This document shows positions 1 to 64,000 of a stretch of 64,000 bases of DNA, piece after piece (position 1 is the first letter of the stretch; every line of letters starts with the position of its first letter). Location of the stretch: positions 898,001-962,000 of the forward strand of contig NC_014652.1 in the NCBI RefSeq assembly GCF_000166355.1. The letters are read 5' to 3'. The DNA is from Caldicellulosiruptor hydrothermalis 108 (GTDB taxonomy: Bacteria > Bacillota > Thermoanaerobacteria > Caldicellulosiruptorales > Caldicellulosiruptoraceae). The notes under the pieces were generated by a model. It made no database searches and was not told the DNA's origin. It saw only the letters and a list, made by a program, of their open reading frames with translations. The translations under genes were made by a program, and so were the position numbers.

Positions 1-707
1 GTTTTATGTGTGCGGCATTTCACATAATTTCTGAAGGTATAGATAAAGATAGGGCTATAATTGTTTCAAAAAATGAGTACCAACCGATGTTCATAGATAG
101 TGTAAGAGAGGTTCAAAATGATTTCAAAACGTTTTTGGAAATGAGGAAGGGCATAATTGAAAAAGCTGATAGCAGTGTTTTCAAAAAGATTTACTATGCA
201 TTTTTATCAGATACTAAGGACAAAGAGGGTTATATTTTGAGATATCTATTTTTTGTATTCGAACATGGCAAAAAGATAAAGTATCTTTACAGTGATGATA
301 TAGTAAATGCAGTTGAAAAGATGGCAAAAAACGTTAGCAGGGAAATAGGAAAGTACATGGGGCTTATGAGGTTTTGTGAGACAGATAAAGGTTTTCTTTA
401 TGCCAAGTTTGAACCCAAAAACGACATCATAAAACCAATTGCATATTTTTTTAAAAATAGACTGAATGAATTTTACTGGGCCATCCATGATGTGAAGCGA
501 AACAAAGTTGCTATTTACGATAGAAAAAAAGTCCAGTTTTTAACTTGTGACAACCTAAAATTGAAAGTGACTCATCAAGATGAGATGTTTCAGATGCTGT
601 GGAAGAATTATTTTAAAGCAGTGGCAATTGAAGAGAGGAAGAATCTAAAACTTCAGCAGCAGAACATGCCCAAAAGATACTGGAAGTATCTTTTAGAAAA
701 AAATTAG
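1..707 (+). CDS. DUF4130 / TIGR03915 putative DNA metabolism protein (5' end outside the window)
   Basis: The protein resembles the family known as SAM-associated DUF4130 or probable DNA metabolism protein, usually encoded next to a radical SAM protein of the TIGR03916 type; its biochemical role is not established. The visible part has the family's C-terminal features: a FYWAIHDVKRN segment, a conserved DEMFQMLW stretch and a terminal PKRYWKYL motif. The frame is open to the left edge, and the codon before the first ATG (position 6) reads Phe. The family normally starts about ten residues earlier with a YDGSFEGF-like segment, so ATG 6 is probably internal and the gene partial. A terminator follows the stop codon directly. 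The radical SAM partner, if present, lies outside the window. Confidence 0.75.
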   Translation, partial: FMCAAFHIISEGIDKDRAIIVSKNEYQPMFIDSVREVQNDFKTFLEMRKGIIEKADSSVFKKIYYAFLSDTKDKEGYILRYLFFVFEHGKKIKYLYSDDIVNAVEKMAKNVSREIGKYMGLMRFCETDKGFLYAKFEPKNDIIKPIAYFFKNRLNEFYWAIHDVKRNKVAIYDRKKVQFLTCDNLKLKVTHQDEMFQMLWKNYFKAVAIEERKNLKLQQQNMPKRYWKYLLEKN

Positions 708-741
708 GTGTACATCCTTCTTTTCGGATGCACACCTTTTT
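706..741 (+). terminator. Rho-independent terminator of the DUF4130 gene
   Basis: Arms AGGTGTACATCC (706-717) and GGATGCACACCT (726-737) pair with one mismatch, and TTTTT follows. The hairpin begins inside the stop codon of the gene. Confidence 0.85.
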
Positions 742-764
742 GTTTTGAGCATAAGTTTAAAATT

Positions 765-1811
765 TTATTTCTTCTTTCCTTTGTGAGGCTGCTGAGGAAT
801 CTTTTTTATTTCTATTTCTATTTTAGAGTTACCTTTGCCAGGGATTGTGATTTTCTTTTCTGGTGTTGGCTGAATATACTTTTTAGGCATATTGAGAGAG
901 TTTTTAACGATGTTTTCAATTTTGGAAAGAACATCTGTGTAAAGATTTTTTATCTCAGAAATAATGTTGACTTTTGCTTGATATAATCTTACCACTTCAT
1001 TCAATATGCTTACCATTTTGTTGTAGTCGCCAGTTTTAATTGTTTGGTGATATTCATAGAGTTTGACTTTTATCTGCTTATCGATGGTATTTATCTGGTA
1101 TACCTTTTGGCTTACTGTTGGTTGTATCTGGTCGACAAACTGTTTTATTTGATATACAGCCTGGTCAACTGCCTGTTGCTGCTGATTTTTATATGTCTCT
1201 TCATACACTTTTAGTTCATTAAGTTTTTGATTTAGTTGATTGTTGAGCTCTGCTACCTTGGAAGATGAGAAGTTCTTTTTGTTGAGTTCCTTTTGAAGTT
1301 GGGATATTGTCTTGTTCACCTCATTAATTATCTGCTTCATTTCCTGTGTAAAGAAATTCTTATCATATCTTTTTGCAGCTTGGATGTAAGCATTTATCTT
1401 TGCCCTAAGATGATTTACCTCAGCATTAATCTTGTTAAACTTTGTTCTTAGTTGATTTATTTGCAAAATGAGATTATTAATGGCCTTTTTCTGCTCTTTT
1501 GTAAGTTTCTGTGGTTCTTGGATATTCACATTGTCATTTGAAATAGGTGGAATCAATTCGGTGGTTGAATTTGTGCTATAAGTTGAAGAATATGTTGTGG
1601 TTGTGGTTGTCGAATTTTGAGTATTGTAGGTCTGAGAATAAGTAGTATCTTGTGTAGTTTGATAAGTTTGTGCCTGGGTTGTGCTATAGGCTGAGCTTGT
1701 CACAGTCTGAGAAGATGAAGTAGCTGATGCATCTTGGTCAGCATATACCGGCACTAATAAGAGAAAAGTAAAGATGAATACTAAAATTAAGCTTATCAGT
1801 TTTCTTTTCAT
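765..1811 (-). CDS. Secreted coiled-coil protein with Ser/Thr-rich linker, unknown function
   Basis: No family recognised. Residues 1-24 form a Sec signal peptide (KRK, hydrophobic core, VYADQ cleavage region). Residues about 25-90 are almost entirely Ser, Thr, Gln and Tyr, a low-complexity linker that looks extracellular. Residues about 100-310 are rich in Leu/Ile/Asn/Gln/Lys heptads and should form long coiled coils. The tail is basic (PHKGKKK). The start ATG has GGAGG about 10 bases upstream. The gene stands alone, convergent with its left neighbour and divergent from the FAD protein. It could be a wall- or surface-associated structural protein; nothing in the sequence shows an enzyme. Confidence 0.7.
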   Translation of the reverse strand: MKRKLISLILVFIFTFLLLVPVYADQDASATSSSQTVTSSAYSTTQAQTYQTTQDTTYSQTYNTQNSTTTTTTYSSTYSTNSTTELIPPISNDNVNIQEPQKLTKEQKKAINNLILQINQLRTKFNKINAEVNHLRAKINAYIQAAKRYDKNFFTQEMKQIINEVNKTISQLQKELNKKNFSSSKVAELNNQLNQKLNELKVYEETYKNQQQQAVDQAVYQIKQFVDQIQPTVSQKVYQINTIDKQIKVKLYEYHQTIKTGDYNKMVSILNEVVRLYQAKVNIISEIKNLYTDVLSKIENIVKNSLNMPKKYIQPTPEKKITIPGKGNSKIEIEIKKIPQQPHKGKKK

Positions 1812-1915
1812 TTTTTATACTTGCCTCCTTGTAAATTTTTTCTTCTGCTTTTATAATACCTCATTTATTTAGATTTTTCGTTTCTCAATTATTAAAAAAG
1901 TGTGTAAATTTTTAA

Positions 1916-1944
1916 TAGACAAATTCTCTTATTTGGTGTAATAT
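1916..1944 (+). promoter_or_regulatory. Promoter of the COG2509 FAD protein
   Basis: TAGACA (1916-1921) and TATAAT-like TAATAT (1939-1944) are separated by 17 bases, a good sigma-A type match about 45 bases ahead of the start codon. Confidence 0.55.
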
Positions 1945-1989
1945 TTCAAAGGGGATTTTAATTTTGCAAAAAGCAAAAGGGTGAAGGAT

Positions 1990-3378
1990 ATGAACACAGT
2001 TTATGATGTCATTATTGTAGGGGCAGGACCATGTGGGATATTTACGGCATATGAGCTTGTGAAAATTTCTTCTGCAGCAAAAGTTGTGATATTCGAGAAA
2101 GGAAGAGACATCGAGTCGAGAGAGTGTCCAAAGAGAGTTACAAATGTTTGTAGCGGCTGCAAACCTTGTAATATAACAACTGGATTTTCGGGTGCAGGTG
2201 CGTTTTCTGATGGGAAGTTGTCACTATCACCAAATGTTGGCGGCAGAATTCAAGAATTTGTCGGGCAAAACAAGGCAATAGAGCTCATAAAGTACGTAGA
2301 TAGCATATACCTTGAAAATGGGGCAGACACTAAGGTATATGGTACAAATAGTCAGGTGATTGAGGAGATAAAGAGGAAGGCAACTGTTGCAAACCTCATG
2401 CTTGTTGAAAGTCCAATAAGACATCTTGGCACCGAAGAGGCAAAAAAAATATACAAAAGACTCCAGGATTTTCTCCTTAGCAATAACATTGAGATAAAAT
2501 TCAGAACACCTGTAAAAGACTTGATTGTGGAAGACGGAAAAGTGGCAGGGGTTGTTGCTGAGGATGGCAGTATATACCATGCAAAAAATGTTGTGATATG
2601 TGTTGGGCGTGAAGGTGCAAGCTGGCTTTCGAAAATAATAGAAAAGTATAATATCCCGTGTGAGAATAACAGGGTTGACATAGGTGTGAGGGTAGAGACG
2701 CCAAATCATATATGGAAGGGGATAACAGAGCATCTTTATGAGAGCAAGTTCATATACTATACAAAAACATTTGATGACAAGGTAAGAACATTTTGCATGA
2801 ACCCGGGTGGGTATGTTGCTGTTGAACACTATGACAACTTGGCAGTAGTTAACGGTCACAGCTACAAAAATATAAAGAGCGACAACACAAACTTTGCTCT
2901 GCTTGTATCAAAACACTTTACAGACCCCTTCAAAGATAGTATAAAGTATGGCAAGTACATTGCAGAACTTGCAAACATGCTCTCAGGAGGCAAAGTACTT
3001 GTTCAAAGGTATGGTGATTTTATAAGAGGTAGAAGGTCAAACGAGGAGAGGATAAAAAGAAACTCTGTTGTACCGACACTTACAGATGCTGTTGCCGGTG
3101 ATTTGAGCTTAGTTTTGCCATACAGGATTATGCTTGATATAAAAGAGATGATTGAAGCTTTGGACTATGTAGTGCAGGGAGTTGCATCGTTTGACACGCT
3201 GCTTTACGGTGTTGAGGTTAAATTTTATTCAAACGAGGTAAAAGTCAAGAACAATTTTGAGTGTTTGACAATTCAAAACCTTTATTTTGGTGGCGATGGA
3301 GCAGGAATTACAAGAGGACTTATGCAGGCGAGTGTAAATGGAGTTTTGATTGCCCGCGAGATTGCAAGTAAATTATAA
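1990..3378 (+). CDS. FAD-dependent dehydrogenase, COG2509 family
   Basis: Flavoprotein oxidoreductase of unknown substrate. The N-terminus has the Rossmann dinucleotide motif VGAGPCG followed by an acidic strand end (VVIFEKG), as in FAD-binding proteins. A Cys cluster follows (VTNVCSGCKPCN, near residue 55) next to the FSGAGAFSDGKL segment characteristic of COG2509. The C-terminus has a second FAD motif, GGDGAGITRGL. About 462 residues, full length for the family. A GTG at 1981 would extend the frame by three codons, but AAAGGG at 1976-1981 is correctly placed for ATG 1990, so I use that. Single gene with its own promoter and terminator. Confidence 0.8.
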   Translation: MNTVYDVIIVGAGPCGIFTAYELVKISSAAKVVIFEKGRDIESRECPKRVTNVCSGCKPCNITTGFSGAGAFSDGKLSLSPNVGGRIQEFVGQNKAIELIKYVDSIYLENGADTKVYGTNSQVIEEIKRKATVANLMLVESPIRHLGTEEAKKIYKRLQDFLLSNNIEIKFRTPVKDLIVEDGKVAGVVAEDGSIYHAKNVVICVGREGASWLSKIIEKYNIPCENNRVDIGVRVETPNHIWKGITEHLYESKFIYYTKTFDDKVRTFCMNPGGYVAVEHYDNLAVVNGHSYKNIKSDNTNFALLVSKHFTDPFKDSIKYGKYIAELANMLSGGKVLVQRYGDFIRGRRSNEERIKRNSVVPTLTDAVAGDLSLVLPYRIMLDIKEMIEALDYVVQGVASFDTLLYGVEVKFYSNEVKVKNNFECLTIQNLYFGGDGAGITRGLMQASVNGVLIAREIASKL

Positions 3379-3399
3379 GTTCATTCGTTTAAGCTTTTG

Positions 3400-3434
3400 A
3401 GGTGGTCTTAAAAGAGCAAAAAGGCCACCTTTTT
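3400..3434 (+). terminator. Terminator behind the COG2509 gene
   Basis: AGGTGGTC (3400-3407) pairs with GGCCACCT (3423-3430), including one G-U pair, and a T run follows. Confidence 0.8.
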
Positions 3435-3485
3435 GTTTTGTTAAGTTTAAGATATAATAAATAGGGAAAGGAAGTGCTGCTCAAA

Positions 3486-4325
3486 ATGATTGATCTTCAT
3501 GTTCACACAACATTTTCAGATGGAACGCTTACTCCTCAAGAGGTTGTAAAGCTTGCTAAAGAAAAAGGGCTTTTTGCTATTGCCATAACTGACCATGATA
3601 CAACAGATGGTGTAATACATGCCATCGATGAGGGAAACAGGCTTGGGCTTAAAGTGGTGAGCGGTGTTGAGATAAGCGCTGATTTTGAGATAGAAATGCA
3701 TATTTTAGGGCTTTTTGTAGATATTAACAATGAATTCTTGCAGCAAAGGCTAAAGATGCTTGAAAGGTTCAGGAAAGAAAGAAACCCTAAGATAATTGAA
3801 AAGCTTAGGCAAATGGGGTACAGCATTTCGATGGATGAAGTAGAAAAGTTATCTTCGGGAGAGATGATAGGAAGACCTCATATTGCCCAGGTGCTTGTCA
3901 AGAAAGGATATTTTTCGAGCACAAAAGAGGTGTTTGAAAAACTTTTAGGTTTTGGAAAACCTGCTTATGTAAAAAAGGATAAGTTAAAACCTCAAGAGGC
4001 TATTGAGGCAATAAAAAAGGCAGGCGGGCTTGCTATTTTGGCACATCCTCACAAGTATTTATATCTGGAAGAGGGAAGCGAAAACGTATTTTTGGAACTA
4101 AAAGAATATGGGCTTGACGGGCTTGAGGTTTTCCACTCAGACCACAGCCAAAAAGAGACAAATATGCTACTTGAGATTGCTAAAAAACTTGACCTTGCTA
4201 TCAGCGGCGGAAGCGACTTTCACGGGGAAAACAAACCAGAGATTTGTATAGGAGTTGGAAAGGGAAATTTAAAGATAGATGATGAAATTTTCTACTTGTT
4301 AGAAAGCAGGGTACTAAAACGATGA
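3486..4325 (+). CDS. PHP-domain metal-dependent phosphoesterase
   Basis: A PHP-family hydrolase, likely acting on a small phosphate ester or nucleotide such as 3',5'-nucleoside bisphosphate (the known role of the YciV/RNase AM group); substrate here not shown. Metal-binding motifs are visible: DLHVHTTFSDG at the start, ITDHDTTDG near residue 35, GVEIS near 60, LAHPHKY near 185 and SGGSDFHGENK near 245. About 279 residues, normal for the family. A GTG at 3474 is possible, but GGAAG lies only a few bases before it, so ATG 3486, the usual family start, is preferred. The stop overlaps the comEC start by four bases, so the genes are translationally coupled. Confidence 0.85.
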   Translation: MIDLHVHTTFSDGTLTPQEVVKLAKEKGLFAIAITDHDTTDGVIHAIDEGNRLGLKVVSGVEISADFEIEMHILGLFVDINNEFLQQRLKMLERFRKERNPKIIEKLRQMGYSISMDEVEKLSSGEMIGRPHIAQVLVKKGYFSSTKEVFEKLLGFGKPAYVKKDKLKPQEAIEAIKKAGGLAILAHPHKYLYLEEGSENVFLELKEYGLDGLEVFHSDHSQKETNMLLEIAKKLDLAISGGSDFHGENKPEICIGVGKGNLKIDDEIFYLLESRVLKR

Positions 4326-6580
4326 CAAGAAAGGCGTTATTTGTTGCCGGTTTTATGATGATAGGAATTGTTCTGGGCAGAAATATAAAAGAAATTGAGG
4401 CACTTGTATTTTGCCTTTTGCTAATTTTAGGAGCGCTGTGTGCTGCCTACTATTTTTTTCCTCAGTACTTTAAAAAGGAAAAGTTTTTGTTTATTTTATG
4501 TTTTCTTTTTCTTACGCTTCAGCTTTTCAGGACACACTACATTTTCTATGTCCACGAACCACAAAAAAATCTGGATGGGAAACATGTTTCTATTGTTGGT
4601 AGTGTGTGCTCATTTCCCGAGATAAGTGAAAAAAAGACTTCCTTTTATCTGAAAACAAAGCTAAATGCAAAGGCTATTACTCTTAGGGTTACAACAGAGT
4701 CTAAAAAAAGTATTTTTTATGGAGATAATGTGAAAGTTTCTGGAAAACTAAAAATTCCAAAAGGAAAGACAAATAGATTCGGATTTGACTACAGGGAATA
4801 TTTGAAAGGCAAAGGTGCTATTTATACACTTTACTCAAAAGAGGTAGAGGTTATCTCTCAAGGCAAAAATGTTCTCAGCCTCCTCAATAGATTTTCTGCA
4901 ATGCTAAATAATCTTATAGATAGGTCTTTTAAAAATGATATATCTTCACTTTTGAAAGGTTTAATTCTTGGCAACAAATCCACAATTCCAGATGATATGT
5001 ACAAAGACTTTCAGCGAAGCGGGCTTGCTCATCTTCTTGCGGTCTCTGGTGGAAATGTAGGAGTGCTATGCGCTTTTGTTGAGATTTTGTTCAGAAGAAT
5101 ATTAAAGGTTTATGGTAAGGGAGTAAACTTTTTAATAATAGGTGTCATAATTGTTTTTGCTATCGTCACAGGTATGTCGGCATCGGTTGTTAGAGCCTCA
5201 ATTATGGCGGCAATCTTCTATGCTGGAAGGATTATTTACAGAAATCCTGACATGCTCAATAGCCTAGCTGTATCAAGCGTTTTGATGCTTTTGGTAAATC
5301 CGCTTTTTCTTTTTGACATTGGGTTTCAGCTGTCTTTTTTGAGTGTTCTTTCAATAATTCTGTTTTGTAAAGGGATATATGAGTATTTTGCGAAGTTAAA
5401 GATACCAAGAGGTGTATCTTCACTTATTGCAGTTTCAATTTCTGCTCAAATTTTAATATTGCCATTGATGGCTTATTATTTTTCTGAGGTCTCAGTTATT
5501 TCATTCTTGACAAACATAGTTGCTGTACCAGTTGCAGGTGCTGTTGTACCAAGTGGGCTGTTGTATTTTATATTTTTGGTCTTCAATATAGATATATTAC
5601 CATTTAAATGGTTTTTAGAAGTCTGTGTGAACGTACTAATGTACCTTTCAAGATTATCTCATGTTGGGTTTTCGCATGTGAAAGTCATTTTATGGGATGA
5701 GAAGCTAATATTTTGTTACTATCTTGTCGTGGCATCTTTGATTTTTAGAAAATTTATAAACAGGCAACTAAAATATGTGATATATTTGAGTATTTGTGGA
5801 CTGCTTGTGGCATTTATCTTACAGACACTTATAAATTACAACAGGCTCATCATAAACGTAATAGATGTAGGACAGGGAGACAGTAGCCTTATTACATACA
5901 AGGGATTTTCAATGATGATTGATACAGGACCTGAGTATGAAGATTTCAGCAGCTTGAAAAGAGTAGTTCTTCCGTATATACTCAAAAGAGGGGTATCAAA
6001 ACTTGACGTTTTGGTCTTGACACACAAGCACAGCGACCACATTGGAGACTTTGAATATCTGCTTGATGAGATGAAAGTCGACAGGATTGTAACATCAAAA
6101 GAGGTCTATTTTGAAAATGCTCAAAAGTTCAAAGGGCAAAAGGTTGTGTTAGTAGATAGCTTGAAAGTTTATCGCTACAAGGATTTAAAAGCCTATTTTA
6201 TCCCACCGGTAAAAGAAGATGAAAATAGTTCTGTTGTTGTGAAGCTGACCTTTGGCAATTTTTCTATGCTTTTTACTGGTGATGCCTCATATGAGTCTGA
6301 GATAGAATACATGAAAAGGTTTAATTTACATGCGACCATTTTAAAAGTGGGGCACCATGGAAGCAGCACAGCAACATCTGAAGAGTTTTTGGAAAATGTA
6401 AAGCCAAGACTTGCAGTAATTTCAGTAGGGAAAGACAACATCTTTGGGCATCCTTCGAATGAGGTCTTACAAAGACTCAAAGAAAGGAATATTAAGGTTT
6501 ATAGAACAGATTTAAATGGAACCATAGAGATAGTGGTTGACAAAAATAAAGTGATGATAAACCCGTATATTGTGAGGTGA
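4322..6580 (+). CDS. comEC: DNA internalization competence protein ComEC/Rec2
   Basis: Polytopic membrane channel that carries single-stranded DNA into the cell during natural transformation. The 752 residues have the full three-part layout: an N-terminal membrane/DUF4131 region with an OB-like segment (residues about 1-180), the central Competence domain with many membrane helices (about 200-490, including GLAHLLAVSGGNVG), and a C-terminal metallo-beta-lactamase-like domain (about 510-750) with VGQGDSSLI, LTHKHSDHIGD and VGHHGSSTATSEEF. It overlaps the PHP gene by ATGA and precedes holA, a common pairing in Firmicutes. With the pilus operon and comFB elsewhere in the window it suggests DNA uptake ability. 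Confidence 0.93.
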   Translation: MTRKALFVAGFMMIGIVLGRNIKEIEALVFCLLLILGALCAAYYFFPQYFKKEKFLFILCFLFLTLQLFRTHYIFYVHEPQKNLDGKHVSIVGSVCSFPEISEKKTSFYLKTKLNAKAITLRVTTESKKSIFYGDNVKVSGKLKIPKGKTNRFGFDYREYLKGKGAIYTLYSKEVEVISQGKNVLSLLNRFSAMLNNLIDRSFKNDISSLLKGLILGNKSTIPDDMYKDFQRSGLAHLLAVSGGNVGVLCAFVEILFRRILKVYGKGVNFLIIGVIIVFAIVTGMSASVVRASIMAAIFYAGRIIYRNPDMLNSLAVSSVLMLLVNPLFLFDIGFQLSFLSVLSIILFCKGIYEYFAKLKIPRGVSSLIAVSISAQILILPLMAYYFSEVSVISFLTNIVAVPVAGAVVPSGLLYFIFLVFNIDILPFKWFLEVCVNVLMYLSRLSHVGFSHVKVILWDEKLIFCYYLVVASLIFRKFINRQLKYVIYLSICGLLVAFILQTLINYNRLIINVIDVGQGDSSLITYKGFSMMIDTGPEYEDFSSLKRVVLPYILKRGVSKLDVLVLTHKHSDHIGDFEYLLDEMKVDRIVTSKEVYFENAQKFKGQKVVLVDSLKVYRYKDLKAYFIPPVKEDENSSVVVKLTFGNFSMLFTGDASYESEIEYMKRFNLHATILKVGHHGSSTATSEEFLENVKPRLAVISVGKDNIFGHPSNEVLQRLKERNIKVYRTDLNGTIEIVVDKNKVMINPYIVR

Positions 6581-6590
6581 AGTAGTTAAC

Positions 6591-7598
6591 ATGGCTGAAA
6601 AATCAAAAGAGATTATAAAAGAATTAAATTCGCAGCTCTTGAAAAAGGATTTCAAGAAGATTTACCTTTTTTATGGACAAGAAATATTTTTGATTGATGA
6701 ATATACACGACGGTTTAGCCATGCCATAGTAGGTGGGAATTTGAACAATATAGTAAAGTTTGACGGTGAGACTGCAAATTATAACGATATAATAAACGAA
6801 ATGTTTTCAATATCTTTTGATTTAGAGCCAAGAGTGCTAATTTTCAAAAACTTTTTCAAGTACGCATCTACAAACTCCAACTTAAATCTTTCTGCTATCA
6901 TAGATAATATCAAAAATTTCAGAAGTGACAGTACTTATATAATCTTCAAAGAATATGAAGCAAAAGAAAACAAGTTGTTTTCTGCCCTCAAACAAATAGC
7001 ATTTTCTGCAGAGCTTGTGCAGCCTTCTATGCCCGATTTGGTAAAATGGGTTCAAAATGTAATGTCTAAAGAAGGGAAAACAATCTCTGAAAATATGGCA
7101 CAGGAGATTATTCTTCATTACAACAAAGACATGATGCTTATTTACAACTATTTACAAGTTCTCATTTCGTATCTTGGTAAAAGAAGCAAGGTTACGCATG
7201 ATGATATATTAAAGACCTTGACCGACAACCCACAAGACCATATATTCCAGATGCTTGATGCTTTTGCCACAAAGGACACAGAAGGTGGTTATAAGTATCT
7301 GAGAGAGCTATATCAGCTCAGGACAAGTGTCAGCAAGATTTTGGCTTTGATTTTGCGTCATTTTAAGATACTTGGAATGTTAAAAGAGATGCAGGAGACA
7401 AATAAGAAACAGATTGCAAAACAGCTTGGTATTCTTGAGTTCTTTGTTGACAAGTACAAAAAACAAGCAGAAAGCTTTACCCTTGACAAGATAAAATCTA
7501 TAATCCAAAAAACCATAGAATATGAGTACATGATAAAAAAAGGGCAAATTGATGATGAGACAGCGCTTGAAATGCTTTTGTACCAGATTGTAAAATAA
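6591..7598 (+). CDS. holA: DNA polymerase III delta subunit
   Basis: Clamp-loader subunit that opens the sliding clamp during replication. The 335 residues match the Firmicute HolA/YqeN family: an N-terminal AAA-like region beginning KKIYLFYGQEIFLIDEY, a middle domain with the KGRKSAVLEEFAK-equivalent helical region, and a C-terminal collar domain (LYQLRTSVSKILALILRHFKIL). As expected for delta it has no functional Walker A motif. It lies 10 bases behind comEC with GAGGTGAAG overlapping the comEC stop, so it is probably the last gene of that operon. Confidence 0.88.
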   Translation: MAEKSKEIIKELNSQLLKKDFKKIYLFYGQEIFLIDEYTRRFSHAIVGGNLNNIVKFDGETANYNDIINEMFSISFDLEPRVLIFKNFFKYASTNSNLNLSAIIDNIKNFRSDSTYIIFKEYEAKENKLFSALKQIAFSAELVQPSMPDLVKWVQNVMSKEGKTISENMAQEIILHYNKDMMLIYNYLQVLISYLGKRSKVTHDDILKTLTDNPQDHIFQMLDAFATKDTEGGYKYLRELYQLRTSVSKILALILRHFKILGMLKEMQETNKKQIAKQLGILEFFVDKYKKQAESFTLDKIKSIIQKTIEYEYMIKKGQIDDETALEMLLYQIVK

Positions 7599-7603
7599 AA
7601 TAC

Positions 7604-7645
7604 AAAAAGGCTATCCATTGAAAAGAGACTGGACAGCCCTTTTTT
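7604..7645. terminator. Bidirectional terminator between holA and rpsT
   Basis: GGCTATCC (7609-7616) and GGACAGCC (7631-7638) form the stem. A runs lie on the left and T runs on the right, so it can end both converging transcripts. Confidence 0.85.
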
Positions 7646-7646
7646 A

Positions 7647-7946
7647 TTATTGAGCTTTTGATTCTGGCTGTGGTGAAGACAGAGCAGCGTACTTGTTGAT
7701 TAGTTTCATAAGTCTTGATTTCTTTCTTGAAGCATTGTTCTTGTGTATAACACCTTTTGCAGCTGTCTGGTCAATGAGCTTTGCAGCTTTTGAGTAAAGT
7801 TCTTTTGCCTTTTCGATGTCACCGCTAAGCAATGCTTTTTTGACCTCTTTTATAGCCTTTTTCATTTTAAATTTTTGAATCTTATTTTCGATAGTTCTTC
7901 GTCTTATAACCTTTATCTTCTTTTTAGCAGACTTTGTGTTTGCCAA
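7647..7946 (-). CDS. rpsT: 30S ribosomal protein S20
   Basis: Small-subunit ribosomal protein that binds 16S rRNA early in assembly. The 99 residues begin ANTKSAKKKIKV with a very basic N-terminal helix, and KGVIHKNNASRKKSRL is the conserved S20 signature. The extra PQPESKAQ tail is disordered-looking. The start codon is TTG (7944-7946), clearly set by GGAGGTG just upstream; no ATG is available. E. coli rpsT also uses a UUG start, which matters for its translational autocontrol. It has its own promoter and shares a terminator with holA. Confidence 0.95.
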   Translation of the reverse strand: MANTKSAKKKIKVIRRRTIENKIQKFKMKKAIKEVKKALLSGDIEKAKELYSKAAKLIDQTAAKGVIHKNNASRKKSRLMKLINKYAALSSPQPESKAQ

Positions 7947-7984
7947 AACTTTTCACCTCCACTCAAAATTTAAGACTAATTGCT

Positions 7985-8013
7985 ATTTTATCACGACAAA
8001 AGCAAAATTGCAA
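7985..8013 (-). promoter_or_regulatory. rpsT promoter
   Basis: On the minus strand TTGCAA (8008-8013) and TAAAAT (7985-7990) are spaced 17 bases apart, giving a leader of about 30 bases. Confidence 0.6.
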
Positions 8014-8036
8014 CAGCTCAAAGTAGCAAAGAAAAT

Positions 8037-8065
8037 AAAGCAAAAGGCAAGGTTTTTGCCTTGCC
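8037..8065 (-). terminator. ldh terminator
   Basis: GGCAAGG (8046-8052) pairs with CCTTGCC (8059-8065). On the minus strand the hairpin is followed by TTTTGCTTTATTTT, and it starts at the ldh stop codon. Confidence 0.8.
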
Positions 8066-9009
8066 TATAGGTTTAAAGACTCTATCACACTTTTTATTAC
8101 CTGAGCAGAGTTTTTAAGCTTTTCTTTTTCCTCATCTGTCAGAGGAATATCAAATACTTTTACAACTCCGCTTTTGTTGACAATTGCAGGAAGGGAAATT
8201 GCAACGTCTTTTACACCATATACGTCATCAACTATTGATGAGACAGGCAGTATAGAATTTTCATCTCTGATTATAGCTTCAACAATTCTTCTAACAGCCA
8301 ATGCAATGGCGTAATATGTTGCTCCTTTTCTTTCAATTATTTCGTATGCAGCGTTTTTTACTTTGTTGAATATTTCCTCTTTTACTTCAGGTGAGCAGTT
8401 TTTCCCGCACAAAAGACACTCTTGCATAAAATTCACGCCACCTATGTTTGTAAGCGACCATGCAGCAATCTCACTATCTCCATGTTCGCCCAAGATATAT
8501 GCATGGACATTTCTCACGTCGACCTGGCAGTGCTGTGCCAAGAGGTATCTGAATCGCGATGAGTCTAAGACTGTTCCAGATCCTATAATCTGATTTTTTG
8601 GCAGACCTGAAACTTTATACATTACGTAAGTGAGAACATCAACAGGATTGGTGACCATTAAAAGTATTGCATCCTGCGTGTATTTGATAATATTTTCCAC
8701 TATCGACTTTGTAATCTGCGCATTTTTATGAGTAAGGTCAAGCCTTGTTTCACCAGGCTTTTGGTTGGCACCAGCAGTGATTATTATTATATCAGCATCT
8801 TTGCAATCCTCATAATCACCTGCCCATATCTTGACGGGTTTTACAAAGGATATTCCGTGATTTAAATCCATCGCTTCACCTTCAGCTTTTGCATAATTAG
8901 CGTCAATCAGAACAAGTTCTGTTGCAAGCCCGGCATCTACAAGAGCAAAAGCAGTTGATGCGCCCACAAATCCTGTTCCAATTATTACAATTTTACCCGG
9001 TTTTCTCAT
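8065..9009 (-). CDS. ldh: L-lactate dehydrogenase
   Basis: Reduces pyruvate to L-lactate with NADH, regenerating NAD during fermentation in the cytoplasm. The 314 residues show the NAD motif GTGFVGAS, the acidic residue for NAD at the end of the second strand (LIDAN), the substrate-loop segment [11 protein letters not shown], the motif [13 protein letters not shown], and the catalytic histidine in [26 protein letters not shown] is the usual LDH rather than malate dehydrogenase signature. A strong GGAGGAAAAA site precedes the ATG. Single-gene unit with its own terminator. Confidence 0.95.
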
Positions 9010-9420
9010 AAAATTTTTCCTCCCAAGCCCATTTGTTTTCTATCATAATTTTACCCTCAAAAGGATAGTTCAAAACACACAAAAATTTTTATGCCGTTTA
9101 AGAGTATAAATATTAATGAACCAAAAAGTACTAAAATGAAAACTTTAAGATATTAACCTTCATTTTGAGCAATGCACCAGCCAGAAATTTGAGAAAAACT
9201 TTAATAAGTATAAATAAATACATGCATACAATTCAAACGATTGACAAAAAATTGATATTTTCAGAAAATTAAACGCACATATATGTATTGATTATGCAAG
9301 CATATAGTGCTATAATTATCAACGAGAATTTTTGAAATAAATAATTTTATAAATATTCAAACAATTGCATAAATGTGCACTAGATGTCTAATAAATTAAT
9401 TACCAAAGGAGAGATTACAC
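9010..9420. other. 411-base intergenic region between ldh and dppB
   Basis: No gene found. It holds the ldh leader on the left and the dpp promoter on the right. Between them the sequence is very AT-rich without a clear hairpin terminator. Two exact palindromes, ACATATATGT (9277-9286) and TATGC-AA-GCATA (9293-9304), lie upstream of and inside the dpp promoter. Confidence 0.6.
9288..9316 (+). promoter_or_regulatory. dpp operon promoter with operator-like palindrome
   Basis: TTGATT (9288-9293) and a perfect TATAAT (9311-9316) are 17 bases apart. The spacer contains the inverted repeat TATGC-AA-GCATA (9293-9304), where a bound repressor would block RNA polymerase. The leader to dppB is about 100 bases. 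Confidence 0.6.
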
Positions 9421-10341
9421 GTGGCAAGATACATACTCAAAAGGATATTGTGGTCCATTGTATCATTATTCGTAATAATTACTGTTACGTTTTTTCTCAT
9501 GCGAATGATACCTGGTGGTCCGTTCACGGGTGAAAAGACTTTGCCTGAGCAGATTTTACAAAACCTGAACGAAAAATATGGACTCAACAAACCACTTGCA
9601 GTCCAGTATGTTAAGTATTTAAATAGCCTTTTGCACGGCGATTTGGGAATTTCAATGAGAAATCAGGGCAGAACTGTCAATGAAATTATCGCAGAGACAT
9701 TTCCTGTTTCTGCAAAGGTAGGTATTTTAGCTATAATCCTAAGCCTTTTGATAGGGATACCTCTTGGTATTTGGTCAGCTGTGCATCAAGGAAAGTGGCA
9801 AGACAATTTGTCGATGGTGATAGCTACAATTTTCATTACAATACCAGGATTTGTGCTTGCGGTAATCTTAATGTATATCTTTGGCGTAAAGCTTCAGCTT
9901 GTTCCTATTATGGGGCTGGATGAACCAAGAAGTTATATTCTTCCAGTTGTAACGCTGGCAGCTTATCCAATATCCTTTATTGCAAGGCTTATTCGAAGCA
10001 GTATGCTTGAAAGTTTATCACAGGACTATATAAGGACTGCACGAGCGAAAGGACTTTCAGATTTTATAGTCATATACAAACATGCTCTGAAAAACTCTTT
10101 GATTCCTGTTGTAACATACTTAGGTCCTTTAATTGCAGGAATACTCACTGGTAGTTTTGTTGTTGAAAAGATTTTCTCAATCCCAGGAATGGGAAGGTTC
10201 TATGTTGATAGTATATCAAACAGGGACTATTCACTTGTGATGGGAACCACAATATTTTATGCAGCATTTTTGATATTTATGAACCTAATTGTTGACATTA
10301 TCTACGTATTTATAGACCCGCGTATAAAACTTGAGGACTGA
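9421..10341 (+). CDS. dppB: Peptide ABC transporter permease, DppB/OppB type
   Basis: Inner membrane subunit of a di-/oligopeptide importer. The 306 residues have the DppB layout: an N-terminal membrane helix with FLMRMIPGGPF, a TM_PBP1 N-domain, five more membrane helices, and the EAA-like cytoplasmic loop that contacts the ATPase (YIRTARAKGLSDFIVIYKHALKNSLIP). The start is GTG at 9421, set by AAAGGAG ten bases upstream. First gene of a B-C-D-F-A operon. The substrate (peptide, oligosaccharide or nickel) is not provable from the permease alone. Confidence 0.9.
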   Translation: MARYILKRILWSIVSLFVIITVTFFLMRMIPGGPFTGEKTLPEQILQNLNEKYGLNKPLAVQYVKYLNSLLHGDLGISMRNQGRTVNEIIAETFPVSAKVGILAIILSLLIGIPLGIWSAVHQGKWQDNLSMVIATIFITIPGFVLAVILMYIFGVKLQLVPIMGLDEPRSYILPVVTLAAYPISFIARLIRSSMLESLSQDYIRTARAKGLSDFIVIYKHALKNSLIPVVTYLGPLIAGILTGSFVVEKIFSIPGMGRFYVDSISNRDYSLVMGTTIFYAAFLIFMNLIVDIIYVFIDPRIKLED

Positions 10342-10363
10342 TTTTAAGGGGGAAAAGAAGATA

Positions 10364-11341
10364 ATGGAGAGCGTATCAAAAGAACTTTTTGTGCCAGTTC
10401 CAAAAGAGGAGAGGCAGCAAGAGACAATTGTCAGGCCCAGCATGAGCTACTGGCAGGATGCATGGAGGAGACTTAAGGCTAATAAAGTAGCAATGGCATC
10501 AATGTGGACAATAGTGTTTTTTGTATTGCTTGCCATAATTGGTCCGATTGTTATGCCATACAGATATGATCAGCAAATTAGAGGGCATGAAGCACTACCG
10601 CCATCACTTACTCACTTATTTGGAACCGATGAGCTTGGTAGAGATTTGTTTGTAAGATGCTTGTATGGTATGAGAATCTCTCTTTCCATAGGAATTGTTG
10701 CAACAATTATAAATATCGTGATTGGTGTTTTATATGGGGGCATCTCAGGATATATAGGTGGCAAAGTTGACAATTTTATGATGAGAATAGTTGATATTCT
10801 CTACAGCATACCTTTGATGATATACGTTATTCTGCTTTCAGTATCCTTAAAACCTGCTTTGGAAGATCTTTTTGATAAGTATTCATTTTTGAGCGGACTT
10901 CAGACAGTGGGTGCACCACTTGTTTGTATATACATTGCACTGGGATTGACATACTGGATTTCGATGGCGAGGATTGTACGTGGCGAGATATTGAGCTTAA
11001 AACAGCAAGAGTATGTCACAGCGGCAAAGACAATTGGTGCAAGTGGTTGGAGGATTTTGCTCAGGCACCTGATTCCAAACAGCATGGGGTCAATTATAGT
11101 CACTGCTACACTGCAGATTCCAAGCGCTATTTTTACTGAGTCTTTCTTGAGCTTTATTGGCCTTGGTGTTGACGCACCTGTTCCATCGCTTGGTTCTTTA
11201 GCATCAGACGGTGTTAATGGTTTTATATCATACCCTTATAGGCTATTTTTTCCGTCGCTTTTGTTGTGTTTGATAATACTTGCTTTCAACTTGTTTGGTG
11301 ATGGGCTCAGAGATGCACTTGACCCACGAATGAGAAAGTAA
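10364..11341 (+). CDS. dppC: Peptide ABC transporter permease, DppC/OppC type
   Basis: Second permease of the peptide importer. The N-terminal cytoplasmic segment carries the OppC_N helix (WRRLKANKVAMASMWTI), followed by a PY-rich periplasmic-side segment, the motif HLFGTDELGRDLFVRCLYG typical of DppC, and the EAA loop (YVTAAKTIGASGWRILLRHLIPN). About 325 residues from ATG 10364. An in-frame TTG at 10331 would overlap dppB, but AAGGGGG at 10346-10352 points to ATG 10364. It ends with the family tail DGLRDALDPRMR. Confidence 0.9.
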   Translation: MESVSKELFVPVPKEERQQETIVRPSMSYWQDAWRRLKANKVAMASMWTIVFFVLLAIIGPIVMPYRYDQQIRGHEALPPSLTHLFGTDELGRDLFVRCLYGMRISLSIGIVATIINIVIGVLYGGISGYIGGKVDNFMMRIVDILYSIPLMIYVILLSVSLKPALEDLFDKYSFLSGLQTVGAPLVCIYIALGLTYWISMARIVRGEILSLKQQEYVTAAKTIGASGWRILLRHLIPNSMGSIIVTATLQIPSAIFTESFLSFIGLGVDAPVPSLGSLASDGVNGFISYPYRLFFPSLLLCLIILAFNLFGDGLRDALDPRMRK

Positions 11342-11384
11342 CTTTTTTCAAACATAATTTTTCCAGAATTTGAGGTGAAAAGAA

Positions 11385-12152
11385 TTGGCTGAAAAATTGT
11401 TAGAAGTAAAGAACCTGAAAACATCATTTTTTACACATGTTGGAGAAGTAAAGGCAGTAAACGATGTTTCGTTTGATGTATATGAGGGACAGACTGTGGG
11501 TATTGTAGGTGAATCTGGAAGCGGTAAAAGTGTGACCTCAATGTCCATCATGAGACTTATTGTACCGCCTGGAAAAATAGTTGACGGTCAGATTATATTT
11601 GAAGGTAAGGATATACTGAAGCTTTCTGAGAAAGAAATGAGAGATATTAGAGGAAACAAAATCAGTATGATATTTCAAGATCCGATGACCTCTTTAAACC
11701 CTGTTTTTACAATCGGAAATCAATTGATTGAGGCCATAAAGATTCATAATAAAGTTTCAAAAGCTCAAGCTAAAAAAAGAGCAGTTGAGATGCTAAAGTT
11801 AGTTGGTATTCCAAGCCCTGAGCGAAGACTTTCGCAGTACCCTCACGAGTTTTCGGGTGGTATGCGTCAGAGAGTTATGATAGCTATGGCTCTTTCGTGC
11901 AACCCCAAGCTTTTAATTGCAGATGAGCCAACAACTGCACTTGACGTTACCATCCAGGCTCAGATATTAGACCTTTTGAAAAAACTTCAACAGCAGCTTA
12001 AGATGTCAATTATACTTATTACTCATGACCTTGGTGTTGTGGCAGACATATGTCAAAAGGTAATTGTAATGTATGGTGGAATTATTGTAGAGGAAGGAAC
12101 TGTTGATGATATATTTTACAACCCAAAGCATCCGTATACATGGGGCTTTTGA
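11385..12152 (+). CDS. dppD: Peptide ABC transporter ATPase DppD/OppD, truncated by frameshift
   Basis: ATP-hydrolysing subunit of the importer. The 255 residues contain a complete ATPase core: Walker A GESGSGKS, the Q-loop, signature FSGGMRQR, Walker B LLIADEP and the H-loop histidine in ITHDLG. The start is TTG 11385, preceded by GAGGTG. The frame ends prematurely at TGA 12150-12152, inside the usually conserved motif HPYTWGLLRS: the codons read through HPYTWGF and stop. The missing C-terminal domain continues in the next frame (12137-12400). Reading one base back at the GGGG run (12142-12145) restores the exact family sequence. This is a one-base deletion, a sequencing error or, less likely, a ribosomal frameshift. 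The ATPase core could still work. Confidence 0.88.
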
Positions 12153-12400
12153 GGTCTGTGCCAAAGATGCATTTAGGTCTTAAAAAAAGGCTTGTGCCAA
12201 TAGAAGGCCAGCCACCAGATCTTCTAAAGCCGCCAAAAGGATGTCCGTTTGCGCCAAGGTGCGAATATGCAATGAGAGTATGCTTGGAAGCAAGACCACC
12301 ACTTTTCGAAGTTGGGGACGGGCACAGGTCAAGGTGCTGGCTGAATCACCAGTATGCTCCACAGGAGTTATTGGAAAAGGTAAAAGCTGCAAACGAATAA
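12137..12400 (+). pseudogene. dppD: C-terminal domain of DppD in the -1 frame
   Basis: This frame encodes the oligopeptide-transporter C-terminal domain that should be joined to DppD. It begins [13 protein letters not shown] and carries the Cys-rich motif CPFAPRCEYAMRVC and a later CW pair, which in relatives bind an iron-sulfur cluster or metal. DppF has the same domain intact ([15 protein letters not shown]). The frame's own ATG (12140) has no ribosome-binding site, so separate translation from it is unlikely. I read it as the displaced end of dppD. Confidence 0.85.
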
Positions 12401-12430
12401 GTAAGTAGTAAACAGAGGCAGGTGGAGAAG

Positions 12431-13396
12431 TTGAATGAGGTTTTGATTGAAGTAAAAAATCTAAAAAAGTATTTTCCAGTAAAGATGGGGCTGGGGAAAA
12501 AAGCATATATAAAAGCGGTAGATGATGTGAGCTTTTTCATAAAAAAGGGAGAAACATTGGGACTTGTTGGTGAAAGCGGCTGTGGAAAATCTACAACGGG
12601 AAGAACTATCATAAGGCTTTATGAGCCAACAAGCGGGCAGATTATATTCAAAGGAGAAGATATAACAAAAAAAGACATGCTTCCTTATAGAAAATCCATG
12701 CAGATGATTTTCCAGGACCCGTATGCCTCACTCAATCCCAGGATGACAGTTGGTGATATTATAGGTGAGCCGCTTGAGATACACAACATTGCAAAGGGCA
12801 ATGAAAAAAAAGAAAGAGTTCAAGAACTCTTAAGACTTGTGGGACTCAGCAGCGAGCATGCAAACAGGTACCCGCACGAGTTTTCTGGTGGTCAGAGACA
12901 GCGAATTGGTATTGCAAGGGCTTTGGCAGTTGAGCCTGAATTTATCATCTGCGATGAGCCAATTTCAGCGCTTGATGTGTCAATCCAGGCTCAGATTGTG
13001 AATATGCTGGAAGATTTGCAGCAGCAGCTTGGACTTACCTACCTTTTTATTGCTCATGACCTGTCAATGGTAAAGCATATAAGCAGCAGGGTAGGTGTAA
13101 TGTATTTAGGAAAGCTTGTGGAACTTGCAGAAAGTAACGAGCTTTACAGTAATCCTTTGCATCCGTACACACAGGCACTGCTTTCTGCAATACCAATACC
13201 TGACCCGAAAATCTCTAAAGAAAGGACAAGGATTATATTGGAGGGAGATGTTCCAAGCCCTCTCAATCCGCCAACCGGTTGCAGGTTTAGAACAAGATGC
13301 AAGTATGCGTTTGACAGGTGCAAAGAGGAAGAGCCAGTACTTAAGGATGTAGGTTCTGGTCATTACGTAGCCTGCCATTTGATGGACAGAAAATAA
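12431..13396 (+). CDS. dppF: Peptide ABC transporter ATPase DppF/OppF
   Basis: Second ATPase of the importer. Visible motifs: Walker [14 protein letters not shown]-loop [13 protein letters not shown], signature [15 protein letters not shown], Walker B FIICDEP, H-loop FIAHDLS, and the C-terminal oligopeptide-transporter domain with [15 protein letters not shown]. About 321 residues. AGGTGG at 12419-12424 is well placed for TTG 12431; the GTG at 12422 lies inside that site, so TTG is preferred. Unlike its partner dppD the frame is intact to the end. Confidence 0.92.
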
Positions 13397-13452
13397 GGCA
13401 GGCTGCGTGAAGATAAAAAAATAAAAATTTTGATGTGAGGAGGAGAGTGTTT

Positions 13453-15063
13453 ATGAAGAAACGTATTATTGCTGCCTTTATTTTGGTCGTGTTCCTTGTG
13501 ACAGGTTTATTTTTAAGCTCAAATTACAAGGGAGCAGTAGCTGCTTCATCAAAACAGGTTTTCACGTACATCAATGGTGCTGAACCAAGATACCTTGACC
13601 CAGCACTCAACACTGCTGCTGATGCTGCAAACATTATAATCAATGTTTTTGAAGGTTTGACAAGAGTAAATGTAAAAGGCGAAACTGTTCCTGGCATGGC
13701 TGAAAAATGGACAGTTTCTAAGGACGGGCTTACTTACACATTCTATATAAGAAAGAATGCAAAGTGGTCGGACGGAAAACCTGTTACAGCATACGATTTT
13801 GAGTATGCTTGGAAGAGAGCTTTGGATCCAAAAACAGCGTCTGAGTATGCATACCAGCTTTACTACATCAAAAATGGTCAGAAATTCAATGAAGGTAAAG
13901 CAAAAGCATCTGATGTTGGTGTCAAAGCTTTGAATGCTACAACTTTACAGGTTACATTGGAAGCACCTACACCATACTTCTTAGAGCTTACAAACTTCCC
14001 AACATACTTCCCAGTAAGAAAAGATATAGTAGAAAAGTATGGTGACAAATGGGCAACTGATCCAAAGACATATATTGGTAATGGTCCATTTATCATGACA
14101 AAATGGGTACACAACTCATATATTGAGTTTAAGAAGAATCCAAAATATTGGGATGAAAAATCAATAACACTTGAAAAGATTGTTTACAAGCTTTCGGAAG
14201 ATGACAAAGCAAACCTTCTTGCTTATGAAGCTGGTCAGGTTGACGGTGCAGAGTCTGTGCCAACTGACGAGATTCCAAGATTAATCAAAGAAAAGAAAAT
14301 GAAGATATGGCCACTTCTTGGCACATACTACTATGATGTAAACTGCAAGGTAAAACCATTTAATGACAAGAGAGTAAGACAAGCTCTTTCGCTTGCAATT
14401 GACAGAACATACATTGTAGAAAATATTGGTAAGCTTGGGCAAAAGCCGGCAACAGGCTTTGTGCCATACGGTATAAAAGGTATTTCTAAAGATTTCAGAG
14501 ACGAATCAGGGCACTTTTTACCAGTAAAAGCTGATTTAGCAAAAGCAAAGAAACTTTTAGCAGAAGCTGGATATCCGAACGGAAAAGGCTTCCCAGAAAT
14601 AGAGATTATATATAACACAAGTGAAGGACATAAGAAAATTGCAGAAGCTATTCAAAACATGTGGCAGCAACTTGGTATAAAGGTAAAACTTTCTAACATG
14701 GACTGGAAGGTTCTGCTAGAAAGAAGACATAAAAAGGATTACATGGTTGCAAGAGATGGCTGGCTTGGTGACTATGTTGATCCAATGACATTCTTGGACT
14801 TGTTCACATCATACAGCGATAATAACAATACAAACTGGAGCAACAAGAAGTATGATGAGCTTATCGATAAAGCAAAGAGAACAAGTGACAGAAAGCTTAG
14901 AATGCAGTATATGATGCAGGCAGAGAAGATTTTGATGCAAGACTATGCAATTATTCCAATTTACTTCTATGTAAAAGGTCATGTACTCAGAGACTATGTA
15001 AAGAACTATTACATTTCTCCGCTTGGATTTAACTACTTCATGTATGCTAAGATTGTAAAGTAA
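13453..15063 (+). CDS. dppA: Extracellular peptide-binding protein DppA/OppA (SBP family 5)
   Basis: Captures the substrate outside the cell and delivers it to the permeases. After an N-terminal hydrophobic segment (residues 1-33) the protein has the family 5 order: a PRYLDPALNT segment, GLTYTFYIRKNAKWSDGKPVTAYDFEYAWKRALDP split over the signature region, and RQALSLAIDRTYI near residue 320. About 536 residues, normal. GAGGAGGA sits 8 bases before ATG 13453; the upstream GTG at 13435 overlaps that site. The signal region reads FLVTGLFLSS, with Leu where a lipobox would have Cys. The YxYxxxWKRALDP segment suggests oligopeptides rather than nickel. Confidence 0.92.
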   Translation: MKKRIIAAFILVVFLVTGLFLSSNYKGAVAASSKQVFTYINGAEPRYLDPALNTAADAANIIINVFEGLTRVNVKGETVPGMAEKWTVSKDGLTYTFYIRKNAKWSDGKPVTAYDFEYAWKRALDPKTASEYAYQLYYIKNGQKFNEGKAKASDVGVKALNATTLQVTLEAPTPYFLELTNFPTYFPVRKDIVEKYGDKWATDPKTYIGNGPFIMTKWVHNSYIEFKKNPKYWDEKSITLEKIVYKLSEDDKANLLAYEAGQVDGAESVPTDEIPRLIKEKKMKIWPLLGTYYYDVNCKVKPFNDKRVRQALSLAIDRTYIVENIGKLGQKPATGFVPYGIKGISKDFRDESGHFLPVKADLAKAKKLLAEAGYPNGKGFPEIEIIYNTSEGHKKIAEAIQNMWQQLGIKVKLSNMDWKVLLERRHKKDYMVARDGWLGDYVDPMTFLDLFTSYSDNNNTNWSNKKYDELIDKAKRTSDRKLRMQYMMQAEKILMQDYAIIPIYFYVKGHVLRDYVKNYYISPLGFNYFMYAKIVK

Positions 15064-15086
15064 ACTAAAGCGAAGTAAAATAATAA

Positions 15087-15126
15087 GGGAAGGGCAAAGA
15101 AAGAATTTTTTGCTCTTCCCTTTTTT
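15087..15126 (+). terminator. dpp operon terminator
   Basis: GGGAAGGGCAAA (15087-15098) pairs with TTTGCTCTTCCC (15109-15120), with one G-U pair, followed by TTTTTT. Confidence 0.9.
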
Positions 15127-15172
15127 GCTTTAGAATCGAAAAAATCTTACTTTTGGGCAGGTGAGATGGGCA

Positions 15173-15766
15173 ATGGAATTTGCTTTAAAATTTAGGAAAG
15201 TTATGCTAATACTTACTCTTGCAAGTTTCTTGATGCTTATTGTGACAGGGTGTTCAAGCAGTCAAGACGATATAAACAAAAAGGTTAGGATTGTGCTTGT
15301 TGGCAATTTCATTGGTGATGAAAACGCTCAAAAGCTGATTTCAGAGCTTGAGAAAAAATCAGGTGATCAAGTTTACATTGACCAGATACTTTACACAGGC
15401 GACACTCCTAAAACCGAGCAGGAGTTTGCGTTTATGCAAAAACTTATGGTGATGCTTGCTGCGGGCGAGGGAGATATTTATATCCTTGATAAAAAACTAT
15501 TTACAAACTATGCCCAAAATGGAGCGTTTTATTCTCTAAAGTCTTTTGTGAGCAAAAACAAACTGGATAAATTTGTAGACGATACATGTTATGTTAAAGA
15601 GAAAGATAAATCAACAAAAGATTTATATGGTCTTAAAGCAGAAGATGTCTCATTGCTCAAAAAATACGGGTTTGAAACCAAGAATAAGTATATAGCCATT
15701 TATGTCAGAAGCAACAAATTCTCACGTGCACAAAAAGTCCTGTTAGCTCTTTTAAATAGCAAGTAA
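15173..15766 (+). CDS. Small lipoprotein resembling a shortened solute-binding protein
   Basis: No named family. The signal peptide ends in a clear lipobox, LIVTGCSSS, so the mature protein is lipid-anchored outside the cell. The body (about 170 residues) has the look of half of an extracellular binding protein: KKVRIVLVGNF strand, a PKTEQEFAFMQKLMVMLAAGEGDIYILDK segment read as a ligand-lobe helix-strand unit, and a FYSLKSFV turn. Start ATG 15173 is set by AGGTGAG at 15158-15164 rather than GTG 15161. It lies behind the dpp terminator and convergent with the M20 gene, overlapping it by 15 bases. Confidence 0.7.
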   Translation: MEFALKFRKVMLILTLASFLMLIVTGCSSSQDDINKKVRIVLVGNFIGDENAQKLISELEKKSGDQVYIDQILYTGDTPKTEQEFAFMQKLMVMLAAGEGDIYILDKKLFTNYAQNGAFYSLKSFVSKNKLDKFVDDTCYVKEKDKSTKDLYGLKAEDVSLLKKYGFETKNKYIAIYVRSNKFSRAQKVLLALLNSK

Positions 15767-16879
15767 ATACCCTGCCAGAAGAAATATACCGTAAAAGATG
15801 CTGTTTTCTGATGCATTAAAATATGGTGAATGCAAAGGATTTTCTCCTTTGCCTTTTTCTTTTATGCCGAGCCTGAAATAAACCGAAGGAACTTTTTGAC
15901 AGTAAAATGCAAAGTCTTCTGCTGTAAAGCTTGGGATAGCCTTTTTTACATTCTCAGGGCCAAGGAGGCTTTTTGCTACATCAAGAAACTCTTCAGTAGC
16001 TTGATGGCTATTTATCAAAGGTGGATATTGAAAATAATAATTTATATTCACATGGCAATCATATTTTTGAGCAGAAAGTTTTGCAAGTTTTTTTATGTTT
16101 TTATAGATAAATTCTTGCATACTGCTATCAAACGTTCTTACAGTTCCTTTTATTTTACACGTTTCAGAGATGACGTTAAATGTTTCTCCACTGTTTATCG
16201 AAGAAAAAGAGATGTGAAAAGAAGATAACTTATTGGAAAATGCGTTGAAAAAGTTATTACTACTTTGGATAAAATCAGTGGCAGGATAAATTGGATTTTT
16301 GGTTGCTTCTGGCATTGCAGCATGACCGCCTTTTCCAATAAACTCAATCTCAAAATCATCCACGCTTGCCATGATAGCTCCACTTGAAACCTCAATTGTT
16401 CCAACATCAACACCTGGCCAGACGTGAAATCCCAAAAGCTTTGTCACTTTTGGATTTTCAAGTCCGCCTTCTTGGATTACTCTTTTTGCGCCTCCCGGCC
16501 CTTCCTCAGCAGGCTGAAATATAAACTTCACACATCCTTCAAAGCCCATGTCAACAAGGACCTTTGCTGTCCCCAGTACCACTGCCATATGAAAGTCGTG
16601 ACCACAGCAGTGTCTTGGTTGACCTTCTACCAAAATAGCGTCCATGTCGCTTCTTATGCCAATACACTCATCAGACCTATTTATAATTCCAATCACGCCT
16701 GTTTTTGCTATTGGAAAGTTTTCAATGCCCCACTCTGAAAGTCTTTCTGTTATATATTTTTGTGTCTTAAACTCTTCGTACGAAAGTTCGGCAAGTCTAT
16801 TTAAATCTCTTCTGATGCTAATGAAAAGCTCCATATTTTTTCTGATAGTATCTTTAAGTTTTTCAGCACAAAATTCCAC
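15752..16879 (-). CDS. M20 family amidohydrolase (N-acyl amino acid / hippurate hydrolase type)
   Basis: Zinc-dependent hydrolase that removes acyl groups from amino acids or related amides. The 375 residues show the M20D metal motifs: RSDMDAI, CCGHDFHMAVVLG (Cys and His ligands), QPAEEGPGGAKRVI with the catalytic Glu pair, GFHVWP and a late His ligand in NPLHSPYF. A dimerisation lid domain spans about residues 170-280 (FIGKGGHAAMPE). It begins 3 bases behind the MocR regulator, so the two are co-transcribed. The natural substrate is not evident. Confidence 0.88.
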   Translation of the reverse strand: MEFCAEKLKDTIRKNMELFISIRRDLNRLAELSYEEFKTQKYITERLSEWGIENFPIAKTGVIGIINRSDECIGIRSDMDAILVEGQPRHCCGHDFHMAVVLGTAKVLVDMGFEGCVKFIFQPAEEGPGGAKRVIQEGGLENPKVTKLLGFHVWPGVDVGTIEVSSGAIMASVDDFEIEFIGKGGHAAMPEATKNPIYPATDFIQSSNNFFNAFSNKLSSFHISFSSINSGETFNVISETCKIKGTVRTFDSSMQEFIYKNIKKLAKLSAQKYDCHVNINYYFQYPPLINSHQATEEFLDVAKSLLGPENVKKAIPSFTAEDFAFYCQKVPSVYFRLGIKEKGKGENPLHSPYFNASENSIFYGIFLLAGYLLAI

Positions 16880-16882
16880 TTT

Positions 16883-18274
16883 TCATACCTCCTCTTTTTG
16901 GTAAGCTGAATTCAAAACCTTTTGAATTTTCTGCATGGCTATTTGAAGCTCATCTTCTCTGCAATCTAAAAAACTTATTCTGAAAAAGTTTGTAGAAGCA
17001 GGTTTGTGATAAAAACATGTATGGGGCTGCACTAAAACCCTTTGTGTTTTGAGTTTGTTATAAATAGTAGCAGATGATATCGTTGGTGGAAGGTAGAAAG
17101 AAACAAATATTCCCTGAACATCTTGAGTAAACAGCCTGTCATCTATTTGCAGGTCTTTTGCCAATCTTAAAAATAGTTTTTGTCTTTGGTTTATGTATGC
17201 TTTCAAGTTTTCTATGTGTTTATCAAAGAAGTTTTTCAAAAAATAATAAAAAGATACCTGTATCAAAAGTGATGTTGAGATATCTGCCATTGACTTGTAG
17301 TAAGCAACCTCTTCTGCAAGATGCCTTGGTGCCACAACAAATCCAATTCTCAGTGCAGGCATTGTAACAGTTGAAAAACTCTTTATGTAAAATACTCTGT
17401 CGTATTTGTCATATGCTTTGATTGGTAAAATTCCTTCATCCACACCTATATCACTTAAAAAATCATCTTCAATGATATAAAAGTCATATTTTTGTGAAAT
17501 CTCACACAGATATTCCTTGTACTCTTTGCTGTATGAAACCCCGGTTGGATTTTGCGAAAAAGGAATAATGTATATGGCCTTTGGTGAAAACTTTTTAATG
17601 TAATCTTCTATATTTTGCATCTGGTCAATGTCAATACTAACAATGTTCAGGTGCATATTGCTAAATATATGGTATGCACCAAGGTACGATGGATTTTCCA
17701 AAAATATTGGATCGCCAGGCTTTAAAAAACTTTTTGTTGTAATCTCAATTCCCTGCTGAGCACCTGATACAACTGTGAGCTCTTGAGGGCTTGTAACAAT
17801 CCCAAGCTTTTTAAGATATGTCTCTACCAAGTACTCCTTTAGAGGATTTTTAAAATGTTCGATATAATCGAAAATCTGCGGTGAATACTCTTCAATTGCA
17901 CAGTTTAAAGAATTTTTGAACCATTCGATAGGATATAGGTTATATGGAAGCTTTGATGAAGCCAAATTGATGTAACCTTGAGCATCTATAAGGTTTTCTT
18001 CCTCAAAAATGATTTTATCTTGATACTCACTGTACACAACATAATATCCGCTTCCAGGAGTTGCTTTGATATAGCCTTCATTTTCAAGCTTGCTCAGCGC
18101 CTTTGTCACAGTAGAAAGATTGACATTTAACATCTTGCAAAGATTTCTCACAGACGGAAGCCTCTGCATATAACTAATCTCACCTGACAAGATCTTTTGC
18201 TTTATATCTTCATAAAGCTGAAGGTAAAGAGGCTTTTTTGAATTCTTGTCAATCTGTATCGATACACTCATCAT
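16883..18274 (-). CDS. MocR-type regulator: GntR wHTH fused to aminotransferase-like domain, PLP lysine replaced
   Basis: Transcription factor with a GntR winged helix (residues about 8-78, with RLPSVRNLCKMLNVNLSTVTKALSKL cut across its recognition helix) fused to a class I aminotransferase-like domain (about 100-460). The latter has the usual NPTGV, EDDF and LRIG segments. The PLP-attachment motif normally reads SFSK; here it is S299-F300-S301-T302, so the Schiff-base lysine is a threonine. It is transcribed divergently from pdxST and shares overlapping promoter elements with it, the arrangement of PdxR regulators of vitamin B6 synthesis. Alternatively it may control only the adjacent amidohydrolase. 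PdxR-like role is inference. Confidence 0.85.
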   Translation of the reverse strand: MMSVSIQIDKNSKKPLYLQLYEDIKQKILSGEISYMQRLPSVRNLCKMLNVNLSTVTKALSKLENEGYIKATPGSGYYVVYSEYQDKIIFEEENLIDAQGYINLASSKLPYNLYPIEWFKNSLNCAIEEYSPQIFDYIEHFKNPLKEYLVETYLKKLGIVTSPQELTVVSGAQQGIEITTKSFLKPGDPIFLENPSYLGAYHIFSNMHLNIVSIDIDQMQNIEDYIKKFSPKAIYIIPFSQNPTGVSYSKEYKEYLCEISQKYDFYIIEDDFLSDIGVDEGILPIKAYDKYDRVFYIKSFSTVTMPALRIGFVVAPRHLAEEVAYYKSMADISTSLLIQVSFYYFLKNFFDKHIENLKAYINQRQKLFLRLAKDLQIDDRLFTQDVQGIFVSFYLPPTISSATIYNKLKTQRVLVQPHTCFYHKPASTNFFRISFLDCREDELQIAMQKIQKVLNSAYQKEEV

Positions 18275-18284
18275 TCATCCCGTC

Positions 18285-18333
18285 TTTACACACAGTTTAT
18301 TTTAATTATAATAAAGTGGACAAAAGACTTCAA
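18285..18333. promoter_or_regulatory. Overlapping divergent promoters of mocR and pdxS
   Basis: Plus strand: TTTACA (18285-18290), 16 bases, TATAAT (18307-18312) for pdxS. Minus strand: TTGAAG (18328-18333), 17 bases, TATAAT (18305-18310) for the MocR gene. Both -10 boxes share the octamer ATTATAAT (18305-18312), so only one can be occupied at a time. Confidence 0.65.
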
Positions 18334-18363
18334 CAAATTATATCGATACGGAGGTGCTAAATT

Positions 18364-19254
18364 ATGAGCGAGATTGTAAATGAAAGATATGAGCTCAACA
18401 AAAACCTTGCACAGATGTTAAAAGGCGGTGTCATCATGGATGTGACATCTCCAAAAGAGGCTGAAATTGCAGAAAAAGCAGGTGCTGTTGCTGTTATGGC
18501 TCTTCAAAAAGTTCCGGCAGACCTGCGCAAAGAAGGCAAGGTTGCGAGGATGGCTGACCCGAAAATAATATTGGAAATTAAAAGTGCTGTTTCAATACCT
18601 GTTATGGCAAAGGTAAGAATCGGACATTTTGTTGAAGCTCAAATTTTAGAAGCACTTGGCATAGACTATATTGATGAGAGCGAGGTCTTGACGCCTGCTG
18701 ATGAGGAGCATCACATTGATAAGTGGAAGTTCAAAGCTGCGTTCGTGTGTGGCGCAAGAGATTTGGGTGAGGCTTTGAGAAGAATTCAAGAAGGTGCTTC
18801 CATGATAAGAACAAAAGGTGAGGCTGGGACAGGAAATGTTGTTGAGGCGGTAAGACACCTTCGCAGAATAAACAAGCAAATTAGCTATGCTGCATCGCTG
18901 AATGAAGATGAGCTTTATGCATATGCAAAGGAACTTGGAGTGTCCTATGAACTTTTGAAAAAAACAGCCGAGCTCAAACGTCTTCCTGTTGTCAACTTTG
19001 CGGCGGGCGGAATTGCAACACCAGCTGATGCAGCTTTAATGATGCAGCTTGGAGCAGATGGTGTGTTTGTTGGTTCTGGTATTTTCAAGAGCAAAAATCC
19101 TGAGAAAAGAGCAAGGGCAATTGTGATGGCAACCACATATTACAATGACCCCAAAATACTGGCAGAAATATCATATGACCTTGGAGAAGAGATGGAAGGT
19201 ATAGATTTGAGAAATCTTTCTGAGCATGAACTTTTGCAGTTTAGGGGGAATTAA
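18364..19254 (+). CDS. pdxS: Pyridoxal 5'-phosphate synthase subunit PdxS
   Basis: Makes PLP from ribose 5-phosphate, glyceraldehyde 3-phosphate and ammonia supplied by PdxT, as a dodecamer in the cytosol. The 296 residues are near-canonical: [20 protein letters not shown] at the start of the barrel, the catalytic lysine in [14 protein letters not shown], the second lysine in [11 protein letters not shown], and the phosphate-binding loop [19 protein letters not shown] read in two halves. GGAGGTG lies eight bases before the ATG. Followed after 3 bases by pdxT. Confidence 0.98.
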
Positions 19255-19257
19255 AAA

Positions 19258-19824
19258 TTGAAGACAATAGGAGTTCTGGCGTTTCAAGGCGGAGTTATAG
19301 AACATGTGAAAAAGATAGAAGAGCTTGGGGCAAAGCCTCAGCTTGTCAAGAAAAAAGAGGACTTAAAAAGCCTTGACGGCTTAATTTTGCCTGGGGGAGA
19401 AAGCACTACAATTGGAAAATTTTTGATTGAAACAGGCTTAAAAGATCAGATTTTAAGCTTGATATATGAAGGTATGTCAGTTTGGGGAACATGTGCCGGT
19501 GCAATTTTGCTTTCTAAAAATATCAAAAACCAGGGAAGTGGTGTTCTTCCCGTTCTTAACATAGTGATAGAAAGAAATGCCTATGGAAGCCAGCTTGACA
19601 GTTTCAAAAAAGAAGTTTTTGTCCCAAGATTCAACATAGCCACAGAGTGCATTTTTATAAGAGCGCCGAGGATTGTTGAGGTAGCAGAAGGTGTTGAGGT
19701 TTTAGCAGAGCTTGAAACTCCAATTGCAGTTTTGCAAAAAAATATCTTAGCTACAACATTTCATCCAGAACTTACATCTCAAAATTATTGGCATTCTTTC
19801 TTTGTGGAGAATGTGGTAAAATAA
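19258..19824 (+). CDS. pdxT: Pyridoxal 5'-phosphate synthase glutaminase subunit PdxT
   Basis: Class I glutamine amidotransferase that hydrolyses glutamine and channels ammonia to PdxS. The 188 residues have LAFQGGVIEHVKK at the N-terminus, the PGGESTTIGKF oxyanion region, the nucleophile cysteine in WGTCAGAILL and the His-Glu pair in TTFHPEL. The start is TTG 19258 with AGGGGG nine bases upstream (inside the end of pdxS), so translation is coupled to pdxS. Confidence 0.96.
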   Translation: MKTIGVLAFQGGVIEHVKKIEELGAKPQLVKKKEDLKSLDGLILPGGESTTIGKFLIETGLKDQILSLIYEGMSVWGTCAGAILLSKNIKNQGSGVLPVLNIVIERNAYGSQLDSFKKEVFVPRFNIATECIFIRAPRIVEVAEGVEVLAELETPIAVLQKNILATTFHPELTSQNYWHSFFVENVVK

Positions 19825-19827
19825 ATT

Positions 19828-19992
19828 CTAAAGGTTTTCTTTTTCTTTCTCTTTTTTTCCCTTAACACTTTCTCCTGGTTCAAAAAACAGGCAAAAATCA
19901 GTACAGTATTTTGAGGGTGGACAAACGTGGGTTTTTAAGCAGTATCCATCTTTTTGATATTTGCAGGGATACCAGCAGCTTATAAAACTCAT
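19828..19992 (-). CDS. Small cysteine-rich protein, 54 residues
   Basis: A short reading frame with an excellent AAAGGAGGG site seven bases before its ATG. It begins MSFISCWYPCKYQKDGYC and contains six further or shared Cys in the pattern C-x3-C-x7-C-x5-C-x5-C-x3-C, followed by LFFEPG and a Lys/Glu-rich tail. The pattern C..CKYQKDGYC...C..F resembles a group of tiny clostridial proteins often mislabelled hydroxymyristoyl-ACP dehydratase; real function unknown, probably a metal site. It fills the otherwise empty space between pdxT and acpS and is convergent with pdxT. Confidence 0.75.
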   Translation of the reverse strand: MSFISCWYPCKYQKDGYCLKTHVCPPSKYCTDFCLFFEPGESVKGKKEKEKENL

Positions 19993-20077
19993 GTTTAGTC
20001 CCTCCTTTCATTTATATTTTTTGCTGTTTTTCAAGAAAAAATAATGCAATATTTAACTCAGAAGGGGAAAATAGTTT

Positions 20078-20458
20078 ATGATATTTAATATTGGAATTGA
20101 TATTGTTGAAGTGGACAGATTCAAAGATATGAAAAGATTTGATGAATTTTTAAAAAGGGTGTTTACTTCCTGTGAGCTTGAATATATAAAACAGAGAAGA
20201 TATAATCCTGAGACAATAGCAGGGTATTTTGCTGCAAAAGAAGCAGTTGCCAAAGCACTTTCAACAGGAGTTGTTTTTTGCTTTAAAGACATAGAAATAC
20301 AAAAAGGGAAAACTGGCTGTCCAATGGTGAAGCTTTATAACAGGGCAGAGGCTCTTTGTTTTGAGCTTGGAATTAAAAATATTGTGGTGAGTATATCTCA
20401 CCAAAAATCGGTTGCAGTTGCAGTTGCCATTGCTGAAAAAGCCATTGCTGAAAAATAA
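20078..20458 (+). CDS. acpS: Holo-[acyl-carrier-protein] synthase
   Basis: Transfers 4'-phosphopantetheine from CoA to a serine of apo-ACP, activating fatty acid synthesis. The 126 residues carry the family motifs IGIDIVEVDRF at the N-terminus (metal-binding Asp) and GYFAAKEAVAKALSTG (metal-binding Glu), then ISHQKSVAVAVA near the end. The gene order acpS, nnrDE, LolA-like lipoprotein, alr, mazEF matches that of many Firmicutes. Confidence 0.95.
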   Translation: MIFNIGIDIVEVDRFKDMKRFDEFLKRVFTSCELEYIKQRRYNPETIAGYFAAKEAVAKALSTGVVFCFKDIEIQKGKTGCPMVKLYNRAEALCFELGIKNIVVSISHQKSVAVAVAIAEKAIAEK

Positions 20459-20478
20459 AAAAAAAGAAGGGATGATAA

Positions 20479-22014
20479 ATGTTTGTTTTGACCTCATCCC
20501 AGATGAGGGAAATTGACAGGAAAGCTTCGCAGGAAATAGGGATACCTGAAGTTGTGTTGATGGAGAATGCTGGTTTTTGTGTTTTTGAAGAGATAAGAAA
20601 GGATTTTGAAACTCTTGATGACAAAAACATTGCAGTTTTTTGCGGAAAAGGCAACAATGGCGGCGATGGATTTGTTGTTGCAAGGTATCTTGCCCAGGTT
20701 TGTCAAAATGTAAAGGTATTCTTATTCGATGAGAATGTGACTTTGACATCCAAAGTTTTCCTTGATATATTGAAAAGGCTGGAAGTCGATGTTAGCATTT
20801 TGTCAGAAGAACTATTATTATCCCTCAAAACCCAGAGATTTGACATAATAGTTGACGCAATCTTTGGGATAGGTCTTTCAAAAGACATTGATGGGCTTTA
20901 TAAAAAGGCAATTGAGTATATAAATGGTAGCGGCGCTTATGTATATTCGGTTGACATTCCAAGTGGAATTTGCTCTGATTCAGCTTCTGTGAGAGGCTGT
21001 GCTGTTAAGGCTAACAAGACAGTAACGTTTGTTTACCCTAAGATAGGGAATATTTTGTACCCAGGTAGCTATTATTGTGGAAAGGTAATTGTTAAAGATA
21101 TAGGTATCCCTGAAAAGATTATCAAAGATATCAAGGTAAAGATTCTAACAGCCGAGGATTTAGATATATCCAAATTTTACAGGTTTCCCGACTCTCACAA
21201 AGGCGATTATGGCAAGGTGGGAATAGTTGCCGGGTCAAAGTATTATCCTGGTGCGGCGGTTCTGTGCAGCAATGCTGCAGTACAAAGTGGCTGTGGACTT
21301 TGCTACTTAATAACACCCCAAGAAGCGCTTTATTTTCAGAATTTAAGAAAACCGGAGATAGTAGTGCTGCCTCTTGAGGGCAAAGAAGGTGTTATATCTT
21401 TTGATGGTTTTGTAAAATTTGACGAATACCTTGCCAAGTTTGATGTTTTGGGATTTGGCTGTGGGCTTACGAAGAATGAAGAAGTTGAAAAGATATTGAT
21501 TCATATTTTAGAAAATTTCCAAATACCTATTGTAATAGATGCAGATGGACTAAATACTCTGTCATCAAGCCAAAAAGCAAAAAAACTCTTGGCAAACTAT
21601 AAATCTCAAAAAGTTTTAACCCCACATTATATGGAAGCTGCAAGGATTCTTGGCGTTGATGTAAAAGATGTTGCTAAAAATCCAATTGATGCTGCCACAA
21701 AGATTGCAAGTGAATTTAGAGCTATATGCGTACTAAAAGGTTCAAGAACAATAATAACAGACGGAGATGAGGTTTTTATAAATGTTCTTGGCAATCCTGG
21801 CATGGCAAAAGGCGGAAGCGGAGATGTTCTCACGGGTATTATTTTGTCTATGATTGCTCAAGGGTATTCTGCTTTTGAGGCGGCAAAACTGTCGGTATAT
21901 CTTCATTCTCTTTCGGCAGATATCTTGCTTGAAAAAAAGGCAATGCAGACAATTTTGCCCTCAGATATTATAGAGGGGTTGGACAGTGCTATTAGGAGAC
22001 TAATTGAAGGTTAA
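20479..22014 (+). CDS. nnrDE: Bifunctional NAD(P)H-hydrate epimerase / dehydratase
   Basis: Repairs hydrated NADH and NADPH: the N-terminal YjeF domain epimerises the R and S forms and the C-terminal kinase-like domain dehydrates the S form using ADP or ATP. The 511 residues show CGKGNNGGDGFVVARYL (epimerase, near residue 55), VDIPSGI, then in the C-terminal part HKGDYGKVGIVAG, LTPHYMEAARI and the nucleotide motif GGSGDVLTGIILSMIAQG. It lies 20 bases after acpS and 9 bases before the next gene; one operon. Confidence 0.94.
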   Translation: MFVLTSSQMREIDRKASQEIGIPEVVLMENAGFCVFEEIRKDFETLDDKNIAVFCGKGNNGGDGFVVARYLAQVCQNVKVFLFDENVTLTSKVFLDILKRLEVDVSILSEELLLSLKTQRFDIIVDAIFGIGLSKDIDGLYKKAIEYINGSGAYVYSVDIPSGICSDSASVRGCAVKANKTVTFVYPKIGNILYPGSYYCGKVIVKDIGIPEKIIKDIKVKILTAEDLDISKFYRFPDSHKGDYGKVGIVAGSKYYPGAAVLCSNAAVQSGCGLCYLITPQEALYFQNLRKPEIVVLPLEGKEGVISFDGFVKFDEYLAKFDVLGFGCGLTKNEEVEKILIHILENFQIPIVIDADGLNTLSSSQKAKKLLANYKSQKVLTPHYMEAARILGVDVKDVAKNPIDAATKIASEFRAICVLKGSRTIITDGDEVFINVLGNPGMAKGGSGDVLTGIILSMIAQGYSAFEAAKLSVYLHSLSADILLEKKAMQTILPSDIIEGLDSAIRRLIEG

Positions 22015-22023
22015 ATATAAAAA

Positions 22024-22545
22024 ATGAGGTTTTTGTCTAAAAAACTCTGGCTGTGTATAGTAGTTATGCTGCTTTTTGAACTTTCCGGATGCAAAAATAC
22101 TGTTCAACGTCCTGCTTTAAAAATTTTTCCCGACTATATTGCAAAAGGTTATGTGGAAATCTCTTCAAAAGATGGTGTTTCAAAGTACTCATTTTTAGAA
22201 AAGAGAATTGATGGGAGAGTTGAGGCGGAGTTTGTAAAAGGCACAAGAAAAATAAAATTGACAAAAGAGGACGGAAATGTTTTGCTGGATGGCAAAAACA
22301 TAAAAAGTATTTCCCAGGACATATTTTTGGACTACTATATAGATAAGCTGATAAATGCCGAAAAGTACTCAATTGTAGTTCAGCAGAATCAAACAATTGT
22401 CACATTGGAGCTGAAAGGTGATATAAGGTACCTTCACTTCTACTTTGTAAACGGAGAACTGGAAAAGATAGGAGTAATATACCAGGATAAAAGGTTTATG
22501 AAAACCATTTATTTGACAGAATATAAAAAGTATAGAAAGGGATGA
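22024..22545 (+). CDS. LolA-like lipoprotein (YdcC position)
   Basis: A lipoprotein with signal peptide ending in the lipobox FELSGCKN (Cys near residue 23). The 150-residue mature part alternates strands (GYVEISSKDGVSKYSF, RKIKLTKEDGNVLLDG) like the LolA/outer-membrane-lipoprotein-carrier fold found in the Firmicute YdcC group, but it is shorter. The identification rests mostly on fold-like pattern and on its position between nnrDE and alr, where Bacillus has ydcC. It overlaps alr by four bases. Confidence 0.65.
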   Translation: MRFLSKKLWLCIVVMLLFELSGCKNTVQRPALKIFPDYIAKGYVEISSKDGVSKYSFLEKRIDGRVEAEFVKGTRKIKLTKEDGNVLLDGKNIKSISQDIFLDYYIDKLINAEKYSIVVQQNQTIVTLELKGDIRYLHFYFVNGELEKIGVIYQDKRFMKTIYLTEYKKYRKG

Positions 22546-23714
22546 ACAAATTGTCGCTCTACAACAGAGTTTGGGCAGAGATTGATCTTGACAATTTGGT
22601 GTACAATCTTGAAAACATCAAGAAAAAGATTTTACCCCAAACTCATATAATGGCAGTGGTGAAGGCTGATGCATATGGGCACGGAGCGGTTGAAATTTCA
22701 AGAGTACTTGTAAAAAATGGTGTTAGTATGCTTGCTGTGGCAATAATTGACGAGGCATTGCAGCTGAGACATTTCAATTTTGATGTTCCAATTTTAATTT
22801 TGGGTTTTACCCCTTTTGAGCTTTCTGAGCAGGTTGTTGAAAACGAGATAAGCCAAACAGTTTACACGTATGAGCAGGCATATTATCTTAGCCAGGCAGC
22901 ACAAAAGGTAGGAAAAAAAGCCAAGATACATATCAAAGTTGATACTGGAATGGGGAGAATTGGATTTTTATGTTGTGATGAGAGTATACAGACAGTACTA
23001 AATATTGCAAAGCTACCAAACATCGAACTTGAAGGAATATTCTCTCATTTTTCATCTGCAGACGATCCAGATTCGGATAATTTTACGCATGAGCAGTTTA
23101 TGAAATTTGAAAACTTTGTGAAAGAACTCAATAAAAATGGGGTATACTTTAAATATAAGCACATTGCAAATAGCAGTGCGGCAATCCGTTTCCCCCAGTA
23201 TCAACTTGATGTTGTAAGGCTTGGTCTTATCCTATACGGGCTTTATCCAAACAGTAGCTTGAAAGAGCACATAAGTATCAAGCCTGTGATGTCTGTCAAG
23301 GCAAGAGTTATCAATGTAAAGGAGGTGCCGGAAGGCTTCCCAATAAGCTACAACAGAAGGTATATAACTACACGCAAAAGCAAAATTGCCACCATACCTA
23401 TCGGTTATGCAGATGGTTTTACGCGTGTTGGAAGTAGTCAAAGGCATGTTCTCATAAAAGGTGAGTTTGCCAAAGTTGTTGGGAGTATATGTATGGACCA
23501 GTGCATGGTAGATGTGACTGATATTGAGGATGTCAAGATTGGCGATGAGGTTGTCATTATAGGAAAACAAGGGAAAAATGAGATTTTGGCTGATCATTTG
23601 GCTGAGCAGATTGGCACTATAAACTATGAGATTGTGTGTTCGTTTAGCAAGCGAATTCCGCGGGTTTATATCAAGGATGGGCGAGTTGTCAAAATATTAA
23701 ACTATATCTTATGA
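22542..23714 (+). CDS. alr: Alanine racemase
   Basis: PLP enzyme that interconverts L- and D-alanine for peptidoglycan. The 390 residues have the PLP lysine in MAVVKADAYGHGA, the barrel motifs KVDTGMGRIGF and HIANSSAAIRF, the catalytic tyrosine in ISYNRRYIT at the start of the C-terminal beta domain, and SICMDQCMVDVTD. ATG overlaps the preceding stop as ATGA. Depends on PLP, whose synthesis genes lie 3 kb upstream. Confidence 0.96.
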   Translation: MNKLSLYNRVWAEIDLDNLVYNLENIKKKILPQTHIMAVVKADAYGHGAVEISRVLVKNGVSMLAVAIIDEALQLRHFNFDVPILILGFTPFELSEQVVENEISQTVYTYEQAYYLSQAAQKVGKKAKIHIKVDTGMGRIGFLCCDESIQTVLNIAKLPNIELEGIFSHFSSADDPDSDNFTHEQFMKFENFVKELNKNGVYFKYKHIANSSAAIRFPQYQLDVVRLGLILYGLYPNSSLKEHISIKPVMSVKARVINVKEVPEGFPISYNRRYITTRKSKIATIPIGYADGFTRVGSSQRHVLIKGEFAKVVGSICMDQCMVDVTDIEDVKIGDEVVIIGKQGKNEILADHLAEQIGTINYEIVCSFSKRIPRVYIKDGRVVKILNYIL

Positions 23715-23724
23715 AAAATTTACA

Positions 23725-23754
23725 TTGATTTATCCTTTTCAAAAACCGTATAAT
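23725..23754 (+). promoter_or_regulatory. Promoter of the mazEF-like module
   Basis: TTGATT (23725-23730) and TATAAT (23749-23754) are 18 bases apart, about 75 bases ahead of the antitoxin start. Confidence 0.55.
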
Positions 23755-23830
23755 GATAATAAGCTCATCCGCTTATTCCTACACTTTGAATTTTGTTTTT
23801 TTATATTTTGTTTTGCAAGGGGGAAATGAG

Positions 23831-24145
23831 ATGCCGCAAATACGATTTGTGAAATTCCTTTTGCAGTATAAAAGTAATTCTTATGATGATGGTTTTATGA
23901 GGACAGCTATTGAAAAAAGAAAGCTGAAAAAGATTGAAAGAGAGCTTGAAAGTTGTTATAAAAAGTATGCAGAGCTAAATAGAAACATTGCAAACGAATG
24001 GCTTGCACTTGACTTTGAAGGACTTTTAAAATATGAGAATATAATTTACGATGATTTTGGGTATGATTTTTATAGAATAGAAGAAAGTAGGGTAGCGGAG
24101 AGTGGAGAAAGTGATACAGCAAAATCAAAATCAACCACCACTTGA
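23831..24145 (+). CDS. MazE/EndoAI-type antitoxin, divergent N-terminus
   Basis: The putative antitoxin of the adjacent MazF. The second half ([39 protein letters not shown], here described in parts) matches the toxin-binding C-terminal helix pattern of Bacillus-type EndoAI: a basic helix, a [12 protein letters not shown] core and an acidic end. The first 30 residues ([16 protein letters not shown]) do not show a convincing ribbon-helix-helix DNA-binding motif. About 104 residues from ATG 23831, which has CAAGGGGG upstream; the longer frame from 23753 lacks a site. It overlaps the toxin by about 40 bases. Confidence 0.65.
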
Positions 24146-24545
24146 AATCAAAAGGGGAGACATATTTTATGCTGACCTTGCTCCACATGTTGGTTCTGAG
24201 CAGGGCGGCATAAGACCAGTTCTGGTAATTCAAAATGATATAGGGAACAAATACAGCCCAACTGTGATTGTGGCTGCGATAACTTCACAGATTGGCAAAG
24301 CTAAATTTCCAACGCATGTTGAGATTCGTGCGGGTGAGTTTGGTCTCAGCCGTGACTCTGTCATTTTACTTGAGCAGATCAGAACAATTGACAAAGTGCG
24401 GCTCAAAAATAAGGTTGGCAAGCTTTCTGATGAGGTCATGGAAAAAGTAAACCAGGCAATTCTGATAAGCCTTGGGCTAATAGAATGGACAGCGGAGGGA
24501 TATGATTGGAAAAAGAAAGAAGGCGCAGGTTTAAAAAAGGCGTAA
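24102..24545 (+). CDS. mazF: MazF/EndoA type II toxin, mRNA interferase
   Basis: Sequence-specific endoribonuclease that cuts cellular mRNA when not held by its antitoxin. Family motifs are complete: [20 protein letters not shown] with the catalytic Arg, RPVLVIQND, and [19 protein letters not shown] with the catalytic Thr, then [10 protein letters not shown]. The 147 residues carry a longer tail ([14 protein letters not shown]) than Bacillus EndoA. The start is GTG 24102 or GTG 24111; both overlap the antitoxin. The end overlaps the following gene by 40 bases, so the tail is constrained by two reading frames. Confidence 0.92.
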
Positions 24546-25153
24546 ATTTTTTGATACTTGTTCTGGTCGCAGGAGTGCTGAGCATGGGGGTTATATTTGC
24601 ATCTACACAGTCAATTGACAGCAATGCTCTTGTCACATACGGTTTTTTAAAAAAGCAGGTTGACCAGTTAAAGGCGTACATAGACAATAAAATAAATGAA
24701 TTAGATAAGAAAATAAAGGATACAAATATTTCTTCAGGGCAAGCACAAGATATTTCAAAGTTGCAAAGCCAGCTTGCCAATTTATCTTCCGAGATTGAAA
24801 AACTAAAGAAGCAAACTACGCAGCTTGATGCCAAGCTTAAAAACGTCTCAGGTTCTTCAGTAGTAAAAAAGAGCGATTTTGTATACACCAAAGGTTACGA
24901 GGTTATTAAGGTACCAAAAAGCAAGACCATCTTGTTTGATGCATCAACAGAGTTTGTGGTGCGGGTTGGAAAAGCTATTTCTGTTGTGCCAAAAGGGGCA
25001 ACAATTATTGATTTGACAAGCGCAAAAGATGTGGGGGCAAACCAGCAACTTTTGTTTAACCATTTTTATTTAGTTGCAAGAAACGATGGCAGGGGATTCA
25101 AAGCAGTAGAGGATGTGTGGGTAATTGTAAATGGTGGGTACAAAATCAAATAG
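24506..25153 (+). CDS. Membrane-anchored coiled-coil protein, unknown function
   Basis: Not recognised. A basic start ([11 protein letters not shown]) and one membrane helix (residues about 12-32) predict an N-in, C-out anchor. Residues about 45-115 are a heptad coiled coil ([19 protein letters not shown]). The C-terminal 90 residues look globular with a strand-rich domain ([33 protein letters not shown]) reminiscent of small surface or SLH-linked proteins. The start is TTG 24506 with GGAGGG six bases upstream. It overlaps mazF and precedes ccdA closely. Confidence 0.7.
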
Positions 25154-25170
25154 CAAAGGGGAAGAATATT

Positions 25171-25818
25171 ATGAAAATAGATATTTTAGCGGCGGCGACA
25201 GCCGGTTTTTTGTCTTTTTTTTCACCCTGTATTTTGCCGCTTATTCCTGTGTATGTCCTATATCTTTTTTCTCAAAAGGGTAGCAGGTTAAAAAATAGCC
25301 TTTTGTTTGTTCTGGGATTTTCAATTGTCTTTGTTGTACTTGGAGTGCTTGCTGCAGCGGTAGGCAGTGTTTTTTCTGGGTACAGTTTTGTGCTAAAAAA
25401 GATAGCAGCAATAGTTATTGTTTTGATGGGTCTGGTGATGCTTGACTTGTCACCAGATTTTTTAAAAAGGATTTTTATACATATACAGGGTAAAGGTAAT
25501 TTGGATATTAATGCTTCACCGTTGATTTTAGGAATGGTTTTGAGCATAAGCTGGACACCCTGTGTAGGACCAGTTTTGACGTCTATTTTGAGTATGGCGG
25601 CATTATCTGAAACATTTTTAAAAGGAGCGATGCTGCTTTTTATCTATTCGATGGGTTTTGCCGTGCCGTTTTTGATCTCAAGCTTTTTAATAGACAGGCT
25701 AAAAGCTTTTTTTGGCATGTTGAATAGGTACAGCAGGGCAATAGAGTATTTTACAGGTGCGCTTTTGATTGCATTTGGCATGCTTGCGTTTTTTGATAAG
25801 ATAAATTTCTTCAGGTAG
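25171..25818 (+). CDS. ccdA: Thiol-disulfide membrane transporter CcdA
   Basis: Moves reducing power from cytoplasmic thioredoxin across the membrane to extracellular thiol-disulfide proteins, as in cytochrome c maturation or sporulation. The 215 residues have six membrane helices with the two redox cysteines in the expected places: FFSPCILPLIPVY in helix 1 and SWTPCVGPVLTS in helix 4. ATG 25171 follows AAAGGGGAAG; an earlier start at 25117 has no site. Paired with the TlpA/ResA thioredoxin just downstream. Confidence 0.92.
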   Translation: MKIDILAAATAGFLSFFSPCILPLIPVYVLYLFSQKGSRLKNSLLFVLGFSIVFVVLGVLAAAVGSVFSGYSFVLKKIAAIVIVLMGLVMLDLSPDFLKRIFIHIQGKGNLDINASPLILGMVLSISWTPCVGPVLTSILSMAALSETFLKGAMLLFIYSMGFAVPFLISSFLIDRLKAFFGMLNRYSRAIEYFTGALLIAFGMLAFFDKINFFR

Positions 25819-25852
25819 AAAATAGAAAAATTCAAAAAGAGGTGAATATTTC

Positions 25853-26353
25853 ATGTTGAATAATAGAATCAAAAGTGTTATCTTTATATTGATAAGCGCC
25901 ATTTTGATTGGGCTTTTAGTATACCAGATTATGTCGCGCTCAAAAGAGAATGCAGCTGCCGAAGGTATAGTTAATTTCAAGCTTGTATCAGTGGATGGCA
26001 AAGAGTATTCATTATCAGATTTTAGGGGCAAAAAGGTTGTTCTCAACTTTTTTGCAACATGGTGTCCACCCTGCAGGGCTGAGATACCCGATTTTGAAAG
26101 ATTCCATCGCGAAAACAAAGATGTTGTTTTGATTGGCATTAATATTCAAGAAGATAAAGCAACAGTTGAGGAATTCTTAAGTTCAATGGGAGTTACGTAC
26201 CCAGTACTTCTTGACAGGGATGGGAAGGTTTCTGCACAATTTGGGATTGAAGGAATACCCACAACATTTTTGATTGACGAAAATGGAAGGATAATAGCGA
26301 AAAACGTTGGTATGATGACTTATGAGCAGCTTAAAAAATTTGCTGGAAAGTAA
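25853..26353 (+). CDS. TlpA/ResA-like extracellular thioredoxin
   Basis: Membrane-anchored thiol-disulfide oxidoreductase, presumably reduced by CcdA. An N-terminal membrane helix (residues about 8-27) is followed by a redoxin domain with the active site FFATWCPPCRAEIPDF and the cis-proline region GIEGIPTTFLIDENG. The 166 residues match ResA-type proteins. No cytochrome c genes are in the window, so the target may be another extracellular Cys protein. Confidence 0.9.
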   Translation: MLNNRIKSVIFILISAILIGLLVYQIMSRSKENAAAEGIVNFKLVSVDGKEYSLSDFRGKKVVLNFFATWCPPCRAEIPDFERFHRENKDVVLIGINIQEDKATVEEFLSSMGVTYPVLLDRDGKVSAQFGIEGIPTTFLIDENGRIIAKNVGMMTYEQLKKFAGK

Positions 26354-26383
26354 AAATACTTCGAAAAAAGGGAATGAAAAAGG

Positions 26384-26704
26384 ATGCTGTATGGTGAGAG
26401 GCTTCTTTTTGGGGATATGTGGGTTGAAGTTAATGGTTCGATTGCTTCGGTAGGTATAACTAAAAATTTGGAGATGGAGCTTGGTGACATTGTGATGTTT
26501 GAGTTTTTCAAGACGTCAGGGTATATTCAAGAAGGAGAGGAGTTTGCAAGAATTGAGTCAATCTACAAGACGTACACCTTGAAATCCCCAGTGAGTGGTT
26601 ATATAAGGTGGGTAAACCGTGAGCTTCCTTTTGATCCTACTTTATTAAATTTATTACCAGAAGAAACAGAAATAATTAGTATAGACATCCAGCAACTTGT
26701 GTGA
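26384..26704 (+). CDS. GcvH-like lipoyl-domain protein with displaced lysine
   Basis: The 106 residues align with glycine cleavage H protein: W13 in the first strand, VGITKNLEMELGDIVMF, an EGEEFARIES turn, SPVSGYIRWVNREL and DPTLLNL. In true H protein the hairpin reads E-S-V-K with the lipoylated Lys; here it is E58-S59-I60-Y61-K62, so Lys sits one residue late. It lacks the usual C-terminal helix of about 20 residues. No glycine cleavage genes are nearby; it ends the ccdA-tlpA run. It may be an H-like carrier or a non-lipoylated relative. Confidence 0.75.
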   Translation: MLYGERLLFGDMWVEVNGSIASVGITKNLEMELGDIVMFEFFKTSGYIQEGEEFARIESIYKTYTLKSPVSGYIRWVNRELPFDPTLLNLLPEETEIISIDIQQLV

Positions 26705-26728
26705 TATAATAATGCAAGCAAATTATTA
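26682..26728 (+). promoter_or_regulatory. Promoter and palindromic operator of the metal/cobalamin-type ABC transporter
   Basis: TAGACA (26682-26687), 17 bases, TATAAT (26705-26710). A perfect inverted repeat TAATAAT-N8-ATTATTA (26707-26728) begins inside the -10 box, a position suited to a repressor such as a Fur- or DtxR-type metal regulator; the regulator is inferred only. Confidence 0.6.
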
Positions 26729-26746
26729 CATACAAAGGGGTTGAAT

Positions 26747-27697
26747 ATGCTGATGAAGTTTTCTAAAAAGTTAGTTGCAATAGTTGTTTTAATTGCATTT
26801 GCGGTAGCTTTAATTCCATTTTATTCTCATGCTGCCGACTTTCCTGTCACAGTCAAGGATGGAAAAGGATATAGCATAACTGTAAAACAGAAACCTCAAA
26901 GGATTTTGTCGCTTGCGCTTCAGACAGATGAGATTTTGCTCAATATGGTGTCTGCTAACAGAATTGTTGGGCTTTCTATATTTGCTGATGACAAGAACAA
27001 TTCGAATGTCGTAAATCTTGCTAAGAATGTAAAAGGCAGATATTCGAGCAACGACATTGAAAAGATAATTGCGGCAAAACCTGACCTTGTGATAGTACCT
27101 TATTACATTGACAAGTCAAAGTACGACCTTTTGAAGAAAGGTCTTAAGTGTCCTATATATGTCAGCTTAAATCCAAATTCGATTGTAAATATCAAACAAG
27201 AGATTATAAATCTTTCAAAGCTAACTGGTGAAATCCAGAAAGGTCAGGCTCTTATAAAGTACATGGACGATAAAATTAATTTTGTGCAAAAAAAGGTAAA
27301 ATACTTGAGAAAGAAAAAATATGTGCTTTTCTACACATACTACTTCAATTCCACATATGGCAAAAATACAACCCAGCATGAGATTGCAAAGTATGCAGGG
27401 GTTATAAATATAGCAGCTGTTGCTGGATTGAAAGGCTGGCCAACTATCTCAAAAGAACAGATTTTGGAGTGGGACCCGAACATCATTGTTATTCCATCTG
27501 CGTCGTACAATCCAAAAAAGACTTCTCAGCAGTACGTAGAGGAGTTCAAAAAAGACCCTGCTTTCAAAAACCTGAAAGCTGTGAAGAACAACAGCGTAAT
27601 TATTCTTGATGATAGGCACGTTCAAACAGTTTCGCACTATATTGTTGAAGGTATTTATGACTTGGCAAAAGCTGCATATCCGTATCTTTTCAAATAA
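26747..27697 (+). CDS. ABC transporter substrate-binding protein, periplasmic-binding family 2 (iron-complex/heme/cobalamin)
   Basis: Binds a metal chelate outside the cell. The 316 residues start with a Sec signal (residues 1-30, ending YSHAADF), then a PQRILSLALQTDEILLNM strand-helix unit typical of PF01497, a long connecting helix, and a C-terminal lobe (ILEWDPNIIVIPSAS, VKNNSVIILDDRHV). No Cys is present at the signal-peptide end, so it is not a typical lipoprotein. AAAGGGG is six bases before ATG 26747; TTG 26741 is closer to the site. Cofactor cannot be told from sequence. Confidence 0.88.
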   Translation: MLMKFSKKLVAIVVLIAFAVALIPFYSHAADFPVTVKDGKGYSITVKQKPQRILSLALQTDEILLNMVSANRIVGLSIFADDKNNSNVVNLAKNVKGRYSSNDIEKIIAAKPDLVIVPYYIDKSKYDLLKKGLKCPIYVSLNPNSIVNIKQEIINLSKLTGEIQKGQALIKYMDDKINFVQKKVKYLRKKKYVLFYTYYFNSTYGKNTTQHEIAKYAGVINIAAVAGLKGWPTISKEQILEWDPNIIVIPSASYNPKKTSQQYVEEFKKDPAFKNLKAVKNNSVIILDDRHVQTVSHYIVEGIYDLAKAAYPYLFK

Positions 27698-27720
27698 GGC
27701 TTTTATAAGTGGTGGTACAG

Positions 27721-28731
27721 TTGAAAAAGGTTTTGATTATTTTAGCTCTTCTGCTTTTGACAGTATTTATAATATCCATAGGGGTGGGAAGTGTTTTTAT
27801 CCCTCCCCTTCGTGTTTTAAAGGCACTTTTATCGCTCATAGGTATAAGTTTTGGTCCAGCGAATGATATGGATTTGACAATTGTCGGGCAAATAAGACTT
27901 CCAAGAATAATAATTGCCATGATTGTTGGGATGAGCTTGAGCATAGCAGGTGCGCTTGTTCAAGGACTTTACAGAAATCCTATGGCAGACCCAGGAATTA
28001 TTGGAACATCAAGCGGTGCAAGTTTAGGTGCCATTGTTTGCATAGCCTTTTCGCTTAACACCATAAACATATTTTATTTACCATTACTTGCTTTTGCAGG
28101 TGCGCTTCTGATTTCGTTTTTAGTGTACAGGCTTTCAACCAAGAACAACAAAACGCCCATTACAAACCTCATTTTAATTGGTATTGCAGTTTCAACTTTT
28201 GTGTCTTCCATAAACTCTTTGATTCTTTCAAACATAAATCAGTATCAGGTAAGCGAATATATATTTTGGATGCTCGGTAGTTTAGACGGTCGAAGCTGGG
28301 TGCATGTGAAGATTAGCTTTGTTCCTCTTTGTATTTTGATACTGTGTTCTTTGCTATTTGCAAAGAGGATAAACATTTTGATACTTGGAGAGGAAGAAAG
28401 CTTTACAATTGGGGTAAATCCAGAAAAGCTGAAAAAAACCTTGCTTTTTCTTGTTTCGCTCATAACGGGGATAGCGGTCTCTGTCTCAGGACCAATCAGC
28501 TTTGTTGGGCTAATTGTTCCGCACATGCTCAGACTCATTGTTGGAAGCGATTATAGAAGACTGATACCTGCTTCAATTTTAAGTGGTGGAATATTTTTGA
28601 TTATGTGTGATACAATTGCAAGAGTATTGTTTTCACCGGTTGAAGTAAAGGTTGGGATTATAACCTCTTTGGTGGGGGTACCATACTTTTTGTACCTTCT
28701 GAAAAAGCGTGAAAATGAGGTGAGTGTATAG
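27721..28731 (+). CDS. ABC transporter permease, FecCD/BtuC family
   Basis: Membrane channel of the metal-chelate importer. The protein has about ten membrane helices, with RLPRIIIAMIVGMSLSIAGALVQG and NPMADPGIIGTSSGA near the start and the coupling-helix region GPISFVGLIVPHMLRLIVGSDYR near the end, all hallmarks of FecCD. About 336 residues. TTG 27721 is preceded by GTGGTGG and is my preferred start; GTG 27709 is also open. The stop overlaps the next gene's upstream region, so the two are translated together. Confidence 0.9.
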   Translation: MKKVLIILALLLLTVFIISIGVGSVFIPPLRVLKALLSLIGISFGPANDMDLTIVGQIRLPRIIIAMIVGMSLSIAGALVQGLYRNPMADPGIIGTSSGASLGAIVCIAFSLNTINIFYLPLLAFAGALLISFLVYRLSTKNNKTPITNLILIGIAVSTFVSSINSLILSNINQYQVSEYIFWMLGSLDGRSWVHVKISFVPLCILILCSLLFAKRINILILGEEESFTIGVNPEKLKKTLLFLVSLITGIAVSVSGPISFVGLIVPHMLRLIVGSDYRRLIPASILSGGIFLIMCDTIARVLFSPVEVKVGIITSLVGVPYFLYLLKKRENEVSV

Positions 28732-28735
28732 AATA

Positions 28736-29968
28736 ATGTCTCTTTTTGTTGAGAACCTCAAATGCGGCTATTCTTATCCAATTGTTGAGGTAGATGGAAG
28801 GCTTAAGTTCGAAGAAGGAAAAGTCTATGGATTTGTTGGACCAAACGGAAGTGGTAAAAGTACACTGATAAAGGCTTTAGCAGGGCTTGTCAAAATTTTT
28901 GAAGGCAGGATTTGTTTTGGTGAGGTGCAGATAAGCAAGCTTTCTGACATAGAAAGAGCAAAGCTTATTTCGTACATGCCACAGCACATCTTTTCAAGCT
29001 TTCCGTTTACAGTTCTTGATGTTGTGATGATGGGAAGATTTCCCTATGAAAAGAGCAGGTTCTTTGCTACCTACGAGAGCAAAAAAATTGCAGAGGAGAA
29101 GATAGAACAGGTTGATCTTTCCAGCAAAAAACTTTCGAGCATATTAAAGATTTCAGGTGGTGAGAGGCAAAGGACTTCCTTTGCACGTGTGCTTGCTCAA
29201 AGTAGCAAAGTTTTGCTTTTTGATGAGCCAAACTCAAGCTTGGACATCTCTCACCAAGAAAAGATTTTAAGGATTGCAAAACAAGAAGCGCTGGATGGCA
29301 AGATTGTCATAATGGCAATTCATAATCTGAAAATTGCAGCCAAAGTGTGCGATAGTGTGATTATGATGAAAGATGGTAAAATTGTAGATATTGGAAGACC
29401 AGATGAAGTTCTAAACCAGCAGAACATCAAAAAGGTGTATGACGTTGACGCAGTTGTTTACAAAAATCCCTTTGGGATATTTGATATAGAACTTATCCAG
29501 AGAGAAGACCCAAAAGCTGTGCACGTTCATGTTGTTGCAGGAGGTGGGAGCGCACAGCTTCTTTTCAGGATGCTCGTTGAAATGGGGTGTAAAGTCACAA
29601 CAGGTGTACTTTCCACAAACGATACAGACTTTGAAACAGCTCAGCTTTTTTCCATCTATACAGTTTTTACAAAACCTTTTATGCCAATTGGTGAAAAAGA
29701 GTACATTGAAAATGTCCAGCTTATAAAGAGAGCAGACCTGTGCGTGCTGTGTAGTATTCCGTTTGGTGTTCAGAACCTGAAAAACTTAGAGGCGCTGAGA
29801 TATGCTAATAAGCTGTGTATAATTGAAGAGGAGGATATTTCAAAGCGCGATTTTACAGGCGGTTTGGCAACAAGACTTTATAATTGCTTGAGGGAAAAAG
29901 CATTGGTTCTTTCAAGCGTTGATAGCTTAAAAGATTATATCTTAAAAGAGACAAACGGTAAAATGTGA
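28736..29968 (+). CDS. ABC transporter ATPase with an extra C-terminal domain
   Basis: The N-terminal 245 residues are a FecE/BtuD-type ATPase: Walker A GPNGSGKSTLIKAL, signature ISGGERQRTSFARV, Walker B LLFDEPNSSLD and H-loop IMAIHNL. A second domain of about 160 residues follows (VHVHVVAGGGSAQLLFRML, GVLSTNDTDFETAQ, FTKPFMPI, LCVLCSIPFG), which looks like a Rossmann-type domain with a glycine-rich loop. Its function is unknown to me; I recall similar fusions in other clostridial cobalamin/siderophore ATPases. Ordinary ATPases end near residue 260. Start ATG 28736 has GAGGTGAG twelve bases upstream. Confidence 0.85.
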   Translation: MSLFVENLKCGYSYPIVEVDGRLKFEEGKVYGFVGPNGSGKSTLIKALAGLVKIFEGRICFGEVQISKLSDIERAKLISYMPQHIFSSFPFTVLDVVMMGRFPYEKSRFFATYESKKIAEEKIEQVDLSSKKLSSILKISGGERQRTSFARVLAQSSKVLLFDEPNSSLDISHQEKILRIAKQEALDGKIVIMAIHNLKIAAKVCDSVIMMKDGKIVDIGRPDEVLNQQNIKKVYDVDAVVYKNPFGIFDIELIQREDPKAVHVHVVAGGGSAQLLFRMLVEMGCKVTTGVLSTNDTDFETAQLFSIYTVFTKPFMPIGEKEYIENVQLIKRADLCVLCSIPFGVQNLKNLEALRYANKLCIIEEEDISKRDFTGGLATRLYNCLREKALVLSSVDSLKDYILKETNGKM

Positions 29969-29982
29969 AGGGGTGATATGAA

Positions 29983-30624
29983 GTGAATCCAAACAAGGCG
30001 TGGTGGATAGATACAAACTTTGAAACTGTAAAGAAAAACTTGGAAGCAAGAAACTTTGAATGTTTTATTGTCGAGAAAAAAGAAGATGTTGTGCCTCTTT
30101 TAGAAAAGCTCATTTCAAAAGGCAGTGTGGTATCGTGCGGTGGGTCAATGACACTTTTTGAGTGTGGTGTGATAGATTTTCTGAGAAATGGCAATTACAA
30201 TTTTTTGGACAGATACAAAGAAGGTATAACACCTGAGGAGCTTGGTGAGATTTACAGAAAATCTTTCTGGGCTGACTACTATCTTATGTCAACAAACGCA
30301 ATAACACTTGACGGAAAACTCATAAACATAGATGGAAACGGCAACAGGCTTGCAGCGCTTCTTTTTGGTCCTAAAAATGTAATAGTGATTGCCGGCAAGA
30401 ACAAGCTTGTTTTAAACGAGGAGCAAGGTTTGCTGAGAGTAAGAAATATTGCATCTCCCATGAACTCAAAAAGACTTTCTCGAAACACACCCTGCACCCA
30501 GGACGGAAAATGCCATGATTGTTTAAGTAGCGATAGCATCTGCAGCCATATTGTTGTAACAAGAAGGTCTCCTGCAAAGGGAAGAATCAAGGTTGTGCTG
30601 GTCAAAGAAGACTTGGGCTTTTAA
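29983..30624 (+). CDS. LUD-domain (LutC/YkgG-like) protein with C-terminal Cys cluster
   Basis: LUD-domain proteins take part in lactate oxidation in Bacillus (LutABC), but this stand-alone type has no assigned reaction. The 213 residues show CGGSMTLFECGVIDFL (Rossmann-like start), the STNAITLDGKLINIDGNGNR signature, FGPKNVIVIAGKNK, and a C-terminal TPCTQDGKCHDC...CSH cluster that may hold iron-sulfur or zinc. GTG start with AAGGGGTG upstream. It follows the ABC ATPase by 14 bases and probably shares its transcript; no lutA/lutB here. Confidence 0.85.
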   Translation: MNPNKAWWIDTNFETVKKNLEARNFECFIVEKKEDVVPLLEKLISKGSVVSCGGSMTLFECGVIDFLRNGNYNFLDRYKEGITPEELGEIYRKSFWADYYLMSTNAITLDGKLINIDGNGNRLAALLFGPKNVIVIAGKNKLVLNEEQGLLRVRNIASPMNSKRLSRNTPCTQDGKCHDCLSSDSICSHIVVTRRSPAKGRIKVVLVKEDLGF

Positions 30625-30678
30625 AGATGGGGTTGTAATATTTTAGAAATATCTGCGTAACAATTCTGTAAAAAAGGG

Positions 30679-30708
30679 TTGACAGAATAAAGTGACTTGT
30701 AATAAAAT
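30679..30708 (+). promoter_or_regulatory. Promoter ahead of the c-di-AMP riboswitch
   Basis: A perfect TTGACA (30679-30684) and TAAAAT (30703-30708) are 18 bases apart, placing the transcript start just before the riboswitch. Confidence 0.6.
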
Positions 30709-30734
30709 AATTACATCAAAATAATAAACTTCAT

Positions 30735-30879
30735 AGGCTGAATGCCTGAGCAAATTGTAAAAATTGCTCAGACAGCGGGAGACCCACAGTAGCCATTGGG
30801 GTGAATCGGCAAAAGTCTTGCCGTAGGGATAGCCTTCTTGTCCCGAACCCGTCAGCTAATCCCGTAAGCCTCAAGAAGG
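30735..30879 (+). ncRNA. c-di-AMP riboswitch (ydaO-yuaA type)
   Basis: The conserved blocks appear in order: AGCGGGAGACCCA (30773-30786), TGGGGTGAATCGGC, GTAGGGATAGCC, CCCGAACCCGTCAGCTAAT (30842-30860) and CCGTAAGCC. P1 pairs AGGCT (30735-30739) with AGCCT (30867-30871). This class binds cyclic di-AMP and usually turns off wall-hydrolase and potassium-transport genes, matching the NlpC/P60 gene behind it. CCTTCTTG (30833-30840) can pair with CAAGAAGG (30872-30879), which contains the start of the gene's ribosome-binding site. Confidence 0.95.
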
Positions 30880-30889
30880 GAGTTTTTGT

Positions 30890-31849
30890 ATGAATCTCAG
30901 AAGCTTAATTGCTATAACTCTTGGAATTTTTTTGATGTTTTTTTCTGCAAAGGCCTTTGCCCAGTCAGCCCAGGCAAAATCAACAATAAATATAAGAAGT
31001 GCACCTTCAACAAGTAGTAAGATTTTAGGAGTTTTCCCCAAAGGGTTTAAAACCCAAGTTTTGTCAAATGCAGGTGGATGGGTAAAGATTTCGTATGATG
31101 GAATTGTTGGGTATGTAAAGTCTGATTACATAACTATTACAAATGAAAAAAGGAGCGCAGTTTCAAATACTTCAAGGGCAAGTGTTGCAAAAACGGCTGC
31201 TAAAGCTGCGCAAGCTACAGTTTTAAAAGACAATGCGCGCTTAAGAAGTGATATGTCAACCTCATCAAAGATATTAAAGACATTAAAAAGTGGCAGCAAA
31301 GTCTATGTCCTGTCAAGAGAACAAAATGGCTGGGTGAAGGTAAAGACGCTTGATGGCACAGTAGGATATATGGCATATTACCTTTTGAAGATGCCTTCAC
31401 AATTTGTATCGAAAACAATGTCACGTGGTGGGTATGAGAGAGGTCAAGCAGAAACTTTTACAAATCTTAGCTTAGCTCAGAGAATTTTGGAGTTTGCTCA
31501 AAGATTTCGTGGTATAAGATACTCATATGGTGGGACGTCACCATCAACTGGTTTTGACTGTTCAGGATTTGTACAGTTTGTGTTTAAGAACTTTGGGATA
31601 CATTTAGAAAGAACAGCAGCTGACATGGCAAGAACAAATGGTGTGAGAATTTCTTACAGTGAAATTAAACCGGGAGATTTGCTTTTCTTTGACACAGATG
31701 GCGGGAAAAATTATATAAATCATGTTGGCATATATTTAGGCGGTGGCAAGTTCATTCATGCATCAAGTGCAAGGGGACGTGTAACAGAGACTGACTTAAA
31801 TTCATATTATGGAAGATTTTTTATGATGGCAAAAAGGGTCATAAGATGA
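30890..31849 (+). CDS. NlpC/P60 peptidoglycan endopeptidase with two SH3b domains
   Basis: Secreted wall hydrolase that cuts peptide stems of peptidoglycan. Signal peptide residues 1-24 (FSAKAFAQS cleavage region); two SH3b domains, each with the INIRSAPSTSSKILG / ARLRSDMSTSSKILK signature (about 30-85 and 110-165); then the catalytic domain from about residue 195 with FDCSGFVQFVF (nucleophile Cys), INHVGIYLGGGKFIHASS (His). The 319 residues are intact. Controlled by the c-di-AMP riboswitch directly upstream, as in other Firmicutes, tying wall turnover to c-di-AMP. Confidence 0.95.
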   Translation: MNLRSLIAITLGIFLMFFSAKAFAQSAQAKSTINIRSAPSTSSKILGVFPKGFKTQVLSNAGGWVKISYDGIVGYVKSDYITITNEKRSAVSNTSRASVAKTAAKAAQATVLKDNARLRSDMSTSSKILKTLKSGSKVYVLSREQNGWVKVKTLDGTVGYMAYYLLKMPSQFVSKTMSRGGYERGQAETFTNLSLAQRILEFAQRFRGIRYSYGGTSPSTGFDCSGFVQFVFKNFGIHLERTAADMARTNGVRISYSEIKPGDLLFFDTDGGKNYINHVGIYLGGGKFIHASSARGRVTETDLNSYYGRFFMMAKRVIR

Positions 31850-31856
31850 AAGTAAT

Positions 31857-31898
31857 AAGGGGCTTTTTCCTGAAAATCAGAAAGGAAGAAGCCCCTTT
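31857..31898. terminator. Terminator between the NlpC/P60 gene and the DUF4380-like gene
   Basis: GGGGCTT (31859-31865) pairs with AAGCCCC (31889-31895), with an inner TTTCCTGA/TCAGAAAGG stem. A and T runs on the sides suggest it serves both converging genes. Confidence 0.75.
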
Positions 31899-31916
31899 CA
31901 AGTTTAAAAGTGCTTT

Positions 31917-32816
31917 TTACTTTTTTATCAAAGGCAAAATCAGGTTTTTGGCATCTTCTTCACTTTCAATGGTAGAATCAACTTTCTTGAGCTGCCAAAC
32001 CTCAAGATGAGAAATCTCTACGCCCGGTGCGACAGTGTAAAGTGGACTTAGAGTTTCCATCTCGAGCATGAAATCGGTTGTATATGTTTCGTAAGAACAT
32101 CCAAAGTCAGGGTACTCTGCACCATCTACATGTTTGTATTGTTTTATAAACAAGTCTCCATCATTTAAGTAGCAAGCCCAGCCGTCTAAATTTGGATATC
32201 CAATCTTAAACGGTGGCTTGCAGTTTTTATCCTGTTTTAGAATAATAAAATCCTCTCCCCACAAGACTCTGTGGTCGTTAAGTTTTGTATATGGCCACAT
32301 GACCAAAGGATAGCTTGGTAAAAGTCCTGTATCAATCTTTGGAATTGGCATGACCTCAACTCCACCAGGTGCCATTACAGAAAGAGCCCAAATTGCGAAC
32401 TTAACTTCAAAAAGACCATTGTTCTTGATTTTATACGTTACATAAGCTTCTGGTTCGGTTGGGTGAAACTTCAGTTCAATTGTTTTTTGCAAGAAAGTTG
32501 TGGTTTCCATGGGTTGTTTTAGTACAATGCCATTTTCTACAATTTCAAAGTCTATTTTGTGATTATCAGGGAAATATGTGCGTGGCATAGCTTCCGGACT
32601 GTGCCACAGTCTTGTCCCGCCGTATATTCTCCACTCATCACCGCCAACTTTTCCTGCCTGGTCTTCCACCACACAAAAGACGTTCTTACCACCTTCAAAT
32701 CCAAAATGAATTATTCTCGGTCCCACGTCTGTTGTGACAATTGCTTCGATTTTCCCATTAGAAATTTTGTAGCAGTTTTCCCAGCCCATATACTCGACTT
32801 TTTTTACCTCAACCAT
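31917..32816 (-). CDS. DUF4380-like protein with galactose-mutarotase-type fold
   Basis: The 299 residues have the beta-rich pattern of the carbohydrate-binding/mutarotase superfamily: NGKIEAIVTTDVGPRIIHFGF at the N-terminus, YGGTRLWHSPEAMPRTYFPDN, KNNGLFEVKFAIWALSVMAPGG and a late SHLEVWQLKKV. This matches uncharacterised DUF4380-type proteins; the WSH-like and WALS segments are the usual landmarks. No signal peptide, so it acts in the cytoplasm. A sugar-processing role is plausible but unproven. Single gene with its own promoter. Confidence 0.65.
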   Translation of the reverse strand: MVEVKKVEYMGWENCYKISNGKIEAIVTTDVGPRIIHFGFEGGKNVFCVVEDQAGKVGGDEWRIYGGTRLWHSPEAMPRTYFPDNHKIDFEIVENGIVLKQPMETTTFLQKTIELKFHPTEPEAYVTYKIKNNGLFEVKFAIWALSVMAPGGVEVMPIPKIDTGLLPSYPLVMWPYTKLNDHRVLWGEDFIILKQDKNCKPPFKIGYPNLDGWACYLNDGDLFIKQYKHVDGAEYPDFGCSYETYTTDFMLEMETLSPLYTVAPGVEISHLEVWQLKKVDSTIESEEDAKNLILPLIKK

Positions 32817-32879
32817 TTTTAACCTTTTTCCCCCTTCTCAATTTATTTTGAAAAATATAGAGGCTTAGAATATAATTAA

Positions 32880-32909
32880 ATTATACCTTATCAGGTTGTA
32901 TTTTCACAA
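32880..32909 (-). promoter_or_regulatory. Promoter of the DUF4380-like gene
   Basis: On the minus strand TTGTGA (32904-32909), 18 bases, TATAAT (32880-32885), about 60 bases upstream of the start codon. Confidence 0.5.
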
Positions 32910-32992
32910 ATCAAAAAACAAAAAAGTTGTGTAGATTCATTTTTTTCTTTGACAATTTTTAGATAGTAAAAGGGAGAGAAAGGGCAGAGAAG

Positions 32993-33502
32993 ATGCTAAA
33001 AAAGTTCAAACCTGATATGATATGCAAAAGTATATTGGATATTGACCTTGAAACTCTTATAAAAAGAGGAATAAACTATCTCATTATCGACATAGACAAC
33101 ACCATAGTTGCGTGGGGAGAGTTTGATGTAAGAGAAGAGATTATTGAGTGGCTTGAAAAGGTTCAAAAGATGGGATTTAAAATTTGCCTTGTTTCGAACA
33201 ACCAGAAGGATAGAGTCAAAAAAATAGAAAGTATGCTTGGCATTCCTGCCATCTATAATGCAAAAAAGCCTTTGAAATCTGGATTTTTAAAAGCATCAAT
33301 ACTGCTTCATCAGGGCAAGAAAAATCATCAAACAGCTGTGATAGGTGACCAGTTTTTTACAGATGTGATAGGGGCAAAAAGGTTAAAACTCTATGTAATT
33401 TTGGTCCGACCATTAAAAGAAAAGGAGTTTATTGTAACCAGAATAAACAGGATTTTTGAAAAGAAAATTCTAAAATATTACGAAAAGGATGAGAGAGAAT
33501 GA
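32993..33502 (+). CDS. YqeG-type HAD phosphatase
   Basis: Haloacid dehalogenase superfamily phosphatase, subfamily IIIA, of unknown substrate (YqeG; related to GmhB/phosphatidylglycerophosphatase). The 169 residues show the nucleophile motif YLIIDIDNTIVAW, motif II LVSNNQ, a Lys motif AKKPLKSGF and the acidic motif VIGDQFFTDVIGAKR. GGGAGAG precedes ATG 32993. It overlaps aroE by four bases, the usual neighbour in Firmicutes. Confidence 0.9.
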   Translation: MLKKFKPDMICKSILDIDLETLIKRGINYLIIDIDNTIVAWGEFDVREEIIEWLEKVQKMGFKICLVSNNQKDRVKKIESMLGIPAIYNAKKPLKSGFLKASILLHQGKKNHQTAVIGDQFFTDVIGAKRLKLYVILVRPLKEKEFIVTRINRIFEKKILKYYEKDERE

Positions 33503-34344
33503 AAAAGCTTTTTTTGATTGGCAAGAGTTTAAAACACTCAATTTCACCTTTTATTCATAACACGATTCTATCTGAGTTTGATATTGATGCAATTTATTCA
33601 AATTTAGAACTCTCTGATACTGAAAAGCTAAAAGAATTTGTTGAGATGGTGAGAAAAGATAAGGATGTTGTTGGATTTAATATAACAATTCCTTACAAGG
33701 AAGATATTTTGGAGTTTTGCGATGAAGTTTCAGAAGATGTGAGAATAATAAAAGCGGCAAATACTGTAAAAAAAGAGGATGGAAAGTTTTTGGCTTACAA
33801 TACCGATTGGATAGGGTTTAAAAAAAGCTTGGAGGATAGGGGGGGTGATGTAAAAGACAAAAAAATATTGATACTTGGTAGCGGTGGTGCAGCAAAAGCT
33901 TGCATCTATGGACTTTACAGGATGGGTGCAAAAGAAGTGTTTATTGCAAACAGGACATATGAGAAGGCACAAGCTTTAAGGCAGCAGTATAAAGAAATAG
34001 TTGACTTGAAGATTATAAAGTGGTCAGAAATAGAGAATGTTTCATATGATATTTTGATCAACACTACACCCATTGGCATGTACCCTGATGTAGACATCTC
34101 TCCCATAAATACCCTAAATTTTACTGTTGAACTTGTATATGACATGATATATAATCCTTATAAAACTAAGTTATTGCAGCTTGCAGAAATAAATGGCAAA
34201 AAAATATTAAATGGGCTGCCGATGCTGATATATCAAGCAATTGAAGCAGAAAAAATATGGTTTGGAATTGAGCCAGATAAAGAGATGGTTTCACTTATAC
34301 ACACTTTAGCAAAGAGTGAACTTGAGAGAATTGGAAGTATGTAA
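33499..34344 (+). CDS. aroE: Shikimate dehydrogenase
   Basis: Reduces 3-dehydroshikimate to shikimate with NADPH in aromatic amino acid synthesis. Substrate-binding motif GKSLKHSISPFIHN (Ser pair), NITIPYKEDIL with the catalytic Lys, NTDWIGF, and the NADP motif LGSGGAAKACIYGL followed by ANRTYEKA. 281 residues, full length. It overlaps yqeG as ATGA and ends 37 bases before pilB; the pilus operon may be read through from here, since I see no terminator or strong promoter between. Confidence 0.95.
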   Translation: MKKLFLIGKSLKHSISPFIHNTILSEFDIDAIYSNLELSDTEKLKEFVEMVRKDKDVVGFNITIPYKEDILEFCDEVSEDVRIIKAANTVKKEDGKFLAYNTDWIGFKKSLEDRGGDVKDKKILILGSGGAAKACIYGLYRMGAKEVFIANRTYEKAQALRQQYKEIVDLKIIKWSEIENVSYDILINTTPIGMYPDVDISPINTLNFTVELVYDMIYNPYKTKLLQLAEINGKKILNGLPMLIYQAIEAEKIWFGIEPDKEMVSLIHTLAKSELERIGSM

Positions 34345-34381
34345 GTGAGAAAAAACCGCTATTGAAAGAAGGTAATAAATA

Positions 34382-36064
34382 GTGGTAGCAGGCAAAAAAC
34401 GCTTAGGAGAGTTGTTGGTAGAAGCAGGATTGATCACTCAAGAGCAGCTTCAAAAGGCTTTAAGTCTCCAAAAGTCTACGGGAAAGAAATTGGGTGAAAT
34501 TTTAGTTGAACAAGGTTTTGTGACAGAAGATGAGATTGTAGAAGTTTTAGAATTTCAATTGGGAATTCCCCACATAAAACTTGATCAATACAATATTGAT
34601 CAGGAAGCAGTGAGTCTGGTTTCAGAAAACATTGCCAAAAGACATACGTTAATTCCCATAAAAGTTGAAGGTGATAAGATTTATGTTGCTATGGCAGATC
34701 CTCTTAATATATTTGCAATTGAGGATGTGGCAATATATAGCGGTAAGAATGTTCAGCCAGTTATAGCCAAGGCTGGTGATATCAAAAGAGCGATTGAAAG
34801 ATTTTATGGAAAACAGGAGGCATTAAGAGTTGCAGAGGAACTGAACAAAGAAGCATCTCAAAGGAAGCCACAACGATTAGTAATTTCTTCTGATGAGGAG
34901 CAGGAAACTCCTGTTGTAAAGCTTGTTAATTCCATATTTGAGCAGGCAATAACACTGCGGGCAAGTGACATACATATTGAGCCTTTTGAGAATGAAGTGA
35001 AAATAAGATTCAGAATTGATGGGGTATTGTATGATATTTTGAAGTTAGAGCCAAGTGTTTTATCGTCATTGATTGCACGAATAAAGGTTATTGGAAATAT
35101 GGATATAGCTGAAAAAAGAATTCCCCAAGATGGTAGAACAACATTTTACTTTGATAATAGACAATATGATATGCGAATTTCATCCTTACCCACCATTTAT
35201 GGAGAGAAACTTGTAATAAGAATAGCTGATAAGAGTTCATTTATTAAATCAAAACTTGAACTGGGATTTACAGATGATGATTTAGAAAAATATAATAGAA
35301 TCATTTCTTCCCCGCATGGTATCATTCTTGTTTGCGGCCCAACAGGTAGTGGTAAAACAACAACCTTGTATACAATTTTGAATGAATTGAATACTGGAAC
35401 AAAAAACATCATTACTGTTGAAGACCCTGTTGAAAGTACAATTTATGGCATAAATCAAGTTGAGATCAATCCCAAAGTAGGACTTACATTTGCCAGTGTG
35501 CTGAGGTCTATCTTGCGACAAGACCCCGATATAATTATGATTGGTGAGATAAGGGATAGAGAAACTGCAGAAATAGCAATTAGAGCAGCAATTACAGGAC
35601 ATCTTGTGTTGTCTACAATTCATACTAATGATGCTCCAAGTGCCATTACAAGACTAATCGATATGGGTATAGAGAATTTTTTAATTGGTTCTGCAGTAGT
35701 GGGTGTTATATCCCAGCGTCTTGTGAGAAAGATTTGTCCGAATTGTAAAACAGCATATATACCAGATATTTCTGAGTTAAACACTTTGGGTATAAAAGAT
35801 AATAAGGATACAAAACTTTACAAAGGCAGAGGATGTGCTTTTTGTAATCATAAGGGTTATTATGGAAGGACAGGAATATATGAAATTTTGCTGATGTCAA
35901 AAGAATTAAAAAAATATATAGCTAAAAACGCAAGCAGTGACGAAATTAGAGAGATAGCTATAAAAGAAGGGATGAAAACCTTAAAAGAAGCATGTATCGC
36001 AAAAGTGTTAGAAGGTGTAACAACGGTAGAGGAGTTTGTGAAAGCGACTTACACATTAGATTAA
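34382..36064 (+). CDS. pilB: Type IV pilus extension ATPase PilB with MshEN c-di-GMP-binding domain
   Basis: Hexameric ATPase that drives pilus assembly at the inner membrane. Residues 7-30 and 36-59 are two tandem MshEN motifs (R/K-L-G-x2-L-V-x2-G-x6-L-x3-L-x2-Q) separated by five residues, the known c-di-GMP-binding architecture. The GspE core has Walker A GPTGSGKTTTLYTIL near residue 320, Asp-box EDPVES, a conserved His in STIHTNDAPSA, and a zinc motif CPNC...CAFC near residue 455. 560 residues, complete. Start GTG 34382 follows AGAAGG. First gene of the pilus operon. Confidence 0.95.
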   Translation: MVAGKKRLGELLVEAGLITQEQLQKALSLQKSTGKKLGEILVEQGFVTEDEIVEVLEFQLGIPHIKLDQYNIDQEAVSLVSENIAKRHTLIPIKVEGDKIYVAMADPLNIFAIEDVAIYSGKNVQPVIAKAGDIKRAIERFYGKQEALRVAEELNKEASQRKPQRLVISSDEEQETPVVKLVNSIFEQAITLRASDIHIEPFENEVKIRFRIDGVLYDILKLEPSVLSSLIARIKVIGNMDIAEKRIPQDGRTTFYFDNRQYDMRISSLPTIYGEKLVIRIADKSSFIKSKLELGFTDDDLEKYNRIISSPHGIILVCGPTGSGKTTTLYTILNELNTGTKNIITVEDPVESTIYGINQVEINPKVGLTFASVLRSILRQDPDIIMIGEIRDRETAEIAIRAAITGHLVLSTIHTNDAPSAITRLIDMGIENFLIGSAVVGVISQRLVRKICPNCKTAYIPDISELNTLGIKDNKDTKLYKGRGCAFCNHKGYYGRTGIYEILLMSKELKKYIAKNASSDEIREIAIKEGMKTLKEACIAKVLEGVTTVEEFVKATYTLD

Positions 36065-36092
36065 AATTTTTGTCTTTTATAGGAGGCTTTTT

Positions 36093-37151
36093 ATGATGAA
36101 CATTGATGAGATTCTTAAAGAAGCTTTTTTAAAAGGTGCCTCAGATATTCACATAACGGTGGGATTGCCTCCAACTATTAGGGTTCATGGAAATTTGATT
36201 CGGCTTGGGGATGAGAAACTTTTGCCTAAGGATATAGAGTCAATTGTAAAATACATTGTGCCGGCTGATCATCTTGAAAAACTTTATGAGAATGGTGAAG
36301 TTGATTTTTCTTATAGCCTACAAGGAATTAGTAGATTCAGAGTAAATGTATTCAAGCAAAGGGGTTCATATGCAATTGCTTTTAGAATCATTCCTCAAGA
36401 AATTCCAAAATTTGAGAATTTGGGACTTCCACCTGTTATCAGAGAATTCACAAAGCTTAATAAGGGATTGGTTTTAGTTACTGGTCCAACTGGTTCAGGA
36501 AAATCAACTACACTTGCCTCGCTGATAGATATAATAAATACAGAAAGAAGTGTTCATATAATTACCCTTGAAGATCCAATCGAATACTTGCATAAACACA
36601 AAAGCAGTATAGTAAATCAAAGAGAAATCGGAAGCGATTCTAAAAGTTTTGCAGCAGCTCTTCGCGCTGCTTTACGTGAAGACCCGGATGTAATCTTAGT
36701 TGGTGAGATGAGAGATTTGGAAACAATCTCGATTGCTCTTACCGCTGCAGAGACCGGGCACTTAGTATTTTCAACTCTTCACACTATTGGTTCTGCAAAA
36801 ACAATCGATAGGATAATTGATGTTTTTCCACCACATCAGCAACAGCAAGTAAGAGTCCAACTGTCAACTGTACTCCAGGCAGTAGTTTCTCAACAATTGC
36901 TTACGCGTAGAGATAAACTTGGTAGAGTAGTTGCTTGTGAGGTAATGATTGCAACGCCGGCTATAAGAAATTTGATTAGAGAAAACAAAACTTACCAGAT
37001 TCAATCTGTGATTCAGACAAGTATGAAAAATGGAATGATAACGATGGAGCATTCGTTAGTAGAGTTGTATCGCAAAGGGTGTATCACAAAAGAAGATGTT
37101 TTTACATATGCGCCTGACCAAGACATAGTGAATAAATTACTCCAACTGTAA
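36093..37151 (+). CDS. pilT: Type IV pilus retraction ATPase PilT
   Basis: Depolymerises pili, powering twitching and DNA uptake. The 352 residues have the PilT N-terminal PAS-like fold (ASDIHITVGLPPTIRVHG), Walker A GPTGSGKSTTLASL, the Asp box LEDPIEYLH, Walker B VILVGEMRDLETIS, the His box STLHTIGSAKTIDRIID and the C-terminal retraction segment ending AGLITLE-like MKNGMITMEHSL. AGGAGG precedes the ATG. Direct neighbour of pilB, so this pilus can both extend and retract. Confidence 0.95.
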   Translation: MMNIDEILKEAFLKGASDIHITVGLPPTIRVHGNLIRLGDEKLLPKDIESIVKYIVPADHLEKLYENGEVDFSYSLQGISRFRVNVFKQRGSYAIAFRIIPQEIPKFENLGLPPVIREFTKLNKGLVLVTGPTGSGKSTTLASLIDIINTERSVHIITLEDPIEYLHKHKSSIVNQREIGSDSKSFAAALRAALREDPDVILVGEMRDLETISIALTAAETGHLVFSTLHTIGSAKTIDRIIDVFPPHQQQQVRVQLSTVLQAVVSQQLLTRRDKLGRVVACEVMIATPAIRNLIRENKTYQIQSVIQTSMKNGMITMEHSLVELYRKGCITKEDVFTYAPDQDIVNKLLQL

Positions 37152-37167
37152 GTGGGGAAGATATCAT

Positions 37168-38379
37168 ATGGGCGAGTTTGTTTACAAAATATTAGATAAA
37201 AACGGAAAATTAACTAAGGGAACAATTATGGCCGAAGATATAAATGCAGCTCTGAAAATTCTTAAAAGCAGAGAAGTTTTTGTTATTGACTTACAAGAAA
37301 AAGGTTTATTAGAAAAAGAAATTAATTTAAGAGTCAAAAAGAGAATAAGTACAAAAGAGCTCTTTATTTTCTGCAGACAATTTGCTACAATGTTGATGGC
37401 AGGAATATCAGTCTTGAATTGCCTCGATGTATTGAGAACACAGAATAGAGGCAAATATTTTGGCAAAGTTTTAAATGACTTGTATGAGGAGGTAAGTAAA
37501 GGAAATCCTCTTTCATCTGCTATGCATGAGCACCGCGATATTTTTCCGTCTATTCTGATACACATGGTTGAAGCTGGAGAGTTGAGTGGTTCATTGGATA
37601 CGGCAATGGATAAAATGGCAATACATTTTGAAAAAGAAATGAAATTGAAGCAGAAGATAGTAAATGCTTTGATATATCCAGTGATTGTCATAAGTGTTGC
37701 ATCACTTGTATTTTTGTTTTTACTTATTTTTGTAATACCAGCATTTGTCGAAATTTTTGCACAATTAAATGTGCAACTTCCATCGATAACTCTTTTTATA
37801 ATAAATTTAGGAGTTTTTTTAAAGAGAAACCTTATATATATATTAAGTGCAATTGTTCTTGGTTACATAGGATACAAAATGTTCAGAAAGTTTCAACGAG
37901 GAGCCGTTTTTATTGATAGTTTCAAACTCAAAATTCCCCTTATTAAAAGTATTATTTTAGGTCAAGCTACAAGCAGGTTTACAAGGACACTGGCAACACT
38001 TTTAGGTGCTGGTGTTAACTTGTTAACCGCTTTAGATACTACAAAAAGAGTAATTTCCAATGCTTATATTGAAAAGGCGTTCGAGGGGGTGATTGAGAGA
38101 GTTAGAGGGGGAGAGGGATTGTCACAACCAATAAGTGAGCTAAAAATATTTCCTCCACTTGTATCGGTTATGCTAAGAACCGGTGAAGAAACAGGTAGGC
38201 TCGAGTATATGCTCGAAAAAGCGGCTGACTTTTACGAAAATGAGGTTGAAAATCAGATAACAAGACTGACCGCTTTGTTTGAACCGTTGATGATTATCTT
38301 TCTTGCTTTGATGGTAGGTTTTTTAGTGATATCAATTATTTTGCCATTGTTTAGGTTGTATGGAAGTGTAACTATATGA
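37168..38379 (+). CDS. pilC: Type IV pilus inner-membrane platform protein PilC
   Basis: Membrane platform between the ATPases and the pilin pool. The 403 residues contain two GspF/T2SSF domains: the first around residues 65-190 (FCRQFATMLMAGISVLNCLD; MVEAGELSGSLDTAMDKMA) and the second around 270-395 (FTRTLATLLGAGVNLLTALD; MLRTGEETGRLEYMLEKAA), each followed by membrane helices. The internal repeat is plain in these two pairs of segments. The start ATG 37168 follows GTGGGGAAG. Confidence 0.95.
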   Translation: MGEFVYKILDKNGKLTKGTIMAEDINAALKILKSREVFVIDLQEKGLLEKEINLRVKKRISTKELFIFCRQFATMLMAGISVLNCLDVLRTQNRGKYFGKVLNDLYEEVSKGNPLSSAMHEHRDIFPSILIHMVEAGELSGSLDTAMDKMAIHFEKEMKLKQKIVNALIYPVIVISVASLVFLFLLIFVIPAFVEIFAQLNVQLPSITLFIINLGVFLKRNLIYILSAIVLGYIGYKMFRKFQRGAVFIDSFKLKIPLIKSIILGQATSRFTRTLATLLGAGVNLLTALDTTKRVISNAYIEKAFEGVIERVRGGEGLSQPISELKIFPPLVSVMLRTGEETGRLEYMLEKAADFYENEVENQITRLTALFEPLMIIFLALMVGFLVISIILPLFRLYGSVTI

Positions 38380-38411
38380 AGAGGTTTTAAAAAAAAGAGG
38401 AGGGAGATAAA

Positions 38412-38852
38412 ATGTTGAGATGGTTTATTAAAAAAATTAATGGGAAGAATGAAGGTTTTACATTAATTGAAATGATTGTAGTAGTTGCAATAATTGCAAT
38501 ACTTGTAGGAATAGCTGTTCCCCAGGCAGTAAAACAAATCAATAGAGCCAAAATTAGTGCTGACTTAGCAAATGCAAGGAATATAGCAATGGCTATTCAA
38601 CAATATGTAGCAGATGGTGGAGATGCCAGCAAGCTCTCTACTAACTGGAAATCAATAGAAGAAGATACATTTATAGTCCCATATCTAAGTGGGGGAGTAC
38701 CAAAACCAAAATATTCTTCGGACTATAAAGGCTTTTGTTACAAATACCAAAATGAAACTGTTCACGTTGGAGTATATAAAGATTCTTCATCTTTGACTGA
38801 CGATAAAGTAGATGAAATATATCCAAATCCAGAGCAACCTTATAACCAGTGA
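38412..38852 (+). CDS. pilA: Major type IV prepilin (PilA-like)
   Basis: Probable pilus subunit. The leader of about 14 residues is basic and ends NEG, then the cleavage/methylation motif G-FTLIEM followed by the hydrophobic helix IVVVAIIAILVGIAVPQAV. The soluble head is about 95 residues with no Cys pair. 146 residues. GAGGAGGG gives it the strongest ribosome-binding site in the operon, consistent with the major pilin; the stop overlaps pilD (GTGA). Confidence 0.9.
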   Translation: MLRWFIKKINGKNEGFTLIEMIVVVAIIAILVGIAVPQAVKQINRAKISADLANARNIAMAIQQYVADGGDASKLSTNWKSIEEDTFIVPYLSGGVPKPKYSSDYKGFCYKYQNETVHVGVYKDSSSLTDDKVDEIYPNPEQPYNQ

Positions 38853-39637
38853 AAAATAATAAGATGTGGTTAGACAATATGTGTCGCATAATGTTTTTAA
38901 TTTGGACCCTTGTCCTTGGCAGCTTCCTAAACGTTTGCATATATAGAATACCACGGGGGGAGTCGATTGTATATCCCCCCTCTCATTGTCCTAATTGTAA
39001 AACAAGAATAAAGCCATATGATTTAATCCCTGTTTTGAGTTTTATCATTTTAAAAGGTAGATGCAGGGCTTGTCATGAGAAGATTCCATTAAGGTATCCT
39101 ATAGTTGAAATTTTATCCTTGCTATGTGCAATTAGTGCCTACAGCAAGTTTGGTTTTAGTGTCAGGACATGGATAGCGTATTTCATAGGATTTGTATTGA
39201 TATATATCTCATTTGTGGATGTGGATACACTTGAGATATCTAATCTTTCCATATTAATACTTTTTGTACTTTCCTCATTGTTATACTTTTTAGACAAAGG
39301 TTTTTCTTTGATAAACATAAAACACTTAATTCTTGGCGGAATCTATTCAAGTTCCTTGGTTTTGTTGATATATCTATCCTCTCGAGGAAGAGCAATGGGG
39401 TTTGGTGATGTTTTACTATTGTTTGCAGGCGGAGTTGGTTTTGATTTTGGAAAGGCAGTTGTTGTTAATTTTTTGAGCTTTGTAATAGGGGCAATATATG
39501 GTGTTCTTTTATTACTTCTTAAAAGAAAAACAGTAAAAGCACAAATTCCGTTTGCTCCTTTTATAGCTATGTCTATATATTTAACTCTTATATTTGGTGA
39601 TCATATTGTGAAATGGTATCTTGGTTTATTTTTGTAA
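38849..39637 (+). CDS. pilD: Prepilin leader peptidase / N-methyltransferase PilD
   Basis: Cleaves the pilin leader at Gly and methylates the new N-terminus. The 262 residues carry LGSFLNVCIYRIP, the zinc ligands CPNC...CRAC in the first cytoplasmic loop (about residues 47-75), and the two catalytic aspartates in FVDVDTLEI and MGFGDVLLL. About eight membrane helices. Start is GTG 38849 overlapping the pilin stop; ATG 38864 is a possible alternative but has no better ribosome site. Confidence 0.93.
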   Translation: MKNNKMWLDNMCRIMFLIWTLVLGSFLNVCIYRIPRGESIVYPPSHCPNCKTRIKPYDLIPVLSFIILKGRCRACHEKIPLRYPIVEILSLLCAISAYSKFGFSVRTWIAYFIGFVLIYISFVDVDTLEISNLSILILFVLSSLLYFLDKGFSLINIKHLILGGIYSSSLVLLIYLSSRGRAMGFGDVLLLFAGGVGFDFGKAVVVNFLSFVIGAIYGVLLLLLKRKTVKAQIPFAPFIAMSIYLTLIFGDHIVKWYLGLFL

Positions 39638-39662
39638 AAATATGTTGAGAGGGGAGAAATTT

Positions 39663-39935
39663 GTGTATAAAGTAAAAAACTATATGGAAGAAGCTGTTTT
39701 AATGTTATTTGATAGAGTGTTGAAAGATATAGATGTGTGCAAATGTGAAAAATGCAAGACAGATATATTTGCCCTGACTTTAAACAGGCTTCCACCAAGA
39801 TATGTGGCAACAGAAGAGGGAGAGCTTTACACAAAAATAGAGTCCTTAAAGGAACAATTTGAAGTTGACATAATTGCAGCAATTACTGCTGCAGCATATA
39901 TTGTAAAAAATAATCCTAAACATGAGAAAAAATAA
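39663..39935 (+). CDS. comFB: ComFB family protein
   Basis: Small competence-associated protein. The 90 residues match the family: VKNYMEEAVLMLFDRV at the start, DVCKCEKCKTDIFALTLN with three Cys, LPPRYVATEEGELYTKI, and a terminal AAYIVKNNPKH. In cyanobacteria ComFB proteins have been described as cyclic-dinucleotide receptors that influence pili and competence. GAGGGGAGA is seven bases before GTG 39663, favouring it over ATG 39642 or earlier starts. It lies inside the pilus operon, between pilD and a minor prepilin. Confidence 0.85.
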   Translation: MYKVKNYMEEAVLMLFDRVLKDIDVCKCEKCKTDIFALTLNRLPPRYVATEEGELYTKIESLKEQFEVDIIAAITAAAYIVKNNPKHEKK

Positions 39936-40509
39936 AGAAGTAATGTGGTTTAACATGAAAGGTAATTGTAGAGCATTTACATTGATTGAAATGATAATTG
40001 TAATCTCAATTTTGGTCGTATTGTTGTCAATTGCAATTCCCAATTATTTGTTATTTAGTGAAAAAGCAGAGATTGATAGAGTTACTAAAGAAATTGCTTC
40101 TATGATAACACAAATGTATGGTAAAATAGAAAGTGAATTGGCATATTATAAGTATTTTGTTGTAATAAACAATTGGGCCAAAGAAAACGATAATGGAGAA
40201 AAATACCTTGAAGTTAAATTCATTAAAAGAGATGAAGGTAATCAAATAAAAATTCTTAAGACGTTGGTAAGTCGGAAAGTAGTACTCGAAAGTAACAAAG
40301 TTTCGACTCAGAGATTAACTGTTATTACGTATGATAATAGGCTTCGATATTGCATTTCTGAGGCAGATAGTGAGACTACAATTTTCTTAAGCTCTTATTC
40401 TCCTACGCAGGGAGATACGGTGATTGAAATAAAAGGGAAAGGGCATTCTACATTCAAAAGAAAGATTATTATTAAAGAAATACCTCCAGGAAGTGTCTTG
40501 ATAGAATGA
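39922..40509 (+). CDS. Type IV prepilin-like protein, Ala at -1
   Basis: Minor pilin candidate. A 16-22-residue leader (depending on the start) ends NCRA, and the motif AFTLIEM precedes a hydrophobic helix (IIVISILVVLLSIAIPNYLL). The residue before the cleavage site is Ala instead of the usual Gly. The head domain is strand-rich (YLEVKFIKRDEGNQIKILK). ATG 39922 overlaps comFB by 14 bases; ATG 39943 or 39955 may be the true start, as no strong ribosome site distinguishes them. Confidence 0.8.
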   Translation: MRKNKEVMWFNMKGNCRAFTLIEMIIVISILVVLLSIAIPNYLLFSEKAEIDRVTKEIASMITQMYGKIESELAYYKYFVVINNWAKENDNGEKYLEVKFIKRDEGNQIKILKTLVSRKVVLESNKVSTQRLTVITYDNRLRYCISEADSETTIFLSSYSPTQGDTVIEIKGKGHSTFKRKIIIKEIPPGSVLIE

Positions 40510-41012
40510 AGAAAAGAGCCTTGGGCTTTACATTAATAGAGGTTTTAGTCAGTGTTACAATTTTGTTTATTGTGATAGTGGTTATATATGATTTTTTTAT
40601 GAACACAAATAAATTTCTACATAACCAAGATGAGAATATAGAAGTATCTCTTCAAGCTAAAAGACTCCAAGAAGATATAAAACAATGGTTCCAGATGGCT
40701 GATCAAAAGTCTATCGAATGTTTTCCGTACAGCAAAAGAGTTGAGATGAATGTTTATGAATATGACTTAGCTCAGAATATTTTCTTAAAATATAGAATTG
40801 TACTCCAATATGATGGTGTTCAAAAGAAAATAAGTATTCATAAATATGATGAAGCTGGCAGAGAGGTTTCTTCTTCAATTTATTTAGAGAAAAAGGTAGA
40901 GTATTTTTCTGTTATTGAAAATGGTAATTTAGTTTTGATTACTTATGAAATTAAATTTAGTCCTAAAAAAGTGCAGAAATACGAGATTACTTATTATCGA
41001 CGTACTGATTAG
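40506..41012 (+). CDS. Type IV prepilin-like protein (PulJ-like minor pilin)
   Basis: Short leader MKKRALG followed by FTLIEVLVSVTILFIVIVVIYDFF, the classic prepilin helix with Glu at +5. The head of about 135 residues is mostly strands and helices without Cys. 168 residues, in the size range of GspJ/PilW-like minor pilins that sit at the pilus tip. It overlaps the preceding gene by four bases (ATGA). Confidence 0.85.
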   Translation: MKKRALGFTLIEVLVSVTILFIVIVVIYDFFMNTNKFLHNQDENIEVSLQAKRLQEDIKQWFQMADQKSIECFPYSKRVEMNVYEYDLAQNIFLKYRIVLQYDGVQKKISIHKYDEAGREVSSSIYLEKKVEYFSVIENGNLVLITYEIKFSPKKVQKYEITYYRRTD

Positions 41013-41044
41013 AAATTAGAGTATCAAAGTGAGGCAATATAAAC

Positions 41045-42019
41045 ATGAGCAAAAAAATTACCATTGAGATAGGAAAAAACTATATAAAAATTTTAGAAGG
41101 AACTGTTAATAAGAAAATTTTAATTAGTAAAGTCTTTGAAATCGAATCGGATGATGATTTTATTAGGGATGATTCAAGGGTGGAAGAAGATATTCTTTAC
41201 AAGTTGTTAGGAGAAGGGATTGTAAACAATAATTTTTCTAAAAACAACGTTACAATAGTGCTTTCTGGAATTGCAAACATTCTAATAAGAGAAATGGTAA
41301 TTCCTGCTCTTTCACCAGATAAGACCTATTCACTTTTGAAATTTGAGGCAAAGCAAAGTTTTCCTGTAAATGTAGAGAATTTCGTAGTTGATTATAAACA
41401 GCTTTCTTTTTTTAAGGAAGGAAAAACAAAAAAGCAACATATTTTAATGGTGGCAGTTCCCAAGAAAATTATAGAGGGGATTATAAATGTGTCTGAAAGA
41501 TTACACTTGAGAGTGAAAAAGATTGATTTAGAGTCAAATGCGTTATGGCGGGTAGTGAGTAGGGAAAGAGGAACTTTGAAAGAAGAAACAGCTACTGAGA
41601 ATACCTTTATGATTGTGAATTTGATGCGGTACTATGTAACTGTTGTAATTTGTAAGGGAGAAAAGCTGCTGTTAGCAAAGACGTTTCCATTTTATCAGCT
41701 TGAAAGGATTTTCAGGTCTGAGGATATGTCAGAAGAAGTACTCTTCACTTATTACGGTTATATGCTTAGTGAGGTAGTAGAAAATGTTGCAAAGTTCTAT
41801 GAATTTTTTAAAATAAGAAGACACGCAAATGAGACACTTTCTAATATTTATTTAACAGGTGAGTTGTGCAAAAAAATGGATATGAGGGAACTAATGAAAG
41901 CAAGAATTAACAGCAATGCAATATACTTGGAAAATCTAAATGTTATAGACACAGCAAATAGCTTAGAAGAATTAAATCAGTGTTCGATTGTAACAGCTAT
42001 TGGTGGGTTATTGACATGA
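41045..42019 (+). CDS. pilM: Pilus assembly protein PilM
   Basis: Cytoplasmic actin-like protein that links the ATPase side to PilN. The 324 residues have an FtsA/PilM-like pattern: ITIEIGKNYIKILEG (phosphate-1-like loop, unusually without the normal D), LIREMVIPALSPDKTYSLLKFEAKQ, a region near 110-120 with HILMVAVPKKIIEGII, and a late IYLTGELCKKM. The nucleotide-binding Asp/Gly pattern is weaker than in proteobacterial PilM. It is followed by pilN and pilO, the expected partners. Confidence 0.88.
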   Translation: MSKKITIEIGKNYIKILEGTVNKKILISKVFEIESDDDFIRDDSRVEEDILYKLLGEGIVNNNFSKNNVTIVLSGIANILIREMVIPALSPDKTYSLLKFEAKQSFPVNVENFVVDYKQLSFFKEGKTKKQHILMVAVPKKIIEGIINVSERLHLRVKKIDLESNALWRVVSRERGTLKEETATENTFMIVNLMRYYVTVVICKGEKLLLAKTFPFYQLERIFRSEDMSEEVLFTYYGYMLSEVVENVAKFYEFFKIRRHANETLSNIYLTGELCKKMDMRELMKARINSNAIYLENLNVIDTANSLEELNQCSIVTAIGGLLT

Positions 42020-42570
42020 AGGAGAGGAAGTTTTTGAAAAAAAGAAGTTATAAAGATATAAATTTACTGCGGGCATATCAGTACGAAACACGAAAAAGAG
42101 AAAAAATGCTGAGGATATTTGTTGCCATTTTAATATTAGAAGTTGTATTATTTTGTATCATCTCTTTTGGATACATCACAAAAATTAAGATTATAAAGAA
42201 TGAAATAAAGACATTAGAACTCTTAAAAAGCGAAAAACAAAAGGATACGCTGGTAATAAAAAATGCAGCGGCAGAAGTGAAATTGTTAAAATTAAAAGAA
42301 AAGTTTGTAAATTTAAAATTAGAAGAGCATAAAAATGTATTAAAAATCTTAAATGAGTTAGAAAAAATTACGCCGCAAGATGTAGTATTTGACAGTTTGA
42401 GTTTCTCTAAAGGAGAAATTAATTGTGTTGTTAGAAGCAATTCAGTAGAGTCACTTTTTAAATTTGTTGTGGGTATTAGAACCAGTAGCGTATTTACTAA
42501 TGTTTCATTTTCAAATATAAGAAGCGAAGGTGATTGGAAACTCATCTCAGTAAAAGCAAAAATACAATAA
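42016..42570 (+). CDS. pilN: Pilus assembly protein PilN
   Basis: Single-pass membrane protein of the alignment complex. The N-terminus has KDINLLRAYQYETRKREK (the INLL motif that binds PilM), then one membrane helix (IFVAILILEVVLFCIISFGY), then a coiled coil and a small ferredoxin-like domain. 184 residues from ATG 42016, which overlaps the pilM stop as ATGA; the longer frame from TTG 41980 would lie inside pilM and lacks a site. Confidence 0.9.
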   Translation: MKERKFLKKRSYKDINLLRAYQYETRKREKMLRIFVAILILEVVLFCIISFGYITKIKIIKNEIKTLELLKSEKQKDTLVIKNAAAEVKLLKLKEKFVNLKLEEHKNVLKILNELEKITPQDVVFDSLSFSKGEINCVVRSNSVESLFKFVVGIRTSSVFTNVSFSNIRSEGDWKLISVKAKIQ

Positions 42571-42584
42571 GGAAGGGGTTATTA

Positions 42585-43196
42585 GTGGGATTAAAAGATA
42601 GAGATAAGAAACTTTTATTAATCTTGGTTATGATAATTTTGGCTTTCACTTATTATAACTTTTATGTAAGAAAATATAGTCAGGAAATTTACACTTTAAA
42701 AATCAGAAAACAACAACTTGAAGATGAATTGAATATTCTAAGCTCACAGTTAATTGTCTATAAAAAAGAAGAGAACACAAAATTAAATCTAAGTAGTGAA
42801 GAATTGAACAAAAGACTTCCCCCTAACCAAGATCAGATGTTTACTCTTTTAGATCTCCAAAGATTAGCACAACAATTTAATGTGGAAATCTCCGATTATT
42901 CTATTTCTCAAAAACAAAAGTTGAACAATTCCTTTGGTAATGAATTTGATGATATTTTTTATTTTTCTTCTCATCAAACATGGAGAATGAAATATGAGGA
43001 TTTTAAGAAGCTTTTTGAAATGCAGAAGTTTTTTTATCCTCTTTACTCTATAGATTCTTTCACATTGATAAATTCTGAAGATAAAATAGTGGCAGATTTT
43101 GAAATTAAGTTTTATGGTTACGAAGACAGATTTGCGAAAAAGAGAGAACTTTCATTTCCAAATATAGTTACGGGGAAAAATAATATTTTTAAATAG
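42585..43196 (+). CDS. pilO: Pilus assembly protein PilO
   Basis: Partner of PilN. A short basic cytoplasmic start (GLKDRDKK), one membrane helix (LLLILVMIILAFTYYNF), a coiled coil (QEIYTLKIRKQQLEDELNIL in part) and a C-terminal domain of about 120 residues. 203 residues from GTG 42585, with GGAAGGGG six bases upstream; the frame continues back to 42534 without a site. Sequence conservation in PilO is low; placed here mainly by topology and position after pilN. Confidence 0.85.
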   Translation: MGLKDRDKKLLLILVMIILAFTYYNFYVRKYSQEIYTLKIRKQQLEDELNILSSQLIVYKKEENTKLNLSSEELNKRLPPNQDQMFTLLDLQRLAQQFNVEISDYSISQKQKLNNSFGNEFDDIFYFSSHQTWRMKYEDFKKLFEMQKFFYPLYSIDSFTLINSEDKIVADFEIKFYGYEDRFAKKRELSFPNIVTGKNNIFK

Positions 43197-43232
43197 ACAG
43201 GGTTAGGAGTTTTTGTAAAGGAGAAGTACAAA

Positions 43233-43640
43233 ATGAAACAAAGTGGTTTTACACTTATAGAAGTAATAGTTGTAGTGGCTATAATTTATATTTTGTTAAT
43301 TCCGATAGGAAACTTGTTGCAGCAAATACTAAATGCTAACATAAAAACAGAGAAAAACTTTGAATTAGCAAAAGTTTTGAATAAAACGATTGAAGAAGTA
43401 GTGCATTTCTTGAAAGATATAAATCCATCATTTGTTGGTCAAAATTCTGTTAATGTAAAAGATAATAACGGAAATGTGGTGTACAGGATAATATATGAAG
43501 TTTCAAACTATGATAATTTTGAAGTGACACAAGATGTTTATAATTACCGAGAAGAACTTAAAAAAGTTGATTTAGAAATATTAGATAAAAACAATAATAA
43601 TATCAAGTCACTTACATATTTTATTAGGGTGAATCAATGA
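43233..43640 (+). CDS. Type IV prepilin-like protein
   Basis: Leader MKQSG then FTLIEVIVVVAIIYILLIPIGNLLQQIL, a standard prepilin N-terminus with Glu at +5. The head of about 100 residues has the strand segment NNGNVVYRIIYEVSNY. 135 residues, probably a minor pilin of GspI/PilV size. The start ATG 43233 follows AAAGGAG. Overlaps the following large protein by four bases. Confidence 0.85.
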   Translation: MKQSGFTLIEVIVVVAIIYILLIPIGNLLQQILNANIKTEKNFELAKVLNKTIEEVVHFLKDINPSFVGQNSVNVKDNNGNVVYRIIYEVSNYDNFEVTQDVYNYREELKKVDLEILDKNNNNIKSLTYFIRVNQ

Positions 43641-45553
43641 TGAAAAACTTTATAAGAAGCTCCAGCAAAGGGTCAGCATTAATAATTGTGATAGTTTTTT
43701 TTACTGTATTGCTTCTTCTTGTTGCAGGCACGATGGAACTTGCCCTCACCTCGTTAATACATAGTAAAGAGACAATAAACAAGACACAAACTTCAACTGC
43801 TGCAGATAGTGCGATGGAATATATTCTGTTTTATATTAGCAAAGCGATTGCTCAAGCAAAAAGGCTTACATATGCTCAGTTTTTTGATTCAACTGGAAGG
43901 TTGATTTACACGGGTGATAGTTTTGAAAATGATTATTTAAATACTTTCAATAGCTATATAGCTGATTTTTTTGAAAACAGAGGTAACAGAATTGGAATTG
44001 ATATGAAACTCGCAGATAATAGTTCAGTTCAAGTTTCAAATGTATCTGAACTTATTTTGCTGGCAAGACAAAGTTGTGAATATATTAGCAATATATCTTT
44101 TTCCAGATCAGGAAATTCATATATTTTAGAAGTTGAAGCTTTAGATTCTACTACGAAAACAAAGAGGGTAGAAAGATGTGTATTTACAATTCCTTCCCCA
44201 TTTGAAAAAGTCGAGATTGTTTCTAATTCTTCATCCCCAGACACTTTATTACCCTATTTGTTAGCGTGGGATAGCAATATATTTGATTTTACCACTTATG
44301 GCCTTTTTAGCAGTGACAAAATCATATTTAACAATAACATAACGGTTACCACACGAAATATGTACAGCAGTAGCGATATAACACTTCGAAGTGACAACAA
44401 TAGACCAGGAGATTATACTATTAAGGCTGATAACATTATTGTGAAAAATGGAAGTTTTATCTTTGGAGGAAACAATAAGGTAGTAGTTAACAATTTGATG
44501 TACACAAAAAATGGGATAACTTTTAATGGAAACAACAATAGACTTGAATCAAACTCTCTTCTTTTCTCGGATGGGACTATCTCTCTTAGTGGAAAAGATG
44601 AAATAGTAGCAAATGCATTGTTTTGTGATACATTGGATATTAGAAATGGGAGCAGCAATTTAGTCACTATAAATGAATTTGCATATTTTAATAAATTAAA
44701 TATCTGGACTGACAAAATGGTCTTGAAATCAAATTCTAAGCTTTTTGGAGGAGATATAGAAATAAGAAATGATGGTATTCTGTCTGCAGATGTCGGAACA
44801 GTTGTATATGCTAACAATCTGGATATTATTGGTTCATCTGCAACTATTGATGCTCCTGATACTGTGCTCTATTGTAATAACTTAAAAATAGATGGAGAAG
44901 TAAAGCTAAACGTAAAGAAAATTGTTTGTAGTGGAACGATTACTATTTCTAATTTAAATTCAGGAACGAATATAAGAGTTTCAGATAAAATTGAGTGCAG
45001 AAGTATTCCCCAAAATATACCCTCAGGTATTCGGAATTTGTTTGTTCAAAATCCAAATGTAAATTTTCAAATTCCTTATCCCACTATTCCCGCGATTATA
45101 GAGGAAATAAAGAAGAATACATTTCCAACTAATTGGATTAGACTTGATAACATTGTGGAAGACAAAAAAGATATTAACGGAGCAAATTATTATTCACTTG
45201 TGTCTACAGGACAGAATAGTAATGACATAAATGAAATATTTAACAAGAATAAACCTAACAATCCACATTCTAATGTTCAGATTTTCGTTATTACAAAAAG
45301 TGGAATCAATGTACCACCAGATCAAAACCATTTGGATGGAGTTTTAATAGCAAATGGGTCTCTTCAGTTCAATGGAGGTAACTTAAATATCGAGTATGTT
45401 AGAATGCCTCAACCACTTATAGACTATTTATTGAGCAAGAACATAATAAAAATAGAAAATGTTCAGCCACCTGTAATTAGTAATCCTACAGTTACTTTTT
45501 TGCCTCGAGATGTGAATTTGTTTATCATTGCACGTCATTTTGTAGTTAAATAA
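43637..45553 (+). CDS. Large PilX-like pilus-associated protein with beta-helix-like repeats
   Basis: Last gene of the operon. The N-terminus (SSSKGSALIIVIVFFTVLLLLVAGTMELAL) is the PilX-type G-x-A-L-I transmembrane helix, without the FTLIE prepilin motif. Residues about 200-470 repeat short strand units (ITVTTRNMYSSSDITLRSD; IIVKNGSFIFGGNNKVVVNN; MYTKNGITFNGNNNRLESN) that suggest a right-handed beta-helix or bactofilin-like fold. The end (about 470-638) looks globular. 638 residues is far longer than PilX (about 180). It may be a tip adhesin. I do not know a named family. Confidence 0.75.
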   Translation: MMKNFIRSSSKGSALIIVIVFFTVLLLLVAGTMELALTSLIHSKETINKTQTSTAADSAMEYILFYISKAIAQAKRLTYAQFFDSTGRLIYTGDSFENDYLNTFNSYIADFFENRGNRIGIDMKLADNSSVQVSNVSELILLARQSCEYISNISFSRSGNSYILEVEALDSTTKTKRVERCVFTIPSPFEKVEIVSNSSSPDTLLPYLLAWDSNIFDFTTYGLFSSDKIIFNNNITVTTRNMYSSSDITLRSDNNRPGDYTIKADNIIVKNGSFIFGGNNKVVVNNLMYTKNGITFNGNNNRLESNSLLFSDGTISLSGKDEIVANALFCDTLDIRNGSSNLVTINEFAYFNKLNIWTDKMVLKSNSKLFGGDIEIRNDGILSADVGTVVYANNLDIIGSSATIDAPDTVLYCNNLKIDGEVKLNVKKIVCSGTITISNLNSGTNIRVSDKIECRSIPQNIPSGIRNLFVQNPNVNFQIPYPTIPAIIEEIKKNTFPTNWIRLDNIVEDKKDINGANYYSLVSTGQNSNDINEIFNKNKPNNPHSNVQIFVITKSGINVPPDQNHLDGVLIANGSLQFNGGNLNIEYVRMPQPLIDYLLSKNIIKIENVQPPVISNPTVTFLPRDVNLFIIARHFVVK

Positions 45554-45585
45554 GATATTAATGTTAATAGAGGAGTCAAAAACCA

Positions 45586-45614
45586 TTGCAATTTGTGTTG
45601 GAATTAAGTATTAT
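45586..45614 (+). promoter_or_regulatory. Promoter ahead of the GEMM riboswitch
   Basis: TTGCAA (45586-45591), 17 bases, TATTAT (45609-45614). A transcript from here would begin about 45 bases before the riboswitch. Confidence 0.45.
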
Positions 45615-45664
45615 AATAAAAGAGAATTTTCTAAACAAAGTAAAATGGTAAATTAGAAAATAAA

Positions 45665-45769
45665 GACATATGTCGACAAAGGCAAACCTGTCGAAAGGCA
45701 GGGGCGCAAAGCCATGGGCCTGTCGGAAGTACAGCTTCCTATGGTCGCCAGGCTGCCGAAACATATGTC
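45665..45769 (+). ncRNA. Cyclic-di-GMP riboswitch (GEMM-I type) without a downstream gene
   Basis: Family landmarks in order: P1 GACATATGT (45665-45673) with ACATATGTC (45761-45769); conserved GGCAAACC (45681-45688); P2 CCTGTC-GAAA-GGCAGG (45687-45702) with the GAAA tetraloop; GCGCAAAGCC (45704-45713); and in P3 the GGTCGCCAGGCTGCCG end. This class binds c-di-GMP. By-eye alignment puts G at the ligand-discriminating position, favouring c-di-GMP over cGAMP. Terminator hairpins follow, and the next plus-strand gene is 2.5 kb away. Confidence 0.93.
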
Positions 45770-45776
45770 AAAGAAG

Positions 45777-45825
45777 AGTGAGTAAAAGTTGGTTGAGTGA
45801 AAGGAGCAAACACTCACTTTATTTT
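45777..45825 (+). terminator. Riboswitch expression platform: competing hairpins and terminator
   Basis: Two GAGTG copies (45776-45780 region and 45795-45799) can each pair with CACTC (45811-45815). The outer pair is AGTGAGT (45777-45783) with ACTCACT (45812-45818); the inner is TGAGTG (45794-45799) with CACTCA (45811-45816). TTTATTTTCTTT follows, so at least the inner one is a terminator. Confidence 0.7.
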
Positions 45826-45837
45826 CTTTGACTGTAG

Positions 45838-45870
45838 GCACCTGGCGAGAAGTCAGGTGCTTTAATTGTT
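45838..45870 (+). terminator. Second terminator behind the riboswitch
   Basis: GCACCTG (45838-45844) pairs with CAGGTGC (45854-45860), followed by TTTAATTGTTTT. Confidence 0.65.
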
Positions 45871-45970
45871 TTGTAACAAGCTTTTTGATAAATGAAGAAA
45901 GGTCTGCGGGGAATAGAAAATAGAAAATCCCTCTATCCTCATAACCCCTCGAACTCCTAAAATACATTTT
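45871..45970. other. Unassigned stretch between riboswitch terminators
   Basis: No gene, promoter or hairpin that I can support. A 22-codon frame from ATG 45892 has no ribosome-binding site and is probably chance. Confidence 0.5.
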
Positions 45971-46003
45971 GAGCCGACCATCCTTTTGGTCGGCTCTTTT
46001 TTT
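45971..46003 (+). terminator. Third, strong plus-strand terminator
   Basis: A perfect stem GAGCCGACCA (45971-45980) with TGGTCGGCTC (45987-45996) is followed by seven T. Its T run overlaps the end of the minus-strand glycosylase gene. The same hairpin on the minus strand lacks a T run. Confidence 0.9.
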
Positions 46004-46568
46004 ATGGTTTTGTCGCTATCTTCTCCAGCCTTTCCTTCACACTTTTCAAATCCCTGTAAAAATCCTCTCTTTTGCCCGGGTCTCTTAAAAGTGCTGCTGG
46101 ATGGTATGTAGCCATAATCAAAAAATTACCTTTTTCAAACCACTTTCCCCTGTCTTGAGTGATTTTAAGGTCTTTGCCAAGAATATATTTCATAGCTGTT
46201 GCACCAAGACAGACAATTATTTTTGGAGAGATGAGTTTTATCTGGGCTCTCAAAAAAGGCAAGCAGTTTTGAGCCTCTACCTCTGTTGGCACGCGGTTGT
46301 TTGGGGGTCTACACTTTAAAATGTTGCAGATATAAAAATCTTTTTCTCTTGAAAGCTCCAGAGAAGTCAAAGCCAAGTCCAAAAACTTTCCTGCTCTTCC
46401 TACAAACGGTTTCCCTTGCTTGTCTTCTTCCTCGCCCGGTGCTTCGCCTACAAATACAAGCTTTGCGTTTTTGTTCCCATCACCCACCACAACGTTTGTG
46501 CGATTTTTGGAAATAGGGCATTTTTCACATGAAAGACACGCATTTTCAAGCTCTTCCCATGTCAGCAT
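46002..46568 (-). CDS. udg: Family 4 uracil-DNA glycosylase
   Basis: Removes uracil from DNA, an enzyme common in thermophiles where cytosine deaminates fast. The 188 residues have iron-sulfur ligands at the N-terminus (CLSCEKCP) and later Cys residues, the active-site motif [21 protein letters not shown] in its first half, [10 protein letters not shown] with [13 protein letters not shown], and the late [11 protein letters not shown]. Complete. It overlaps the end of argD by 23 bases and shares its transcript. Confidence 0.93.
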
Positions 46569-47751
46569 ATCTTTTCACCACGTCTTTGAAGATTTCCAAA
46601 GCTTTATCTATGTGAGTTTTTTGAACAATCAAAGGTGGAGCAAATCTTATGACATTTCCACCTCCGCAACTGCTTGTCAAAAGCCCGGCTAGAGCTAACT
46701 CTTTTACAAGCTCTTTCACAGGGAAAGAAAACTCAACACCTATTAAAAGTCCCAAACCTCTGACATCCACAATAAAATCGAATTGTTCTTTTAGCTCAAG
46801 AAGCTTTTGTCTTAAATAATCCCCCATTTTGTTTACATTTTCAATTATATTTTCTTCTTCAATTATTCTCAACACCTCTAAAGCTGCTCTTGTTGCAAGC
46901 AAATTTCCACCAAAAGTTGAGCCGTGCTCACCTGGTTCAAATGTAGCAACCTCTTTTTTACAAAGCATAGCTCCAATCGGCACACCATTTCCAAGCCCTT
47001 TTGCAAGAGTAATTATGTCAGGTGTTATATCATACTGCTCAAAACAAAAAAGACTGCCGCACCTTCCAATACCTGTCTGGACCTCGTCAATTACAAACAA
47101 AAGCCCGTGTTCTTTGCAAAGGCTAAAAAGCTTTTGTACAAACTCTTTTGAAAGAACCTTTATTCCGCCTTCTGCCTGAACAAGTTCAATCATAACTGCT
47201 GCTGTTTTGTCGTCTATAGCATTTTTTATCTTTTCAATGTCTGCCTCAACGTTTATAAATCCTTCTGGCATTGGTTCAAAGGGCTTTTGATATTTCTTTT
47301 GGCCTGTTGCAGCAGTTGTTGCAAGTGTTCTTCCATGGAACGAATTTTCAAGTGTGATGATTTTGTATTTTGAAAGACCTTTTTTGAAAAAGTAGTTTCT
47401 TACAAGCTTTATTGCAGCCTCGTTAGCCTCAGCGCCAGAATTACAGAAAAATACTTTGTCAAATTTAGAAACTTTAGCAAGTCTTTTTGCCAAAAGTGCT
47501 TGAGGTTCAATGTAAAACAGGCTTGATGTGTGTATAAGCTTTTCAATCTGGTCTTTCAAGGCAGCAACAAATTTTGGGTGGCTGTGCCCCAAATTGCACA
47601 CAGAAATTCCAGAGATAAAATCAAGGTATTCTTTGTTTTGGCTGTCATAAAGAACGCATCCTTCTCCTCTTTCAAAAGCAAGTGGTATTCGACTGCCAAA
47701 CACGTTGACATAGTACTGTGAATCATAAGAGATTATTTCATCTATTTTCAT
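46546..47751 (-). CDS. argD: Acetylornithine / class III aminotransferase
   Basis: PLP enzyme that transfers the amino group to N-acetylglutamate semialdehyde in arginine synthesis, if ArgD; other class III activities (succinylornithine, ornithine) are possible. 401 residues with [30 protein letters not shown] (PLP phosphate), [13 protein letters not shown] (Asp to pyridine N), the PLP lysine in [17 protein letters not shown] and HGSTFGGN. No other arg genes nearby. GAGGGGC precedes the ATG. Own promoter (47784-47812). Confidence 0.9.
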
Positions 47752-47783
47752 AATTTTAGCCCCTCACTTAAAAGTTTTTAATA

Positions 47784-47812
47784 ATTATACATCAACATTT
47801 ATATTTATTCAA
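47784..47812 (-). promoter_or_regulatory. argD-udg promoter
   Basis: On the minus strand TTGAAT (47807-47812), 17 bases, TATAAT (47784-47789). The -35 box overlaps the end of the DedA gene. Confidence 0.6.
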
Positions 47813-48431
47813 CCTCAGCTGACTTTTTGCCTTTGAAGATTTTATAGACAACATAACCCACAATTGCAGCAATTATTAAGGCTAATATAAGATAGTCGAA
47901 GCCTTTTAAATGCTCTTCAATTGACTTCCAATTATCGCCAAGCTTTTTTCCGAGATAGACAAAAACCAGAGACCAAGGAAATGACCCAAGGACGGTGTAG
48001 ATACAAAACTTTACAAAGTTCATCTTTGCAATACCAGCAGGAAGCGAGATGAATGTTCTTATAACAGGCAGAAGCCTGCTCACAAATATAGTAATTTCTC
48101 CCTTTTTCTGAAAGAATTTTTCTGCCCTCTCAAAATCGTGCTTTGATATAAAAAAGTATTTACCGTATTTGAGTATAAATGGCCTTCCGCCAAAGTACCC
48201 TACTACATAGGCTATTACAGAGCCAGCTAAACAACCCAAGGTTGCAACAATGGTCATGGAAAGTACACTTCCAATTCCTTTGTATACGAGGTACCCGCCA
48301 AGCGGCAGGATGACCTCAGAGGGTATTGGAATGCAGGCAGACTCAAGCGTCATTCCTATGAATATACCTAAATGACCAAACTGAGAGAGGTATTCAGCAA
48401 TTGATATAAATATCTGTTTTATAAACTCCAT
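47805..48431 (-). CDS. DedA family membrane protein
   Basis: Membrane protein of the DedA/SNARE-associated family, some of which flip lipids such as undecaprenyl phosphate or phosphatidylethanolamine. The 208 residues have the family signature ESACIPIPSEVILPLGGYLV, GSVIAYVVGYFGGRPF, SRLLPVIRTFISLPAGIAKM and PWSLVFVYLGKKLG. GGAGGAAG precedes ATG 48431; the longer frame to 48527 runs into the divergent neighbour and is not used. Undecaprenyl-diphosphatase lies 1 kb away, so a shared lipid-carrier role is conceivable. Confidence 0.9.
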   Translation of the reverse strand: MEFIKQIFISIAEYLSQFGHLGIFIGMTLESACIPIPSEVILPLGGYLVYKGIGSVLSMTIVATLGCLAGSVIAYVVGYFGGRPFILKYGKYFFISKHDFERAEKFFQKKGEITIFVSRLLPVIRTFISLPAGIAKMNFVKFCIYTVLGSFPWSLVFVYLGKKLGDNWKSIEEHLKGFDYLILALIIAAIVGYVVYKIFKGKKSAEVE

Positions 48432-48519
48432 TTTTTCTTCCTCCAGAATTCTTTCATATAATATTTTGAATTTAAATATCATGTAATTTGAGAAATATGT
48501 GAAGGTAGCAGGAGAACCA

Positions 48520-49506
48520 TTGCACAAGGGAAGAATTTTTGCAATTGTTTCAACAATCCTTGGGTCAATAATAGGCGCTGGTTTTTCTACCGGTCAGGAG
48601 ATTTTCTATTTTTTCTCTCAGTTCAAAGAAAAAAGTTTTTTATATATCAGCTTTTCTTCCATTTTGATATTTCTAATTTTACTTTACCTTGTGAACATCA
48701 GAATTAAAAGCAGAATAATTTTAATGATATTCAAATCTTACATCTTGCTCTTTTCTGTAATAACACTAATAGTTATGTTTTCTGCATTTGGTCAGTTAGG
48801 AAGAGAATTTTTGGGTGCAAATAAATATATGTTTACTTTACTTTGTTTTGTCTTAAGCTTTGCAATATATAAGCATGGCTTGGTAGCAATTGTAAATTTA
48901 AATAAGATTGTGGTTAGCATTTTAATTACAACAATTACTTTTGTTTTTTTGAAATCTATGCATAAAAATGCGATACTATTTCAATTTGAAAATTTAAAAT
49001 TCCATTTATCAAAAGATGCTTTTCATAATCTCATATTCCCTCTACTTTACTCCACTTACAATTCGTTACTTGCCTTTCCTGTAATAAATAGTCTTGAAGA
49101 AAGATTTTGTAAACAAGAGATTAAAACATCAATAGCTATTTCGACCATACTAACTTTTTTACTACTTTTGATTATTAATACCTTGTTACTTTCAAATGGC
49201 AATATTCAAACTTCCCAGATGCCTCTTTTGAAAGTTGAAAAGAGTATTATTTTGCAGTTTGTCCTTGTTACATGTGCATTTTTAGAAATACTCACAACTA
49301 CTCTTGCAAACTACATGGGGCTTTCCTATTCTATCAAAAATCCAAAAGCTGAGTTTGTGATTATCGCCGTTTCGCTTATTTTGGGCTTTAATGAGTTTCA
49401 GGAGCTGCTGAGAAAACTTTACTCTCTCATGGGATACATCGGTCTTGGCATTATAGCAATGCTGAGCTTATCTACACTGCTTTTAAAAGATAGAAGGCTA
49501 AAATGA
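48520..49506 (+). CDS. YkvI-like integral membrane protein (APC-type)
   Basis: Ten or so membrane helices and about 328 residues. The start [23 protein letters not shown] resembles the N-terminal helix of YkvI and APC-superfamily amino-acid transporters, with the GAGFSTGQE unwound segment. No substrate can be given. TTG 48520 has AGGAG five bases upstream, better than GTG 48499. The end overlaps the convergent uppP gene by 35 bases. Confidence 0.75.
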
Positions 49507-50269
49507 CTGCAGCCAATAAAAATCTGTAATAAGCAAAAATTTTAAAACCGCTTTTTTTGACAATACCAAGCAAAAAATGAATTGCCAGAAAACCTACTAT
49601 AGCAGATGTAAAAAAACCAATTGCAAAGTTTGAAAACTCAGCAACCACATGATTGATGTTTTTTAAAAGCGACACAGCTCCTGCACCAAGTATAATGGGT
49701 GCTGACATCAAAAACGAAAATTTAGCTGCAGCTTCTTTTTTAAGACCAAGCAAAAGTCCTGTTGTCATTGTTATGCCAGATCGCGAAATTCCGGGGAAAA
49801 GGGCAAATGCCTGCGAGACACCAATTAAGGCTGCGTGATACACATTCATTTTTAAAAGTTCTATTTTATTTTTTGCAATTGAGTCTACATAGTACAAGAT
49901 AAAACCGAACACTGCAAGTACAATTGCAATCAAAAGATATTGTTTTCTGAAAACTTCTTCTACAATATTTTCAAAAAAGTATCCAAAAAGTGCACCCGGA
50001 ATTGTTGCAACTATTATGAACCAAAGCAATTTTCCTTTTTCTGACTTTGGCTTTGCAATTCCTTGTACCACGATATCCAAGTAATCCTTCCAGAAATACA
50101 CAAGTACTGCCAAGAGTGTTCCAAGATGCAAAGCGACATCAAATACAAGTGAATGTTCTTTCCAGCCAAAGAGCCATGGGAAGATTATCAGGTGTGCAGA
50201 GCTTGAAATTGGCAAGAATTCTCCAAGCCCCTGCAATATTCCTAAGAAGATTGCCTGAAATGCCGTCAA
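49472..50269 (-). CDS. uppP: Undecaprenyl-diphosphate phosphatase (UppP/BacA)
   Basis: Recycles the lipid carrier of cell-wall synthesis by removing a phosphate from undecaprenyl diphosphate; confers bacitracin resistance when raised. The 265 residues have eight membrane helices and both active-site motifs, [14 protein letters not shown] and [24 protein letters not shown]-like AGGAGGTC precedes the ATG. Converges on the YkvI-like gene. Confidence 0.95.
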
Positions 50270-50339
50270 ACTTATGACCTCCTCTTGAAAATGTTTTAGA
50301 CTAATCTATTATATCAAAAATATGTAATAGGAAAAATTA

Positions 50340-50364
50340 AAATTCTATGAGAATTTGGTATAAT
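50340..50364 (+). promoter_or_regulatory. tsaD promoter region with inverted repeat
   Basis: A perfect repeat AAATTCT-ATG-AGAATTT (50340-50356) ends just before a TATAAT box (50359-50364). No convincing -35 hexamer precedes it, so the promoter may depend on an activator. Confidence 0.4.
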
Positions 50365-50409
50365 AAAAGAGTGTCAAAGTTTTTCTAAGTAAGGAGCTGA
50401 GAACAAAAG

Positions 50410-51420
50410 ATGCTTGTGCTTGGGATCGAGACATCATGCGATGAAACTTCTGCTGCAATTGTAGAAGATGGAAGAAAAGTTCTGTCAAATGTGATATACT
50501 CTCAGATTGACATCCATCATCAATTTGGTGGTGTTGTGCCAGAGATAGCTTCTCGCAAGCATGTTGAAAAGATTTCATACGTTGTTGATATGGCGTTCAA
50601 ACAGGCAGGTTTGACCATACACGATATTGATGGTATTGCTGCAACGTATGGGCCTGGGCTTGTAGGTTCGCTTCTTGTGGGGCTTTCGTTTGCAAAGGCA
50701 CTAAGCTATGCCAAAAGGCTTCCGTTTGTTGCTGTGAATCACATTGAAGGGCATATTTATGCCAATTTTATAACATACCCTCAACTTACACCTCCATTGA
50801 TTGTTCTTGTGGTCTCTGGAGGGCATACTAATCTAATTATTTTAAAAGATTTTGAAGAGTATGAAGTGGTTGGAAAAACAAGAGATGATGCGGCAGGCGA
50901 GGCTTTTGATAAGATTGCAAGGTACTTGGGGCTTGGATATCCTGGCGGTCCGGCCATAGACAAAATCGCAAAGCAGGGTGATGAGGACAAATACAAATAT
51001 CCTGTTGCTGATGTTGATGGGTACAATTTTAGTTTCAGCGGATTGAAATCTGCCGTGATAAACCATGTTCATGGGCTTTGGCAGAAAAGCGAAGAATTTA
51101 AAATAGAAGATGTTGCTGCGTCCTTCCAAAAAACAGTGGTGAGCATACTTGTAGAAAAAACAATCAATCTTTCACTTGAGACAAATATAAGAAAAATAGC
51201 AGTTGCCGGTGGCGTTGCTGCAAACTCAAGACTAAGAAGCGAATTTTATAAAAAGTGTGCTGAGCACAATATTGAATTTTTTGTGCCGGAATTTAAGTAC
51301 TGTACAGACAATGCAGCTATGATTGCCTCATGCGGCTACTTTAAACTGCAAAAAGGAATAGTGTCGTCTTATCGCGAAAATGCTGTTCCTTATATAAGTC
51401 TTGTAAGCAAAAAAAGTTAA
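50410..51420 (+). CDS. tsaD: tRNA N6-adenosine threonylcarbamoyltransferase TsaD
   Basis: Final enzyme of t6A modification at position 37 of ANN-reading tRNAs. The 336 residues have LGIETSCDETSAAIV, the metal-binding His pair in NHIEGHIYANF, the ATP-grip segment LVVSGGHTNLI, DDAAGEAFDKIARYLGLGYPGG and a late VAGGVAANSRLR and CTDNAAMIA. The start ATG follows AAGGAG. The end overlaps the convergent HD-GYP gene by four bases. Confidence 0.97.
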   Translation: MLVLGIETSCDETSAAIVEDGRKVLSNVIYSQIDIHHQFGGVVPEIASRKHVEKISYVVDMAFKQAGLTIHDIDGIAATYGPGLVGSLLVGLSFAKALSYAKRLPFVAVNHIEGHIYANFITYPQLTPPLIVLVVSGGHTNLIILKDFEEYEVVGKTRDDAAGEAFDKIARYLGLGYPGGPAIDKIAKQGDEDKYKYPVADVDGYNFSFSGLKSAVINHVHGLWQKSEEFKIEDVAASFQKTVVSILVEKTINLSLETNIRKIAVAGGVAANSRLRSEFYKKCAEHNIEFFVPEFKYCTDNAAMIASCGYFKLQKGIVSSYRENAVPYISLVSKKS

Positions 51421-52469
51421 TAGTTAATTACATCAATAATTTCCCTTTTAGGATCTTGAGAGAGGTCCACAAAATAAGGAATGAGCACAGGTGGACCTTC
51501 TTTTCTTGCAACAACTTTCACGATTGGTTTTGTCTTGTTGAAAGGATTTTCTTCGTACACAATTGCGATCTCACCCGTATTTAGTACAACAAAGCAACCC
51601 ACTGGATATTTTACCACCATCTTTAAAAACTTTTGAACAATGTCCTTGTCAAAATGAATGCCCGCATACTTTGTAAGATAATCTGCCGCCTTTGTTGGCA
51701 CTATTTTCTTTTTGTACACTCTGTCTGCAGTAATGGCATCGTACACATCCGCAATTGCCACAATTCTTGCAAACAAGGGTATTTTATCGCCTTTGAGTTT
51801 GAGAGGATAACCAGACCCATCAAGTCTTTCATGGTGCAAAAGTGCCACTTCTGCAATCTGTTCAGAAACACCATCCATGTTTTTTACAATTTGATATCCA
51901 TATATTGTGTGTTTTTTCATCTCTTCAAACTCTTCATCAGTAAGCTTTGCAGGTTTATTTAATATCTCATGGGGAATTTTCATTTTGCCAAAATCGTGCA
52001 AAAGTGCTGCCAAAGCCAAATCTTCTATTTGTTTTCTATCAAGTTCTAAAAGCTTTCCAATTATGGCGGCAAAAATACTAACATCTACAGAGTGAAAGTA
52101 TGTATAGTTGTCAACATCTCTAAATCCAACTATTCTCAAGAACACATCCTCTTCTTCAATTATTTGCGCTACAATGTCGTTTACTATTTCTTTGGCAACA
52201 AATGGGTCAACAATTTCTCCTGCCTTTGCAGACAGCATCAGGTCCTGAATGGCAACAAAAGTCTCATGATATATGATCTCTTCTTTTACATAATTTTCGA
52301 CATTTTCATCTTCCACATAGACGCTGTCGATGTTGTGTTCTCTAAGCTTTTGAATAAATGAAGGTTTTATGATAAACCCTTCTGGAAGCAAAAGCTTGCC
52401 GTTTTCAGTAAACACATCTCGCGCAAGTTTCATACCCTCTTCAAGCTGATCAATTGTCACTTTTTTCAT
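51417..52469 (-). CDS. HD-GYP domain cyclic-di-GMP phosphodiesterase
   Basis: Degrades c-di-GMP, lowering its level. The 350 residues have an N-terminal partial domain (about 1-120; PEGFIIKPSFIQKLREHNID), then the HD-GYP domain (about 125-290) with LLHDFGKMKIP (HD), HTIYGYQIV, HHERLDGSGYP (GYP) and IADVYDAITADRVYKKK. Both metal-binding and GYP residues are intact, so it is probably active. It is the only c-di-GMP enzyme in the window and lies 6 kb from the pilus operon and its riboswitch. Confidence 0.92.
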   Translation of the reverse strand: MKKVTIDQLEEGMKLARDVFTENGKLLLPEGFIIKPSFIQKLREHNIDSVYVEDENVENYVKEEIIYHETFVAIQDLMLSAKAGEIVDPFVAKEIVNDIVAQIIEEEDVFLRIVGFRDVDNYTYFHSVDVSIFAAIIGKLLELDRKQIEDLALAALLHDFGKMKIPHEILNKPAKLTDEEFEEMKKHTIYGYQIVKNMDGVSEQIAEVALLHHERLDGSGYPLKLKGDKIPLFARIVAIADVYDAITADRVYKKKIVPTKAADYLTKYAGIHFDKDIVQKFLKMVVKYPVGCFVVLNTGEIAIVYEENPFNKTKPIVKVVARKEGPPVLIPYFVDLSQDPKREIIDVINY

Positions 52470-52722
52470 GTGTTATAAAACCCCTTTGTTTTTTTAAAAT
52501 AAGACTAAAAAGTCTCCTGTATAAAATTTTACAGCAACATTTTTTGGCACGTCAATAAGATTTATATATTCTAACACATTTTAAACTTCTGCTAAGCATA
52601 CCTTTTCAAATTTTTTCTGAAAAGATTAGCAAAGTAGCAAAAGGATTTTTAAAATCATTGTAGAATATCTTATTTATCGTACACAAATTTAAATCTTTTA
52701 AGTTACAAGGGGGAATGCCTGT

Positions 52723-54807
52723 ATGAAAGACTATGCTCCGCAGTATATAAAAAATGTGGTTTTACTTGGTCACGGGGGGGATGGAAAAACAATCCTCACA
52801 GAGAGTATGTTATTTGCCGCAAAATGTATTGACAGAATGGGAAGGATAGAAGATGGTACAACCACCTCAGACTTTGACCCGGAAGAGATAAAAAGGCGAA
52901 TTTCAATTTCAATGACAGTAGAGCCTCTTGAGTGGCGGGACTGCAAGATAAACATTCTTGACACGCCGGGATACTTTGACTTTGTTGGAGAGGTATGTGA
53001 AGCGCTTTATGCAGCTGACTCTGCAGTGTTGGTAATCGGTGCAAAAACAGGTGTGCAGGTTGGGTCAGAGAAGGCATGGGAGCTTGCTCAAAAGCATAAT
53101 CTTCCAGTGCTCATATTTGTCAACAAGATGGATGAGGAAAATGCCAATTTCGAAAAAGTAGTAGATAGAATTAATCAAGTTTTAACACCAAAAGCAATCC
53201 CGATTCAGTATCCAATAATGGAAAATGGAAGGTTTGTTGGCTTTGTTGATGTGATTTCAAAAAGGGCTTACAGGTATGAAGATAACACCGCAAAGGAAGT
53301 AGAAATTCCGAGCGGGTTGAGTGATAAAATTGAAGAGATAAGGAATCGTCTTATAGAGGATTCGGTCGAAAATGATGAGAGTCTGATGGAAAAGTATTTT
53401 GCAGGTGAAGAAATCTCTGAGGATGAAATCTACAGGGGACTTAGCGAAGGGATAAAACAAAGGTCAGTCTTTCCAATACTGTGCGGGTGTGCTGCAAAGG
53501 GTCTTGGTGTTAAAGAGCTTCTGGACAGCATCTGCAGACTCTTGCCCGCAACCGATGCAAAGCAGTATAAAGCAAAGGATACGAAAAATGGAAATGAATT
53601 AAATATAAAAGTTGACAAGAACCAACCTGTCTGTGCTTTTGTATTCAAAACAGTTGCTGACCCGTTTGTTGGCAGGATTTCATATCTGAAAGTGGTAAGC
53701 GGCGTTCTAAAGCCGGAGATGACCTTGCTTAATACCATGTCAGAAAAGCCTGAAAAGATTTCACAGATCTTTATGATAAGAGGCAAAAAGCAGATTCCTG
53801 TATCTGAGCTTGTTGCAGGTGACATTGGTGTTGTGACAAAGCTACAATCTACTTTGACAAACTCCACCCTGTGCGAACAGTCAAGACCTGTCAAGCTTCA
53901 AGAGATTGATTTTCCACGTCCCTGGCTCATGCTTGCGATTGAGCCAAAGACAAAAGGCGATGAAGAAAAGATCTCAAACGGTCTTCACAGGCTTATGGAA
54001 GAGGACCTTACTTTTAGGATAGAAAAAAACAATGAAACTGGTCAAAACATCATCTATGGTATTGGTGAGATGCACATAGATGTGATCGTCAGCAAGCTTA
54101 AAAACAAGTTTGGCGTCTCGGTTGTCTTGTCTGACCCAAAAGTTCCCTATCGAGAGACTATCAGAAAAAAGGTAAAGAGCGAAGGAAAGTACAAAAAACA
54201 AACAGGTGGACATGGCCAGTACGGGCATGTGTTTATTGAATTTGAACCAAGCCCGGAAGAAGACTTAGTTTTTGAAGAGAAGATATTTGGCGGTGCTGTT
54301 CCAAAACAATACATTCCCGCTGTTGAAAAGGGACTGAGAGAGTGTATTAAAAAGGGTGTACTTGCAGGTTATCCTGTTATGAATTTGAAAGCTACCTTGG
54401 TTGACGGGTCATACCATCCAGTTGACTCATCAGAGCTTGCGTTCAAAGTTGCAACATCTTTAGCCTTCAAAAAAGGTCTTGCGCAGGCAAACCCGGTGCT
54501 TTTAGAGCCTATCATGAGCGTGAAGGTTGTAGTTCCACAAGACTACACAGGTGATATTATGGGGGATTTGAACAGGCGAAGAGGAAGAGTTCTGGGTATG
54601 CAGCCGCTTGACAATCACTTAGAAGAGATTTTGGCAGAAGTTCCTCTTGCTGAGATGTTCAAATACGCAACAGACCTCAGGTCCATGACACAGGGGAGAG
54701 GATATTTTTCCATGGAGTTTGCAAGGTATGAAGAGGTGCCGAGCCATATTGCCCAAAAGGTAATAGAGGCAGCTAAGGCTTCATTGCAGGAGGAAGAAGA
54801 GGAGTAA
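52723..54807 (+). CDS. Elongation factor G paralogue (EF-G-like, fusA2 type)
   Basis: Translational GTPase with the five-domain EF-G plan over 694 residues, but diverged from housekeeping EF-G: the P-loop reads GHGGDGKT instead of GHIDAGKT, the G3 motif is DTPGYFDF, and NKMD is normal. The segment EEIKRRISISMTV takes the place of the usual ERGITI switch region. Domain IV and V motifs remain (GHGQYGHVFIEFEP, YTGDIMGDLNRRRGRVLGM). Such second EF-Gs may act in recycling or stress; the role here is unknown. AAGGGGG precedes the ATG. Confidence 0.9.
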   Translation: MKDYAPQYIKNVVLLGHGGDGKTILTESMLFAAKCIDRMGRIEDGTTTSDFDPEEIKRRISISMTVEPLEWRDCKINILDTPGYFDFVGEVCEALYAADSAVLVIGAKTGVQVGSEKAWELAQKHNLPVLIFVNKMDEENANFEKVVDRINQVLTPKAIPIQYPIMENGRFVGFVDVISKRAYRYEDNTAKEVEIPSGLSDKIEEIRNRLIEDSVENDESLMEKYFAGEEISEDEIYRGLSEGIKQRSVFPILCGCAAKGLGVKELLDSICRLLPATDAKQYKAKDTKNGNELNIKVDKNQPVCAFVFKTVADPFVGRISYLKVVSGVLKPEMTLLNTMSEKPEKISQIFMIRGKKQIPVSELVAGDIGVVTKLQSTLTNSTLCEQSRPVKLQEIDFPRPWLMLAIEPKTKGDEEKISNGLHRLMEEDLTFRIEKNNETGQNIIYGIGEMHIDVIVSKLKNKFGVSVVLSDPKVPYRETIRKKVKSEGKYKKQTGGHGQYGHVFIEFEPSPEEDLVFEEKIFGGAVPKQYIPAVEKGLRECIKKGVLAGYPVMNLKATLVDGSYHPVDSSELAFKVATSLAFKKGLAQANPVLLEPIMSVKVVVPQDYTGDIMGDLNRRRGRVLGMQPLDNHLEEILAEVPLAEMFKYATDLRSMTQGRGYFSMEFARYEEVPSHIAQKVIEAAKASLQEEEEE

Positions 54808-54826
54808 AAAAATTTTTAATTTGCTA

Positions 54827-54855
54827 TTTACAAAATGCTAAAATGGGGTTATAAT
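54827..54855 (+). promoter_or_regulatory. Promoter of the zinc-ribbon gene
   Basis: TTTACA (54827-54832), 17 bases, perfect TATAAT (54850-54855). Transcription should begin near 54862. Confidence 0.65.
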
Positions 54856-54861
54856 TAAGAA

Positions 54862-54896
54862 GACGTTGGTTGTTCGGCAAAGGAACAATGGGCGTC
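54862..54896 (+). promoter_or_regulatory. 5'-terminal stem-loop in the leader of the zinc-ribbon gene
   Basis: GACGT (54862-54866) pairs with GCGTC (54892-54896) and TTGTTC (54870-54875) with GAACAA (54883-54888), around a GGCAAAG loop. It begins at the predicted transcript start, so it may protect the 5' end or sense temperature. Confidence 0.5.
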
Positions 54897-54934
54897 AGAA
54901 AAATCTAAATCCATGAAGTGAGGGGAATTTTAGA

Positions 54935-55231
54935 ATGTATCAAGACAAGGTTTTAGTTTGCAAGGATTGCGGAAGAGAGTTTGTGTTCACAGCAGGTGAA
55001 CAGGAATTTTACGCGCAGAAGGGGTTCAAGAACGAACCAACAAGGTGCAAAGAGTGTAGAGACCAGAGAAAGGCTATGCAAAGAAGAGATTCCAGACAGG
55101 GCCAAAGACGTGAACTTTACGATGCAGTGTGCAGTGCGTGTGGGAAAGAGACAAAGGTTCCATTCAGGCCCAGAAACGACAGACCCATATACTGCAGTGA
55201 TTGTTTCTCCAAGATAAAGGCAGCAAGATAA
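54935..55231 (+). CDS. Zinc-ribbon protein with two CxxC pairs per half
   Basis: Ninety-eight residues with CKDCGREFVF...CKECRDQRK in the first half and CSACGKETKVPF...CSDCFSKIKAAR in the second, two four-Cys zinc sites. This matches small clostridial zinc-ribbon proteins (probable zinc-ribbon domain, CxxC-x-CC group) of unknown function; a nucleic-acid or ribosome link is only a guess. The middle (RDSRQGQRREL) is basic. AGGGGAA precedes the ATG. Strong promoter and structured leader suggest high expression. Confidence 0.8.
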   Translation: MYQDKVLVCKDCGREFVFTAGEQEFYAQKGFKNEPTRCKECRDQRKAMQRRDSRQGQRRELYDAVCSACGKETKVPFRPRNDRPIYCSDCFSKIKAAR

Positions 55232-55262
55232 CCACTGCAGGTTTAAATAAAATGGGGAAGTT

Positions 55263-55296
55263 AAAAGCCGCATCAGTGTGATGCGGCTTTTGTTTT
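55263..55296. terminator. Bidirectional terminator between zinc-ribbon and deacetylase genes
   Basis: GCCGCATCA (55267-55275) and TGATGCGGC (55279-55287) form a 9-bp stem with a 3-base loop, flanked by A and T runs. Confidence 0.9.
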
Positions 55297-56175
55297 AAAC
55301 TGAAGGGGTTTTTGCATCTTGTCAATTGTTTCAAATCTGTATCTCTGTTTTTTGAAAGTTCTGATTATACTTGGCAGAGCTTCTATCGCATTCTTTTTAG
55401 AAGAGCTGTCATGCATCAGAAGTACAACTTCATTTTTTTTATTAGCTGTCGAAATTGTAATTTTTAGTATTTGATTGGGTGTAAGATTTTCATGATTTTT
55501 TATTGAGTCGCCAGTAATTGCATTCCAATCGACATACACTATACCGTTTGCGTCAAGGAACTTTTTAATTTGAGGTGAAACTCTGCTTAAAGACCCACCA
55601 GGAAATCTATAGTATTTGGGTTTTATTCCTATGATTTTGTATATAGTATCTTGCGCCTTTTTGAAGTCCTCAACAAAATGATTAAAATCTTTATATATGT
55701 TATTATACCTGTGAGAATATGAATGATTTCCTATCAAATGGCCTTTCTGATAAATTTCCTTTAAGTATTGTGGGTACTTTATACAATTTATACCTACAAC
55801 AAAAAATGTGGCTTTAACTTTCTCTTTTTCCAAGATTTCAAGTATGGAAGGGGTGACAGGTGATGGTCCATCATCAATGGTAAGATAAATGATTTTTTCA
55901 TTTTTTGCTTGCTTTTCAGCTTGTACATCTTTGCTTTGAGTTTCAACAGGATTTTTGACCCTATCGTTTTTATTTAAACTGGTTTTGACTAATTTTTGGT
56001 TGTGTGAAGGTTTTGGCTTTTCAAAAATCTTAAGCCTTTCTTCTTGAAGGTAAGTATGATTTTGTTTTAAAATTATAGCTGAAAAGAAGTTTTTGCTTGT
56101 ATGCATGGATATGAAGAAGGAAAATAACGCTAAAATGATTAAAAAAGCTACATGTGCTACCTTTTTGAGGTTCAA
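55273..56175 (-). CDS. Polysaccharide deacetylase (NodB domain)
   Basis: Removes acetyl groups from peptidoglycan or chitin-like polymers outside the cell. The 300 residues have one N-terminal membrane helix (AFLIILALFSFFISM), a Lys-rich linker of about 60 residues and the NodB domain (about 90-285) with TIDDGPSP (metal Asp), HSYSH (metal His), RFPGGS and LLMHDSS. No Cys lipobox. Converges on the zinc-ribbon gene. The order of the wall-related genes here is not functionally informative. Confidence 0.9.
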   Translation of the reverse strand: MNLKKVAHVAFLIILALFSFFISMHTSKNFFSAIILKQNHTYLQEERLKIFEKPKPSHNQKLVKTSLNKNDRVKNPVETQSKDVQAEKQAKNEKIIYLTIDDGPSPVTPSILEILEKEKVKATFFVVGINCIKYPQYLKEIYQKGHLIGNHSYSHRYNNIYKDFNHFVEDFKKAQDTIYKIIGIKPKYYRFPGGSLSRVSPQIKKFLDANGIVYVDWNAITGDSIKNHENLTPNQILKITISTANKKNEVVLLMHDSSSKKNAIEALPSIIRTFKKQRYRFETIDKMQKPLQFKTKAASH

Positions 56176-56259
56176 CCTTTTTCTTTCCTTTCATGCGAGC
56201 ACTTTATACAAATGATTATAATATATTTGTTACATCTTAACAATAAAAAATATATTGCA

Positions 56260-56310
56260 TTTACAAAAAAAATATATTAAAATATATTTGCAAGGTCAAA
56301 GATAGTCAAA
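56260..56310 (+). promoter_or_regulatory. ctsR promoter and CtsR operator
   Basis: Promoter TTTACA (56260-56265), 17 bases, TATATT (56283-56288). The heptanucleotide direct repeat GGTCAAA-GAT-AGTCAAA (56294-56310) is an exact CtsR box and covers the predicted transcription start, so CtsR represses its own operon. Confidence 0.9.
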
Positions 56311-56342
56311 GTCAGCTAAGGTTGAAGCGGGGTGGAATTTTT

Positions 56343-56801
56343 ATGCCAAGGCTTTCTGACATCATTGAGGAGTTCATAAAGGACCTGATTGAAAAAAAAG
56401 ATGGTGAGGTTGAAATTCAGAGAAATGAGCTTGCAAACTTTTTCAACTGTGCACCATCTCAGATAAATTATGTGCTTTCCACCAGGTTTACTATTGAAAG
56501 AGGGTATTACATTGAAAGCAAACGTGGCGGTGGTGGCTCTATTAGAATTGTAAAGGTCAAGTTTGAAAATTCTTCTAACTTGCTTGAAAATATTCTGAAC
56601 AATATAAACTCACCTGTAAGTCAGCACCAGGCAAACGAAATTGTTGAGTGTTTACTTGAAAATGGTGTGATATCAAAAAGAGAAGCAAATATAATGAAAG
56701 CTGCGCTCAATGACAAGACACTACCGGTGAACCAGCCATTGAAAGATACGCTCAGAATGTTAATTCTAAAAGCAATGATAATTTCTCTTATGAATGGGTA
56801 A
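56343..56801 (+). CDS. ctsR: Class III stress gene repressor CtsR
   Basis: Winged-helix repressor of clp genes, inactivated by heat and by McsB. The 152 residues show LSDIIEEFIKDLI, the DNA-binding region FFNCAPSQINYVLSTRFT, the glycine-rich wing ESKRGGGGSIRIVKV and a C-terminal dimer domain. ATG 56343 has GGGGTGG about eight bases upstream; the longer frame from 56322 is not used. Heads the ctsR-mcsA-mcsB-clpC operon and is autorepressed by the box at 56294-56310. Confidence 0.96.
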   Translation: MPRLSDIIEEFIKDLIEKKDGEVEIQRNELANFFNCAPSQINYVLSTRFTIERGYYIESKRGGGGSIRIVKVKFENSSNLLENILNNINSPVSQHQANEIVECLLENGVISKREANIMKAALNDKTLPVNQPLKDTLRMLILKAMIISLMNG

Positions 56802-56848
56802 TATTTAAATGAGAAGAAGCTTTTCTTTTTAAAGGACGGTGAGGTATC

Positions 56849-57361
56849 ATGCTTTGCGAAAATTGCGGGAAAAGACCGGCAACTGTACACTATACCCAGA
56901 TTATAAACGGAGTTAAAACAGAGATGCATCTTTGCGAAGTTTGTGCAAAGCAAAAAGGCAGTATAGAGTTCGATGCACCATTTTCTGTAACAAACTTTTT
57001 GGCAGGAATACTGGAGCCAGCTTTTGGAACCCAAGTTTTGAAACCTTCTTTTGAGGTTGCTCTTACATGCAAGGGTTGTGGTATGACGTTTGACGAGTTT
57101 AGAAGAGCTGGCAGGTTTGGCTGTGCTATGTGCTACAGCTCCTTTTCAGAAAAGCTCTATCCCATTTTCCGCAGGATTCACGGCAACACAAAACATGTTG
57201 GTAAAATCCCTACAAAGATGGGCGAAGATATAGCAATAAAAAGAGAAATTGACAGGCTCAAAATAGAACTCAATGTTGCTATAAAGAATGAGGAGTATGA
57301 AAAGGCTGCAAGAATAAGGGATAAAATAAGAGAGCTTGAAAAAAAGCTTTCACGGGAGTGA
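56849..57361 (+). CDS. mcsA: McsA, activator of the McsB arginine kinase
   Basis: Zinc-binding partner of McsB. The 170 residues have four CxxC pairs: CENCGKRP, CEVCAKQ, CKGCGMTF and CAMCYSS, followed by a UvrB/UvrC-type motif near the end (EYEKAARIRDKIRELEKK). The GGTGAGG site is close to ATG 56849. Lies between ctsR and mcsB; complete. Confidence 0.94.
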   Translation: MLCENCGKRPATVHYTQIINGVKTEMHLCEVCAKQKGSIEFDAPFSVTNFLAGILEPAFGTQVLKPSFEVALTCKGCGMTFDEFRRAGRFGCAMCYSSFSEKLYPIFRRIHGNTKHVGKIPTKMGEDIAIKREIDRLKIELNVAIKNEEYEKAARIRDKIRELEKKLSRE

Positions 57362-57370
57362 TTTTTCACG

Positions 57371-58357
57371 ATGAATGATATTGTTGTAACAAGCAGGATA
57401 AGGCTTGCAAGGAATCTTTCTGATGTGCCTTTTACCATAAAGATGAATGACTATGATGCCTCAAATGTTATAGATAGGGTGAGGGATGTAATCTTAAAAA
57501 ACAAGCAGTATCATTTCGATTTTTTCGAGATAAAAAAGCTACCTCTTATAAAACGTCAGGTGCTGATAGAAAAGCATTTGATATCACCTGCACTTGCATC
57601 ATCAAAAATAAAAAGTGCTGTGGCAATTGACCAAAATGAGAATATCAGCATTATGATAAATGAAGAAGATCATCTTAGAATTCAGGTTCTTTACAGGGGG
57701 CAGGAAATACAAAAGGCATGGGAAGATGCAAACAGGATTGACGACTTTTTGGAACAGCATCTTCCTTATGCCTATGACGAAACATGGGGCTACCTTACTT
57801 CATGTCCCACAAATGTTGGAACAGGACTGAGAGCATCTTTTATGCTTCATCTTCCTGCCCTGACACTTCTGGGGTACATGAAAGGAATAATTGATACAAT
57901 AACAAAGCTGGGGATTGCAGTGAGAGGGTTTTATGGTGAGGGAAGTGAGGCCGCAGGAAACCTGTATCAGATTTCTAATCAGATAACCTTGGGTCAGCCT
58001 GAAGAAGACATTATAGCAAATGTAGTTTCAATTACAAATCAGATAATAGAGCAGGAACAGCAAGCAAGGTTGAGGCTTTTGAGCGAAAACAGAGCTTTTG
58101 TTGAAGACAAGGTCTACAGAGCTTATGGAATTTTGAAATATGCAAGGAATATCTCTTCAAACGAAGCTTTAAAACTCATATCTGATGTGAGAATGGGTAT
58201 CAGTATGGGTATAATAAAGGAGACAACAATCGACAAGCTGGATGTGCTTTTGAATTTAATTCAGCCTGCTATTATCCAAGACTACTTTGGCAGGGAAATG
58301 ACACCAGAGGAAAGAGACATAAAAAGAGCAGAACTCATAAGAAAAATTTTGGAATAG
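57371..58357 (+). CDS. mcsB: Protein arginine kinase McsB
   Basis: Phosphorylates arginines on misfolded proteins and on CtsR, marking them for ClpCP. The 328 residues resemble guanido kinases: [41 protein letters not shown] (active-site Cys), a [19 protein letters not shown] loop, and RMGISMG near the end. Complete. Ten bases behind mcsA, with its ribosome-binding site in the mcsA end. Confidence 0.96.
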
Positions 58358-58373
58358 GGAGGGAAGAATTAAT

Positions 58374-60863
58374 ATGTTTCAAGGAAGGTTTACAGAGAGA
58401 GCTGAGAAAGCAATAATGCTTGCGCAGCAGGCTGCTGCTGAGCTTGGCCATAACTATGTTGGAACAGAACATTTGCTTTTGGGACTTATAAGAGAAGGTG
58501 GTGGCATTGCTGCAAGGGTTTTACACAGCCAAGGTGTCACTGAAGAAAAGGTGATTGATGAGATTGAAGAACTGATTGGACGGGGTGATTATCAGCTTCC
58601 ACAGCCACCAACAGGTTTTACGCCAAGGACAAAAAGAGTGTTTGAGATTGCCTTTATGGAAGCGCGAAGACTTGGCAGCAGCTATATCAGCACAGAACAT
58701 ATCCTTCTTGCTATAATGAGAGAAGGAGAAAGTGTAGCTGTGAGGATTTTAATGGACCTTGGTGTTGACCCGCAGAGACTTTTTGAAGAGATAATGAAGC
58801 TTTTGAACGAGGATGCAAAAAATGTTGGTGGTGTATCTCCTCAGCAGCAGATCAATTTCCAAACACAGAACACTCCAACATTAAATCAGTTTAGCAGAGA
58901 CCTCACCCAGCTTGCGCTCGAGGGCAAAATTGACCCTGTAATTGGCCGTGAAAAGGAAATAGAAAGAGTCATCCAGATTTTGTCAAGAAGAACAAAGAAC
59001 AACCCGTGCTTGATTGGTGAGCCAGGTGTTGGTAAGACTGCTATTGTTGAAGGGCTTGCACAGAAGATTGTAGAAGGAAATGTTCCTGAACTTTTGAGGA
59101 ATAAAAGGGTTGTGGCTTTAGACCTTTCTGCTATGGTTGCAGGGTCAAAGTTCAGAGGAGAGTTTGAAGAAAGGCTCAAAAAAGCTATGGAAGAGGTTAG
59201 AAAAGCAGGAAATGTAATTCTGTTTATTGATGAGATGCACACCATAATTGGTGCTGGTGCAGCCGAAGGTGCAATTGATGCGTCAAACATCTTAAAACCT
59301 GCTCTTGCACGCGGTGAGATACAGGTCATTGGTGCAACAACTCTTGATGAGTACAGAAAACACATAGAAAAGGACGCTGCACTGGAGCGAAGATTCCAAC
59401 CAATTTTGGTTGGTGAGCCAACACCTGAAGAGGCTATACAGATTTTAAAAGGTCTTAGAGACAAATACGAAGCTCATCATGGCGTAAAGATAACTGATGA
59501 GGCTATAAAAGCTGCTGTTGAGCTGTCTACGAAATATATTACAGATAGATACTTGCCGGACAAAGCAATTGACCTTATTGATGAGGCAGCATCAAGAGTG
59601 AGACTCAGAATGTACACTTTGCCACCGCATGTGAAGGAGTTTGAAGAGAAGATTGAAAAGCTTGAAAAGGAAAAGGAAGAGGCTATAAGGCTTCAGGAGT
59701 ATGAAAAAGCTGCAAAGATAAGAGATGAGATAATGAAGCTTCGCCAGGAACTTGAAAAGATAAAAAATTCATGGACAAATGATCAGCAAAAGACACAGCC
59801 AATTGTTACAGAAGATGATATAGCATACATTGTATCAAGCTGGACAGGGATTCCGGTAAATAAACTTACCGAAGATGAGTCTGAAAGACTTTTAAAGCTT
59901 GAAGAGGTTTTGCACAGAAGAGTTGTTGGTCAGGATGAGGCTGTCAAGGCTGTTGCAAGGGCTATACGACGAGGGAGAGTTGGTCTCAAAGACCCGAAAA
60001 GACCAATTGGTTCGTTTATCTTCCTTGGACCTACTGGTGTTGGTAAGACAGAGCTTGCAAGGGCTTTGGCAGAAGCACTGTTTGGTACAGAAGATGCTAT
60101 GATAAGAATCGACATGTCGGAGTATATGGAAAAGTTCAACGTGTCAAAGCTCATTGGTTCGCCTCCAGGCTATGTTGGGTATGAAGAAGGTGGCCAGCTT
60201 ACCGAAAAGGTCAGAAGAAGACCTTACTCTGTTGTGCTGTTTGATGAAATAGAAAAAGCGCATCCTGATGTTTTCAACCTGCTTTTGCAGATACTTGACG
60301 ATGGAAGGCTCACAGACTCGCAGGGAAGAACGGTTAGCTTCCGAAACACTGTTATCATTATGACATCTAACATTGGTGCAAACCTCATTACAAACCCCAA
60401 AAAGTTAGGTTTTTCAACTTCAGAAGATGAAAAGCAAAGGACATATGAACAGATAAAAGAAAATGTCATGGGTGAGCTTAAGAAAACTTTCAGGCCAGAG
60501 TTTTTGAACAGAATTGATGAAATCATAGTCTTCCATCCGCTTGATGAAGATGATGTCAAAAAGATTGTAGAGATAATGCTCAAAAACTTGCAGGAGAGGA
60601 TAAAAGCAAGCGAGTACTATGCAGAGTTTACTACCTCCTTGGTTGAAGCAATTGCTAAAAAAGGATTTGACCCTGTGTTCGGTGCAAGACCGCTAAAACG
60701 AGCTATCCAGAGCATGGTAGAAGACAAGATTTCAGAGGCTATCTTGGAAGGGAAGATAAAACAGGGCGATGAGTTTATAGTAGACTATGTTGATGGAAAT
60801 ACAGTAATAGTCAAAAAAGAAAAGGCATCTACATCTTCATCTGAAATGGCTCAGTCACAGTAA
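58374..60863 (+). CDS. clpC: ATP-dependent Clp protease ATPase subunit ClpC
   Basis: Hexameric unfoldase that feeds proteins to ClpP. The 829 residues have two ClpN repeats (residues about 5-140), AAA domain 1 with [10 protein letters not shown] and IDEMHTI, a middle UVR-type coiled segment ([15 protein letters not shown]), AAA domain 2 with [14 protein letters not shown] and [12 protein letters not shown], and the C-terminal D2 small domain. Terminator follows. The ClpP-binding loop and the full gene order support ClpC rather than ClpE or ClpB. Confidence 0.97.
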
Positions 60864-60870
60864 AAATTAA

Positions 60871-60910
60871 AGCGGGAGCAGGACTTTTGGTCCCAGCTCC
60901 CGCTTTTTTG
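60871..60910. terminator. Terminator between clpC and pfp
   Basis: AGCGGGAGC (60871-60879) pairs with GCTCCCGCT (60896-60904), followed by TTTTTT on the plus strand; A-rich left flank gives weaker termination of the minus-strand pfp gene. Confidence 0.9.
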
Positions 60911-60914
60911 TGAT

Positions 60915-62162
60915 TTATACAACCTTCTTTGGCACCATTATCTTTCTGAGCTTTGCATATCGAGGAAGACCTCTTTCGTACTTGACTTCAACTTCACCTT
61001 CAATGAGCGGTTGGATATAATTTAGAGCATCTTCTTTTACATAGTTGCCGTCATGTGAGATCCATGCAAGTGGGACAAGCTTTTCAGCGTTTGCAACCTT
61101 GTTCAGCTCAACAAGTTCTGTCGAACTTGAATAAGGATTGTCACTGTCGCGTTTTATTGCTACCATGTATCCACAAGCGCCTTCAACCGCGTACCTTACT
61201 GCCATACGTCCAACCATGTACGCTTCTTCAACATCAGTTTTGGACATGATATGAGCAGCACTGCGCTGCAGTACGTTGAATTGAATTGATTTTACTCTCT
61301 TTTCCACTTCTTCGCGGATGATGTTCTCTAAAACAAATGCTGCTCCGCCAAGCTGTACATGTCCAAACGCGTCTATTCCAAACTTGTGGCTCATATCAGC
61401 AATATACTTTCCTTCTTTGTCTTTTATGCCCTCTGAAACCACAATAGTGATCTTTCCAGTTTTTTTGTGGATATTTCTTACATCATCCAAAAACTTGTCA
61501 ATTGAAAATGGAACTTCAGGAAGGTATATTAAATCTGGTGCGCCTATATCTTTGGATGCCAGTGCAGATGCTGCTGCAAGCCAGCCAGCGTTTCTTCCCA
61601 TCACTTCAATTATAGTAACAATGTTTGTTGGGTACACCACTGCATCTCTTGCAATCTCCATCACAGATGTTGCAATGTACTTTGCAGCACTTCCAAAACC
61701 CGGGCAGTGGTCTGTCATCACAAGGTCATTGTCAATTGTCTTTGGAATTCCAATTATGCAAATGTCATACCCAATTTTTTGTGCATATCGTGTGAGCTTG
61801 TCAGCTGTGTCCATTGAGTCATTTCCGCCTATATAGAAAAAGTAGCGGATGTTGTGCGCCTCAAATACATTGAAAATCTTGATATAGTCTTTTTCATCAT
61901 GTTCAAAAGGCTTGAGCTGATACCTGCAAGAACCTAAAGCAGAGGATGGAGTTGTCTTTAAAAGTTTTAACTCTTCAGGGTCTTCCATTCTGAGGTCGTA
62001 AAGCTCTTCATCAATAAGACCAATGATTCCATTTTTAGCACCATAAATAGCACGGATTGGGTGCTGTTTCATAGCTTCTTCAATAACACCCAGAAGCGAT
62101 GCGTTGATGACAGCAGTTGGTCCACCTGATTGCGCAACCACGCAGTTACCTTCTTTTGGCAT
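60915..62162 (-). CDS. pfp: 6-phosphofructokinase, pyrophosphate-dependent type
   Basis: Phosphorylates fructose 6-phosphate, most likely using PPi instead of ATP. The 415 residues start VVAQSGGPTAVINASL; the key motif reads GGNDS (Asp-Ser with Asn before, as in PPi enzymes of clade with GGDDS-like sequences) and PKTIDNDL, with MGRNAGWLA for the sugar phosphate. ATP-type enzymes are about 320 residues and have GGDGS. GGGAGG precedes the ATG. Follows rqcH by 57 bases on the same strand. Confidence 0.9.
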   Translation of the reverse strand: MPKEGNCVVAQSGGPTAVINASLLGVIEEAMKQHPIRAIYGAKNGIIGLIDEELYDLRMEDPEELKLLKTTPSSALGSCRYQLKPFEHDEKDYIKIFNVFEAHNIRYFFYIGGNDSMDTADKLTRYAQKIGYDICIIGIPKTIDNDLVMTDHCPGFGSAAKYIATSVMEIARDAVVYPTNIVTIIEVMGRNAGWLAAASALASKDIGAPDLIYLPEVPFSIDKFLDDVRNIHKKTGKITIVVSEGIKDKEGKYIADMSHKFGIDAFGHVQLGGAAFVLENIIREEVEKRVKSIQFNVLQRSAAHIMSKTDVEEAYMVGRMAVRYAVEGACGYMVAIKRDSDNPYSSSTELVELNKVANAEKLVPLAWISHDGNYVKEDALNYIQPLIEGEVEVKYERGLPRYAKLRKIMVPKKVV

Positions 62163-62219
62163 TCAAAATCCCTCCCGTCCATATTTTTAGTTTATTTCAA
62201 TAGTTAAACATAGAAGCCA

Positions 62220-63977
62220 TTACTCAACTTTGTTAAAGTTATCAATATTTTCAGGTGAATCAACAATGATAGTCTTGAAATTATCATATATAACAAAACC
62301 TGGCTTGGATTTGGGCGGTTTTTTTACATACTTTACAAAGGTATAGTCAACCGGCACTTTTGTTGAATGCTTGGCTTTGCTAAAGTAGCTTGCAAGAAGT
62401 GCAGCTTCAATCAAGGTTGTTTGCGGGACTTCTTTGTTGTTTGTTCGAATTATAACATGAGAGCCGGGAATCTTTTGGGTGTGAAGCCAGATGTCATGGC
62501 TTGAAGCAAATCTTATGGTGAGAAAATCATTCTGTAGGTTGTTTCTTCCCACATATATGTCAAATCCATCTGAGCTGATAAAGTGGTGAGGTTTTGATTT
62601 CTGATTTTCTTTTTTCTTTTGCTGACCTGCATTTTCTGCCTGAGTTTTGATATAACCTTCTTTTTCTAACTCTTCTTCAATACTCAAAAGGTCTTCTATC
62701 TCTTGGCTTTTATCTAACAGTGCTTCTAAACTTTGCAGAAATTCAAGTTCTCTCTCAATTTCGGTAATCTCACCTTTTGCATACTCTTCAGCTTTTTTGA
62801 GCTTATTGTAAAGCTTATAGTACCTCTCAGCATTCTGTTTCAAATCTTTGTCTTTTTCAAGCGGAATTTTTATGGTAGACAAATCTTCACTGTAATAATC
62901 AATAACTTCAATAAAATCCTGGTTTGTCTCTTTTGCCTGGTAAAGATTTGCTAAAATTAGGTCACCATATTTTTTGTAAACCTCGGCATTTTTAGCCTCT
63001 TGTATTTTTTGAATGTTCTGCTCATATTTTTGGCTCAGCTTTTTTATATTTTGTTCTATAATCTTCTGAAGATGTTGACGTTTCTCAATAAATACTGTGT
63101 ATTGTTCTTTTTTAAAATAGTATTCGTCTATACACGAATTTAGATTTGAAAAATGTTTCTTGGGGTAAGCAGTGTAACATTTCAAGTCGATAGCATAAAA
63201 GTCTACAACGTTTCCTTTTTCAGTATAGAGTGTTGGAAGTATCTCCCCTTTTTCGACTATACAATATAATAATTCTTTTAAAGAATCAAAAATCCTTTTA
63301 ATTGTATCCTTATTTTCAAGACTTTTTTCAAAAACTTGTGCACGCAAGATAACTTCATTCGCAAATTGTTTGCTAATTCCAGAAAGATTGTCAGTCAAGA
63401 TATTTTCTGGACTTTTATTTGAGGATTTAAAAAATGATATAAATTCATCAAACGAAACTTCAATAGGATTTTTCTTTGTCAAAACTGGCGGCAATGTGTA
63501 TTTGACTCCAGGTAAAATTGGTCTTGGTGAGTCTTCGAATGATAGCCTTTTTATAGCATCAATAATTTTGTAGTTGGAATCTACCAAGAATATGTTGCTG
63601 TGCCTTCCCATCATTTCAAATATAAGATATTTGGTCTCTAAGTCACCCAGCTCACTCTTTGTCTCAAACTCTATCTTCAAAATTCTTTCTAACCCTTCCT
63701 GATAAATTCCGACAAGCCTTGCACCAAGCAAGTTCTTGCGCAAAATCATACAGAAATTTGGAGCAACTTCTGGGTTTTTCTTTTGCCTTGGTGAAATATA
63801 TATCCTTGGCAAAGAAGGATTTGCAGAAATAATGAGTTTTTTTGTACTGCCAAATTTGTAGACATAAAGGTTTACCTCAAACTGATTTGGCTGATATATT
63901 CTTTCAACTTTGCCATCTACAAGCTCCGAAATTAACTCTTTTTTAAGAGCACTTAGGACAACTCCGTCAAATGGCAT
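62220..63977 (-). CDS. rqcH: Rqc2 homologue RqcH (NFACT family)
   Basis: Ribosome-associated quality-control factor that adds alanine tails to nascent chains on stalled 50S subunits. The 585 residues have the NFACT-N fold (FDGVVLSALKKEL, NLYVYKFG), the SPRQKKNPEVAPNFCMILRKNLLGARL region in parts, a helix-hairpin, a long coiled coil (about 280-440) and the NFACT-R domain (GFDIYVGRNNLQNDFLTI, DIWLHTQKIPGSHVIIR). Complete. GGGGGAAG precedes the ATG near the window edge. Confidence 0.95.
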   Translation of the reverse strand: MPFDGVVLSALKKELISELVDGKVERIYQPNQFEVNLYVYKFGSTKKLIISANPSLPRIYISPRQKKNPEVAPNFCMILRKNLLGARLVGIYQEGLERILKIEFETKSELGDLETKYLIFEMMGRHSNIFLVDSNYKIIDAIKRLSFEDSPRPILPGVKYTLPPVLTKKNPIEVSFDEFISFFKSSNKSPENILTDNLSGISKQFANEVILRAQVFEKSLENKDTIKRIFDSLKELLYCIVEKGEILPTLYTEKGNVVDFYAIDLKCYTAYPKKHFSNLNSCIDEYYFKKEQYTVFIEKRQHLQKIIEQNIKKLSQKYEQNIQKIQEAKNAEVYKKYGDLILANLYQAKETNQDFIEVIDYYSEDLSTIKIPLEKDKDLKQNAERYYKLYNKLKKAEEYAKGEITEIERELEFLQSLEALLDKSQEIEDLLSIEEELEKEGYIKTQAENAGQQKKKENQKSKPHHFISSDGFDIYVGRNNLQNDFLTIRFASSHDIWLHTQKIPGSHVIIRTNNKEVPQTTLIEAALLASYFSKAKHSTKVPVDYTFVKYVKKPPKSKPGFVIYDNFKTIIVDSPENIDNFNKVE

Positions 63978-64000
63978 CTTTTAGCTTCCCCCATTGTTGT

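What the first reader, a model, noticed from the sequence alone, without database searches (positions are those of the whole stretch)
34382..45769. Pilus operon surrounded by cyclic-dinucleotide sensors
Independent elements converge: a full MshEN double motif in PilB (residues 7-30 and 36-59, five-residue spacer), ComFB inside the operon (family reported to bind cyclic dinucleotides in cyanobacteria), a GEMM-I riboswitch at the end, and an HD-GYP phosphodiesterase 6 kb away. Two different cyclic dinucleotides may therefore act on one pilus and competence machine.
Basis: partly seen in the sequence, partly recalled or inferred. Interest (0 to 1): 0.7.

Follow-up and report, generated by a model that had tools for sequence, protein, structure and literature searches.

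The report
c-di-GMP riboswitch gating a noncoding RNA
In heat-loving, cellulose-eating bacteria, the riboswitch noticed after the pilus genes does not appear to control those genes; it looks like a switch, turned off by the signal c-di-GMP, that makes a small RNA carrying an ultra-conserved C-rich stretch, and copies of the same switch sit beside the cellulose-adhesin and main cellulase genes in related species.

Summary
The claim of two cyclic dinucleotides acting on one pilus machine is untested. The riboswitch has no pilus gene downstream of it; the operon ends in a tapirin (cellulose adhesin).

The riboswitch starts its own unit: aptamer, antiterminator/terminator, invariant C-rich element, second terminator. 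In 11 congeners this unit also carries a small secreted protein; here that gene is deleted while riboswitch, terminator and element are kept. All 19 copies of the C-rich core in 12 genomes lie 129-574 nt downstream of such a riboswitch, same strand; 7 are upstream of the cellulase gene celA. Six further riboswitches sit between two tapirin genes.

Folding predicts an OFF switch. The likely ligand is c-di-GMP. Best explanation: a c-di-GMP-gated noncoding RNA, arranged like EutX/Rli55. RNA-level action is probable; targets (pilC, celA ribosome-binding site) are only leads. I found no report of these riboswitches in the open literature searched.

The parts
34382..36064 (+). pilB, type IV pilus assembly ATPase; MshEN c-di-GMP motif in residues 7-59 (about nt 34400-34558)
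   Evidence: Pfam T2SSE and MshEN; motif match
36093..37151 (+). pilT
   Evidence: Pfam T2SSE E 2.7e-50
37168..38379 (+). pilC; about 38075-38125 is the strongest predicted pairing site of the C-rich element in the window (lead only)
   Evidence: Pfam T2SSF; duplex scans
38412..39637 (+). pilin 38412-38852 and prepilin peptidase pilD 38849-39637
   Evidence: N_methyl and Peptidase_A24
39663..39935 (+). comFB (start codon assigned by eye)
   Evidence: PF10719 E 1.9e-22
39922..43640 (+). minor pilins, pilM, pilN, pilO-like gene, further pilin
   Evidence: Pfam N_methyl, PilM_2, PilN; pilO-like by position only
43637..45553 (+). tapirin, cellulose adhesin, last gene of the operon
   Evidence: phmmer to PDB 6n2c over residues 37-638, 1319 bits
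45586..45614 (+). possible own promoter of the riboswitch unit (TTGCAA, 17, TATTAT); weak
   Evidence: consensus scan, 9 of 12
45665..45769 (+). c-di-GMP-I riboswitch aptamer (core 45672-45761) with extended P1 (45665-45672 with 45762-45769); 45746-45757 is the segment shared with the antiterminator
   Evidence: Rfam
45836..45862 (+). terminator T1; its 5' arm is also the antiterminator partner of the aptamer
   Evidence: terminator scan; folding
45922..45962 (+). conserved C-rich RNA element, identical to that of 11 relatives except in the former stop codon of the lost gene
   Evidence: blastn 40/41; alignment; genus-wide pattern
45971..45996 (+). terminator T2
   Evidence: terminator scan, 10 pairs then seven T
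51417..52469 (-). HD-GYP phosphodiesterase candidate; no sign that it belongs to the unit beyond proximity
   Evidence: HD_5 E 9.9e-40; motifs

Best explanation
The GEMM-I at 45672 is the sensor of a separate transcription unit: a c-di-GMP-controlled noncoding RNA, not a regulator of the pilus operon in cis. Without c-di-GMP, the 3' part of the aptamer pairs with the 5' arm of terminator T1 (antiterminator), so transcription continues into a conserved C-rich element and stops at T2. With c-di-GMP the aptamer holds that segment, T1 forms and the RNA is cut short (OFF switch). In congeners the same transcript also encodes a small secreted protein; here that gene has been deleted and only the RNA parts remain. 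A second copy, upstream of celA in seven genomes, has the same layout with no protein gene between the terminators. The C-rich element most probably acts as RNA, by pairing with G-rich mRNA stretches. Shown by sequence: anatomy, conservation, linkage, deletion. Predicted by folding: OFF logic. Inferred: transcription, ligand, RNA-level action, targets.
For: Aptamer 80.8 bits to c-di-GMP-I. In all 26 leaders with T1, transcripts truncated after the T1 5' arm fold into the antiterminator (mean pairing probability 0.99-1.00), and in the window the two states lie within 2 kcal/mol. The longest invariant run in the 11-species alignment, aptamer included, is the 37-nt element. Its core occurs 19 times in 12 genomes, 0 in the reversed control, always 129-574 nt downstream of such a riboswitch and on the same strand. 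The element outlives its coding gene twice: deleted in the window and frameshifted in G008. Every GGDEF domain read has the diguanylate-cyclase Asp.
Against: No transcript has been seen. The own promoter in the window is weak, and no terminator was found between tapirin and riboswitch, so the RNA may be the 3' end of the operon transcript. Full-length folding favours T1 in most leaders, so the switch needs co-transcriptional folding. The element is only half unpaired in the predicted window RNA. The celA pairing is not conserved in three of six genomes, and the pilC pairing is not seen in six of eleven.
Confidence: 0.6

Rival explanations
1. Orphan relic: the riboswitch lost its target gene by deletion in this lineage and is now without function.
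For: The small secreted gene is gone, and so are the GGDEF, MBL, GAF and SLH genes next to it in relatives. The genome's other GEMM-I copy scores low and lacks the downstream gene found in G009 and G010.
Against: Aptamer, P1, antiterminator, T1 and the C-rich element are all intact; the one change in the 41-nt stretch is in the former stop codon. The loss may be recent, however: at about 6% divergence a neutral 33-nt stretch would stay unchanged in roughly one case in eight.
Confidence: 0.2
2. Regulated 3' end of the pilus-tapirin transcript: read-through from tapirin enters the riboswitch, and c-di-GMP decides where the operon mRNA ends, changing its stability.
For: No terminator was found between the tapirin stop (45553) and T1.
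Against: In relatives the orthologous riboswitch lies behind a gene on the opposite strand, so it cannot be an operon 3' end there; it would be specific to this genome.
Confidence: 0.12
3. The riboswitch senses 3',3'-cGAMP instead of c-di-GMP.
For: Some GEMM-I relatives in Geobacter do (PMC6456294).
Against: Every GGDEF domain read has Asp, not the Ser/Thr of cGAMP-making enzymes. The base before P2 is G and the base after it is A, as in canonical c-di-GMP-I (position numbering from memory). c-di-GMP itself has been measured in the genus.
Confidence: 0.06
4. Antisense-acting riboswitch: its transcript runs into the convergent uracil-DNA glycosylase gene (46002-46568 -).
For: Such riboswitches have been catalogued elsewhere (PMC9943018); the glycosylase is the next gene and converges.
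Against: Terminator T2 (45971-45996) stops + strand transcripts before it; in relatives the gene is more than 4 kb away.
Confidence: 0.04
5. The C-rich element is a DNA site, for example for a transcription factor, and not an RNA element.
For: The published regulon study infers unknown factors for the glucan degradation locus (PMC8579813).
Against: All 19 copies have the same strand orientation relative to a riboswitch, and in the window class the element lies between converging genes, behind a stop codon.
Confidence: 0.1

Closest known systems
EutX (Enterococcus faecalis) and Rli55 (Listeria monocytogenes), riboswitch-controlled sRNAs (PMC7602753)
   Same: A riboswitch terminates transcription when ligand is bound and so prevents synthesis of a downstream noncoding RNA.
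   Different: Ligand there is vitamin B12 and the RNA sequesters a protein (EutV); here the ligand is c-di-GMP by homology and the output is a short C-rich element with no ANTAR-type hairpins described. In most relatives the unit also encodes a protein.
merRNA of Bdellovibrio (PMC3627812)
   Same: A noncoding RNA containing a c-di-GMP riboswitch and no conserved reading frame.
   Different: merRNA is proposed as a c-di-GMP reservoir; no terminator switch with a conserved downstream element was reported in the passages read.
c-di-GMP-I riboswitch, Rfam RF01051 and variant RF03167
   Same: Full aptamer, all positions matched.
   Different: Genomic setting: tapirin, celA and a noncoding element. 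I found no report of it for this genus.
MshEN-PilB and ComFB as cyclic-dinucleotide receptors (PMC5013675, PMC12313861)
   Same: Sequence motif and domain family are present.
   Different: Binding not tested in this genus; a key glycine of the MshEN motif is lysine in the other pilus clade.

Membership tests
c-di-GMP-I (GEMM-I) riboswitch | Covariance-model match over the whole aptamer above the curated threshold | tested here: met
   RF01051 80.8 bits (threshold 35), positions 1-87; RF03167 74.2 bits (threshold 59), 1-80
c-di-GMP-I (GEMM-I) riboswitch | Binds c-di-GMP | not testable with these tools
   Inferred from aptamer class and canonical GGDEF enzymes
GEMM-Ib cGAMP riboswitch | A Hypr GGDEF (Ser/Thr in place of Asp) in the genome to make the ligand | tested here: not met
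   In this genome 6 of 8 GGDEF domains could be read and all have Asp; the two others did not fit the search pattern and were not read. All relatives' domains that were read have Asp too, one GGDEF of G008 having Asn
Riboswitch-controlled sRNA (EutX/Rli55 arrangement) | Riboswitch with ligand-dependent terminator followed by a noncoding RNA and its own terminator | tested here: inconclusive
   Anatomy present: aptamer, T1, element, T2, no gene between; folding supports the switch. Transcript and ligand response not tested
Riboswitch-controlled sRNA (EutX/Rli55 arrangement) | Trans-acting function of the RNA | tested here: inconclusive
   Candidate pairing with pilC and with the celA ribosome-binding site in part of the genomes only
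MshEN c-di-GMP receptor | Two 24-residue motifs with a five-residue spacer | tested here: met
   First repeat strict, second relaxed, residues 7-59
ComFB | Pfam ComFB domain | tested here: met
   PF10719 79.5 bits, cut-off 25
ComFB | Binds c-di-AMP and c-di-GMP | not testable with these tools
   Known for a cyanobacterial member
HD-GYP phosphodiesterase | HD domain with HHExxDGxGYP signature | tested here: met
   HDFGK and HHERLDGSGYP

The most novel reading that the evidence does not exclude
A genus-wide family of c-di-GMP-switched base-pairing RNAs that, together with a cis riboswitch on a tapirin gene, lets c-di-GMP coordinate pili, cellulose attachment and translation of CelA in Caldicellulosiruptor: a c-di-GMP riboswitch whose output is a trans-acting regulatory RNA.
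Probability: 0.3. Interest if true: 0.82.

Novelty: new variant of a known kind. Interest (0 to 1): 0.62.

Why it matters
Control of the glucan degradation locus is an open question: the published regulon study of C. bescii says it lacks a dedicated transcription factor and infers unknown ones, and its text does not mention riboswitches or cyclic dinucleotides (PMC8579813). Intracellular c-di-GMP has been measured in this genus and tied to biofilm formation (PMC4342205, PMC9933333), but I found no effector described. Riboswitches beside tapirin-2 and celA give that signal concrete, testable outputs in organisms used for biomass conversion. A riboswitch whose output is an RNA element more conserved than the aptamer itself would be a rare architecture, and the genus offers natural losses of the coding gene to test it.

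Tried and rejected
Antisense control of the uracil-DNA glycosylase: T2 intervenes. cGAMP ligand: canonical GGDEFs, G before P2. I first read the A/G difference in J1/2 as position 20; by the model's structure line it is one base upstream, so it is not evidence for cGAMP. Pairing of the element with the pilO start site: 363 of 20,000 element shuffles do as well, in a best-of-66 search. Pairing with the start site of its own secreted-protein gene: no better than shuffles. Near-perfect seed sites elsewhere in three genomes: no consistent set of gene starts. RNA-level constraint on the 13-nt remnant within the coding gene: not significant (p 0.34). Small peptide antisense to the element: reading frame length not conserved between species (read by eye). 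Rfam at permissive thresholds: nothing at its gathering score besides the riboswitch. Structure of the secreted protein: mean pLDDT 59, not searched further. A first, larger shuffle run timed out and was repeated smaller. The whole genome was not available as a file, so no genome-wide target prediction was made.

Full report
Origin. The window lies in a closed 2.77 Mb genome. Its tapirin matches PDB 6n2c over residues 37-638 with 1319 bits, and relatives carry a CelA-type GH9-CBM3-GH48 enzyme. This is therefore a Caldicellulosiruptor; C. hydrothermalis is my inference from memory of that PDB entry. The compared genomes bear handles only (G001-G011).

Observation. PilB meets the published MshEN motif: the first repeat strictly, the second in its relaxed form. 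ComFB is in the pilus locus of ten of eleven relatives; no pilus locus was found in the stretches taken from G007.

What the riboswitch belongs to. No protein gene follows it on its strand. In all 11 relatives an orthologous riboswitch with the same P1 and the same T1 sits just upstream of a 139-158 aa secreted protein (broken in G008, shortened in G007), followed on the other strand by a GAF-GGDEF protein, an MBL-fold protein and a GAF protein (gene order varies slightly), then an SLH protein, then uracil-DNA glycosylase (in G006 the last part is rearranged). In the window the riboswitch is followed at once by the glycosylase. The small protein was not found anywhere in the genome, but 41 nt that lie at and behind its stop codon in the relatives survive at 40/41 identity, followed by a terminator. 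The single difference is in the former stop codon.

The C-rich element. In the 11-species alignment the longest invariant run is not in the aptamer but in this element (37 nt, agataatccctctatcctcataacccctcgaactcct). A related element, gctatcccctaaccccctc, lies behind the riboswitch upstream of celA, again between two terminators and with no protein gene; celA appears to have its own promoter-like sequence further down. The shared core CTATCCYC(N)TAACCCC occurs 19 times in 12 genomes, never in the reversed-pattern control, and every time 129-574 nt downstream of one of these riboswitches on the same strand. The one other genome of the order that is held lacks it. In G008 the small protein gene is frameshifted and the element is still intact.

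Genus-wide picture. Thirty GEMM-I copies were found in 12 genomes. Twelve are of the window's type. Seven are upstream of celA. Six lie between two tapirin genes, about 205-285 nt upstream of the second (in G008 that second gene is interrupted, and in G009 a transposase-like gene stands in between the first tapirin and the riboswitch); the second protein was confirmed as a tapirin by PDB 6n2b and 4wa0 in one genome. The rest precede an HD-GYP gene or a secreted protein, or are decayed. For the tapirin class the riboswitch looks like a plain cis regulator. For the celA class it more likely controls the intervening RNA than celA directly.

Mechanism. The aptamer's 3' segment GCCAGGCTGCC is complementary to the T1 5' arm in all 26 leaders that have T1. 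Transcripts ended at that arm fold into the antiterminator with probability 0.99-1.00, and the duplex beats at least 99% of shuffles. Between classes the T1 arm changes A to G and C to U, both keeping a pair with the fixed aptamer, while the other T1 arm changes to match; in the celA class TGGC is kept though it lies in the T1 loop (read by eye). The window leader is bistable, -79.4 against -77.7 kcal/mol. Ligand binding should therefore favour T1, that is OFF. This is prediction, and for most leaders it needs co-transcriptional folding because T1 wins at equilibrium. Computed energies are mostly for 37 C; the antiterminator preference weakens but keeps its sign at 70 C.

Ligand. RF01051 scores higher than RF03167 in bits (80.8 against 74.2). 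The base after P2 is A in all copies, as in canonical c-di-GMP-I, and the base before P2 is G (the meaning of these positions is from memory). GGDEF domains that could be read, six of eight in this genome and many in relatives, have the Asp of diguanylate cyclases and none has the Ser/Thr of cGAMP-making enzymes (rule from PMC6456294). c-di-GMP has been measured in three species of the genus.

Targets. Within the window the best site for the element, apart from itself, is inside pilC mRNA at about 38075-38125 (-42.7 kcal/mol). None of 60 shuffled elements reaches this anywhere in the window, although the site is sticky in general and is the best site for 38 of those 60. At the orthologous site the pairing beats shuffles in G001, G003 and G010 (0, 0 and 6 of 1500; 7 of 1500 for the window itself) and, within the gene, in G005 (0 of 60), but not in the six genomes with the other pilus type. 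pilB and pilT controls show almost no signal. The celA-class element is an exact 11-nt complement of the celA ribosome-binding site in three genomes and one base off or worse in three. I treat both as leads.

Relation to what is known. It works like EutX and Rli55 (riboswitch termination switches a noncoding RNA), with another ligand and another kind of output. merRNA is the nearest c-di-GMP example but is proposed as a reservoir. I found no paper in the open library that reports these riboswitches; subscription papers are not covered.

Verdict. The unusual thing is the riboswitch-gated RNA element. Anatomy and conservation are firm, the OFF logic is a good prediction, RNA-level action is probable, and targets are open.

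Noticed in passing
window 30726-30885 +: c-di-AMP (ydaO/yuaA) riboswitch, 88 bits, directly upstream of an SH3-NlpC/P60 hydrolase (30890-31849): an ordinary setting for this class, 3.5 kb before pilB.
   Followed up: partly
L050 4905, L051 5002, L052 5201, L054 5386, L055 4714, L056 5453: GEMM-I riboswitch between two tapirin genes, with terminator and predicted antiterminator, just upstream of the second tapirin: probable cis control of a cellulose adhesin by c-di-GMP. L050 is oriented +, L052, L054 and L056 are given in reverse-complement coordinates.
   Followed up: partly
G000:C1:2712179-2712271 (L049): The genome's only other GEMM-I copy scores low and lacks the downstream secreted-protein gene that follows its counterpart in G009 and G010.
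   Followed up: partly
window 34382-36064 and relatives L125-L135: Two types of pilus operon in the genus: in six genomes the first MshEN repeat of PilB has lysine instead of the conserved glycine (EAKIIT), so c-di-GMP binding may be lost there.
   Followed up: partly
L046 5104 (reverse-complement coordinates): In G011 an extra riboswitch precedes a 555-aa HD-GYP gene followed by two genes that look like CheA and CheW by eye.
   Followed up: no
L047 5507, L048 4954 (reverse-complement coordinates): Riboswitch before a 327-aa secreted protein, with an inverted repeat that could mask the ribosome-binding site: translational type rather than terminator type.
   Followed up: no
L035-L045, from -3.6 kb to the riboswitch: A protein of about 1150 aa (zinc-ribbon-like start, cyclase-like and ATPase-like parts by eye) is encoded divergently just upstream of the riboswitch in all relatives (split frames in G004 and G008), but is absent from that position in the window.
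   Followed up: no
L040, about 1.0-1.9 kb after the riboswitch: The GAF-GGDEF gene next to the riboswitch unit is interrupted by stops in G002.
   Followed up: no

Follow-up and report, generated by a model that had tools for sequence, protein, structure and literature searches.

The window analysed here, a 64,000-nucleotide stretch of Caldicellulosiruptor hydrothermalis 108 DNA, carries a c-di-GMP-I (GEMM-I) riboswitch that is, judged by sequence comparison, the orthologue of a switch controlling a small gene in its relatives, and the simplest reading of its present surroundings is that the target gene has been lost. What remains is probably a gene-less riboswitch unit of the OFF type that retained a regulatory tail when the gene was deleted. 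The leftover transcription unit would consist of the aptamer, an antiterminator/terminator, 13 nt of former coding sequence, a C-rich 3' tail and a final terminator (Table 1). By analogy with a sister RNA that lies ahead of the cellulase gene celA in seven relatives, the tail would be an anti-ribosome-binding-site sequence that pairs with mRNA starts.

Throughout, shuffles were single-base, folding energies were computed at 37 C for what is a thermophilic genus, and counts across genomes are not independent because the genomes are related.

The riboswitch unit and its predicted gating

The aptamer, located by covariance models on the plus strand at 45672-45761, scored 74.2 bits with RF03167 (gathering score 59; E 9.8e-16) and 80.8 bits with RF01051 (gathering score 35), and its alignment contains the conserved core and GAAA tetraloop of GEMM-I. 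The "GGC" subclass name of RF03167 does not by itself settle the ligand of the aptamer, for which c-di-GMP is the prediction. Nothing else in an Rfam search over 45540-46010 exceeded its gathering score, the next best hits of 23 to 24 bits lying far under their cut-offs. Elsewhere in the window, a c-di-AMP riboswitch (RF00379, 88.2 bits) occupies 30726-30885, just 5' of a gene at 30890.

A preliminary description of this region had assigned it a GEMM-I riboswitch with a 9-bp P1 and had found no plus-strand gene for 2.5 kb behind it. Both observations hold: the P1 strands are as listed in Table 1, and the next convincing plus-strand gene starts only at 48499, so that a sense gene directly downstream is absent. 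The placement behind a pilus operon also stands and can be refined, in that the last gene of the operon encodes a tapirin, an adhesin that binds cellulose. The tapirin stop codon precedes the start of the aptamer by 119 nt, and ahead of the tapirin gene the operon encodes PilM, PilN, a prepilin peptidase and four proteins with an N-methylation motif. Across window 38412-45553, which includes the tapirin gene, the pilus genes 5' of it share 31-37% identity with those of relatives, as compared to 85-98% for the adjoining uracil-DNA glycosylase (UDG) gene, and the window tapirin itself is only 21-24% identical to several relatives' tapirins across 430-560 residues.

The promoter-like elements ascribed to the riboswitch are present but weak, since 24 sites of this kind were found in 44500-49500 against 15.5 +- 4.6 in shuffled sequence; a TTGCAA-17-GATAAT site was seen by eye at a comparable place in three relatives (G001, G009 and G010), though the region does not align. 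Of the three hairpins described as ending in T runs, the second and the last are terminator-like, and the first (45768-45831), having no U run behind it, is not. Three frames can be opened between the two terminators, with lengths from 22 to 41 aa and no clear Shine-Dalgarno sequence before any of them. One of the three, a 22-aa frame at window 45892-45960, happens to cross both elements designated A13 and B32 in Table 1.

Table 1. Coordinates of the riboswitch unit and its neighbours in the window
Feature	Position	Strand	Remarks
Tapirin gene, last in the type IV pilus operon upstream	43637..45553	+	NF051896, 779.5 bits (cut-off 600)
Promoter-like site TTGCAA-17-TATTAT	45586..45614	+	9/12 consensus match; weak alone
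GEMM-I (c-di-GMP-I) aptamer with 9-bp outer P1 (45665-45673 / 45761-45769)	45665..45769	+	
Aptamer 3' segment GCCAGGCTGCC, predicted antiterminator 5' strand	45747..45757	+	10/10 pairs with 45837-45846, one bulged base omitted
Hairpin 1, overlapping the end of P1	45768..45831	+	Predicted folds; sequence and length vary among lineages
Intrinsic terminator, predicted to be aptamer-gated	45836..45862	+	5' arm GGCACCTGGC identical in 12/12 class A copies of the genus
A13, AGGTCTGCGGGGA, 13-nt leftover of the lost gene's 3' coding part	45900..45912	+	Identical in 12/12 genomes
B32, C-rich tail ATCCCTCTATCCTCATAACCCCTCGAACTCCT, 3' UTR of the lost gene in relatives	45927..45958	+	Identical in 12/12 genomes
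Final intrinsic terminator (hairpin 45971-45996)	45971..46003	+	10 pairs, 7 of them G-C; 7-U run touching the convergent gene's stop codon
Convergent uracil-DNA glycosylase (UDG) gene, right border of the lost gene island	46002..46568	-	PF03167, 134 bits

The 5' arm of the first terminator, GGCACCTGGC, is complementary to the aptamer 3' segment GCCAGGCTGCC apart from one bulge. The arm is present in 29 of the 32 GEMM-I copies examined, the three arm-less copies being members of a different GEMM-I class. In all 29, 9 or 10 of 10 positions pair with the aptamer, a count that is partly built in, as the arm was located by a motif presupposing about seven pairs; the energy of the arm-aptamer pairing was reached by 0 to 2 of 200 shuffles. 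The middle of the arm varies by class (ACC, ATC or GTC) and the 3' arm of the terminator changes alongside, and pairing with the unchanged aptamer is kept across these classes through G-U pairs. When nascent transcripts were folded to the end of the arm, the arm-aptamer pairing was part of the minimum-energy fold in 21 of 21. When the complete stretch was folded ligand-free, the terminator appeared in 13 and the antiterminator in eight, the window belonging to the eight.

On the strength of the 10/10 complementarity, the expression platform is predicted to be mutually exclusive with the aptamer. Once occupied by c-di-GMP, the aptamer would keep its 3' strand, the terminator at 45836-45862 would form and a short RNA would end near 45866. 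With no ligand, the terminator 5' arm would pair with the aptamer and transcription would run to about 46003, adding the C-rich tail. We infer from this arrangement both a ligand response and its sign: c-di-GMP should terminate transcription, as in an OFF switch.

Orthologous switches in relatives and loss of the target gene

The comparison set comprised 12 genomes of the genus, namely that of the window (G000) and 11 relatives, all of which contain GEMM-I. A BLAST search of 45554-46003 against the genus returned the aptamers and also a further conserved stretch, located some 600 nt past one GEMM-I copy in each of the 11 relatives, and the copy carrying that stretch is termed class A. Directly behind the class A switch, all 11 relatives have a gene of about 139 aa with a signal-like N terminus, intact in nine and frameshifted in G007 (at the C terminus) and G008 (internally). 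The order in these relatives is a divergent minus-strand gene, the class A switch, the terminator, the ~139-aa gene, the invariant tail and a terminator, followed by two or three minus-strand genes (two at locus L038), a plus-strand SLH-domain gene and the UDG gene; additional genes lie within the class A stretch at L042. The minus-strand genes encode GAF-GGDEF, metallo-beta-lactamase-fold and GAF proteins (Pfam, members from L038 and L039). The divergent gene is found in all 11, although in pieces at L041 and L045, and the one copy run against Pfam, from L038, is a nucleotide cyclase with a zinc ribbon and TPRs.

The window departs from this order. Its UDG gene lies 0.2 kb from the switch, as compared to 4.5 to 7.6 kb in the 11 relatives, and the interval, which in relatives holds at least three further genes, contains only the A13 and B32 remnants. 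The 139-aa gene has been deleted here along with neighbouring genes on both sides. Consistently, a profile search for the 139-aa protein detected a copy in 12 of the 13 genomes searched within the order, G000 being the sole miss. Of 37 genomes of the class, 13 have it, as do 8 of 398 genomes sampled from the phylum, seven of the eight belonging to this genus. For the G003 copy of the protein, neither Pfam nor NCBIfam gave a match at E up to 1. A13 belongs to former coding sequence and B32 follows the stop codon; removal of the gene took at least two deletions sparing A13, which sits between deletions of about 330 and 60 nt.

The association of switch and protein extends beyond the genus. GEMM-I stands directly 5' of the 139-aa protein gene in G012, G024 and G094 as well, with the start of a zinc-ribbon cyclase on the opposite side of the switch (by eye), although G024 is 6% contaminated and its copy, closely like that of G094, may be a contaminant. 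Judged by gene order in the genus and beyond it, the ancestral role of the class A switch is control of the ~139-aa secreted-protein gene. The suggestion in the preliminary description that the riboswitch is the remnant of a lost target gene is thus supported. That description had advised a search of relatives for a gene behind the riboswitch, and the presence of one in 11 of 11 (broken in two) where this genome has none comes close to the outcome it had named as counting against its own proposal, namely relatives always keeping a gene there and an obvious deletion in this strain.

Other GEMM-I copies were encountered in the course of the comparison. The cassette of divergent zinc-ribbon nucleotide cyclase, GEMM-I and small secreted protein was recorded at L038-L046, L048, L049, L072, L074 and L075, and occurs in other genera too. 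A third GEMM-I class, with the same terminator-arm type, precedes a tapirin-like gene at L050 (a fragment), L051, L053, L054, L055 and L057, and in five of these six loci follows the tapirin-like gene of the pilus operon itself at a distance of 191-214 nt. At L047 (G011), a further copy with the same terminator arm precedes an HD-domain gene, in what appears by eye to be a chemotaxis-like cluster.

C-rich tails and their predicted partners

A sister RNA provides the model for how the tail might act. In seven relatives (G002, G003, G004, G006, G008, G009 and G011; loci L050, L051, L052, L053, L054, L055 and L057), another GEMM-I copy lies 560 to 612 nt 5' of celA, which encodes GH9-CBM3-GH48 (Pfam, three of the seven). 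Behind its terminator stands TTCTTCTGTAACRCTGAA...GCTATCCCCTAACCCCCTCTTT, conserved in 7/7, and then a second terminator-like hairpin. No plus-strand frame of at least 20 aa starts between the hairpins in five of the seven; in G002 and G006, a 21-aa frame begins within the second hairpin. The sister tail is similar to B32 (CTATCC..TAACCCC..TC), and two blocks of it are the reverse complement of the celA Shine-Dalgarno region plus codons 2 to 6.

In every one of the seven genomes, the predicted pairing of the RNA's own tail with its own celA start is strong, at -35 to -48 kcal/mol, and was matched by none of 500 shuffled tails. For four genomes with one shared tail, none of 1000 shuffles reached the celA pairing energy in any of them. 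Among the starts in each locus, celA was the best-pairing one in six of seven, the seventh running off the locus and being unranked, and in five of seven loci 17 nt at the gene following celA are perfectly complementary to the tail.

The complementarity extends to other genes. The 11-nt site GAGGGGGTTAG, sought 4-14 nt before an ATG in all 12 genomes, gave 20 rows representing 19 distinct sites, which occur in all seven genomes with the celA-linked RNA and in none of the five without it, G000 among these; the reversed control pattern had a single occurrence in the 12 genomes. The site of celA itself is exact in G003, G004 and G011 only, with substitutions in the others. All 19 sites lie on the same strand as the RNA, within about 27 kb downstream, and 18 precede long open frames, the remaining one a 30-aa remnant. 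Ten of the 18 were tested with Pfam (N-terminal parts), and all ten encode glycoside hydrolases of family 5, 9 or 10. The 19 sites share their core and not their flanks, which is what a common pairing partner would produce, although descent of these neighbouring genes from one ancestor could also play a part. The RNA and celA lie close to each other and have the same orientation, so read-through transcripts may also allow the RNA to act in cis. From these complementarities, the genus seems to employ RNAs that are gated by a c-di-GMP riboswitch and directed against ribosome-binding sites.

For the class A tail, the predicted partner is a different one. The best pairing of B32 is with the SLH gene start in 10 of 11 class A loci and the second best in the remaining one (L045), and 1 of 200 shuffled tails does as well. 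Taken singly, the evidence is moderate: in seven genomes tested, 1 to 145 of 1000 shuffles reach the B32-SLH energy. The SLH gene, 2.8 to 5.9 kb downstream of the class A switch, is on these pairings the likely target, and action on it would have to be in trans, as opposite-strand genes intervene. Pairing of B32 with the Shine-Dalgarno sequence of the 139-aa gene itself was considered by eye and rejected, as no consistent pairing was seen among lineages. For the half-conserved tail of the sister genus (G012), none of the starts around its locus gave a pairing better than chance (46/200 shuffles).

In the window, the locus lacks the SLH gene. Against the 110 gene starts in the window, B32 showed no pairing beyond chance, 73 of 100 shuffles being as good and the best start (42585) lying inside the pilus operon. 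The remainder of G000 was scanned for B32 targets by the SLH-type ribosome-site pattern only. This pattern, AAGGRGTTN{1,2}GAG, was not enriched, with three matches in G000 as compared to 10 for the reversed control; one match precedes a Mur ligase gene start and none an SLH gene. The proposal in the preliminary description of a small c-di-GMP-responsive RNA remains plausible, with indirect support from the gene-less sister RNAs, but a target for the window RNA was found neither in the window nor by this pattern. The likeness of the tails suggests that the window RNA is a sister type of the celA-linked RNA, stripped of its gene, which may or may not still act here.

Conservation of the remnants and alternative explanations

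The strongest alternative is that the unit is a pure relic: a recent deletion of the gene island would have left switch, terminators and tail in place, and they would survive for want of time to decay, with no function remaining. We regard this as a serious contender, though somewhat short of probable. The 139-aa gene is absent from the genome, the probable class A target is absent from the locus, and the window offers no partner for B32. Moreover, in the UDG and aminotransferase genes, none of 38 fourfold sites that are invariant in relatives has changed in G000, so that the time since the deletion may be short, and a recent orphan relic would look equally intact.

What argues against a relic is the distribution of changes. 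At columns invariant in relatives, the window copy is unchanged throughout the aptamer and P1 (84 columns), A13 (13) and B32 (32) and differs once among 21 in the terminator stem, as compared to changes at 10 of 24 upstream, 5 of 10 in hairpin 1, 2 of 13 in the stretch before A13, 5 of 12 in the gap between A13 and B32, and 6 of 16 in the last terminator, where homology of the columns is uncertain for each of these latter regions. A13 and B32 each occur once in the examined locus of each of the 12 genomes, and both are still identical in G007 and G008, in which the 139-aa gene is broken. G012, of the sister genus, retains the second half of B32 apart from a single substitution (AACCCCTCAAACTCCT); a B32-like motif was looked for in the G024 copy and not found, and the exact B32 core had no match in other GTDB species, in a collection that may omit the window's own and near genomes. 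The invariance of four codons in A13 is weak evidence alone, as 14 of 37 invariant four- or sixfold residues keep one codon in the nine relatives with an intact gene. A comparison within G000 points the same way as the distribution of changes: its second GEMM-I (G000:C1:2712179-2712271, L035) lacks the plus-strand gene that directly follows its counterparts in G009 and G010 and reaches 54.4 bits, as compared to 66.9 and 67.2 for those two, whereas the window copy, at 74.2 bits, lies inside the 72.0 to 74.7 range of its class A orthologues. The L035 locus also contains CRISPR repeats.

Improbable, in our view, is a present function as ligand-gated terminator of the pilus-tapirin operon, stopping or passing readthrough from 45553. 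No terminator-like site was found on the plus strand between 45553 and 45836, and tapirin readthrough may for that reason end at the switch in this strain; five relatives, too, have GEMM-I 191-214 nt behind a 642-aa tapirin-like gene that ends the pilus operon. Those five copies, however, belong to another class and precede a second tapirin-like gene (full length in four, a fragment in L050), and gating at the 3' end alone would leave the operon's coding part unchanged. As an ancestral role, which the preliminary description had entertained, it is contradicted by the divergent orientation of the upstream gene in 11 of 11 relatives, the window aptamer being closest to class A at both ends. The same closeness leaves a chimaera of tapirin-linked and class A switches, formed by recombination, unsupported; the 110 nt upstream of the window aptamer align well with no GEMM-I class.

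An antisense role, in which transcripts running past 46003 would oppose the UDG and aminotransferase genes converging on the unit, is very improbable: those genes do begin at the terminator, and c-di-GMP switches are reported as the family most prone to antisense placement (PMC9943018), but a strong terminator (10 pairs, 7-U run) lies exactly between them, and the distance of the UDG gene in all 11 relatives makes the placement a by-product of the deletion. Equally doubtful is a c-di-GMP reservoir, an abundant aptamer soaking up ligand as proposed for the merRNA of Bdellovibrio, also a GEMM-I RNA without a gene (PMC3627812), which needs neither a gated terminator nor an invariant tail.

We favour a riboswitch unit that kept a regulatory tail after its gene was deleted, and known RNAs share parts of its design. 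C-rich motifs of the RsaE/RoxS-type anti-Shine-Dalgarno sRNAs of Gram-positive bacteria are expected to block ribosome-binding sites, and no riboswitch gating is known for these sRNAs. The layout of EutX/Rli55 recurs in the window as a terminator, a noncoding 3' part and an end terminator of its own, gating and transcription being predicted. In EutX/Rli55, ligand gives a short terminated RNA, the ligand-free form adds a functional 3' part, and the RNA acts without a gene of its own; the ligand there is cobalamin and the 3' part sequesters EutV, whereas the 3' part of the celA-linked sister is C-rich and complementary to ribosome-binding sites, with c-di-GMP as predicted ligand (PMC5821096). 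The merRNA resembles the window RNA in its c-di-GMP-I-type aptamer with no conserved frame behind, and a gated terminator or antisense tail is not described in the accessible part of its report (PMC3627812). Bc1 of Bacillus thuringiensis, as far as the available text describes it, similarly combines GEMM-I with two successive terminators, but retains its gene, mcpE, and its terminators unfold when c-di-GMP is bound (PMC11218506). Within Caldicellulosiruptor, c-di-GMP has been measured and correlated with biofilm (PMC4342205). Among the matches listed for this genus with tapirin, riboswitch, c-di-GMP or small RNA, in the partial texts available, there is no report of these RNAs.

More tentatively, we propose that c-di-GMP riboswitches of this genus may gate trans-acting small RNAs that block ribosome-binding sites. 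The celA-linked type would repress cellulases and xylanases at low c-di-GMP, the class A type would repress an SLH-domain surface protein, and the window copy would be reduced to a pure regulatory RNA. If this reading of the tails is true, a second messenger would control cellulase translation via a riboswitch-gated RNA, coupling signals for attachment with the breakdown of cellulose in a genus of industrial interest, and a c-di-GMP riboswitch would here act on other genes in trans through base pairing. The window would then represent a step in the evolution of such an RNA, in which the protein gene is gone and the RNA tail is kept.
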